Shown here piece after piece: positions 1-35,802 of a stretch of DNA of 35,802 bases (position 1 is its first letter; every line of letters begins with the position of its first letter). Below the pieces are notes generated by a model. That model did no database searches and was not told the origin of the DNA. It was given only the letters and a program-made list of their open reading frames with translations. The translations under genes were made by a program, and so were the position numbers. Origin of the DNA: Sphingorhabdus sp. EL138. GTDB taxonomy: Bacteria; Pseudomonadota; Alphaproteobacteria; Sphingomonadales; Sphingomonadaceae. Location: NCBI RefSeq assembly GCF_945882965.1, contig NZ_CAMCWY010000025.1:1-35802 (forward strand), in the 5' to 3' direction.

Positions 1-297
<297 letters not shown>

Positions 298-708
298 ATG
301 GCGTCCATCGCTGACATTTTGACCGCGCATAAAGATAGAGAGGGTCCGCTCCTGCCTATCTTGCATGACGTGCAAAAGGCATTTGGCCATGTCAACGAAG
401 ATGCGATGCGTGAGATTGCTGGCGCACTGAACCTCACACGCGCCGAAGTTTATGGCGTCGTCAGCTTCTATCATGATTTCCGCAAAGAAGCTGAAGCCCG
501 GCCCGTTTTGAAATTGTGCCGGGCCGAAGCCTGCAAGGCACGCGGCGTAGAGGCGTTGGTCCCGATTGCCGAAAGTCAAAATCGCATAAAAGTGGAGGCT
601 ATATATTGCCTTGGATTATGCGCGGTTGGTCCATCTGCGATGGTTGGCGATAAAGTCTATGCCCGTTTGGACGGTGCCAAGTTCAAAACAATATTGGAAG
701 CGATGTGA
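298..708 (+). CDS. fdsG: NAD-dependent formate dehydrogenase, gamma subunit (NuoE-like)
   Basis: A 136-residue thioredoxin-like [2Fe-2S] protein related to NuoE of complex I. The four cluster ligands are visible as C74, C79, C104 and C108 (C-x4-C and C-x3-C), and the N-terminal half carries the usual helical segment ending in VVSFYHDF. In the soluble FdsABG complex this subunit relays electrons near the FMN of FdsB. The ATG directly abuts the upstream dehydrogenase stop, and its own TGA overlaps the GTG start of fdsB, so translation is probably coupled. The order G-B-(mobA)-A-D matches the fds type of operon known from Cupriavidus and Rhodobacter apart from the mobA insertion. Length is normal for the family. 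Confidence 0.93.
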   Translation: MASIADILTAHKDREGPLLPILHDVQKAFGHVNEDAMREIAGALNLTRAEVYGVVSFYHDFRKEAEARPVLKLCRAEACKARGVEALVPIAESQNRIKVEAIYCLGLCAVGPSAMVGDKVYARLDGAKFKTILEAM

Positions 709-2147
709 CCGTCCGGATATCTGACGATGCGGTGGCAATCGCCTGCGGCGCGGACGAGGTTGCGGCTGCGTTTATCGCAGCGGGCGTTGCGGTCGAGCGC
801 GTTTCTAGCTGGGGTATGCAATGGCTGGAGCCATTGGTCGATATTGATGGCGTCGGCTATGGCCCGGTGTCAGCCGATCAGGTTGCGGACATTATGAACG
901 GTAAAGCGCCATCCTTGGGTCGCATTGAGGACCATAGCTTTATCGCAAGTCAAACCCGCCTGACTTTTGCACGCGCGGGCAAAACCCGACCGCTTTCGCT
1001 CGACGATTATTACGCAACGGAAGGTTGGCTTGGGTTAGCAAAAGCCGGCGAAATGGGTGCCGAAGCCACAATTGCGACGGTTATCACATCGGGTCTGCGC
1101 GGTCGCGGCGGCGCGGGTTTTCCCGCAGGCATAAAATGGCAGACGGTCGCGCGTGCCCATAATGACCAGAAATATATCGTCTGTAATGCCGACGAAGGCG
1201 ACAGCGCCACTTTTGCCGACCGTATGGTGATGGAGGGCGACCCCTTCATGCTAATTGAAGGCATGGCAATTGCCGGTTTCGCGGTCGGGGCTAACAAGGG
1301 CTATGTGTATATCCGCTCCGAATATCCGCATGCGATCGCCAAGATGGAAGCCGCTATCAAGCTTTCGGCCCATTTGGTTGCGCCATTTGTCGTCGAAGTC
1401 CGCGTCGGCGCAGGCGCCTATGTCTGCGGAGAGGAAACATCGCTGCTGAACAGCCTTGAAGGCAAAAGGGGCGAGGTGCGCGCCAAGCCGCCACTGCCCG
1501 CGCTGGAAGGGCTTTTTGGCAAGCCTACAGCCGTTAACAATGTGCTGACGCTTGCCGCTGTTCCATGGATATTGACGCATGGCGGTGACGCTTATGCCGC
1601 ATTTGGTGCGGGCCGATCCAAAGGCACAATGCCCGTCCAAATCGCAGGCAATGTGCGGCATGGCGGGCTTTACGAAGTGGCCTTCGGCATCACGCTGGGT
1701 CAACTGGTCAATGATATCGGCGGCGGCACAGCGAGTGGCCGTCCGGTTCGCTGTGTGCAAGTCGGCGGACCATTGGGCGCGTACATACCGCCTGCGCAAT
1801 TTCATCTACCGCTTGATTACGAAGCCTTTGCTGCTGCCGATGCGTTGGTCGGCCATGCTGGTATCACGGTGTTCGACGATACCGTCGACATGGCGCAAAT
1901 GGCGCGCTTTGCGATGGAATTTTGCGCTATTGAAAGCTGCGGAAAATGTACGCCTTGCCGCTTGGGCAGCACGCGCGGCGTCGAGACGATTGACCAGATT
2001 ATTGCAGGCAAAAATGTCGAGGCGAATCTCGCGCTGCTTGCCGATCTGTCCGAAACCATGAAGTTCGGATCGCTCTGCGCTATGGGTGGCTTCACACCTT
2101 ATCCGGTCATGAGCGCCATCAAGCATTTTCCGGAGGATTTCCGGTGA
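705..2147 (+). CDS. fdsB: NAD-dependent formate dehydrogenase, beta subunit (NuoF-like, FMN/NAD/[4Fe-4S])
   Basis: A 480-residue NuoF-type diaphorase subunit that passes electrons from formate oxidation to NAD. The FMN/NADH site is seen as GLRGRGGAGFP (residues 130-140), then CNADEGDSATF from C160, and the nucleotide-binding YVCGEETSLL near residue 240. The C-terminal [4Fe-4S] cluster has C412, C415, C418 and the distant C458. The N-terminal 100 residues form the extra domain typical of FdsB rather than bacterial NuoF. The start is a GTG at 705 overlapping the fdsG stop, the only start that leaves the N-terminus in the family range. The TGA at 2145-2147 overlaps the GTG of mobA. Cytoplasmic, acting with FdsG and FdsA. 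Confidence 0.94.
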   Translation: MTVRISDDAVAIACGADEVAAAFIAAGVAVERVSSWGMQWLEPLVDIDGVGYGPVSADQVADIMNGKAPSLGRIEDHSFIASQTRLTFARAGKTRPLSLDDYYATEGWLGLAKAGEMGAEATIATVITSGLRGRGGAGFPAGIKWQTVARAHNDQKYIVCNADEGDSATFADRMVMEGDPFMLIEGMAIAGFAVGANKGYVYIRSEYPHAIAKMEAAIKLSAHLVAPFVVEVRVGAGAYVCGEETSLLNSLEGKRGEVRAKPPLPALEGLFGKPTAVNNVLTLAAVPWILTHGGDAYAAFGAGRSKGTMPVQIAGNVRHGGLYEVAFGITLGQLVNDIGGGTASGRPVRCVQVGGPLGAYIPPAQFHLPLDYEAFAAADALVGHAGITVFDDTVDMAQMARFAMEFCAIESCGKCTPCRLGSTRGVETIDQIIAGKNVEANLALLADLSETMKFGSLCAMGGFTPYPVMSAIKHFPEDFR

Positions 2148-2689
2148 GAAGGCTGGGAGCGATCATTGCCGGTGGCAAGGCAACCCGCTTTGGCAGCGAC
2201 AAGGCAGCCGCTGTATTGAACGGTCGCCCGTTGATTGAACATGTTGCCGATGGATTGCGCAAACAGGTCGACAAGATCATTGTCTGCGGGCGTGTATGGC
2301 CCGGAATGGATGGCGTGGACGACGCCCCCTTTGCCGATATGGGTCCGCTCGGCGGCCTGAATGCCGCTTTTATATATGCCCAACAAAACGGCTTTGATGC
2401 TGTTGTTACCGCTGGCTGCGACGTCGTCCCTGTGCCGGAATTGCCGCGCAATCTGCCTGATGGATGTGCTGTCTATATCGACGGGCATTATCTGTTCGGA
2501 GTGTGGCCCGTTGCGCTTGCACCTGTTCTTGACAGGCATCTGCGCAATCAGGATAATCTTTCAATGCGAAGCTGGATCACATTAACCGGCGCGCAAGCCA
2601 TCATAGCTTCGGATATATTTCACAATTTGAACACGCCTTTGGAACTTGCGCAATATGCTGCGCAACAATCGCACATAAGTATAAGGTAG
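2144..2689 (+). CDS. mobA: Molybdenum cofactor guanylyltransferase
   Basis: A 181-residue nucleotidyltransferase that attaches GMP to molybdopterin, making the guanine dinucleotide cofactor needed by the DMSO-reductase family, here FdsA. The N-terminal signature IAGGKATRFGSDK (residues 8-20) is the MobA phosphate-binding loop, GPLGGL lies at 68-73, the metal/substrate aspartate is in GCDVVPVP near 91-98, and an FHNLNTPLEL segment closes the protein. It starts with GTG overlapping the fdsB stop by four bases and ends eight bases before fdsA. Finding the gene between fdsB and fdsA is unusual, because fds operons normally carry only the structural subunits and FdhD. It is slightly short but has the expected motifs. 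Confidence 0.92.
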   Translation: MRRLGAIIAGGKATRFGSDKAAAVLNGRPLIEHVADGLRKQVDKIIVCGRVWPGMDGVDDAPFADMGPLGGLNAAFIYAQQNGFDAVVTAGCDVVPVPELPRNLPDGCAVYIDGHYLFGVWPVALAPVLDRHLRNQDNLSMRSWITLTGAQAIIASDIFHNLNTPLELAQYAAQQSHISIR

Positions 2690-2697
2690 GTAGAGAC

Positions 2698-5556
2698 ATG
2701 ACATACCAGCCGCAAAAAGATTTCGGAACACCGGAAAGTCGCTCGGACGAGGCGGTGTCGCTGACTATCGACGGCCGTGATGTCACTGTGCCCGCTGGTA
2801 CCAGCGTCATGCGCGCGGCGGCCGAACAAGGCACGTCCATTCCCAAATTATGCGCGACGGACAGCGTCAAAAGCTATGGCTCATGCCGCTTGTGTCTTGT
2901 CGAAATTGACGGCCGCCGGGGCACGCCTGCAAGTTGCACAACGCCTGTTGAACCGGGCATGGTTGTCCGCACGCAAACCCCGCAACTGGCGAAATTGCGT
3001 AAGGGCGTGATGGAACTGTATATTTCCGACCATCCGCTCGATTGTCTGACCTGCGCCGCCAATGGGGATTGCGAATTGCAGGATCAGGCAGGTGCCGTTG
3101 GCTTGCGCGATGTGCGTTATGATGTGCAGTCAACACATCTGGGGCAGGCAAAAGATCAGTCCAACCCCTATTTCGATTTCGACCCCAGCAAGTGCATTGC
3201 CTGCTCCCGTTGCATCCGCGCCTGTGATGAAGTGCAAGGTACGCTTGCGCTGACCATGGAAGGCAGGGGTTGGGACTCCAAGATCTCCGCAGGGTTCGTG
3301 AGCGACAATTTCATGGGTTCAGAATGCGTTTCGTGCGGTGCCTGTGTGCAAGCCTGCCCCACAGCGACGTTGGTCGAGAAAAAAGTTGTTGAAGTCGGCA
3401 CACCGGAACGCAGTGTCTTGACGACCTGCGCTTATTGCGGTGTTGGCTGCACCTTCCGCGCCGAAATGCGCGGCGAGCAATTGGTCCGGATGGTCCCTTA
3501 TAAAGACGGGAAAGCCAATCGCGGCCATAGCTGCGTCAAGGGCCGCTTTGCTTGGGGCTATGCCCAGCATCAGGAACGCATCCTGAAGCCGATGATCCGC
3601 AAGTCGATCAGCGACCCGTGGCGCGAGGTCGAATGGGACGAGGCCTTTGCCTATACCGCGTCCGAACTGAAACGGATTAGCGCGACATACGGCCGCAATG
3701 CCCTTGGCGGCATCACGTCAAGCCGGTGCACCAATGAAGAAACCTTCCTTGTGCAAAAACTTGTGCGTGCGGGTTTCGGCAATAACAACGTCGATACCTG
3801 CGCCCGTGTCTGTCATTCACCGACTGGATATGGCCTCAAAACCACCTTTGGCACCAGCGCAGGGACGCAGGATTTTGACAGCGTCGAAGACAGTGATGTC
3901 ATCTTAATCATTGGCGCAAACCCCACCGATGGCCACCCCGTTTTCGCCAGCCGGATGAAACGCCGTTTGCGCGGACAGGACGGACGTCCCGGCGCAAAGC
4001 TTATCGTCATCGACCCGCGCCGGACCGACATTGTGCGTTCGCCGCATATCGAGGCGCAGCATCATCTGCCCTTACGCCCCGGCACCAATGTCGCGGTGCT
4101 GACCGCAATGGCGCATGTCATTGTGACCGAAGGTCTGGTGGATGAAGCCTTCATTCGCGAACGGTGCGATTGGGACGAATATAGCCATTGGGCCGAATTT
4201 GTTTCGCAAGCCCGCAACAGCCCCGAAAATCTGCAGCCAGTCACTTTGGTCGATGCCGAAGACCTGCGCGCAGCAGCCCGTTTATATGCCACAGGTGGTA
4301 ATGGTGCGATCTATTATGGCTTGGGCGTCACGGAGCATAGCCAAGGCAGCTCAACCGTAATGGCCATCGCCAATTTGGCCATGGCAACGGGCAATATTGG
4401 TCGCAGGGGCGTTGGTGTGAACCCGCTGCGCGGCCAGAACAACGTCCAAGGCGCGTGCGACATGGGCAGCTTCCCGCATGAGCTTGCCGGATATCGCCAC
4501 ATCAGCGACAATAACGCGCGGTCCTTGTTTGAAAATGATTGGGGCGTGACGCTGGATCCGGAACCCGGCCTGCGCATTCCCAACATGCTCGACGCGGCGG
4601 TCGATGGGGTGTTCAAGGCGCTATATTGCCAAGGCGAAGACATCCTGCAATCCGATCCAAACACAGCCCATGTGTCCGCAGGGCTTGCGGCGATGGAATG
4701 TGTGATTGTCCACGACCTTTTCCTCAATGAAACCGCAAATTACGCGCATATCTTTCTGCCCGGATCGACCTTTTTGGAAAAGAACGGCACCTTCACCAAT
4801 GCCGAACGCCGCATTCAACCCGTGCGCAAGGTGATGACCCCCATGAACGGGTTGGAGGATTGGGAAGTCACGCAGCGGCTCGCGCAAGCGATGGGGCTGG
4901 ATTGGAACTATAGCCACCCGTCCGAAATCATGGACGAAATCGCGCGGCTTACGCCAACCTTTGCAGGCGTATCCTTTGCGCGGTTGGATGAGGTTGGCTC
5001 GCTGCAATGGCCAGTGACCGCCGACGCGCCTGACGGATCACCTATCATGCACATTGATGGCTTTGTGCGCGGCAAGGGCAAGTTTGTTGTGACCGATTAT
5101 GTCCCGACCGATGAGAAAACTGGCCCACGTTTCCCGTTATTGCTGACCACCGGGCGGATATTATCGCAATATAATGTTGGCGCGCAAACACGGCGGACCG
5201 AGAATGTTGCGTGGCATCCCGAAGATTTGCTCGAAATCCACCCCGTGGATGCCGAAGATCGCGGCCTCAAATCGGGGGATTGGGTGAAGCTGGCGAGCCG
5301 CGCGGGCGAGACCACGTTGCGTGCCAATGTGACCGACCGTGTTGCCCCAGGCGTTGTCTATACGACATTCCACCATGCGGTAACGCAGGCCAATGTTGTG
5401 ACCACTGACTATAGCGACTGGGCGACCAATTGCCCCGAATACAAAGTCACGGCGGTTCAAATCAGCGCCTCAAACGGACCAACCGAGTGGCAGGAAGAAT
5501 ATGAGGCTTTGTCGGCACGCGCGCGTCGCGTCGAAACCGGGATTGCTGCCGAATGA
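2698..5556 (+). CDS. fdsA: NAD-dependent formate dehydrogenase, catalytic alpha subunit (Mo-bisMGD)
   Basis: A 952-residue catalytic subunit that oxidises formate to CO2 at a molybdenum centre. Domains in order: NuoG-like [2Fe-2S] domain (C52, C63, C66, C80); His-Cys cluster segment (H112, C116, C119, C125); two ferredoxin clusters (C166, C169, C172, C176 and C210, C213, C216, C220); then a molybdopterin oxidoreductase domain starting with the [4Fe-4S] ligands C244, C247, C251 and C279. The predicted Mo ligand is C372 in ARVCHSPTGYG, a cysteine rather than selenocysteine enzyme. The C-terminal molydopterin-dinucleotide-binding domain occupies roughly the last 120 residues. The ATG follows an AAGGTAGG-like ribosome binding site, and the stop overlaps fdsD. 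Cytoplasmic NAD-linked complex with FdsB and FdsG. Confidence 0.96.
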   Translation: MTYQPQKDFGTPESRSDEAVSLTIDGRDVTVPAGTSVMRAAAEQGTSIPKLCATDSVKSYGSCRLCLVEIDGRRGTPASCTTPVEPGMVVRTQTPQLAKLRKGVMELYISDHPLDCLTCAANGDCELQDQAGAVGLRDVRYDVQSTHLGQAKDQSNPYFDFDPSKCIACSRCIRACDEVQGTLALTMEGRGWDSKISAGFVSDNFMGSECVSCGACVQACPTATLVEKKVVEVGTPERSVLTTCAYCGVGCTFRAEMRGEQLVRMVPYKDGKANRGHSCVKGRFAWGYAQHQERILKPMIRKSISDPWREVEWDEAFAYTASELKRISATYGRNALGGITSSRCTNEETFLVQKLVRAGFGNNNVDTCARVCHSPTGYGLKTTFGTSAGTQDFDSVEDSDVILIIGANPTDGHPVFASRMKRRLRGQDGRPGAKLIVIDPRRTDIVRSPHIEAQHHLPLRPGTNVAVLTAMAHVIVTEGLVDEAFIRERCDWDEYSHWAEFVSQARNSPENLQPVTLVDAEDLRAAARLYATGGNGAIYYGLGVTEHSQGSSTVMAIANLAMATGNIGRRGVGVNPLRGQNNVQGACDMGSFPHELAGYRHISDNNARSLFENDWGVTLDPEPGLRIPNMLDAAVDGVFKALYCQGEDILQSDPNTAHVSAGLAAMECVIVHDLFLNETANYAHIFLPGSTFLEKNGTFTNAERRIQPVRKVMTPMNGLEDWEVTQRLAQAMGLDWNYSHPSEIMDEIARLTPTFAGVSFARLDEVGSLQWPVTADAPDGSPIMHIDGFVRGKGKFVVTDYVPTDEKTGPRFPLLLTTGRILSQYNVGAQTRRTENVAWHPEDLLEIHPVDAEDRGLKSGDWVKLASRAGETTLRANVTDRVAPGVVYTTFHHAVTQANVVTTDYSDWATNCPEYKVTAVQISASNGPTEWQEEYEALSARARRVETGIAAE

Positions 5557-5765
5557 ACAGTGTGGAGCGCCTGATCCACATGGCGAACCAGATTGCGACC
5601 AATCTGGCAACCGACGCTGCGCCCGTTGCTGCGGTCGCCGACCATATCCAGACATTCTGGGACCCGCGGATGAAAAAGATGATTTTTGCCCACGGGACCG
5701 ATGGCCTGTCGCCGGTTGCTGCGGCTGCCATTCGCTTGCTGGCCGAAGCGCAAAATGACGGTTGA
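5553..5765 (+). CDS. fdsD: Formate dehydrogenase delta subunit
   Basis: A 70-residue protein starting at the ATGA overlap with fdsA. The sequence MANQIATNL, then a VAAVADHIQTFWDPRMKKMI segment and a final SPVAAAAIRLLAE, is the recognisable FdsD pattern. FdsD is a small accessory protein of NAD-linked Mo formate dehydrogenases; known work places it in assembly or stability of the complex, and its precise role is not visible from sequence. The stop at 5763-5765 lies inside the first codons of fdhD, so the two genes overlap by 11 bases. Position directly after fdsA supports the call. Confidence 0.88.
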   Translation: MNSVERLIHMANQIATNLATDAAPVAAVADHIQTFWDPRMKKMIFAHGTDGLSPVAAAAIRLLAEAQNDG

Positions 5766-6555
5766 ACACGGCGCGAAACCTCTACGCTTTGCGGTGCTTA
5801 AACCCGGTCATGGTTCGGCCGAAGTTATAGAGCGCGCCGTCATATCCGAAGCACCCATCGCTATTGAATATAATGGTATCGGCTATGCCGTGATGATGGC
5901 CACGCCGATTGACCTTGAGGACTATGCCGTGGGGTTCAGCCTGTCCGAAGGTTTGATTGAGCGCCCAAGCGATATTCTGGCCCTCGACGCCCATAAGTCT
6001 GAATTGGGCTGGATATTGCGCATTCAGGTGCCGCAGAAAAATGCCGAGAAAGTGTTCGCCCGCGCCCGTCAGCGCGTCTCGGAAAGTAGCTGCGGCCTGT
6101 GTGGCATGGACAATCTCGACGAAGTCATGCGCCCTTTGCCGCGTGTAACGGCGCAGATTGCAGTCGCCGATGCGGCGATTTTTTCGGCGCTATCGGCATT
6201 GGGGTCGCACCAGACGTTGAATGCCGATACAGGATCTGCACATGCGGCGGCATTTTGCGCGCCCGATGGCTCCATCCTGATGACGCGCGAGGATGTTGGC
6301 CGTCATAATGCGCTCGACAAGTTAATTGGTGCACTTGCCAGCGCGGACATCAATGTCTCTGCCGGCTTTATCATCCTGACCGCGCGCTGCAGCCTTGAAC
6401 TGGTGCAAAAGGCAATCCTTGCTAACTGCCCAATGCTTGTGACGATTTCGGCTGCGACCGATCTAGCGATCAACATCGCTCAAAAATCCGGCCTTCGCTT
6501 GATCAGTCTGGCGCGCGCGGACGCGGCGCTTGCCGCAATGCCCCAAACCGGCTGA
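5755..6555 (+). CDS. fdhD: Formate dehydrogenase accessory sulfurtransferase FdhD (FdsC)
   Basis: A 266-residue sulfurtransferase that hands sulfur to the bis-MGD cofactor of formate dehydrogenase, required for active FdsA. The diagnostic CGLCG loop has C113 and C116. Other family signatures are ALGSHQTLNADTGSAHAAAF around 148-167 and EDVGRHNALDKLIG at 179-192, the GDP/cofactor-binding face. An open frame extends upstream to 5686, but the ATG at 5755 fits the family length and overlaps the fdsD stop, while the extra residues look like a shadow of fdsD. The last 53 bases overlap the convergent LysR gene. This is the last gene of the C1-oxidation operon. Confidence 0.94.
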   Translation: MTVEHGAKPLRFAVLKPGHGSAEVIERAVISEAPIAIEYNGIGYAVMMATPIDLEDYAVGFSLSEGLIERPSDILALDAHKSELGWILRIQVPQKNAEKVFARARQRVSESSCGLCGMDNLDEVMRPLPRVTAQIAVADAAIFSALSALGSHQTLNADTGSAHAAAFCAPDGSILMTREDVGRHNALDKLIGALASADINVSAGFIILTARCSLELVQKAILANCPMLVTISAATDLAINIAQKSGLRLISLARADAALAAMPQTG

Positions 6556-7417
6556 TTAACCAGCTTCGGAGCATCGAAATCGCGGGGTCCGCCAGATCAT
6601 CGGCGTGGAGTTTCAGATAATAACCATAGCCGTCTTCAATCACCGCGTCATAGGGCATCACGAGCCGCCCATCGGCAATTTCCTGCGCGAACATATCAAT
6701 ATCGCCCAAAAAGACGCCATTGGCTGCCATGGCATATTGCGCAACCGCAATCGTGGTGTCGAAGGCAAGGCCACCATGCGTGGCGACCGCCAACTGGCTC
6801 TGCCGAAGATAGGCCATCCACAACAGGTCGCGCGGCTCGCCATCCAGTTTGAGGTGCAAAAGCTCCTCACTTTTCAAAAACGCCTCCAGTGACTTACCCT
6901 GACTACTGGCTGCTGTTGCTGGCGAACATAGCGGCGCGACGCGTACCATCCACAGAAGGTCGGTAATCCGGTCATCGACATTGGGCCGGTCATACACAAT
7001 CGCCATGTCTAAATCCGTTGAGGGCAGTCCCGTCACATGCGCGCTTGAAACATCAAGGCGCAAATCGGGATGTTCAACGTGAAAATCGCGGAGCATCGGC
7101 AGGAACAATTGTTGCAGCAGCGACGGCGGCACATGCAGCCGCAGTGACCGGCCCGTCACCTCATCATCGCGAATGGAATTCATCGTTTGCTCGATCCGGT
7201 CGAGGCATTTGCTCACCACCGGCAACAATTCTTCGCCGGCCGCGGTGAGCGAAAGCCGCGACGCGTCGCGCAGGAACAATTGCTTGCCCAGCAGTTCCTC
7301 AAGCCCGCCAACATGACGGCTCATCGCACTTTGCGACACCGAAAGAGCCGACGCACCCCCGGTAAAGCTGAGATTCTGCCCGACCGCTTCAAACGCGCGC
7401 AGGGCATTTAATGGCAA
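6503..7417 (-). CDS. LysR-family transcriptional regulator (GcvA-like), probable regulator of module A
   Basis: A 304-residue LysR-type regulator. The N-terminus LPLNALRAFEAVGQNLSF and the helix-turn-helix with SQSAMSRHVGGLEELLG (about residues 28-44) resemble the GcvA branch; a LysR substrate-binding fold follows. The start taken here is a TTG at 7415-7417. No ATG is available, and an in-frame stop lies about 45 bases upstream, so only a few residues are in doubt (an ATT at 7430-7432 is the other possibility). The gene is divergent from the Rieske oxygenase across 176 bases that hold an inverted repeat, the classic arrangement for a LysR regulator and its target. It converges on fdhD with a 53-base overlap. 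Inducer unknown; a methylated amine or one of its products is an inference. Confidence 0.88.
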   Translation of the reverse strand: MPLNALRAFEAVGQNLSFTGGASALSVSQSAMSRHVGGLEELLGKQLFLRDASRLSLTAAGEELLPVVSKCLDRIEQTMNSIRDDEVTGRSLRLHVPPSLLQQLFLPMLRDFHVEHPDLRLDVSSAHVTGLPSTDLDMAIVYDRPNVDDRITDLLWMVRVAPLCSPATAASSQGKSLEAFLKSEELLHLKLDGEPRDLLWMAYLRQSQLAVATHGGLAFDTTIAVAQYAMAANGVFLGDIDMFAQEIADGRLVMPYDAVIEDGYGYYLKLHADDLADPAISMLRSWLISRFGALRQAPRPRAPD

Positions 7418-7490
7418 CCAGCGACGGTTAATAGTGCTACGATTGGATATGGTCTCGACCTTTCAACTGCGCGCAAATTTGTACCCACAC

Positions 7491-7520
7491 CATAGCCCGA
7501 CATTTTGACATAGGGCTATG
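7491..7520. promoter_or_regulatory. Inverted repeat in the LysR/Rieske intergenic region, candidate operator
   Basis: CATAGCCC at 7491-7498 and GGGCTATG at 7513-7520 are perfect 8-base inverted arms separated by 14 bases. The spacer contains a TTGACA at 7505-7510 that could be a -35 element for the rightward Rieske gene, but no clear -10 stands at normal spacing. The site lies midway between the divergent LysR gene and the module A start, as expected for a LysR-type operator. The right arm continues as CTATGCGAAAATG, a pattern partly repeated upstream of module B. Binding is inferred from position and symmetry only. Confidence 0.5.
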
Positions 7521-7593
7521 CGAAAATGCGATTTTATTCGTTTTCATATCTGGCCCATTCCCGTCTTGGAAAGATTTGCATAAAGGCCCCATC

Positions 7594-8805
7594 ATGGATT
7601 TGCAGCGGATAAGCGCGCTTTTTGAACAGCGTCGTGAAGGGCATACCTTGCCCCAGGCTTTATATACCCAAGCCGAGAGCTTTGATTTTGATATGGCCGC
7701 GATTTTCGGCCAAAGCTGGTTGATGGCCGGTATGGAATGCGAATTGCCAAAAGCAGGCAGTTACATCTCCATGATGGTCGGCAAATGGCCTGTGGTTATC
7801 ACGCGGGACAAGGAAGGCACGATCCGCGCGTTTCACAATAGTTGCCGCCATCGCGGCTCCATGATTTGCGCACTTGGCAGTGGCACAACGCCAAAGTTGG
7901 TCTGCCCCTATCACCGTTGGACCTATGATCTTGACGGCTCCTTATTCGCAGCTGGCCGGATGGACAGCAGCTTCGACAAAAGCGAACATGGCCTAAAACC
8001 TGTTGCGATTGAATGCATATCGGGCACGATCTTTATTTGCCTGTCGGATACGCCGCCGCCAATTGACGACTTCCGTGCAAAACTGACCGAATATGCCGCG
8101 CCGCATAATCTGAAAGATGCAAAGCTAGCGTATGAAAGCGTTCTGGTCGAAAATGCCAATTGGAAACTGGTGATGGAAAATGGCCGGGAATGCTATCATT
8201 GCAGCACCGGTCATCCAGAATTGTCGAAGACATTTCCCGTCGGCATGTCAAAGCATTTTGACAGCGGCCATGATGAACGCGTTGTCGCGTTTGAAGCTCA
8301 AATGGACGCGCTTGGCCTGCCGCAAACCCCGGTTGAGGGCCATTATTGGCAAATCGCGCGCTTTGCGTTGAATGAAGGCTGCGTTTCGATATCCGGCGAT
8401 GGCCAGCATCTGTCCAAAAAGCTAATGTGTGACGCCAATGGCGGCGATATCGGTTCGATGCGCTGGGCGGTTGACCCGCACTGCTTTGTCCACTGCACAG
8501 CAGACCATGCTTTCATGTTCAGCGCCATGCCCGTTGGTCCCAACGAAACCCACGTCACTGGCAAGTGGTATGTGCATAAGGACGCCGTTGAAGGCGTCGA
8601 TTATGATGTGGAAAAACTCATCGCGTTATGGACCGTCACCAATTTGGAAGACAAGGCGCTGGCCGAGAACAATCAACTTGGCGTCAACAGCCTCGGCTAC
8701 ACACCAGGCCCTTATTCGCAAGAAGCCGAAATGCTGGCACAGCGTTTTACCGACTATTATTGTGACAAGGCCCGTGACTATATTGCGACCCATGGCAAAG
8801 GATAA
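7594..8805 (+). CDS. Rieske non-heme iron oxygenase, alpha subunit (module A; betaine/amine demethylase type)
   Basis: A 403-residue ring-hydroxylating-type oxygenase. The Rieske [2Fe-2S] ligands are C84-x-H86 and C104-x2-H107. The mononuclear iron site is ENGRECYHCSTGHPEL with H202 and H207, and D353 in NLEDKALAENNQLG is the expected third ligand. Enzymes with this ECYHC pattern (GbcA, proline-betaine demethylases) remove an N-methyl group as formaldehyde. An upstream TTG at 7576 is possible, but the ATG at 7594 has an AAAGG element nearby and gives the family length. It opens an eight-gene overlapping operon, overlapping the PLP enzyme by 14 bases. It differs clearly from the second Rieske protein at 28170-29384, so a separate substrate is likely. 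No reductase gene adjoins it. Confidence 0.9.
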   Translation: MDLQRISALFEQRREGHTLPQALYTQAESFDFDMAAIFGQSWLMAGMECELPKAGSYISMMVGKWPVVITRDKEGTIRAFHNSCRHRGSMICALGSGTTPKLVCPYHRWTYDLDGSLFAAGRMDSSFDKSEHGLKPVAIECISGTIFICLSDTPPPIDDFRAKLTEYAAPHNLKDAKLAYESVLVENANWKLVMENGRECYHCSTGHPELSKTFPVGMSKHFDSGHDERVVAFEAQMDALGLPQTPVEGHYWQIARFALNEGCVSISGDGQHLSKKLMCDANGGDIGSMRWAVDPHCFVHCTADHAFMFSAMPVGPNETHVTGKWYVHKDAVEGVDYDVEKLIALWTVTNLEDKALAENNQLGVNSLGYTPGPYSQEAEMLAQRFTDYYCDKARDYIATHGKG

Positions 8806-10051
8806 CATCAAGGGGTTGCGTCCCGAAACGCTTGCGGTTGCGTATGGCTATGACCCTGAAATGGGGATGGGGTCAGTCAAACCACCGATTTTCATGACAT
8901 CGACATTCGTCTATCCATCGGCGCAGCATGCCAAATATGTGCATGAGGCCTATTTTGACGGCACTGGGCCGCTGGTTGGGCAAACCAACCATATCTATTC
9001 GCGGCTTGGCCATCCCGGTCTGGATTTTCTGGAAGCTCGGCTTGCCGCCATTGATGGCGCGCAAGATGCCGTGGCCTATTGCAGCGGTATGGCCGCGCAC
9101 TCCAGCATTGCGCTTGCACATATGCGCGCAGGCGATAGCGTTCTGCATGGGCGGCCAATTTATGGCGGGGTAGACTTTCTCTACAATGTCATGATGCCGC
9201 AATTCGGATCGCATGTGACCGCCTATCTGGACGGCACGGATGAAGATCATGTCTGGGCCGCAGCCGATGCAGCGATCGCAAAGGGTCCTTTAAAGCTTAT
9301 CATTGCTGAAACACCCGCCAACCCCACTGCGGCGATTGTTGATCTCGACCTGATGGTTCGTATTGCCGATGACATTGGTGCAAAACACGGACATCGCCCG
9401 CTTGTGGTGGTCGACAATACGCTGCTTGGTCCCTTTGCGCAGCGGCCGATTGAACAGGGTGTCGATCTGTGTATTACCTCGCTCACCAAATATTGCGGCG
9501 GTCATAGCGACTTGCTGGCTGGCGGGATTTCGGGCCGTAAGGAACTGATTGATCAGCTCAAGCTGCAACGGACAACTTGGGGCAATCATCTTGATCCCTT
9601 CACGGCTTGGTTGGTGCTTCGGTCGTTGGAATCAGTCGCCGTGCGAACTGAACGGGCCATGAGCAATGCGCGCTGTGTCGCCGAATATCTGCGCGATCAC
9701 CCAAAGGTCGCCGGTGTCACCTATTTGGGTTTTCTGCCCGAAGGGTCGCGACAGCGCGCCGTGTATGATCGACAGTGCAAGGCTGCGGGATCGACCTTTT
9801 CCTTCCATCTGCATGGCGGCGAGGCTGAGGCGTTCCGGATGCTGGATCAGCTCAAGCTGTTGAAATTGGCGGTCAGCCTTGGCGGGTCAGAGACATTGAT
9901 CTGCCATTCGGCGAGCACAACGCATTATGCAGTCGCGCGTGAACAGCGATTGGAAGGCGGGATAACCGATGGCACGATGCGGCTATCGGTCGGGTTGGAA
10001 CATGTCGACGATCTTATCGGCGACTTGAAACAGGCATTGGAAGCAGTTTGA
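8792..10051 (+). CDS. Cystathionine gamma-synthase/methionine gamma-lyase-family PLP enzyme of unknown substrate
   Basis: A 419-residue PLP enzyme of the Cys/Met metabolism family. Visible active-site features are YSR at 69-71 (phosphate contact from the neighbouring subunit), the stacking Y124, cofactor aspartate D208 in VVVDNTLLGPF, Schiff-base lysine K233 in SLTKYCGGHSD, SLGGSETL at 362-369, and substrate-carboxylate arginine R397 in MRLSVGLE. The position after Y124 is Gly-Gly, so the cysteine typical of true methionine gamma-lyases is absent. The family does beta/gamma elimination or replacement. A longer open frame reaches back to 8429, but the ATG at 8792 matches the family N-terminus and couples to the Rieske gene. 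A PLP lyase inside a demethylase operon is odd and suggests a sulfur- or oxygen-bearing amino-acid intermediate, which is inference. Confidence 0.88.
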   Translation: MAKDNIKGLRPETLAVAYGYDPEMGMGSVKPPIFMTSTFVYPSAQHAKYVHEAYFDGTGPLVGQTNHIYSRLGHPGLDFLEARLAAIDGAQDAVAYCSGMAAHSSIALAHMRAGDSVLHGRPIYGGVDFLYNVMMPQFGSHVTAYLDGTDEDHVWAAADAAIAKGPLKLIIAETPANPTAAIVDLDLMVRIADDIGAKHGHRPLVVVDNTLLGPFAQRPIEQGVDLCITSLTKYCGGHSDLLAGGISGRKELIDQLKLQRTTWGNHLDPFTAWLVLRSLESVAVRTERAMSNARCVAEYLRDHPKVAGVTYLGFLPEGSRQRAVYDRQCKAAGSTFSFHLHGGEAEAFRMLDQLKLLKLAVSLGGSETLICHSASTTHYAVAREQRLEGGITDGTMRLSVGLEHVDDLIGDLKQALEAV

Positions 10052-11514
10052 TGGATCTGAACTTTACCGGAACTGATGTGTGCGCCGTCAATGGCACACA
10101 AAGCGCACCTGAAGCCACATATGACCTTGTTGTCATTGGCGCGGGGCCAAGCGGCATTACTGCCGCTATCGAAGCCGCAGCCAGCGGAGCTTCGGTTCTT
10201 CTGGTGGATGAAAATCCGGTGTCCGGCGCGCTAATGGGCAATGATACCCCGCTCTATTTCGGGGGTCGGATGACGGCCGCGACACAGAATACAGACCGGA
10301 TGCTTGAAGTCATTTTCATGAGCATGCCTGATCTTGAAAAGGCAATGGACGCCGGTGTTGAACTGCTTCTCGGCACCACCGCTTGGGGCGTGTATCGCAA
10401 CGGGCCGGGCGTGCAGAGCTTGCCAGAGCAAGTTGTCGGCCTTGCCGATGCAGAACGCTCTTGGCTGGTCGGCTTTGACCGGATTGTGCTAGCAACAGGC
10501 GCACGCGACCTTGCCATTGCCTTTCCCGGATGGAACCAGCCTGGTGTGATGGGCGCAGCCGCCTTGCAGATGTTGCTGTCGCGCTATGGCGCCTTTTCCG
10601 GGCGGCGCATCGCCATTTTGGGGTCGCATGACTTGGCGCTCGAAACCGCGATTCTGGCGGTTGCGCATGGGCTGGATGTGGCTGGCTTGGTTGAAGTGCG
10701 CGATGCCCCGCAAGGCGACGCTGCGCTGATCAATAAGATTACGTCCGCAGGCATTGCCATATATTATGGGCAGAGCATAGCTGCAAGCAAAGGCGGGCTG
10801 GATGGGATCGAATCCATCACCCTGACCGATGGAACCAACATTGCCTGTGATACCGTATGTGTCGCCATTGGCCTTGTCCCCTCAATTGAGCTGGTCGATG
10901 CCATGCATGGCCCAAGGGCGCTGGACCCAGCGCGGGGTGGATATATTCCGGCAGGAGAGCCAAATGTAACAGCCGTTGGCCTGTGCGCTGGCCTGCCCGA
11001 CACTGGTTTTGACCATGTCGCCTATCGGATGGATTGGGTGCGTGCGGCGCTGCGCGTCAATGCGCCCGATACAATCATCTGCCAATGTGAGGAAGTCACA
11101 CTCGCAGATCTGATCGGCATTCAGCCGCCCAATTATTTGCCTCGCCCGGCGGCGATTCAAGCCCGCTCGCTTGACACGCTGCTGAACGATGGCCCGGCCA
11201 ACCCAGACCAAATCAAGCGGCTGACGCGCTCTGGCATGGGTGTGTGTCAGGGTCGTCGCTGCCGCGATCAGGTGGCGATGATGCTGGCCATTGAATCGGA
11301 CAAGCCATTTGGCACTATTCCGCTTGCCTCGCACCGCGCACCCGTGCGCCCTCTGCCGCTCAAAATATTGGCGGAATGGGATGAGCCTGCAGCAATGGAT
11401 GCGGCATGGGATGTCTGGTTCGGCATTCCAACCCAATGGGTGCCCGTCGAAGATATCGGCACAGAATATCAGGATGCGCATCGCGAGATGCTCTACACGG
11501 GGATGTATACATGA
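10051..11514 (+). CDS. NAD(P)/FAD oxidoreductase with BFD-like [2Fe-2S] site (opine oxidase/HcnB-like subunit)
   Basis: A 487-residue flavoprotein. It has an N-terminal FAD fold (VVIGAGPSG, residues 27-35), a second dinucleotide fold (IAILGSHDLALETA, 187-200), and a C-terminal cluster segment with C344, C346, C399 and C404 (CQCEEVT ... GVCQGRRC). This layout is shared by HcnB, octopine/nopaline oxidase OoxA and the alpha subunits of multimeric proline or hydroxyproline dehydrogenases. These work with a DAO-type partner that holds the substrate flavin, and the next gene is such a partner. The ATG overlaps the upstream stop by one base. Likely role: electron transfer from oxidation of a secondary amine or imino acid. 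Family is clear; substrate is unknown. A separate small [2Fe-2S] third subunit, often present in these complexes, is not seen. Confidence 0.87.
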   Translation: MDLNFTGTDVCAVNGTQSAPEATYDLVVIGAGPSGITAAIEAAASGASVLLVDENPVSGALMGNDTPLYFGGRMTAATQNTDRMLEVIFMSMPDLEKAMDAGVELLLGTTAWGVYRNGPGVQSLPEQVVGLADAERSWLVGFDRIVLATGARDLAIAFPGWNQPGVMGAAALQMLLSRYGAFSGRRIAILGSHDLALETAILAVAHGLDVAGLVEVRDAPQGDAALINKITSAGIAIYYGQSIAASKGGLDGIESITLTDGTNIACDTVCVAIGLVPSIELVDAMHGPRALDPARGGYIPAGEPNVTAVGLCAGLPDTGFDHVAYRMDWVRAALRVNAPDTIICQCEEVTLADLIGIQPPNYLPRPAAIQARSLDTLLNDGPANPDQIKRLTRSGMGVCQGRRCRDQVAMMLAIESDKPFGTIPLASHRAPVRPLPLKILAEWDEPAAMDAAWDVWFGIPTQWVPVEDIGTEYQDAHREMLYTGMYT

Positions 11515-12647
11515 GCGGCTCAGAGGTAGTCATCGTCGGCGGTGGCGTTACGGGTCTCAGCGCAGGCTGGTGGCTGGCCAAGTCCGGTGTGAAGGTCACT
11601 GTGCTCGACAAGTTCATTGTCGGCTGGGAAGCCTCCGGACGCAACGGCGGCGGTGCATCCCATTATTCCAGCCCCTTGTTCGATGAAGAACAGCGGCTTT
11701 GGCCGCAAATGGATGCGCTACTCGGCTACCCGACGGAACATCAAAAGGGCCGCATCCTGATCGCGATGACGGAACGTCAGTGGGACCAATATCGCTTCAT
11801 TGCCGAACGCCACACCCGCCTCAACCACCCGGTCGAGCTGCTTGACGTCAAGCAAGTTCAAGAGGCCGTTCCGCTGGCGGGCGACAATTGCTTTGGCGGC
11901 GTGCACTATAAATTTGGCGGCCATGCCAACCCGCAACGCACGGTTCAGGCTTATGCCTGGGCGCTGCAAGACTTAGGTGGCAAAATCATTCAGCACAGCC
12001 CAGTCACGGGCTTTGAAACCGCTGGTGGCAAGGTTACTGCGGTGAAGACGGGAAATGCGACTTATGGGTGCGATGCTGTTGTCGTCGCCGCCGGGCCGCA
12101 AATCCCCCAGCTGATGGCGCAATTGGGGGTTGATGTGCCTCTGGCCGCCGCGCGCGCGGAAATGATCATTACTGAGCCTGCCCCCATGATGCCGCTGGGC
12201 GGCGTCGATGGGCATAAGATTTATGGCCGTCAGACGTTGCGCGGCAATCTGGCCTATGGCGGCGGTCCGCATGAATGGCTCGATGTGGACGCAGATGGTC
12301 CGGCGGCGCGGCCCTCCACACCATTGGCGCGCAACCTTGCCAAAAGGGTGGCCGAACTGCTGCCCAAGGCCGCGCATCTCAACGTCATTCGCAGTTGGGC
12401 GGGCGTGATTGAAAATTCGCCTGATGGCCGTCCAATCATCGACCGCCTAACCAGCCCCGACAATGTCGTTGTCGCATCGATGTCCAGCGTTGGCTTTGGC
12501 CTGTCGCCAGCATCGGGTCATGCGATCCGCGATCTGGTGATTGATGGCGCATGCTCCTTTACCAATATCGACCTTCTCAAGCTGTCGCGCTTTGACGGTC
12601 TTGAAAAGGATTGGCGTGAAAAGCGTGGGTGGATGCCGATCGCATGA
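11511..12647 (+). CDS. FAD-dependent D-amino-acid-oxidase-family dehydrogenase (HcnC/opine oxidase beta-like)
   Basis: A 378-residue DAO-family flavoprotein. The FAD-binding motif VVIVGGGVTGLSAGWWLA starts at residue 6, followed by EASGRNGGGASH, the flavin-contact region of this family. The C-terminal RSWAGVIENSPDGRPIID and the GFGLSPASGHAI segment complete the fold. It resembles the catalytic beta subunit of opine, proline and hydroxyproline dehydrogenases, and forms an adjacent pair (four-base ATGA overlap) with the preceding NAD/FAD protein. Likely reaction: oxidation of a secondary amine or N-substituted amino acid to an imine. The open frame continues upstream to 11406, but the ATG at 11511 gives a clean N-terminus right before the FAD motif. 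Substrate cannot be read from sequence. Confidence 0.87.
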   Translation: MSGSEVVIVGGGVTGLSAGWWLAKSGVKVTVLDKFIVGWEASGRNGGGASHYSSPLFDEEQRLWPQMDALLGYPTEHQKGRILIAMTERQWDQYRFIAERHTRLNHPVELLDVKQVQEAVPLAGDNCFGGVHYKFGGHANPQRTVQAYAWALQDLGGKIIQHSPVTGFETAGGKVTAVKTGNATYGCDAVVVAAGPQIPQLMAQLGVDVPLAAARAEMIITEPAPMMPLGGVDGHKIYGRQTLRGNLAYGGGPHEWLDVDADGPAARPSTPLARNLAKRVAELLPKAAHLNVIRSWAGVIENSPDGRPIIDRLTSPDNVVVASMSSVGFGLSPASGHAIRDLVIDGACSFTNIDLLKLSRFDGLEKDWREKRGWMPIA

Positions 12648-13900
12648 GCCGATATTCAGCCTTCAGCCTGCTGCGCGGCGCCTTAAACGGGCAAAAGCAT
12701 TGGCAGCCAGCATGGCGCGACCCAGAGCCCAAATCGCATTATGATATCCTTATCATCGGCGGCGGTGGCCATGGGCTGGCAACGGCTTATTATCTGGCGA
12801 AGGTTCATGGTCTGAAGAATATTGCCGTTCTGGAAAAAGGCTGGATTGGCGGCGGAAATACCGGACGCAATACGACGATTGTGCGGTCCAATTATCGGCT
12901 TGAACCGTTGCATAATCTCTTCGAATTTGGCCTGAAGCTTTGGCATGGCCTCAGCGATGAATTGAATTACAACGTCATGTTCAGCCCGCGTGGCGCGATG
13001 TTCCTCGGTCATAGCGACGCCGATATGGTCAAGCTGGCCGAGCGCGGCGACGCGATGCGCTGTGACGGGATTGATGCCGATCTGCTGACCCGTGATCAGG
13101 TGGCAAAGCTTGAGCCGCTTTTGGATATGTCGCGCGATGCGCGCTTCCCCATTCAGGGTGGTCTGATCCAGCGCCGGGGTGGCACCGCACGGCATGATGC
13201 GGTTGCCTGGGGCTATGCGCGCGGCGCGGACAGCCTGAGCGTCGACATTATTCAAAAATGCGAAGTCACAGGCTATGTGCGCGATGGCGACGCCGTGGTT
13301 GGCGTGGAGACAACACGCGGCCGCATTGGCGCGGGGCGCGTCGGCATTTGCGTTGCAGGCAATAGCGGCCATGTCGCGGGCTTGGCCGGCCTAAAACTGC
13401 CGATTGAATCCCAAACCCTGCAAGCCATGGTGACCGAAGGGGTCAAGCCGATGATCAACAGCGTGATCATGTCCCAATCCTTGCATTGCTATATCAGCCA
13501 GTCGGACAAGGGCGGCGTCGTCTTTGGCGGCGACCCGGATAATTGGCCAAGCTATGCCCAGCGCGGCAACCCGATGGTTATGGAAGGCGCTGTGGCGCAA
13601 GGCCTTGCGCTCGTGCCTGCGTTATCCCGCCTGCGCATGGTGCGAACGTGGAGCGGGGTTACCGATATGAGTTTTGATGGCGCGCCGATCATTGGCGAAA
13701 CGCCGGTCAGGAACCTCTTTCTCAACGGTGGTTGGTGCTATGGCGGCTTTAAAGCGACACCCGCGTCCGGCTATACCTATGCCCACACGCTTGCGACGGG
13801 AAAGCCGCATGCGCTGAATGCACCCTTCTCGCTTGATCGCTTTGAACGCGGCGCAACTATTGATGAAACGGGGAGCGGTCCCATGCCGAATAGCCGCTAA
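12644..13900 (+). CDS. soxB: Sarcosine oxidase beta subunit paralogue (module A)
   Basis: A 418-residue SoxB-type protein, the subunit that carries the non-covalent FAD and the covalent FMN interface of heterotetrameric sarcosine oxidase. GGGGHGLATAYYLAK (residues 39-53) is the FAD motif, [18 protein letters not shown] the SoxB signature, and H184 in GGTARHDAVAW is the histidine expected to bind FMN covalently. The reaction oxidises the N-methyl group of sarcosine or a similar secondary amine, giving methylene-THF or formaldehyde and hydrogen peroxide. The ATGA overlap with the DAO gene sets the start at 12644; a TTG-type extension to 12629 is unlikely. A second SoxB (26588-27841) shares the same motifs but differs through the substrate region, so functions may differ. 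Confidence 0.92.
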   Translation: MSRYSAFSLLRGALNGQKHWQPAWRDPEPKSHYDILIIGGGGHGLATAYYLAKVHGLKNIAVLEKGWIGGGNTGRNTTIVRSNYRLEPLHNLFEFGLKLWHGLSDELNYNVMFSPRGAMFLGHSDADMVKLAERGDAMRCDGIDADLLTRDQVAKLEPLLDMSRDARFPIQGGLIQRRGGTARHDAVAWGYARGADSLSVDIIQKCEVTGYVRDGDAVVGVETTRGRIGAGRVGICVAGNSGHVAGLAGLKLPIESQTLQAMVTEGVKPMINSVIMSQSLHCYISQSDKGGVVFGGDPDNWPSYAQRGNPMVMEGAVAQGLALVPALSRLRMVRTWSGVTDMSFDGAPIIGETPVRNLFLNGGWCYGGFKATPASGYTYAHTLATGKPHALNAPFSLDRFERGATIDETGSGPMPNSR

Positions 13901-14163
13901 TGATGCGCATCCCCTGCCCCCATTGCGGCCCACGCACGCAATCCGAATTTATCTATGAACGCACATTGGATTCCGTCGTCCCGCTGAACGCGCCGACAGA
14001 AGAGGCCATGGCAAAGCTTTTCACCCGCAATAATCCGCGCGGCGTGGATGACGAAATCTGGCGACACACTTATGGCTGCCGGGCATGGATGGTTTTGACG
14101 CGCCACCGCGTCACCAATGAAATTTCCGGCTGCCGCGCCATCGGGCCAGAGGCTTTATCATGA
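13900..14163 (+). CDS. soxD: Sarcosine oxidase delta subunit paralogue (module A)
   Basis: An 87-residue zinc-binding SoxD protein. The ligands C6 and C9 (CPHCGPR) and H56 and C60 (RHTYGC) match the four zinc ligands known for the delta subunit of heterotetrameric sarcosine oxidase. Between them lies the conserved RNNPRGVDDEIWRH stretch that packs against the alpha subunit. Two adjacent ATG codons are possible (13900 and 13903); the first overlaps the soxB stop by one base (TAATG). It ends in an ATGA overlap with soxA. The subunit is structural and has no catalytic role of its own. Confidence 0.93.
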   Translation: MMRIPCPHCGPRTQSEFIYERTLDSVVPLNAPTEEAMAKLFTRNNPRGVDDEIWRHTYGCRAWMVLTRHRVTNEISGCRAIGPEALS

Positions 14164-16895
14164 TCAACTTCCGCTTTGATGGTAAAGTCTATACCGCGCA
14201 GGCAGGCGACACGCTGGCGGCGGCATTGTTGCGCAACGGCATTGGCCTTGTCGGCCGAAGCTTCAAATATCACCGCCCACGCGGCATCATGACCGCAGGG
14301 ATTGAGGAGCCTAACGCGCTCGTCACCGTCGGCGAAGGTGGCAGAGCGGAGCCCAATACCCGCGCGACCGATGTTTTCGTCTATGAAGGCCTTGTCGCCA
14401 AAAGCCAGAACCGCTGGCCAAATTTGTCGTTCGATGTCGGGGCGGCTTTGGGCCTCGCTGCGCCTGCTTTGTCCGCCGGTTTTTACTATAAAACCTTTTT
14501 TGGTTCGGCCAAAAAATGGATGTTCTACGAATATTTTATCCGCAAAGCGGCCGGCCTTGGCAATGCACCCACGCTTACGGACCCCGACCGTTTCAGCCAG
14601 CGTGCGGCCTTTTGTGATGTCTTGGTCGTCGGCGCTGGCCCCGCAGGTATGCAGGCCGCGCTCGACGCTGCCGAAGGCGGCAAGCGCGTCATCTTGGTCG
14701 AACAGGACCATATTCTCGCCCCGTCGTTGCTGCGCGATTCCCAGGAGCAGGATGCAGCTTGGGCCAACGCCACCGCCGCCCGCATCCGCGCCGCAGGGGG
14801 CATCATCCTCACACGCACCACGGCTTCGGGCTATTGGGAACATGACCTCGTCACCCTGACGCAGCGCATATCGGAGCCGGGGCAAGTCCCCACACACGAT
14901 GTGGCGCAACGTCTATGGCATGTCCGCGCAGGCCAAGTCATTCTCGCCACCGGAAGCATTGAGCGGCCCATGGCCTTTGCCCATAATGACCGCCCCGGCG
15001 TCATGCTGTCGCAAGCTGTGCGCACTTATGTCCGGCGGTTTGGCGTCGTTCCCGGCAAACGCGTCGTGATCGCAACCAACAATGACGATGCCTATAAAAG
15101 CGCGGAGGCGCTAAAAGATGCAGGCGCGCAGATTGCTGCGATCCTCGACGCACGGCCAGCCCCTGCGGGTGCCAACAGCGGTCATCGCGTTTACAACAAC
15201 GCCGTTCCGCTTTCGACTCAAGGCGCGCGGCATTGCCTGAAAAGCGTGCAGGCGCTGGTCGATGGCAAGACGATGGACTGGGATGCCGATCTGCTTGCTG
15301 TGTCCGGCGGGTTTACGCCTGTTGTTCACCTGCACATGCAAGCGGGCGGGACGCTTGATTGGAATGAAGATGCGCAAGCCTTCATCCCCGTCAGTTCGCG
15401 CCAGAATGTGACGACCATCGGCGGGGCCGCAGAGCCGCAAGCGATATTCAAAATGGTACCCGTTTCCAGCCCTAAGAAAAGCTTCATCGATTTCCAAAAT
15501 GATGTGACATTGGCCGATGTCGATCTCGCTTGGGCCGAGGGCTATCGCTCGGTTGAGCATCTCAAACGCTACACCACTTTGGGCATGGCCACCGATCAGG
15601 GTAAGCTCAGCAATATGGCCGCTTTGGGGCGTCTGGCACAGAAACAGGGCGTCGCCATTCCCGAAGCCGGTTTGACCACATTCCGTCCCCCTTATACGCC
15701 GGTCACGATGGGCTTGATCGCGGGTGCTGGCGCGAAAGATGCAGGCGCGCATATCCGCCGCCTTGCATTATATGAACTCCATGCGGCAAAGAACCCGATT
15801 TGGCAGCCATTGGGTTACTGGTTCCGCCCGCGCGCGTACCCCATAAGCGGCGAAAGTTTGGCGCAAGCTGCGCTGCGTGAGGCAAAGGCCGTGCGCAACA
15901 ATGTCGGGATGACCGATGTGTCAACGCTCGCCAAATTTGAAGTCAGCGGCCCCGATGCTGCCGCTTTCCTCGACATCATCTGCGCCACCACAATAAGCAA
16001 ACTGGCCGTCGGGCGTGGCCGCTACACCTTCATGCTGCGCGAAGATGGCATTGTCTTTGATGATGGCACCGTGTGGCGGCTTGACGAAAACCGCTATCTG
16101 CTCACCAGCTCCACCGGCGGCGCAGACCGCATGGCGACGCATATCTCTTATGTCCGCCAATTTCTGTGCCCACATTTGCGTGTCTCTGCCGTCAATGTGC
16201 AGGAACATTATGCTGGTATTGCCATTGCTGGGCCACAGGCGAAAGCGGTACTCACCGCCTTAATCGGTGCAGAGCCACCACGCCACATGTCAACCGTTCC
16301 GGCGGCAATCGCGGGCGTTCCGGTCATCATCTTGGCCGCCAGCTACAGCGGCGAACGCGCCTTTGAAATCTATGTCGATGCCAGCCAAGCAGAAGCCGTC
16401 TGGGTCGCCTGTGAAAGCGAAGTCTTCGCCCAAGGCGGCACGTTATACGGGCTTGAGGCGATGGAGTTTCTGCGCATTGAAAAGGGCCATTTGGTCGTTG
16501 GCGGCGAGGTCGATGGACGCATGACGCCGCATGATCTGGCGCTCGACAAGATGCTTAATAAGGCGGGCGGGTATATCGGCGCATCGGGCCTGTCGCGCCC
16601 TGCCTTGTCCGAAACCGGGCGGCGGCAATTGGTCGGGTTGGAGGCGATTGCGGGCGACATTCCGGAAGGCGCGATGCTGATCCCCAGCGAGGGCGCGTCA
16701 CCGCAAGGCCATGTCAGCGCGGCGGCGTTCCGCATCGTGACGGGCGGGTCGGTTGCGCTTGGCCAATTGACCGAGGGCTTTTCGCGGCATGGGGAAATCC
16801 TGATCGCAAGCTCCCCCACACGCGGGCAACAGGCGCGGGTGCGCGTTGTGGCCCCGCATTTCTATGATGCCGCAGGGGAGCGTTACCGTGACTGA
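14160..16895 (+). CDS. soxA: Sarcosine oxidase alpha subunit paralogue, short form (module A)
   Basis: A 911-residue SoxA-type protein. It has an N-terminal ferredoxin-like fold without cluster cysteines (SFKYHRPRGIMTAG around 34-47), an FAD/NAD fold with GAGPAG at 158-163, a second nucleotide region containing FGVVPGKRVVIATNNDDA, the TTLGMATDQGKLSN segment, and a C-terminal GcvT (aminomethyltransferase) domain that would take the methyl group onto tetrahydrofolate. Compared with the module B SoxA (953 residues) it is shorter and diverged: after VEQD it reads HILAPSLLRDSQEQ where module B has ELGGGALADP, and the C-terminal motif is EKGHLVVGGEVDGR rather than EKGFIIVGQDTDGT. Both forms occur in the family. 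Start fixed by the overlap with soxD. Probably oxidises a secondary N-methyl amine other than, or as well as, sarcosine. Confidence 0.92.
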   Translation: MINFRFDGKVYTAQAGDTLAAALLRNGIGLVGRSFKYHRPRGIMTAGIEEPNALVTVGEGGRAEPNTRATDVFVYEGLVAKSQNRWPNLSFDVGAALGLAAPALSAGFYYKTFFGSAKKWMFYEYFIRKAAGLGNAPTLTDPDRFSQRAAFCDVLVVGAGPAGMQAALDAAEGGKRVILVEQDHILAPSLLRDSQEQDAAWANATAARIRAAGGIILTRTTASGYWEHDLVTLTQRISEPGQVPTHDVAQRLWHVRAGQVILATGSIERPMAFAHNDRPGVMLSQAVRTYVRRFGVVPGKRVVIATNNDDAYKSAEALKDAGAQIAAILDARPAPAGANSGHRVYNNAVPLSTQGARHCLKSVQALVDGKTMDWDADLLAVSGGFTPVVHLHMQAGGTLDWNEDAQAFIPVSSRQNVTTIGGAAEPQAIFKMVPVSSPKKSFIDFQNDVTLADVDLAWAEGYRSVEHLKRYTTLGMATDQGKLSNMAALGRLAQKQGVAIPEAGLTTFRPPYTPVTMGLIAGAGAKDAGAHIRRLALYELHAAKNPIWQPLGYWFRPRAYPISGESLAQAALREAKAVRNNVGMTDVSTLAKFEVSGPDAAAFLDIICATTISKLAVGRGRYTFMLREDGIVFDDGTVWRLDENRYLLTSSTGGADRMATHISYVRQFLCPHLRVSAVNVQEHYAGIAIAGPQAKAVLTALIGAEPPRHMSTVPAAIAGVPVIILAASYSGERAFEIYVDASQAEAVWVACESEVFAQGGTLYGLEAMEFLRIEKGHLVVGGEVDGRMTPHDLALDKMLNKAGGYIGASGLSRPALSETGRRQLVGLEAIAGDIPEGAMLIPSEGASPQGHVSAAAFRIVTGGSVALGQLTEGFSRHGEILIASSPTRGQQARVRVVAPHFYDAAGERYRD

Positions 16896-17379
16896 ACTGA
16901 CAATCTCCACCCTGCCCGCCGCCCCGCTGCATGTGTTTGAAATCTGGAGCAACCCAGCGACTGTGGCCAAGCGATTCGAAGCGACCTGCGGCTTTGCCTT
17001 ACCCCATATGGGCCGTTCGGACGGCAGCGATGCGCTGCGCCTGATCCGTTTTGAACCCACGGTCTGGCTGGTCGAGGGCGATGCGTCGGCACTGTCCGCC
17101 ATATTGTCCGATGACGGCGCGGTGACCGCCATCGGCGGCGGCATCGTCCGCATCCGCCTATCGGGCAAAGGCTGGCGCACGCTCCTGATGGAAGGCGGCG
17201 TGTTCGACGCCGAAAGCCCCACTTTCGCCGCCGGATGCAGCGCAGCGACGATCATAGACCATGTCAACGTCCGCCTGCACGTGGTCGATGAAACCACCTG
17301 CGTCGCCTTTGTGCCCTTAAGCTTCAGTCAGGGCCTGCTGCACTTTTGGGAGCAAGCCGCGGGGAGTTTGGTGGAGTAG
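16888..17379 (+). CDS. soxG: Sarcosine oxidase gamma subunit paralogue (module A)
   Basis: A 163-residue SoxG-like protein, the small subunit that resembles a half GcvT domain and stabilises the alpha-beta dimer. Recognition rests on position after soxA and on weak family features: SALRLIRFEPTVWLVEG-like strands (here DALRLIRFEPTVWLVEG), AAGCSAATIIDHVNVRLHVV and the closing FVPLSFSQGLLHFWEQAA. The start taken is the GTG at 16888, which overlaps the soxA stop by eight bases; an ATG further upstream at 16846 would lie deep inside soxA. The same eight-base soxA/soxG overlap is found in module B. Last gene of the module A operon; no convincing terminator follows. Confidence 0.8.
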   Translation: MTELTISTLPAAPLHVFEIWSNPATVAKRFEATCGFALPHMGRSDGSDALRLIRFEPTVWLVEGDASALSAILSDDGAVTAIGGGIVRIRLSGKGWRTLLMEGGVFDAESPTFAAGCSAATIIDHVNVRLHVVDETTCVAFVPLSFSQGLLHFWEQAAGSLVE

Positions 17380-17443
17380 GTTTGGTTTGCGAAGGTTGTG
17401 GGACATTGTTGTCTGTATCGCCGGAATTGGGTGGGAAGCGGAA

Positions 17444-18484
17444 CTAAGACTGCATCTCTCTCGCCAGCTGTGCGATCAGTTCAGCCGCAGGAATGGAACG
17501 CGCAAGCGGTGCGCCTTGCCCTGCCCAATGTGCTCCGAAACCACCCTCTCCCGATGCCTTTGCAGCGGCATCGAGCGCCTTTCCTGCATCATAAGCTATT
17601 GGGTAGTCCGGAGGGGATTGCGGCACTTGCTGTGCGAGGCCTGTGAACCCGTTAGACAAGCAACGCGCAGGACGACCAGAGATGCCGCGGGTCATGATCG
17701 TGTGTTCAGCGGCACTACTGAAAAGGGCCGCGCGGTAAGCGTCGTCAGCACTGCTTTCTGGGCAAGCGATAAATGCCGTTCCAAGCTGAGCCGCTACAGC
17801 TCCGAGTTTAAGCGCCGCTCTAACGCTTTGCCCGTCCATGATGCCGCCCGCAGCGATGACGGGGAGTCCCCCACGCCTGACAAGCACGCGGGTAAGCGCC
17901 AGCGTGCCAAGGCAATCGTCCGGTAGAGCGGGGTCGAACATACCACGATGCCCCCCAGCCTCAAAGCCTTGGGCTACGACTGCATCAATGCCCGCGTTTT
18001 TTGCAGCATCTGCTTCCGAAAGGCTCGTCGCCGTCGCGACAAGGAAGCAACCAGCATCCCTCAACGCCTTTATCTGTGCGGCCGCTGGAAACCCAAAATG
18101 GAAGCTGACCACCGCAGGACGAAGATCAACTAAGGCGCGAAGCATTTGGTCGTCTTCAAGGAAGCTCCGATAGATAACGCGCAGTGCCGCAGGTGGGTTG
18201 GCACCAAATTTCCTGAACGTGGGAGCAAGCGCAGATAGCCACGCTGCTTCGCGACCTGCGTCCTGCTCCGGACAGGCGTGAACGAACACATTCACATTGA
18301 ACGCTCGTTCCGTAAGAGCGCGCAGCTCCTCAATCATCGCTCGCGCACCGGCAGCGTCGGTTGCTCCAACGCCAATTGAGCCAAGCCCCCCCGCATTTGA
18401 AACAGCGGCGGCTAATTTAGGAGTAGAGACGCCCGCCATAGGTGCCTGAATGATGGGAAGGCTAAGGCCGAGTCGGTCGAGCAT
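17444..18484 (-). CDS. Nitronate monooxygenase-family FMN protein (2-nitropropane dioxygenase type)
   Basis: A 346-residue TIM-barrel flavoenzyme. LGLSLPIIQAPMAGVSTPKLAAAV at the N-terminus, the catalytic-histidine loop GFEAGGHRG (H179), the phosphate-binding AAGGIMDGQSV (211-221) and GTAFIACPES are the nitronate monooxygenase signatures. Such enzymes oxidise alkyl nitronates (for example propionate 3-nitronate) with FMN and O2. The frame is open upstream to 18631, but the extra 49 residues show no family similarity, so the ATG at 18484 is preferred. It converges on soxG of module A with a 64-base gap and stands alone, with no obvious link to the demethylation genes. Some relatives are enoyl reductases, so the exact activity is uncertain. 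Confidence 0.87.
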   Translation of the reverse strand: MLDRLGLSLPIIQAPMAGVSTPKLAAAVSNAGGLGSIGVGATDAAGARAMIEELRALTERAFNVNVFVHACPEQDAGREAAWLSALAPTFRKFGANPPAALRVIYRSFLEDDQMLRALVDLRPAVVSFHFGFPAAAQIKALRDAGCFLVATATSLSEADAAKNAGIDAVVAQGFEAGGHRGMFDPALPDDCLGTLALTRVLVRRGGLPVIAAGGIMDGQSVRAALKLGAVAAQLGTAFIACPESSADDAYRAALFSSAAEHTIMTRGISGRPARCLSNGFTGLAQQVPQSPPDYPIAYDAGKALDAAAKASGEGGFGAHWAGQGAPLARSIPAAELIAQLAREMQS

Positions 18485-18908
18485 GTGCGCATGATGCTCC
18501 CTGACGCGACCGTCCGCAATTGGGTCGGGAGCGGACCGTCTGCTTTTAGCGATTGCTCTTTGTGGAGGCCTGTCCCTTACATCGCTCTGACGTCGCGTCA
18601 CCATCCGATCAACCACCACCCAAGTTGACAATCACTCCCTGTTCCTATAATGTTCCAACGTTCTTTGACAGCCAAATGCGGCATAGAATACTTCCCGTTC
18701 ATACAAGCTTCTCTCTCGCCGCAATGTTGTAGGAAATTTTGTTACGCGTCCGACATATTGCGCAATCTGGTCAAGTGCGATTTGGGTGTGAACTTGCACG
18801 CAATTCTGGGGGTTTTGGGGGCCTTCTTTGCGGCGGGCGGGCTTTGCGCATATCCGCCGCTTCGCAAAAAAGTCTGGCTCTTTGACGCCCGACGGAGCGA
18901 CCCTATCG
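18485..18908. other. 424-base stretch without a convincing gene
   Basis: This stretch separates the nitronate-monooxygenase-like gene from the hydrolase, both on the minus strand. It must hold the promoter of the former and any terminator of the latter. The part at 18485-18631 is an in-frame extension of the monooxygenase frame without family similarity. A rightward frame from 18650 runs antisense into the hydrolase and has no recognisable sequence. A consensus-like sigma-70 promoter points right at 18625-18651. GCGGCGG and CCGCCGC form a loose hairpin near 18830-18860, but no T-run follows it on the minus strand, so no terminator is called. Confidence 0.6.
18625..18651 (+). promoter_or_regulatory. 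Consensus-like sigma-70 promoter pointing away from the nearest gene
   Basis: TTGACA at 18625-18630 and TATAAT at 18646-18651 are both perfect consensus hexamers, 15 bases apart, two short of the optimum. A second TTGACA follows at 18665-18670, with TAGAAT 13 bases later. Transcription would run rightward into the 3' end of the minus-strand hydrolase, where no sense gene is seen. It could make an untranslated or antisense RNA, or be a chance match. Perfect boxes of this kind are uncommon in GC-rich alphaproteobacterial DNA. Confidence 0.4.
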
Positions 18909-20210
18909 TTACTTCGCCGCTTCCTGATGCTGCAAGGTCATCCCTTGTGCATGGCGGCGTTGGAAGCCCTTCCATAATGTCACGCCTTCGCCGCCGGGGC
19001 TATATGCGCCCCATGCTGTTCCGGCAGGGGCATTCCATTGCCCGTCATCCGAATTTTCAACGGCCATATGCAGATACGCCGCCTTGCTGGCGTCTTGTCG
19101 CAAATGCACGGCCAGAAATGCGGTGATGAAATGCAGGTTGATGGCGTTAATCCGGTCCTGCCGCCAGATCGGGTCTTCAAACCAGTCGATATCCCACACG
19201 GTCCCGCGCATTTCGGACGGGGCCGGATTGAGCGCAATCGAATGGCCCGCCTGCCTATAGGTCAGCAAAGTGCGATCACTATTTAGAGCGCCACCAAAGA
19301 CCGCAAGCGCGCCGGTTTTATAGTCAACAGTCGCGTCACTATCGCCGTGAATCAGAAGCAAAGGCGCGGTGAGTGCGGCAAGACCTTCTGCGCCCCATGC
19401 GCTGCGTGGCGCGCCGCCAGCCGGTGCCAATGCCACGATGGCCTTCACCCCTTTTAACGCCATGGCATCGGCCTGCGCACGCCCCCGCGCAAATGTCTTG
19501 AGCCAGCCGCCCGCGACCAGATCCATATTCGGCCCCGCCGGATCCAGCGATGCCCCGCCAGCGGTCAGCACGCCATAGCCGCCTTGTGAATAGCCAATCA
19601 GCGCAACATTATCCGCATCGATCAAGTTGCCCAAAACAGCGCGCAGTTCGCTTGCGACAAAAACGATGTCGCGCGGTCGGTTGAAACTCGGTGCGGCGCG
19701 GGTACTGGGCGACACGATATAGGGGTTTGGGTCACGGTGATGAATGGCGGCAACGACATATCCCTTGGACGCCAAATTTTCCGTCAACCACGTCATCATG
19801 GCGGGATTGTTGCTATAGCCATGGCTGATGATCACCAAAGGATGCTTGCCGCCTGCTGCCTTCGCGCCGCTAACCGCCATGCCCTTTTGCGAGAAGTTTA
19901 CCGGCGGGAACGGTGGTTCGGCCCACAGGCTTCCGCGATAGACAACTGGCTTTGCGCCATTTTTGACCGTTGCGGGGTACCAAATATCCACCCGCAACTT
20001 GCGATTAACAAGGGGAACTTCGGTGCCGCCGGAAGCCCCATTTTCGACATCCGGCTGATTTTTATGGGTCAAAAGGACCGAACGGAAACCAACCTTATTT
20101 GGACCTAAGGCCGCAAGTTCCGGCGCGTCAACGCCCGGCATACTCGGAACGCCCGCGTGGATTGGCGCGGGGAGCAAGGCCAGGCAAGCAAGCCAGATGC
20201 AGCGGATCAT
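18909..20210 (-). CDS. Exported alpha/beta hydrolase (dienelactone hydrolase/PAF-acetylhydrolase-like)
   Basis: A 433-residue alpha/beta hydrolase. A signal peptide is likely at residues 1-19 (short positive start, hydrophobic CIWLACLALLPAPIHA), placing it in the periplasm or outside. The nucleophile is S208 in IGYSQGGYG, the acid is probably an aspartate in LIHGDSDATV (289-296), and the base is H323 in QAGHSIAL. HGYSNNP at 130-136 is the oxyanion-hole strand. Substrate is probably a small ester or amide; nothing more specific is visible. The frame is open upstream to 20324, but the ATG at 20210 begins the signal peptide and forms an ATGA overlap with the stop of the LysR gene, so the two are translationally coupled. 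The link to osmolyte use is an inference. Confidence 0.82.
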   Translation of the reverse strand: MIRCIWLACLALLPAPIHAGVPSMPGVDAPELAALGPNKVGFRSVLLTHKNQPDVENGASGGTEVPLVNRKLRVDIWYPATVKNGAKPVVYRGSLWAEPPFPPVNFSQKGMAVSGAKAAGGKHPLVIISHGYSNNPAMMTWLTENLASKGYVVAAIHHRDPNPYIVSPSTRAAPSFNRPRDIVFVASELRAVLGNLIDADNVALIGYSQGGYGVLTAGGASLDPAGPNMDLVAGGWLKTFARGRAQADAMALKGVKAIVALAPAGGAPRSAWGAEGLAALTAPLLLIHGDSDATVDYKTGALAVFGGALNSDRTLLTYRQAGHSIALNPAPSEMRGTVWDIDWFEDPIWRQDRINAINLHFITAFLAVHLRQDASKAAYLHMAVENSDDGQWNAPAGTAWGAYSPGGEGVTLWKGFQRRHAQGMTLQHQEAAK

Positions 20211-21196
20211 GCCATCATCTCCGCGCCGTCCAGCGTTGGAGCGGGCCAAGCCAATTGTTGGGCCATCCAGGGATATTCGGCAATCAACGGCGGGAAGGTT
20301 TTTTCGCGCAAAACCTGCTGGCATAAAGTCGCCGTGCGCTGCGGAATATCGCCCAGTTCATCCATCCGCGCCACAACCTGAACTGCGCGGGAGAAGCGCC
20401 CACGCGTCATCGGTTCGGCGCGCAGATCGGGTAGCAATTCCGGCACAGCCGCCAGGCATACCGGCGTCGTGATTGTCCATCCGATGCCTGCGGCGACCAA
20501 CGCCAATTGCTGATGCGACGATTCCACTTCGACCATCTGCGGCAGTTTCAATTTCATCCGGACAATCTGGCGTTCGATTTGCTGGCCTGTACCCGTCAGG
20601 CGGGAAAAACGGATCAATGGCAATGATGATGGAACGCCGCTTATATCCAATGGCTCGCGAAAATCTCTCGGGAACACCAGAATGAAGCTTTCCTCGAACA
20701 CCGGATGCAGTTCCACCGTGTCGCGATGTTCAAGGCTGAAGCTGCCGGTCACCATCATGTCGATGTCCCGCGCCAGAAATTCGCCTTGATGCTCTAGCGA
20801 TATACCCGATCGGATATTCCACCGGTCTGCCCGCGGCCCAAGATGTTGAAGAATAGGCGCGGTAAGTTCGTTGGCCAGACTGAAGGACATTGCGACAGTG
20901 ACGCTCGAAATTGGCAGGTTTGCGCCTTCGCGGACTTCATCATATGTAAGGCGGGCATGGGCGATCAGCTTGTGACCACGCGCAAACAGCGATTTTCCGC
21001 TCGCCGTCAAACCCAATGGGCGCATCGTGCGGTCAAATAAGGACGCGCCAATACCGGTTTCAAGCCGGGCAATCGTTTGCGAAACCGCCGATTGCGTGAC
21101 CTGCAGATGCGCGGCGCATTGCGACATGCCGCCAAGTTCGACGGTCATGATGAACACTTCCAATGCGTGCAGATCGAATTCCTGCGGCAATTTCAT
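20207..21196 (-). CDS. LysR-family transcriptional regulator between the two modules
   Basis: A 329-residue LysR-type regulator. The N-terminal helix-turn-helix is seen in LGGMSQCAAHLQVTQSAVSQ (about residues 21-40), followed by the linker helix and DRTMRPLGLTASG, then the substrate-binding domain. It is clearly different from the other LysR protein at 6503-7417. It lies downstream of the BCCT transporter in the same direction, across 137 bases that contain a palindrome, so it may have its own promoter. It overlaps the exported hydrolase by four bases. It could control the hydrolase, module B or itself; the sequence does not decide. The ATG at 21196 gives a normal N-terminus. Confidence 0.9.
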   Translation of the reverse strand: MKLPQEFDLHALEVFIMTVELGGMSQCAAHLQVTQSAVSQTIARLETGIGASLFDRTMRPLGLTASGKSLFARGHKLIAHARLTYDEVREGANLPISSVTVAMSFSLANELTAPILQHLGPRADRWNIRSGISLEHQGEFLARDIDMMVTGSFSLEHRDTVELHPVFEESFILVFPRDFREPLDISGVPSSLPLIRFSRLTGTGQQIERQIVRMKLKLPQMVEVESSHQQLALVAAGIGWTITTPVCLAAVPELLPDLRAEPMTRGRFSRAVQVVARMDELGDIPQRTATLCQQVLREKTFPPLIAEYPWMAQQLAWPAPTLDGAEMMA

Positions 21197-21223
21197 ACAG
21201 CGGCCCCTCCAAGCGCTTAGGCA

Positions 21224-21236
21224 TAGCCAATGGCTA
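21224..21236. promoter_or_regulatory. 13-base palindrome upstream of the second LysR gene, candidate operator
   Basis: TAGCCA-A-TGGCTA is a perfect 6-base inverted repeat around one central base, 28 bases before the LysR start codon. It is followed by two CTAAT copies at 21234-21238 and 21249-21253. On the minus strand CGAAAATGC lies at 21293-21285, a nine-base match to the module A upstream region. Autoregulation by the LysR protein is the simplest reading and is inferred. Confidence 0.4.
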
Positions 21237-21333
21237 ATATTACCTACGCTAATGGGTATTCGAGACTTTACGTAATAATACTATGCATTTTCGACATGGG
21301 CGGATTATGTTTCATCGGCGTTGCATGCTTGCA

Positions 21334-22923
21334 TCACTTTGCCGCGACATTGTCGCTAACCGGATGCCGATGTAATGCCAGCAAGCCTTTTAATGTGCCA
21401 ACGCACATGACCAGCAAGATGAAGGCCAAGGGCAAGCCCGTGGCAATGGCACCTGCCTGAAGCGAGGTCAGACCGCCATTGAGGAGAAGAAGGACGCCGA
21501 TACCCCCAACCGCGACAAGCCAGATCGTCTTTTGCCGCAGCAGCGTATCGGTGCGTCCGCCCGCTGTCATCGTATCAATTACCAACGTTCCAGAATCCCA
21601 CCCTGTCACGAAAAAGATAAGGATGAGGCCAACCGCAACAAAGGACGTGAATTGCGCCCAAGGCAAAGTGCCCAGCAGCACAAATAATTGCGTGTCGAGC
21701 GATGCTTTGGCCAAGTCCGTACCATTGCCGGCAACGATCTGCGCAATGCTAGCGTCGCCAAAAATGGTCAGCCACAATATGCCAAGCAAGCTTGGCGAAA
21801 TGACCGCCCCGGCAATAAATTCACGCACCGTCCGGCCCAATGAAATACGCGCCATGAACATGCCGACAAAGGGTGCCCAGCTCATCCACCACGCCCAATA
21901 ATAAACCGACCAATCATTGTAAAAACCGGTGTCCGTGCGCCCCAGCGGGTTGGATAATGCGGGGAGCAGTTTAAGATAGTTATAAATGTTGTTGGCAAGG
22001 TCGCCAAGGAGTTGAAGCGTTGAGCCCGTGGTCAAAACAAAGATCAATAAGGCAAAAGCAACCCACATGTTCACTTCGCTCAAAATCCGGATGCCCCGGT
22101 CAATACCGCCCCGGATCGACAGAAAGGTGATACCCGCCATCACGAGGATGAGCGCTAGGATCATCAGTGACGAGCTCGTCACATTATACAGATAGGCAAT
22201 CCCTGCCATCGCTTGCTGCGCGCCAAGCCCAAGAGATGTAGCAAGCCCAAAGATTGTAGCAAGTACCGCGAGAATCTCGATCACATCCCCAGTGCGGCCC
22301 CACACAGCCTTGCCGAATAAGGGGTAGAATGCCGAGCGCATGGACAGCGGCATGTTGAAGTTAAAATGGAACACCGCAAGCGCAAGGCCGGTGACGGCGA
22401 AAATCGCCCAAGGGTGAAGCGCCCAGTCAAATATGGTCGCCGCCATCGCGATGCTGCGTGCAGCAGCAGCATCGCCAACGGCTCCTCCCAATGGCGCGGC
22501 AGGTCCGCCTGCCATGGCCGAGGTGAAATGGGTAACCGGTTCGCCAACGCCATAAAAAACAAGGCCGATGCCCATGCCCGCACCGAACAACATCGCAAAC
22601 CAAGACAATCGCGAATAGTCGGGCGATGCGCCTTTGCCGCCTAAGCGGATTTTACCAAGTGGCGACACGGCCACGACGACACAAAACAGCAACAACAGGT
22701 TGCCCGACGTCATGAAGAACCAGTCGAAATGGGAAACCGCACCGCTACGCAATGCCGCGAATAGGTCCGTCGACGCCTCTGGCGCAATCAGGCTGAATAA
22801 TATGACAGCGAAGGAAATGAATGCCGTGGGCAAGAATACAGCAGGGTTGATGTGCATCCCGGCCCAATTACGGTTGGACTGGCCATAATTGCCCAGATCG
22901 ATTGCCTTATCCCAATCTGCCAT
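21334..22923 (-). CDS. BCCT-family betaine/choline/carnitine transporter
   Basis: A 529-residue inner-membrane carrier of the betaine-choline-carnitine family with about twelve membrane helices. The GMGIG motif at 116-120, in GAGMGIGLVFYGVGEP, matches the sodium-coupled betaine carriers (BetP type) rather than the CaiT exchangers, which have GMGAG-like forms. The aromatic boxes DWALHPW (166-172) and YYWAWWMSWAPFVGMF (341-356) line the quaternary-ammonium site, and ISLGRTVREF follows. The ATG at 22923 has a strong GGGGAGGG ribosome site just upstream, so the longer TTG start at 22938 is rejected. It is the last gene of module B, 33 bases after soxG. The C-terminal tail is short, lacking a long osmosensory extension, which fits nutrient uptake. 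Substrate is probably glycine betaine or a relative. Confidence 0.93.
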   Translation of the reverse strand: MADWDKAIDLGNYGQSNRNWAGMHINPAVFLPTAFISFAVILFSLIAPEASTDLFAALRSGAVSHFDWFFMTSGNLLLLFCVVVAVSPLGKIRLGGKGASPDYSRLSWFAMLFGAGMGIGLVFYGVGEPVTHFTSAMAGGPAAPLGGAVGDAAAARSIAMAATIFDWALHPWAIFAVTGLALAVFHFNFNMPLSMRSAFYPLFGKAVWGRTGDVIEILAVLATIFGLATSLGLGAQQAMAGIAYLYNVTSSSLMILALILVMAGITFLSIRGGIDRGIRILSEVNMWVAFALLIFVLTTGSTLQLLGDLANNIYNYLKLLPALSNPLGRTDTGFYNDWSVYYWAWWMSWAPFVGMFMARISLGRTVREFIAGAVISPSLLGILWLTIFGDASIAQIVAGNGTDLAKASLDTQLFVLLGTLPWAQFTSFVAVGLILIFFVTGWDSGTLVIDTMTAGGRTDTLLRQKTIWLVAVGGIGVLLLLNGGLTSLQAGAIATGLPLAFILLVMCVGTLKGLLALHRHPVSDNVAAK

Positions 22924-22927
22924 TGAA

Positions 22928-22935
22928 CCCTCCCC
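22928..22935 (-). promoter_or_regulatory. Ribosome binding site that fixes the BCCT transporter start
   Basis: On the minus strand the sequence reads GGGGAGGG, ending four bases before the ATG at 22923. It is much stronger than sites at the other junctions of this operon, most of which rely on stop-start overlap. It lies inside the 33-base soxG-BCCT gap and rules out the upstream TTG as the start. Confidence 0.7.
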
Positions 22936-22956
22936 CAAAGGTGCGATGCCGCTCGG

Positions 22957-23463
22957 TCAATGGCGTGCCGCCGTTGTCATCGCCATCCAAAGCCATGCCG
23001 CGAAACTGCGCCAGACTTCGACATGGAAACGATCTTCTGCCTCACGAATAAGGATGATTTCGACCGTTTCATAAATGGTCCGCGTGGCCCGACCGACCGC
23101 AAATTGGTCCAGATCAAGCGGGCATCCCGACATCAAAATCTCCGCTGCACGCGGACCTTCGATAACAAGGCAGATGGACCGTTCGCTAACATCTGCAACA
23201 GCCACGGGCAGGCCTTCACTTGTCGGGATGGTCGCGCCCGCCTGGCGGCGTAGATACCATTCGTCGGGGCCAAGGCACATGATGCCACCTTCGGATGCGC
23301 CGATTTTCGATGGTATTTTGACCTTGAATACGCGTTCCAAATCCTGCGCATAGCGGGCCCGCAGCGTGTAACGCTGCATGGGCGGCGCAAGGCTGATACG
23401 GACACCGTGCGCTACACAGGGGGTTTCGGAAACAGGCTCATGACGAATAAGGGCGTCAGACAT
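22957..23463 (-). CDS. soxG: Sarcosine oxidase gamma subunit (module B)
   Basis: A 168-residue SoxG protein. GGIMCLGPDEWYLR (about 59-72), VAVADVSERSICLVIEGPRAAEIL (86-109) and the closing RFHVEVWRSFAAWLW are the family pattern of the gamma subunit, a small GcvT-like fold that has no catalytic residues of its own. It starts at an ATG overlapping the soxA stop by eight bases, exactly as in module A. It is much more typical of the family than the module A copy. BCCT transporter follows after 33 bases. Confidence 0.9.
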   Translation of the reverse strand: MSDALIRHEPVSETPCVAHGVRISLAPPMQRYTLRARYAQDLERVFKVKIPSKIGASEGGIMCLGPDEWYLRRQAGATIPTSEGLPVAVADVSERSICLVIEGPRAAEILMSGCPLDLDQFAVGRATRTIYETVEIILIREAEDRFHVEVWRSFAAWLWMAMTTAARH

Positions 23464-26317
23464 TCAGCCGAGCTCCTTTCGGGTCGTAGAAAACAACGCC
23501 GCTGACTTTGGCGGTATGCGTCTTGCCTGGCATCGGAATATGTAGCGTGTCGCCCGTCATATCATGTCCACCAGCGACCAATGCCATCGCAATCGAACGG
23601 CCAAGCGTTTCGCTCCAATAGGATGATGTCACATGACCAATCATTGTCATCGGGATGGGTTGGTTGGGGTCAGCAACAATCTGCGCGCCTTCCTGTAACA
23701 CAATATGCGGGTCGTCGGTCAGCAGGCCGACCAATTGCTTACGTCCCGGCGCGACGATATCAGGGCGTGCCATGGATCGCTTGCCTACAAAGTCAGGCTT
23801 TTTCTTGCCCACCGCCCAATCAAGACCAGCGTCAAAGGGTGTTATTGTGCCATCTGTATCTTGGCCGACAATGATGAAGCCTTTTTCTGCGCGCAAAACA
23901 TGCATCGCCTCGGTACCATAAGGCGTGATGTCATATTGCGCGCCCTGCGCCATCAATTGTTCCCATACAGCCCGTCCATAAGCCGTCGGCACGTTGATCT
24001 CAAAGCCCAGTTCACCGGTAAAGCTCACGCGGAACAAGCGCGTTTCAATGCCGCATATCCTGCCCTCACGGATTGCCATATGTGGAAAGGCTTCTGCGGA
24101 CAGGTCAATGCCCTCCACCAGTGGTTCAAGCACCTTGCGCGCATTCGGGCCTTGCAGGGCGATGACAGCATATTGCTCGGTCGTGCTCGTCAACCATACG
24201 TCTAGGTCGGGCCATTCGGTCTGGAGATAATCCTCCATCATGTTCAGCACGCGCGCCGCGCCGCCTGTCGTCGTTGTTAGGTGAAACCTATCGTGCGCCA
24301 GCCGTGCCGACACACCGTCATCGGTGATGAAACCATCTTCCTTCAACAGCAGGCCATACCGACACCGCCCGGGCTCAAGCGCCTTCCACGGATTGGTATA
24401 CATGCGGTTCAGGAATTCGGCGGCGTCAGGGCCAACGACCTCAATCTTACCCAGCGTCGATGCATCAAAAATACCAAGCGATGACCGCACAGCAATACAT
24501 TCGCGGTTCACGGCTGCATGCATATTTTCATTTGGCTTAGGGAAGTAACGTGCCCTTCGCCATTGCGCGACCAGTTCAAATACGGCGCCATGTGCCTGCG
24601 CCCAGCTATCGATATTGGTTGTCCGTGTGGGTTGGAACAACGCCCCTTTGGCATGTCCGGCCAATGCCCCAAATGTCTGCGGCGTGTAAGGCGGACGAAA
24701 GCTCGTGAGCCCGATATCAGGGACAGGCTGATTCAACGCAGACGAAGCGATTTGCAAACCGTTGAGGTTGGACGTCTTGCCTTGGTCGGTCGCCATACCG
24801 TTGGTGGTGTAACGCTTGATATGCTCGATGGAGCGAAAGCCCTCACGCACCGCAAGCTTGATGTCCTTTGCCGTCACATCATTCTGGAAATCGACGAATG
24901 CCTTTATCCGGCTTTGGTCCTTTGGCGTCGGCAACATATCGATAATCGCGCCCTTGCCAAAATCCCAATCGCCCGAACATCCGCCAACACAGACGACATT
25001 TTCATTTGGCTGATCAGGCACATAAGCGCCCAGGTCATCGCGCCATTTCAGGCTGCCCTTGCTGTGCGACCATAAATGCACGCTTGGCGTCCAGCCACCC
25101 GCCATTAACAGCGCATCCGTATCAATCCGGCGAACCTGTTGATTACCATAATCGCAGATGTCGACGGACCTGACGCCGTGCCTGCCATTCACGCCAACCA
25201 CGCCGTGGTTCAAATAAACGGTGATGCCAAGACGGTCCGCCTCATGCATAAGCGCGCTATCGACGCTTTCGCGGACATCGATAATGGCTGAAATGCCAAC
25301 ACCCGCTTTGGCCAGTGCAAACATATCATGCCAGCCGCTATCGTGCGACGCCATTAACGCTAGCGCTTTGCCAACGGCCACGCCGAACCGATTGGCATAG
25401 ACCTTCGCAGCGGACGAAAGCATCACGCCGGGCGTATCATTGCCACCAAAAACAATCGGTCGTTCAATGGCACCTTGCGCAAGCACGACTTCGTCTGCCC
25501 GGATGCGCCACAGCTTTTCCCTTGGCATATCTTCGATTTCAGGAAGATGATCGATCAACCGCTGCACAGCACCTATGAAATTGTCGTGATAATAACCAAA
25601 CGCCGTCGTACGCGTCAGGATCGTAACATTGGGTGCATCGCTTAACGCTTTCACGCTACGCTCAAGCCATGGCCATAATGACGGGTCAGCCAAAGCGCCG
25701 CCACCCAATTCATCTTGCTCATCCATCAGGATGATGCGCTTGTTTGAATCCATAGAACCAAGCGCGGCGTCGATACCGGCGGGCCCTGCGCCGATAATCA
25801 ACAGATCGCAATGGGCGTAGGTTGATGCATAGACATCGGGATCTTCGGCTGTCGGCGCATCGCCAAGTCCTGCCATTTTGCGAATGGCGGGCTCATACAC
25901 CTTGTCCCAAAACGAACGCGGCCACATGAACGTTTTGTTGTAAAAACCTGCCGGAAGAAACATGCCCAGCCGGTCGTTGATCGCACCGAAATCCATTTCC
26001 AAAGATGGCCAACGATTTTGACTAAACGCCTTGAGCCCATTATGGATTTCAACACCCGTCGCGCGCAAATTCGGGGTAAATCGCCCTAGCCCGCGATTGA
26101 CCGAAATCAGGGCATTTGGCTCCTCACTGCCCGCCGCAACTAGCCCGCGCGGGCGGTGATATTTGAAGGATCTGCCAAACAGCATGACACCATTGGCGAG
26201 CAAAGCCGACGCCAAACTATCCCCCGCAAAGCCCTGAAAGGTCTTGCCATCAAAATGAAATCGAACCGGCTGGCTTCGGTCTACGCGCCCGCCAGTTTCT
26301 AGGCGAAAGCCAGTCAT
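23456..26317 (-). CDS. soxA: Sarcosine oxidase alpha subunit (module B)
   Basis: A 953-residue SoxA of normal size. Domains in order: ferredoxin-like N-terminus with SFKYHRPRGLVAAGSEEPNA (50-69), FAD/NAD fold with GAGPAG at 176-181 and MDEQDELGGG near 194-203, the second nucleotide region, the TTNGMATDQGKTSN segment, and a C-terminal GcvT domain with GRCRYGLLLKEDG, SFTGELGFEI and AEKGFIIVGQDTDGT, which bind folate and the methylene group. The enzyme oxidises sarcosine to glycine, yielding methylene-THF (or formaldehyde) and hydrogen peroxide. Start by ATGA overlap with soxD. With the DMGDH-like and Rieske genes upstream it would finish betaine breakdown. Cytoplasmic. Confidence 0.95.
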   Translation of the reverse strand: MTGFRLETGGRVDRSQPVRFHFDGKTFQGFAGDSLASALLANGVMLFGRSFKYHRPRGLVAAGSEEPNALISVNRGLGRFTPNLRATGVEIHNGLKAFSQNRWPSLEMDFGAINDRLGMFLPAGFYNKTFMWPRSFWDKVYEPAIRKMAGLGDAPTAEDPDVYASTYAHCDLLIIGAGPAGIDAALGSMDSNKRIILMDEQDELGGGALADPSLWPWLERSVKALSDAPNVTILTRTTAFGYYHDNFIGAVQRLIDHLPEIEDMPREKLWRIRADEVVLAQGAIERPIVFGGNDTPGVMLSSAAKVYANRFGVAVGKALALMASHDSGWHDMFALAKAGVGISAIIDVRESVDSALMHEADRLGITVYLNHGVVGVNGRHGVRSVDICDYGNQQVRRIDTDALLMAGGWTPSVHLWSHSKGSLKWRDDLGAYVPDQPNENVVCVGGCSGDWDFGKGAIIDMLPTPKDQSRIKAFVDFQNDVTAKDIKLAVREGFRSIEHIKRYTTNGMATDQGKTSNLNGLQIASSALNQPVPDIGLTSFRPPYTPQTFGALAGHAKGALFQPTRTTNIDSWAQAHGAVFELVAQWRRARYFPKPNENMHAAVNRECIAVRSSLGIFDASTLGKIEVVGPDAAEFLNRMYTNPWKALEPGRCRYGLLLKEDGFITDDGVSARLAHDRFHLTTTTGGAARVLNMMEDYLQTEWPDLDVWLTSTTEQYAVIALQGPNARKVLEPLVEGIDLSAEAFPHMAIREGRICGIETRLFRVSFTGELGFEINVPTAYGRAVWEQLMAQGAQYDITPYGTEAMHVLRAEKGFIIVGQDTDGTITPFDAGLDWAVGKKKPDFVGKRSMARPDIVAPGRKQLVGLLTDDPHIVLQEGAQIVADPNQPIPMTMIGHVTSSYWSETLGRSIAMALVAGGHDMTGDTLHIPMPGKTHTAKVSGVVFYDPKGARLNV

Positions 26318-26586
26318 CGGCGAGGCTCCCCGGCTTTATAGGTTGCTTCAAATTTATCGGTCACGGTATCACGCACCGCGTTAAAAAAACGCCCGCAACC
26401 ATGCACATGCCGCCACCGTTCATGATGCCGGCCACGCGGGTTGGCGCGGATGAACAGATAGGCCTCCCACTCCGCATCAGTTTGACCTGATGGGTCGAGC
26501 GGTCGCGCTATGTGCGCCTGTCCTGCATTGGCAAATTCAATTTCTGGACGTTTCTCGTCGCAATAAGGGCAGTGGATCAGGATCAT
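26314..26586 (-). CDS. soxD: Sarcosine oxidase delta subunit (module B)
   Basis: A 90-residue SoxD with the zinc ligands C6, C9, H60 and C64 (HCPYCDEKR and WRHVHGC). RANPRGRHHERWRH is the conserved alpha-contact region. The frame is open to 26622, but the ATG at 26586 gives the standard MILIHCPYC start one base after the soxB stop. It overlaps soxA by four bases. The CPYCDEKRPE form, with a longer insert before RANPRG, is the common sarcosine-specific type, while the module A copy has CPHCGPR. Confidence 0.94.
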   Translation of the reverse strand: MILIHCPYCDEKRPEIEFANAGQAHIARPLDPSGQTDAEWEAYLFIRANPRGRHHERWRHVHGCGRFFNAVRDTVTDKFEATYKAGEPRR

Positions 26587-26587
26587 A

Positions 26588-27841
26588 TCAATGCGCCACC
26601 GCTGCTGCAGCCGCTTCGTCAATCAAGCGCCCATTGCGGAACCGGTCGAGGTTGAAGGGGGCATTGATATAATGCGGTTCATCCTTTGCCATTGTGTAGG
26701 CCAGCAAATCCCCGGCACCCGGCGTGGCCTTAAACCCGCCCGTGCCCCAACCGCAGTTGACGTACAACCCCTTGACCGGCGTCTTACCCAAGATCGGCGA
26801 GCGATCCGGCGTCACATCGACGATGCCACCCCATGTTCGCAACATCCGCATCCGACGGTAAATCGGAAAAATCTCGCAAATGGCCGCCAGCGTATGTTCC
26901 ACAATGTGCAGAGCGCCGCGTTGCGAATAGCTCACATATTGGTCCGTTCCCGCGCCAATCACCAACTCGCCTTTGTCAGACTGGCTCATATAGGCGTGGA
27001 CGGTGTTCGACATCACGACACATGGGAAGGTTGGCTTGATGGGTTCAGAAACCAGCGCCTGCAACGGGTAACTTTCCAGCGGAAAATCGAGGCCCGCCAT
27101 GTGCATGATCACCGACGTGTTACCCGCCGCCGACACGCCGACACGCTTGGATGCGATATAGCCCCGCGTGGTCTCAACGCCCTCTACTGCGCCATTGGCG
27201 TCGCGGCGAATACCAGTGACGGCGCAGTTCTGAATGATATCGACACCCAAAGCAGCAGCCGCACGCGCATAGCCCCAGGCCACCGAGTCATGCCGCGCAG
27301 TGCCGCCGCGCCGTTGCAGCGCAGCCCCCAAGACAGGGTGCCGGGCATCTGGCGATATGTTTAATGGCGGGCAATAGGCTTTAGCCTGTTCGGGCGTCAG
27401 CCATTCATTATCAACGCCATTGAGGCGATTGGCATTAATGTGCCGTTGAAGGCTTTGCACGTCATGCACATTGTGCGCGAGCATCATGACGCCGCGCTTG
27501 GAAAACATGATGTTATAGTTAAGCTCCTGACTGAGGCCATCCCACAGTTTCACCGCATGGTCGTAGAGATGCGCGCTTTCGTCATACAGATAGTTGGAGC
27601 GGATGATCGTCGTGTTCCGTCCGGTATTGCCGCCACCAATCCAACCCTTTTCAAGCACGGCAACATTGGTAATCCCATATTTCTTGGCGAGATAATATGC
27701 TGCGCCCAGACCATGCCCGCCGCCACCGACGATGATCGCATCATAAGCTGGCTTAGGCGCAGCATCGGGCCATTGTTCAGGCCAATTTTGATGCCCGCTT
27801 AAGGCTTTGGCAAACAGGCTGAATGCGCTGAAGCGGGTCAT
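26588..27841 (-). CDS. soxB: Sarcosine oxidase beta subunit (module B)
   Basis: A 417-residue SoxB with the FAD motif [15 protein letters not shown] (39-53), [18 protein letters not shown] and H184 in [11 protein letters not shown], the histidine expected to carry covalent FMN. The start [21 protein letters not shown] is the usual SoxB N-terminus. It forms the catalytic core with SoxA. The ATG overlaps the cupin stop by four bases. Identity to the module A SoxB is obvious by eye at the N-terminus and the FMN loop and weaker in between, so the two are paralogues rather than a recent copy. Confidence 0.95.
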
Positions 27842-28173
27842 GTGGCACCCGCAACCAAAGGAGCGTAAACGATTACCATTGTACAGCCGCTTTTGCTGCC
27901 GGCCCGATGCATCGTGCCCGGCATACGCAGTACGAAATCACCTGGGCCATAGCTGGCATCATCGTCAAAAAAATCACCTTCAATGACGTAGATTTGCTCG
28001 ATCTCGTCATGTGCGTGCCTCTCGCCCAACGGGCCTTGGGCAATTTTCGTAACCATCGTGCGGTACCCGCGCGGGTCGTCGATAAGCGAAAGGTTCGTCT
28101 CACCAGACCGCTTGCCCGGCTTCCAGCCGTCACCCGTCATCTTTATCGAGCCTGATATGGGAAGTGTCGTCAT
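27838..28173 (-). CDS. Small cupin-domain protein
   Basis: A 111-residue single-domain cupin. Metal ligands are visible: H53, H55 and E59 in [10 protein letters not shown] (H-x-H-x3-E) and H89 in PGTMHRAG, so a mononuclear metal site is likely. Four-base overlaps with both the Rieske gene upstream and soxB downstream place it firmly inside the module B operon. Its role is not known from sequence. It could be a small dioxygenase or isomerase, a metal-dependent demethylation accessory, or a substrate sensor. Short cupins like this have been linked to DMSP lyase activity (DddL/DddQ/DddW), but those proteins carry more conserved residues than this one, so that label is not applied. Confidence 0.8.
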
Positions 28174-29384
28174 ATTGTCTCCGCCTTCAACGCCGCATTG
28201 GCTCGGTCGACATAGAAATTTTTGAAATCCTCCACCAGCTTTTCCTCCAGTGCATAGGGGCCTTGGACATAGCCGTCATTGGCAATGCCTTGATGATTGA
28301 CCATAGAAAAATGTCCATCTTGCACATTCGTGGCCCGCCACAACGCGGCCAGATGATCAGGATCATAATCAACCCCTTCAACAGCATCCTCATGCACCAA
28401 CCAGCTTGTCCGCAGCAGAGTTTTGTCCGGGCCAATCGGCGTCAGCGAAAATGTGACCACATGGTCGCAACAAAAATGATGCCAGCTATTGGGCTGTGTC
28501 CAGACCGAGAGGCTGGAGGTTTCCGGCGCCTTAAATGGCCCAATCAATTTCTGGCACGCAAGCTTGCCGTCTATCGATTGCGTCACTGCGCCATTGGCCA
28601 ATGCCAATCGGGCAATCCGGTGCCACCAACCATCAGGAAACTCTATTAGCTCATGGTCAATGCCCAACGCCTGCCATTCCGCGCGCTTTGCTTCCAGATA
28701 ATCATCGGCAGGCGCATCCTTGCCAAAGCCAGTGGTGCCCAGCACGCTGATCAATTCGGGATGACCGACATCGCAATGATAGCATTCGCGATTATTCTCC
28801 ATCACCAGCTTCCAATTGGCGTCTTCGATATAATCATCCTGCACCGCAATCTTTAGCTTTTCGAGGTCATACACTGCAATCTGATCCGTAATGTCAGCCT
28901 TCACCCGATCAATCGGCGGCGGATTGTCGTTTAGGCAGATGAAGATCAGCCCGCCGACATTTTCCAGCGCAACCGGGTTCAGGCCATGGTCTGCCTTGTC
29001 GAAATCCTCCACCATGCTGCGCGCAGCGAGAAGCTTGCCGTCGAGGCCATAGGTCCATTGATGGTAAGGGCACATCAACCGCGGCGCACGACCGCTCTGT
29101 TCGAGACAGATTTTCGCACCGCGGTGGCGGCAACTGTTCCAGAATGCCCGGACTTCATTGTCGCGTCCCCGCAGTATGATAATGGAATTACCCGCTAGCT
29201 CGAACACGAAATAATCGCCCACATTTTTTACATGGGCAACGGTGCAGGCATATAACCAGACTGATTTAAGCATGACCTGCGTGTCGAATGCGAACGCATC
29301 ATCGCTGACGTACAATCCACGCGGCAGCGTGTGACCTTTACGGTCATTGGAAAGCCAGTTGGCGATCGGGGCGAAATGCGACAC
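28170..29384 (-). CDS. Rieske oxygenase, glycine betaine demethylase-like (module B)
   Basis: A 404-residue Rieske oxygenase alpha subunit. Cluster ligands are C85-x-H87 and C105-x2-H108. The iron site is ENNRECYHCDVGHPEL with H203 and H208, and D356 in NVQDGHFSMVNHQG is the expected third ligand. ENNRECYHC is the pattern of GbcA-type betaine monooxygenases, which convert glycine betaine to dimethylglycine plus formaldehyde using a reductase (GbcB), not found in this window. The start is a GTG with a strong AGGAG at 29393-29397, eight bases upstream. It sits four bases after the DMGDH-like gene and overlaps the cupin. The substrate assignment rests on the neighbouring BCCT, DMGDH-like and Sox genes. 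Carnitine or proline betaine are alternatives. Confidence 0.9.
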   Translation of the reverse strand: MSHFAPIANWLSNDRKGHTLPRGLYVSDDAFAFDTQVMLKSVWLYACTVAHVKNVGDYFVFELAGNSIIILRGRDNEVRAFWNSCRHRGAKICLEQSGRAPRLMCPYHQWTYGLDGKLLAARSMVEDFDKADHGLNPVALENVGGLIFICLNDNPPPIDRVKADITDQIAVYDLEKLKIAVQDDYIEDANWKLVMENNRECYHCDVGHPELISVLGTTGFGKDAPADDYLEAKRAEWQALGIDHELIEFPDGWWHRIARLALANGAVTQSIDGKLACQKLIGPFKAPETSSLSVWTQPNSWHHFCCDHVVTFSLTPIGPDKTLLRTSWLVHEDAVEGVDYDPDHLAALWRATNVQDGHFSMVNHQGIANDGYVQGPYALEEKLVEDFKNFYVDRANAALKAETI

Positions 29385-29388
29385 GCGT

Positions 29389-31896
29389 TTAGCTCCTAAG
29401 TGCCATATTATCAGGATCGAAGGGTGAATCGGTTATGATCGTCGCTTTATGCCGAACGCCCAAAATGACGATTTCCAATTCCGCGCCCGGCACCGCCAAA
29501 TCTGGCCGGACCATGGCAAGGGCAAGCGATTTACCGACGCGCCAACCATAGCCACCCGATGTCACGCGGCCAACCACGTCTTCCCCCTTATAAATCGGCT
29601 CTGACCCGCGCGCGTCTGCATCAGTGACACCATGGACTTCCATCGTGACCAACTGGTTCGCGCTGCCGCTTTCTTTCCACGCCAGCAATGCTTCGCGTCC
29701 AAAAAATGATAGTTTTTTGAGGCTGATGAAACGATCCAAGCCGCTTTCATAAGCGGAATATTCAACCGACAACTCACGCGGGATTAGCTTGTAGCTTTTT
29801 TCTAGCGCCATCGACGTCATTGCGCGGATGCCAAATGGCTTAATGTTAAACGCGGCGCCGGCCTCCATCAATCTGTCGAAAATGTAATTCTGCATTTCAA
29901 TCGGATGGTGGATTTCCCAGCCAAGCTCGCCAATGAAATTGACCCGCAACGCGTCGACTTGCGCAAGGCCAATGCTCATTTTCTTACCCGTCAGCCATGG
30001 GAAGGCCTCGTTTGACAAATCCGTGTCGGTCAGCTTTGCCAGCAAATCGCGTGACCGTGGGCCCGCAAGTACCAACACACCCATGGACGTTGTCAGCCGT
30101 TCGAAATTGACAGAACCATCCGTCGGCATGGCCTTTTTCAGATAGTCATGGTCATGCCGTTCATATGCCCCTGCCGACACCAGATAATAACGCTGCGGCG
30201 CGGCGTTATACACTGTGAATTCACTTCGCACGCCGCCTTTGCCTGTGAGCAAATAGGACAAAGTCACGCGCCCGACCTTTTTGGGCACGGCATTTGTCAG
30301 CAATTGGTCAAGCCAGCTTTCCGCACCCGGTCCCGATATCTCGCATTTCGCAAAGGCGCTCATATCCTGAATGCCGACATGCTTCGTCACGTGCAGGCAT
30401 TCATTACCGACATGTTCAAAATAATTGGAACGGCGGAACGACCATTTTTCACGAACCGGTTCGTTCGGTACAACGGGATGATTGTCGTTCAACAACACAT
30501 CCGGCTTGTCGAGATCGGCTGCACTTAATGCGAAGCCAGCGGGCGCAAACCAGTTGGGGCGCTCCCAACCAAACACGCTGCCAAACACCCCGCCAAGCGC
30601 TTTCATCCGGTCATAGCATGGCGTGCGTCGCAGCGCTCGACCCGCTTCGCGCTCTTCATCCGGATAATGCACAGTGAAGACCTTGGCATAGGCCTCCTCA
30701 TTTTTTTCAATCAGAAAGCCCCTGCCGGCATAATCGCCAAAGCGGCGTGGGTCGACGCCCATCATGTCGATGGTTGGTTCCCCGTCCACAATCCAATGGG
30801 CCAACTGCCAACCCGCGCCGCCTGCGGCCGTAATCCCGAAACTGTGACCTTCGTTCAACCAAAAGTTTTTGAGGCCCCATGCTGGCCCGATGATCGGCGA
30901 TCCGTCGGGCGTGTAGGCAATCGCGCCGTTATAGACTTTCTTGATGCCTACTTCGCCAAAGGCAGGCACGCGATTCATTGCAGCGACGATATACGGTTCA
31001 AGCCGTTCGAGTGCATCGGGAAACAGTTCATATTCGCTGGTCGCAGCAGGGCCATCAACATAGCAAGCGGGGGCACCAACTTCATAGGGCCCAAGCAACA
31101 GGCCACCGGCTTCCTCACGCATATAATAGCTCGCGTCAGATTCGCGCAGCACACCCATTTCCGGCAGGCCCGCCTTTTTGCGCGCCATAATGGCGGGATG
31201 CTGTTCCGTCACCAGATATTGGTGCTCGACCGGGATGACAGGAATATCCAACCCAACCATTGCGCCTGTTTGCCGCGCAAAGTTGCCCGAACAGGATATG
31301 ACATGCTCGCACGCAATGTCGCCCTGATCCGTCGAAACCAGCCACTCGCCATTGGGTTTCTGCGTGATTCCCGTAACCGTGGTGTTGCGATAAATCGTCG
31401 CGCCGCGCTGCCGCGCACCTTTTGCCAGCGCCTGCGTCAGATCCGCAGGCTGGATGTAACCGTCATCGGGATGTTGAATCGCGCCAATGACCCCGTCCAT
31501 ATTGGCAAGCGGCCAAATATCCTTGACTTGGTCCGGCGTTAGGAAGTTGACATCAACACCAATGGTGCGCGCAACGCCCGCATAATAATGATATTCGTCC
31601 ATCCGGTCCTTGGTTGTGGCCAGTCGGATATTTGTGACCTGCGACAATCCCGCATGCAGCCCTGTTTCAGCCTCCAAAGTGGGATATAAAGCCACCGAAT
31701 ATTGGTGCAGCTTGCCCACGGAATAACTCAGGTTAAAAAGGGGCAAAAGCCCGGCTGCATGCCATGTGGACCCCGAAGTCAGTTCCTTGCGCTCAAGCAA
31801 GACAACATCGCTCCAGCCCATTTTGGCGAGATGATATAAAGTGCTCACGCCTACAACGCCGCCGCCAATAACTACCGCCCGTGCCGTTTTTTTCAT
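29389..31896 (-). CDS. FAD-dependent GcvT-domain dehydrogenase (dimethylglycine dehydrogenase-like)
   Basis: An 835-residue two-domain protein. The N-terminal DAO-type FAD fold has VVIGGGVVGVSTLYHLA, and H46 in SGSTWHAAGL is the histidine that carries covalent FAD in dimethylglycine dehydrogenase and sarcosine dehydrogenase. The C-terminal half (from about residue 420) is a GcvT domain with FAKCEISGPGAESWLDQLL and the FIGELGWEIHHP folate-binding stretch. The family oxidises dimethylglycine to sarcosine, passing the methyl to tetrahydrofolate. The ATG at 31896 is preferred over a GTG at 31905. It is the first gene of module B. Sarcosine dehydrogenase is the main alternative, but sarcosine oxidase genes are present in the same operon, so dimethylglycine is more likely. 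Confidence 0.92.
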   Translation of the reverse strand: MKKTARAVVIGGGVVGVSTLYHLAKMGWSDVVLLERKELTSGSTWHAAGLLPLFNLSYSVGKLHQYSVALYPTLEAETGLHAGLSQVTNIRLATTKDRMDEYHYYAGVARTIGVDVNFLTPDQVKDIWPLANMDGVIGAIQHPDDGYIQPADLTQALAKGARQRGATIYRNTTVTGITQKPNGEWLVSTDQGDIACEHVISCSGNFARQTGAMVGLDIPVIPVEHQYLVTEQHPAIMARKKAGLPEMGVLRESDASYYMREEAGGLLLGPYEVGAPACYVDGPAATSEYELFPDALERLEPYIVAAMNRVPAFGEVGIKKVYNGAIAYTPDGSPIIGPAWGLKNFWLNEGHSFGITAAGGAGWQLAHWIVDGEPTIDMMGVDPRRFGDYAGRGFLIEKNEEAYAKVFTVHYPDEEREAGRALRRTPCYDRMKALGGVFGSVFGWERPNWFAPAGFALSAADLDKPDVLLNDNHPVVPNEPVREKWSFRRSNYFEHVGNECLHVTKHVGIQDMSAFAKCEISGPGAESWLDQLLTNAVPKKVGRVTLSYLLTGKGGVRSEFTVYNAAPQRYYLVSAGAYERHDHDYLKKAMPTDGSVNFERLTTSMGVLVLAGPRSRDLLAKLTDTDLSNEAFPWLTGKKMSIGLAQVDALRVNFIGELGWEIHHPIEMQNYIFDRLMEAGAAFNIKPFGIRAMTSMALEKSYKLIPRELSVEYSAYESGLDRFISLKKLSFFGREALLAWKESGSANQLVTMEVHGVTDADARGSEPIYKGEDVVGRVTSGGYGWRVGKSLALAMVRPDLAVPGAELEIVILGVRHKATIITDSPFDPDNMALRS

Positions 31897-32133
31897 TTTA
31901 TCCACTCAGCCTATTTGTGACTCGGCTATGTCAGATGAAATGGCGGCGCTGCAATTGGATTGCGCCCCCGTCCGGCCTATATAGATTTTTCTAATGTTAA
32001 TCATTAGCTTTTTACATTATTCGCATAGACCGGACTTTCCAAACCGCGTTAAAATTCGGTTGGCATTAGCTTAGGCTTGAATCGCACGTGGCGACATCTA
32101 TAGCAACGGAAACTGGCACATGGACGGGTCCTG
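31897..32133. promoter_or_regulatory. Divergent promoter region for module B and purS
   Basis: These 237 bases must hold the promoter of the long minus-strand operon and that of purS. A perfect inverted repeat CTATATAG lies at 31977-31984 and could contribute a -10 for the minus strand. A CTAATG...CATTAG repeat is listed separately. On the minus strand CTATGCGAATAATG starts at 32028 and resembles CTATGCGAAAATG in front of module A. No clear -35/-10 pair was found on either strand, and no purine-type riboswitch was recognised. Confidence 0.5.
31991..32007. promoter_or_regulatory. Inverted repeat upstream of module B, candidate operator
   Basis: CTAATG and CATTAG form perfect 6-base arms around a 5-base TTAAT spacer. 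It lies about 95 bases before the DMGDH-like start and about 125 before purS. CTAATG also appears at 21249-21254 upstream of the second LysR gene. A LysR-family site is plausible but inferred. Confidence 0.4.
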
Positions 32134-32364
32134 ATGAAAACGCGCATTTTTGTAACATTGAAAAACGGTGTTCTCGACCCGCAAGGAAAAGCCATCCATC
32201 ACGCCATCGAGGGCTTAGGTTTTTCGGGCGTTCATGACGTCCGGGCGGGCCGCCTGATCGAAATTGATCATGAACCGGGCGTGTCAAAGGCTGACTTGGA
32301 ATCGATGTGCACCAAGTTACTGGCCAATATGGTTATTGAGAATTTCGAGATTGAGCAGGCCTGA
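32134..32364 (+). CDS. purS: Phosphoribosylformylglycinamidine synthase subunit PurS
   Basis: A 76-residue PurS, the small bridging subunit between PurL and PurQ in the fourth step of purine synthesis. The conserved pattern is clear: [31 protein letters not shown] and the closing ENFEIE. Its TGA overlaps the purQ ATG by one base, the usual purSQ arrangement. PurL and PurC are not in the window. It is divergent from module B across 237 bases and marks the change from accessory to housekeeping genes. Confidence 0.95.
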
Positions 32365-33029
32365 TGCGCGCGGCGGTTATCCAATTTCCGGGTTCTAATT
32401 GTGATCGTGACATGGCCGTTGCCATTCGCAACATTACCGGTACCGAAACGACTTTGGTCTGGCACGGCGCTGGCGAACTGCCTGATGGGCTTGATCTTAT
32501 CGCTATTCCCGGCGGCTTTTCTTATGGCGACTATCTGCGCTCTGGTGCCATGGCTGCGCGGTCTCCGGTTATGCATGCGGTCATTAAGGCTGCAGAACGC
32601 GGGGTCCCAGTTCTGGGTGTGTGCAATGGCTTTCAGATTTTGACAGAGGCAGGTCTTCTGCCCGGCGCTCTCATGCGCAATGCCGGGATCCGCTTCGTGT
32701 GCCGAACGGTTGGGCTAACGGTCGAAAATAATCGCTCTGTTTTTACCAGCGGCTATTCCGCCGGTGAACAGGTCCGAATTCCCGTTGCGCATCATGACGG
32801 CAATTATTTCGCTGACACTGAAACGCTTGATAGGCTTGAGGGCGAAGGCCGTGTTGCCTTCCGTTACGCCGAAAATGTCAATGGTTCAGCCCGCAACATC
32901 GCTGGTTTGCTTAATGCTGCCGGAAATGTGTTGGGCATGATGCCACACCCGGAACGCATGATTGAAGCTGTGCATGGCGGGTCAGACGGCCGCCGCTTGT
33001 TCGAGGGGTTGGTGCGGCAGATCGCTTGA
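32364..33029 (+). CDS. purQ: Phosphoribosylformylglycinamidine synthase, glutamine amidotransferase subunit PurQ
   Basis: A 221-residue class I glutaminase that supplies ammonia to PurL. The oxyanion strand [12 protein letters not shown] lies at 48-59, the nucleophile C87 is in [10 protein letters not shown], and the catalytic H195 and E197 are in GMMPHPERM. Length and motifs are standard for the small PurQ that works with PurS. It is translationally coupled to purS. Its last 48 bases overlap a convergent minus-strand membrane-protein gene. Confidence 0.97.
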
Positions 33030-33386
33030 TATTGCTGCTGGGCTGACAAGTGGCGCTTTCTTTCGCGGGAATAAAACACGACCCAATATCAAGAGCATAG
33101 TCGGCCAAAACATCGTGTTGTAAACATCATGCAGAGCTGCATCCATTGTAGCCTCGCCAGCTGCAGCGCCGCGCAAATCGGCATATTCGTTAAACAACTC
33201 AGCGATACATACGATTAACCAGCACCAAGGGCTGTCGAGTCGCCGCCGCAACACCAAAGCCGACAAGCATAAGATCAAAAGCGCCCCATGAACATGCATC
33301 GCATCATTGGTCAGGCCAACTGTTTCGATCAGCCAGGTTTTATAGCTGATCCAATGCTCGGCCAGAAGCTGTAAACGGTCTTGCAT
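32982..33386 (-). CDS. Small membrane protein of unknown function
   Basis: A 134-residue protein not assigned to a family. Three hydrophobic stretches stand out: [14 protein letters not shown] (about 38-51), [12 protein letters not shown] (about 54-65) and [16 protein letters not shown] (about 91-106), with RRR and RKK positive clusters next to two of them, so it is likely an inner-membrane protein. The six-base gap after the YhhQ gene suggests they share a transcript. The C-terminal 16 codons overlap purQ in antisense, so the true end may be a result of gene compaction. Evidence that it is real: hydrophobic pattern, operon position and no competing frame over most of its length. Confidence 0.7.
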
Positions 33387-33392
33387 GACGTT

Positions 33393-34124
33393 CTAAACTT
33401 TTGTTTTGAAGGGTGAAAAGTTCGTGCCCTTGTCGAATATTTCGAAGCCCTCTTTGCGCTTCAGCCAACCAACAACACCATAAGTGACGGGCGTCAGCAC
33501 AACTTCCCAACCCACTTTCAAGAGCCAGTTGGTAATCATAACGCTCATAACCTGCTCGTTGCTCCACACCCCCCAAAAGGCGAGCGGATAAAAAATGAGG
33601 CTATCAACGCCCTGACCCACAATCGTTGAACCAATGGTGCGCGACCATAAATGCTTTCCTGCCGTCCAGATCTTCATGCGCGCCATCACATAGCTGTTTA
33701 CGAACTCACCCGCCCAAAACGCCGTGGTTGATGCAATAACGATCCGCCAAACTTGCCCGAAGACGCTTTCATATGCCGCCTGCCCTTCCCAACCGGGTGC
33801 AGGCGGCAGGGCAACAACAACCCAACTCATAAACGCCATGAAGAGCAGCGCGGCAAAGCCAACCCAGATAACACGGCGCGCGTGCGCATAGCCGTAGACT
33901 TCCGTCAGGACGTCGCCAATGACGTAGCCCAAGGGAAAAAATAATATTCCAGCGCCAAAAATCCATTGCTCGCCCGATATTGTCAGCGCCGCAGGCTTGG
34001 CCGCCCCGATCACGTTCGAGAGCAACAAAATGGCGACAAACGCAGCCATAACGAAGTCATAATAGCGAAACTGGCGGCCGGTTACTGCGCTGGCGTTTTC
34101 ATCAATAATAAGATCATCGTGCAT
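33393..34124 (-). CDS. yhhQ: Queuosine precursor transporter (YhhQ/VUT family)
   Basis: A 243-residue membrane protein of the YhhQ family, which imports preQ0/preQ1 or related 7-deazaguanines for queuosine modification of tRNA. Characteristic stretches are LLLSNVIGAAKP, FPLGYVIGDVLTEVYGY (the DxxTEVYG motif), FWAGEFVNSYVMARMK and GSTIVGQGVDSLIFYPLAF. About six membrane helices are expected. The frame is open to 34148, but the ATG at 34124 gives the usual short hydrophilic start. It is followed by a small membrane protein after six bases and preceded by a hairpin-forming leader. No queuosine biosynthesis gene is nearby. Confidence 0.92.
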   Translation of the reverse strand: MHDDLIIDENASAVTGRQFRYYDFVMAAFVAILLLSNVIGAAKPAALTISGEQWIFGAGILFFPLGYVIGDVLTEVYGYAHARRVIWVGFAALLFMAFMSWVVVALPPAPGWEGQAAYESVFGQVWRIVIASTTAFWAGEFVNSYVMARMKIWTAGKHLWSRTIGSTIVGQGVDSLIFYPLAFWGVWSNEQVMSVMITNWLLKVGWEVVLTPVTYGVVGWLKRKEGFEIFDKGTNFSPFKTKV

Positions 34125-34139
34125 GAATCGACATAAGCA

Positions 34140-34161
34140 GCTTTGCACGGCGGCGCAAAGC
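34140..34161 (-). other. Hairpin in the leader of the YhhQ gene
   Basis: GCTTTGC at 34140-34146 and GCAAAGC at 34155-34161 form a 7-base-pair stem with an 8-base loop, beginning 15 bases before the yhhQ ATG on the minus strand. It could affect translation initiation. It does not fit the preQ1 riboswitch consensus, having no A-rich tail or matching loop, and no role is claimed. Confidence 0.35.
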
Positions 34162-34182
34162 CGTTATTGCGCAAACCAGCGC

Positions 34183-34259
34183 GCGCCCTTAGCTCAGCTG
34201 GATAGAGCGCGAGACTTCTAATCTTGAGGCCACAGGTTCGACTCCTGTAGGGCGCGCCA
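34183..34259 (+). tRNA. tRNA-Arg, anticodon UCU, CCA end encoded
   Basis: The cloverleaf folds completely. Acceptor GCGCCCT (34183-34189) pairs with AGGGCGC (34249-34255). The D-arm is GCTC/GAGC with the AGCTGGATA loop. The anticodon stem CGAGA/TCTTG holds the loop CTTCTAA, giving anticodon UCU for AGA codons. The variable loop is AGGCC, and the T-arm ACAGG/CCTGT has loop TTCGACT. G34256 is the discriminator and CCA at 34257-34259 is encoded. It lies 34 bases past the yhhQ leader region on the opposite strand, directly before a decayed recombinase region. Confidence 0.95.
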
Positions 34260-34390
34260 CGCAGTCCGCAAAATCACAACTTTCCAGAGACTTCTGTCGT
34301 CGGGCACCATGAACGGCGGAGTTCTGCGGGCCTTAGCGCCCCCTAAATTCGTGCAGAAGCCAAACTTATCTCTGTTGTGAGACCATTTGA

Positions 34391-34419
34391 CCAAAAAAGA
34401 GGGCCCGTCTCACGGGCCC
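34391..34419 (-). terminator. Intrinsic terminator after the serine-recombinase remnant
   Basis: GGGCCCGT (34401-34408) and ACGGGCCC (34412-34419) form a perfect 8-base-pair stem around a CTC loop. Read on the minus strand it is followed by TCTTTTTTGG, a good U-tract, and it lies about 30 bases beyond the recombinase stop at 34452. The other side has a run of A, so for rightward transcripts it would end without a U-tract. The rest of 34260-34451 shows nothing recognisable. Confidence 0.8.
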
Positions 34420-34451
34420 AAAAAAAGACTTCTTTTAATGTACGCTGGGTC

Positions 34452-35657
34452 TTAACCGAACCCGAGGACCCGCCTCTGATCCGCCCATGCCAGCGGTAAA
34501 TCAGTGGCCAGAAGTTTGCTTGGGCTGAGCTTTAATGGCTGTCGCCCTTCCACAATTGCAGTGACAATATCTGGATCGAGGCATGCCAGCTTGGCTACCT
34601 TCATCATTCGAACACGGCAACGGCCTTTTTCGGCTGCTAGAGTCGGGATCGATTTGCTGAGATTAGCGGTAATCTGTTGCATGATTGCCCGGGACTCCGC
34701 GATGAGAGCTGTAAGTCTCTCGTCTCGCATCTGGACACGGTCACCTGATAGCGGTGCCGGAATGACTAGTCTTAGGGCTTTCCCTCGACGCAGCCTTAAG
34801 GCCTGACGTTCGATAGTTAGATTTGTGCGCGAGGGTTGGACTGAGATGTCTGCCTTAATGATATTGAGCAGACCGCGATTATCTATCCGGATAATCACGC
34901 GGTTGTCATGCAGGTCGACACGGTTCATCACATTCCGCAGCACTTCCTTTTTCCATAAATATTTCGCAACGCCGAGTTCAGCCGCCACTTTGCCGCATCG
35001 CGAAATCACATTGTGCAGCTGCTCACTTGTGTAAGAGCCGTCCAGCAACATGCTCTGCATCTGGCTGCCGGACGCCAGCGTCTGGGAGAGCTGGTCAACG
35101 ACTATGTTCTCGATATCCCGGGCGCTGACCCGTGACGCTGTATTGTCGCCCAAAGTTTCATAGCGGTTCGCATAATAATGGAAGCGGCGATTGCCTTTCT
35201 GCGTATGGGTAAGGACCATCGCCCTGCCCTCTCCATCATATATAAGGCCTGCCAGCACGCCTGTTCGGGGAGATATCTTGCGCGAGCTACCGCCCTGCCC
35301 TTGCTTTGCCAATTTGACTTGAACTTGGCCCCACAGCTCTTCAGCAACGATGGCTTCATGCTCGCCTTGGAAGGCTTCACCCTTGTGCACGGTCATGCCT
35401 CGATAGATGCGATTGGACAAAAGGTGATAAAGATTACCGCGCTTGAAGTGGACCCCGCCTCTCGTCCCGCCATCTTTCGGCTGTTGGACTTTGGTATGGT
35501 GGCCGTTCTTGGTAAGTGCGTCGACCAGTTCAGGAACAGAGCCTGCTTTGAGGTAAAGTTGCATGATGTGTCGGACCTGCTCGGCTTCGGCCTCATTGAC
35601 CACCAACTTTCGGTCCATGACGTTGTACCCCAGCGGAACTGGACCACCCATCCAAAT
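34452..35657 (-). pseudogene. Large serine recombinase, 5' part removed by IS insertion
   Basis: About 401 codons remain of a site-specific serine recombinase. The visible start WMGGPVPLGYNVMDRKLVVN, then EAEQVRHIMQLYLKAGSVPEL and SNRIYRGMTVHKGEAFQGEH, is the 'recombinase' DNA-binding domain that follows the catalytic resolvase domain. The catalytic N-terminal domain, with its serine nucleophile, is missing. The frame continues into a short tail made from the IS end (DQPEGGRS) at 35658-35684, which is not recombinase sequence. The downstream helical region and terminator are intact. An intact gene would have been about 550 residues. Remnant of an integrated or transposable element next to tRNA-Arg; presumably inactive. 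Confidence 0.85.
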
Positions 35658-35802
35658 TGACCTGCCCCCTTCTGGTTGGTCCAAAATCTATGTTATTTTG
35701 GACACGGAAGGAAAAGACGAATGCCATGCAAGAAACACACGCCGGAGGAGATTATCGGCAAGCTGCGTGAAGCAGAGATTGTGCTGGCGCAGGGAGGGAC
35801 GA
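35658..35802 (+). mobile_element. Left end of an IS3-family insertion sequence, continues past the window
   Basis: TGACCTGCCCCCTTCTGGTT at 35658-35677 looks like the terminal inverted repeat of IS3-family elements, which begin with TG and often share a TG(A/T)CCTGCCCCC start. It falls exactly where similarity to the serine recombinase stops, and is followed after 63 bases by the start of an orfA-type transposase. The right end and the target duplication are outside the window, so boundaries on that side cannot be given. Confidence 0.8.
35721..35802 (+). CDS. IS3-family transposase OrfA, 5' part only
   Basis: The ATG at 35721 opens a frame of 27 codons that runs off the window. The visible N-terminus MPCKKHTPEEIIGKLREAEI and the following VLAQGG are typical of OrfA of IS3-family elements, whose helix-turn-helix domain starts with (K/R)xPEEI..KLR. 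A GGAAGG element lies 12-17 bases upstream. OrfA binds the IS ends; OrfB, made by frameshift, supplies the DDE domain. Whether the element is intact cannot be judged here. Confidence 0.8.
   Translation, partial: MPCKKHTPEEIIGKLREAEIVLAQGGT

Follow-up and report, generated by a model that had tools for sequence, protein, structure and literature searches.

Which compound would be broken down by an operon that joins a Rieske oxygenase and a PLP enzyme to flavoprotein and sarcosine-oxidase-type genes is the question raised by a locus, here termed module A, in a 35,802-nucleotide stretch of Sphingorhabdus sp. EL138 DNA (the window). An earlier note on this DNA had described eight overlapping genes at positions 7594-17379, and all eight are present, co-oriented on the + strand with overlaps of 1 to 14 bases between successive genes, in the order Rieske, PLP enzyme, OoxA-like, DAO, SoxB, SoxD, SoxA and SoxG, with a divergent LysR gene. 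Domain calls agree with these identities, SoxG being the exception with a weak NCBIfam match only. Module A is wider than these eight genes; the LysR gene, a gene for an exported protein resembling ester hydrolases, and genes for C1 oxidation are often found together with it:

298..6555, + strand: formate dehydrogenase genes fdsG, fdsB, mobA, fdsA and fdhD (C1 oxidation), a neighbouring unit; mobA and fdhD named by eye
6503..7417, - strand: divergent GcvA-like LysR regulator; LysR HTH and substrate domains, GcvA model 176.5 bits (cut-off 288)
7594..8805, + strand: Rieske oxygenase, a proposed N-demethylase of betaines taking Me3 to Me2; PF00355 and PF00848
8792..10051, + strand: Cys/Met-metabolism PLP enzyme, proposed terminal beta/gamma-lyase; PF01053, E 4.4e-95
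10051..11514, + strand: OoxA-like FAD/[2Fe-2S] subunit in a proposed amine dehydrogenase; PF07992 and an SO_alpha_A3/BFD-like C-terminus
11511..12647, + strand: DAO-type FAD subunit, proposed N-demethylating catalytic subunit; PF01266, E 4.7e-64
12644..13900, + strand: SoxB, the beta subunit in a divergent enzyme of the heterotetrameric sarcosine-oxidase type; TIGR01373, 654.8 bits (cut-off 529.45)
13900..14163, + strand: SoxD, delta subunit; PF04267, 73.2 bits; TIGR01374, 75.1 bits, below the cut-off of 116.5
14160..16895, + strand: SoxA, alpha subunit with a folate-binding GCV_T domain; Fer2_4, SO_alpha_A3 and GCV_T; TIGR01372, 989.4 bits, below the cut-off of 1164
16888..17379, + strand: SoxG, gamma subunit (weak match); no Pfam match; TIGR01375, 44.7 bits, below the cut-off of 143.95
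18909..20210, - strand: alpha/beta hydrolase (PETase/PAF-acetylhydrolase-like, by Pfam) with an export leader read by eye

Genes in the loci fetched for comparison were called with a codon-usage script, and locus counts leave out those in which a contig end cuts off a gene. Fifty-one Sphingomonadales-type loci were fetched, 7 of which were not scorable (i.e., Rieske and OoxA were not both readable), and in 44/44 of the scorable ones the PLP gene is flanked by Rieske and OoxA; thus, the arrangement is not due to chance. The earlier note had named the absence of the PLP gene from this position in close relatives as evidence against its reading, and the gene is in place throughout these loci. Furthermore, the same Rieske-PLP-OoxA-DAO core is found again in another alphaproteobacterial family (f63), in which the locus was examined for 19 of the 24 core genomes (L057 and 18 stretches), and on a Novosphingobium capsulatum plasmid. 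Overall, the PLP gene holds its position in 59/61 loci carrying both flanking genes, a count that sets two Paracoccus loci aside and does not include L084, in which OoxA and DAO are fused. The distribution of the core is patchy: at E 1e-100, the module A OoxA was found in 0/12 other same-family genomes of the phylum draw, and among the 385 genomes drawn across the class and the 299 drawn across the phylum only this genome and G356 carried it, so breadth was taken from named genome contigs and from the family of G356. No relative was found in the viral collection.

Module A resembles the aerobic glycine-betaine catabolism of Pseudomonas and Vibrio natriegens, described as gbcAB, dgcAB and soxBDAG in PMC12093977, in that the Rieske comes first, the flavoprotein second and SoxBDAG third, in the BCCT transporter nearby in the window, and in the C1 units that would pass to formaldehyde and folate. 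It differs in that OoxA-DAO replaces DgcAB (no DgcAB is among the eight genes), in its divergent Sox, its extra Cys/Met-type PLP enzyme and its linked exported hydrolases, and in that this genome gave no close match to the GbcB-like reductase of Paracoccus.

The class of substrate is suggested by the Rieske oxygenase, whose best NCBIfam model is GbcA (445.4 bits, the cut-off of 670 not being reached). This cut-off is strict, since it is also missed by three Rieskes from f63 B-clusters (413-438, cut at locus edges) and by three from Paracoccus (510-529). The nearest solved chains are 3vca, 4qup and 3n0q, the closest being 3vca (428.5 bits to the profile), which we take to be the proline-betaine demethylase Stc2; unlike this relative, module A has a different operon, and we know of no PLP lyase or OoxA-DAO pair accompanying Stc2. 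Residues C84, H86, C104 and H107, presumably the Rieske CxH...CxxH motif, and H202, H207 and D353, presumably the mononuclear iron ligands, are invariant in 13 rows, and the module A Rieskes form one clade (SH-aLRT 99) in a quick tree of 42 chosen rows that left out those under 330 aa and gave a long-branch warning for win_B and L104. Judged by sequence, the module A Rieske is nearest to the alpha-betaine demethylases. The trimethylated or sulfonium substrate proposed earlier is therefore retained on its alpha-betaine side, favoured by the GbcA model and by 3vca/4qup, while the sulfonium option was rejected for want of gene evidence. A carnitine-type (non-alpha) betaine was also rejected, as the carnitine monooxygenase structure reached 131 bits versus about 360 for 3vca/4qup.

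OoxA and DAO are both found in 69 of the 72 loci with OoxA, side by side where mapped, and the remaining three (L040, L053 and L097) end at or just after OoxA. C344, C346, C399 and C404 of OoxA are invariant in 14 rows, and the nearest solved chains to DAO are 1y56_B and sarcosine oxidase beta. The pair, an OoxA-like subunit with a CxC...Cx4C motif plus a DAO subunit, is like 1y56, which we take to be the Pyrococcus PH1363-type dehydrogenase complex, and like OoxAB, presumably an opine oxidase; unlike these, module A has no separate small [2Fe-2S] subunit gene, and in L084 there is one chain. Paracoccus plasmids carry a GbcA-type Rieske with an adjoining GbcB-like reductase, OoxA, DAO, a betaine ABC transporter and SoxBDAG, and the ~29 kb read there contained no match to the PLP enzyme, which suggests that OoxA-DAO may be one of the demethylation steps and that the PLP enzyme may have been added on. 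The Paracoccus reductase, which we take for GbcB by its position beside the Rieske, is annotated as a hybrid-cluster NAD(P)-dependent oxidoreductase; searches with this one protein as the sole GbcB representative gave a best match of E 2.9e-5 and 23.8 bits in this genome, and no match at 1e-30 in 14/25 module-A genomes, or 10/16 near-complete ones. As the search for a GbcB-like reductase in this genome gave no close match, OoxA, with its FAD and [2Fe-2S] motif, may feed electrons back to the Rieske.

The earlier note had also listed a full SoxBDAG set, and the four subunit types, together with a GCV_T folate domain, are indeed encoded as in heterotetrameric sarcosine oxidase (1vrq). However, the set is divergent by profile score, because SoxA, SoxD and SoxG fall below their NCBIfam cut-offs and SoxB alone passes. 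Module A has ARHD where 1vrq has AKHD, presumably at the flavin-histidine site, and its SoxB reads WCYGGFK, versus WGTGGFK in 1vrq and module B. SoxB falls in a score class of its own (A-type), apart from the canonical type, the A-type/B-type split being one of profile scores and not of a tree. In f63, A-type SoxB tracks the core: of 199 genomes, 20 carry the former and 24 the latter, with 15 carrying both (Fisher p 1.2e-12, on the assumption that the two draws comprise the same genomes). Eight of the 25 module-A genomes have no SoxB at E 1e-80, so Sox is not obligatory.

The PLP enzyme scores 503.5 bits against the PRK07049 model NF005455 (cut-off 504; the L057 homologue reaches 516.8) and lies below the methionine gamma-lyase cut-off of TIGR01328 (334.3 vs 549.7 bits). 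In a 62-row alignment, with L105 apart and L024 left out as short, Y69, R71, Y124, D208, K233 and R397 are kept in 62/62 rows; we take these to be the PLP lysine, the PLP-binding Asp, Tyr and Arg, and the alpha-carboxylate Arg. Position 126, presumably that of the active-site Cys of methionine gamma-lyase, is Gly in 61/62 rows and Ala in 1, and position 128 is Asp in 62/62 rows, unlike 5ijg, 7swh and L105, which have Glu. Hence, the enzyme is like methionine gamma-lyase and the PRK07049 proteins (5ijg, 7swh) in fold family and catalytic residues, which are kept, but not in the residues that we assume to set methionine-gamma-lyase and cystathionine-enzyme specificity, which are not.

From the observed gene content, conserved order, residue conservation and co-occurrence, we infer all reactions, their order and the substrate, the last of which the earlier note had likewise offered as inference. 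Comparison of the sequences makes it fairly probable that an alpha-betaine, namely an N,N,N-trimethylated alpha-amino acid with a side-chain leaving group, is demethylated stepwise and then passed to the PLP lyase. The Rieske would take off the first methyl group as formaldehyde; the OoxA-DAO complex and A-type SoxBDAG would remove the second and third, with Sox handing its methyl to tetrahydrofolate; and the PLP enzyme would perform a beta- or gamma-elimination on the freed primary amine, yielding a 2-oxo acid and ammonia. The C1 units would be oxidised by formate dehydrogenase and the neighbouring formaldehyde-type genes. The succession put forward earlier (Rieske, flavoprotein pair and/or Sox, PLP elimination) is thus favoured, its sulfonium option aside. 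Formaldehyde/formate-type genes lie near module A, and formate dehydrogenase genes adjoin module A or A-type Sox in the f63 loci L059 and L089; the neighbour labels FrmA, FghA, PurU, most TonB and homocysteine methyltransferase were read by eye.

Further indications come from the linked genes. The divergent GcvA-like LysR gene belongs to the module A unit, being found in 41/51 Sphingomonadales-type loci (misses include contig ends) and 11/19 f63 loci. The exported hydrolase, whose S208, D292 and H323 are invariant in 9 rows and whose solved relatives, among the best 60 of 215, are mostly PET hydrolases, cutinases and PAF acetylhydrolases, occurs near module A in 29/51 Sphingomonadales-type loci and in the f63 loci L083, L084, L087, L099, L138 and L140; it is missing from at least six loci (L028, L038, L046, L048, L052 and L054) where the downstream side is readable. 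Together with CocE/NonD hydrolases and TonB receptors it is a recurrent neighbour, which hints at an esterified, larger substrate; the CocE/NonD proteins are also X-Pro-peptidase-like, so that a peptide is possible. No transporter is constant across the loci, which have BCCT, MFS or ABC types.

As the best candidate substrate we tentatively propose the head group of the betaine lipid DGTS, a trimethylhomoserine (glyceryl-trimethylhomoserine), a choice made on chemical and ecological grounds rather than from a diagnostic gene. In many algae, DGTS and related betaine lipids take the place of phosphatidylcholine (PMC9892843), and Phaeobacter makes such lipids under phosphate starvation (PMC10132767). 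This genome lacks the BtaA domain family PF11899, so its own synthesis of DGTS was rejected and any DGTS would come from outside. Exported esterases would remove the fatty acids before head-group breakdown, at the end of which gamma-elimination would cleave the glycerol-homoserine ether and release 2-oxobutyrate, ammonia and glycerol; this genome encodes a methylmalonyl-CoA mutase, which fits the 2-oxobutyrate route. Against this candidate, the esters and thiols on which this PLP family usually acts have better leaving groups than glycerol alkoxide. The composite reading, in which DGTS head-group breakdown with ether cleavage by the PLP enzyme is joined to OoxA feeding demethylation electrons to the Rieske, is rather doubtful; if true, the PLP enzyme would supply the cleavage of the glycerol-homoserine ether of DGTS, the enzyme for which is called unidentified in a 2023 review. 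Within the PMC literature searched, most subscription papers lying outside it, nothing was recognised on this gene set or on DGTS head-group catabolism genes, nor could homarine, considered as a lead, be connected to module A genes. Module A is a concrete candidate for DGTS head-group breakdown in sphingomonads, several cultured strains included; were DGTS wrong, it would represent a conserved demethylate-then-lyse pathway for a trimethylated amino acid, distinct from ordinary glycine-betaine catabolism, that points to an overlooked organic nitrogen source.

Another possible substrate, weighed as tentatively as the DGTS head group, is a different alpha-betaine whose leaving group is at the beta or gamma position (free homoserine betaine, the betaine of methionine or cysteine, or a peptide or ester of such a compound), which would undergo the same demethylation before the PLP enzyme acts as a C-S or C-O lyase. 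The comparative evidence is shared with DGTS, and an ester or peptide conjugate would be in line with the CocE/NonD hydrolases and with the oligopeptide-type ABC binding protein of L090, but the TonB receptors and exported hydrolases point to a bigger substrate that carries acyl groups. To our knowledge, such betaines are not abundant freshwater compounds.

A second glycine-betaine pathway, in which the Rieske, OoxA-DAO and Sox would make glycine and the PLP enzyme would serve methionine/homocysteine turnover coupled to methyl-group traffic, is unlikely. In its favour, GbcA is the best model of the Rieske, the OoxA-DAO cluster of Paracoccus is accompanied by an ABC transporter of the glycine-betaine type, and L057 and L048 have neighbours that suggest glycine-betaine metabolism, namely a TmpA-like gene and two MTTB-family genes, respectively; a putative homocysteine S-methyltransferase, read by eye, occurs in L025, L029 and L037. 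According to PMC12478193, PF06253 proteins act as methyltransferases for glycine betaine, and in Ruegeria the demethylation of glycine betaine and the synthesis of methionine have subunits in common. Moreover, no B-type SoxB was seen in 15/25 module-A genomes, where module A could be the sole such route. Conversely, this genome and nine f63 genomes with module A have a separate Rieske/B-type-Sox cluster (with a GbcB-like gene on the same contig in 8/9 of the latter), which makes glycine betaine less likely as the module A substrate. The GbcA cut-off is missed (445/670), although other candidates miss it too, the PLP enzyme lies below the methionine-gamma-lyase cut-off (334/549.7), A-type Sox forms its own score class, and the PLP gene is kept in 59/61 loci although glycine needs no such lyase.

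That the PLP gene is a neighbour without a pathway role, in an operon that just demethylates some betaine, is very improbable: Paracoccus and L045 (where an MFS gene precedes OoxA-DAO, with no PLP match in ~10 kb upstream) carry OoxA-DAO without it and it is out of place in two f63 loci, but it overlaps its operon neighbours, is kept in two families and on a plasmid, and persists elsewhere in the genomes of both f63 exceptions as an A-type gene, alone in G752 and with Rieske, aBH, LysR and A-type Sox in G767. An A-type PLP (577 bits or more) is found in 23/25 module-A genomes, the other 2/25 having no PLP of A-type score. Members of the OoxA family are common in public genomes and metagenomes, with 2731 proteins at E <= 1e-60 among 8000 scored candidates, a cut that includes more distant relatives.

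The earlier note described module A as eight overlapping genes, and all eight were found at 7594-17379 on the + strand, with every neighbouring pair overlapping. The features of the window needed here are the following, module A being labelled from Pfam/NCBIfam matches:

52-297, partial frame: end of a class III alcohol dehydrogenase (FrmA), labelled by eye
Farther upstream than the LysR gene: formate dehydrogenase set fdsG, fdsB, mobA, fdsA, fdhD
Upstream of module A, divergent: GcvA-like LysR gene
Module A gene 1, +: Rieske oxygenase alpha subunit
Module A gene 2, +: Cys/Met-metabolism PLP enzyme
Module A gene 3, +: OoxA-like Pyr_redox_2 protein with C-terminal BFD/SO_alpha_A3-type region
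Module A gene 4, +: DAO flavoprotein
Module A genes 5-8, +: SoxB, SoxD, SoxA, SoxG
21334-31905, -: module B, downstream of and convergent with module A

Module B contains a BCCT transporter, SoxGADB, a cupin-like gene, a second GbcA-like Rieske gene and an 838-aa dimethylglycine-dehydrogenase (DMGDH)-like protein. A nitronate-monooxygenase-family gene (17444-18631, -) is flanked by SoxG on one side and an alpha/beta hydrolase gene (aBH, 18909-20210, -) on the other, and at the right window end (34183-35684) a recombinase-like gene (labelled by eye) comes after a tRNA-Arg gene, which may mark the border of an integrated element.

Module A is a real, conserved though patchy unit. With its OoxA-like protein as query against named genome contigs, 51 loci were recovered, whose record titles are nearly all Sphingomonadales or the genera Sphingorhabdus, Novosphingobium, Chakrabartia and Sphingopyxis. 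The position of the PLP gene, which the earlier note wished to see checked in close relatives, proved constant, as it lies between Rieske and OoxA in 44/44 Sphingomonadales-type loci with both readable; the other seven comprise six truncated by contig ends and L045, in which OoxA-DAO stands behind an MFS gene and no PLP match occurs in the ~10 kb read upstream. SoxB accompanies the DAO gene in 46 of 49 loci. Drawing 385 class and 299 phylum genomes added a single genome, G356, at E <= 1e-100, and as the 12 further same-family genomes that the phylum draw listed all lack module-A OoxA at this threshold, the trait is patchy. Within f63, the alphaproteobacterial family of G356, OoxA was present in 24/199 genomes (E <= 1e-90); among the 19 loci read, Rieske was found in 17 (the contigs of L091 and L094 are too short for it to be seen), PLP also in 15 of those 17, and LysR in 11/19. 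The window gene order, SoxBDAG included, is preserved in L090 (f63), Sox genes are close by and convergent in L057/L059, L087, L088 and L100, and a Novosphingobium capsulatum plasmid carries LysR-Rieske-PLP-OoxA-DAO together with a CocE/NonD hydrolase, a second LysR and TonB receptors. Overall, PLP lies between Rieske and a separate OoxA in 59/61 loci, two Paracoccus loci being set aside.

Two loci, L085 (genome G767) and L093 (genome G752), hold Rieske-OoxA-DAO without PLP at the usual place, and a PLP gene of module-A score is found elsewhere in both genomes (658 and 638 bits, respectively). In G767, the relocated gene (L138) shows the order aBH-LysR-Rieske-PLP, with SoxGADB of the module A score class (A-type) convergent; because L138 adds a Rieske to that of L085, the genome holds two Rieske genes of the A type and module A in halves, L138 with PLP and Sox and L085 with OoxA-DAO. 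In G752, the PLP gene is solitary (L139) and A-type SoxBDAG adjoins aBH (L140). The module A parts of G767 thus still associate despite rearrangement, unlike the PLP gene of G752.

The PLP enzyme scored 503.5 bits against the PRK07049 model (cut-off 504) and fell below the methionine gamma-lyase cut-off (334.3/549.7 bits), the closest solved chains being 5ijg and 7swh. Catalytic positions Y69, R71, Y124, D208, K233 and R397 are kept in 62/62 PLP rows, which include many close relatives and exclude the short row L024. The position that we take to be the methionine-gamma-lyase cysteine is Gly in 61/62 and Ala in 1/62, and Asp128 is present in 62/62, versus Glu in 5ijg, 7swh and the Rhizobium protein L105. 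With the catalytic positions kept and the family-specific residues differing, this is a predicted alpha-amino-acid enzyme of no named specificity. The Cys/Met PLP fold family needs a primary alpha-amine, and removal of a side-chain substituent by elimination is common chemistry within it.

OoxA and DAO occur together in 69/72 loci, the remaining three ending at OoxA, and L084 (9979-12606) encodes a fusion in one 875-residue open frame, residues 8-485 matching OoxA and 511-869 DAO. Paracoccus denitrificans and P. yeei plasmids carry a related pair (OoxA 37-39% identity) with a GbcA-type Rieske, an adjoining reductase taken for GbcB, a glycine-betaine-type ABC transporter and SoxBDAG as neighbours, and no PLP match in these loci. 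From gene pairing, fusion and Paracoccus context, OoxA-DAO is provisionally treated as DEMETHYLATING complex. The characterised glycine-betaine pathway has dgcAB between Rieske and Sox (PMC12093977), and the Paracoccus gene set would place OoxA-DAO likewise; given this place and the lack of a Paracoccus PLP match, the PLP enzyme would be an addition acting after demethylation.

Our reading is that the module A substrate is not simply glycine betaine. The Paracoccus GbcB-like reductase was absent at 1e-30 from 14/25 module-A genomes, the window genome included, and from 10/16 near-complete ones; its best match in the whole window genome reached only E 2.9e-5, despite two GbcA-like Rieske genes in the window. 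Against profile A5, full-length f63 A-type SoxB scored 783-840 bits and the B-type class, as in module B, 550-564 bits; A-type SoxB carries WCYGGFK, versus WGTGGFK in sarcosine oxidase 1vrq and module B. B-type Sox adjoins a Rieske gene in 9/9 f63 genomes showing it (24 searched), and in 8/9 the reductase is no more than a few kb away on that contig; the B cluster of the window genome lacks the reductase. Among 199 f63 genomes, A-type SoxB occurs in 20, the OoxA core in 24 and both in 15 (Fisher p 1.2e-12, both draws taken as the same 199 genomes). Against a strict link, A-type SoxB was missing at 1e-190 from 9 core genomes, some with fragmented assemblies, and 5 genomes had SoxB and no OoxA at 1e-90; likewise, no SoxB was found at 1e-80 in 8/25 module-A genomes, and no B-type SoxB in 15/25.

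B-type Sox genes directly follow module A in L048 and L054, and come after LysR/BCCT following module A in L038, L044 and L052. Immediately beside module A, L048 (1449-6468) has a formate-tetrahydrofolate ligase and two MTTB-family methyltransferases. In L057, a TmpA-like dioxygenase gene (4714-6485, -; 358 bits, cut-off 400) adjoins module A beside an HD-domain gene and may supply glycine betaine from a phosphonate.

Among linked genes, aBH encodes a predicted export leader (by eye) and invariant Ser208, Asp292 and His323 (9/9 rows), and PET hydrolases, cutinases and PAF acetylhydrolases make up most of its solved relatives among the best 60 of 215. It lies near module A in 29/51 Sphingomonadales-type loci, is missing from at least six with readable flanks, and eight further loci stop too early or nearly so; six f63 loci also have it (42-48% identity). 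A CocE/NonD-type protein cluster is shared by six f63 loci, with CocE/NonD also on the N. capsulatum plasmid, and a TonB-receptor cluster by seven loci; an MFS transporter is seen in six loci and an FAD_oxidored protein likewise in six, both sets including L057 of f63. L057, L086 and L089 have class III alcohol dehydrogenase genes next to the core, and upstream of A-type Sox in L140-L142 lies a PurU-like gene (both by eye). Near the core, L057, L086, L095 and L096 have a conserved trio of PuuC-like aldehyde dehydrogenase, 3-hydroxyisobutyrate-dehydrogenase-like and quinone-reductase-like proteins, and in L025, L029 and L037 a homocysteine S-methyltransferase-like protein (by eye) lies among or near formate dehydrogenase genes.

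Module A is best called a new variant adding to betaine demethylation pathways. In the proposed route, ester removal outside the cell would be followed by Rieske conversion of Me3 to Me2 plus formaldehyde; OoxA-DAO and A-type Sox, either one first, would carry Me2 through Me1 to NH2, the Sox step yielding methylene-tetrahydrofolate, and the PLP lyase would act last. The chemistry suggested by the earlier note was a good outline, except for its sulfonium option, which found no support. If the substrate is the betaine lipid DGTS (glyceryl-trimethylhomoserine), the candidate put forward here, the last step would be gamma-elimination of glycerol from O-glyceryl-homoserine; several Cys/Met PLP family members use O-substituted homoserines, the class of this compound. 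DGTS would fit the description of an alpha-betaine that bears a side-chain leaving group and occurs widely in algae in esterified form. In its head group, trimethylhomoserine is ether-linked to glycerol (PMC9892843). Phosphate-starved Phaeobacter also produces DGTS (PMC10132767), and a freshwater dinoflagellate study names it as one of the betaine lipids that occur in algae, ferns and fungi, the species studied having mainly DGCC (PMC4837943). A methylmalonyl-CoA mutase, which would serve a propionyl-CoA route, was found in the window genome.
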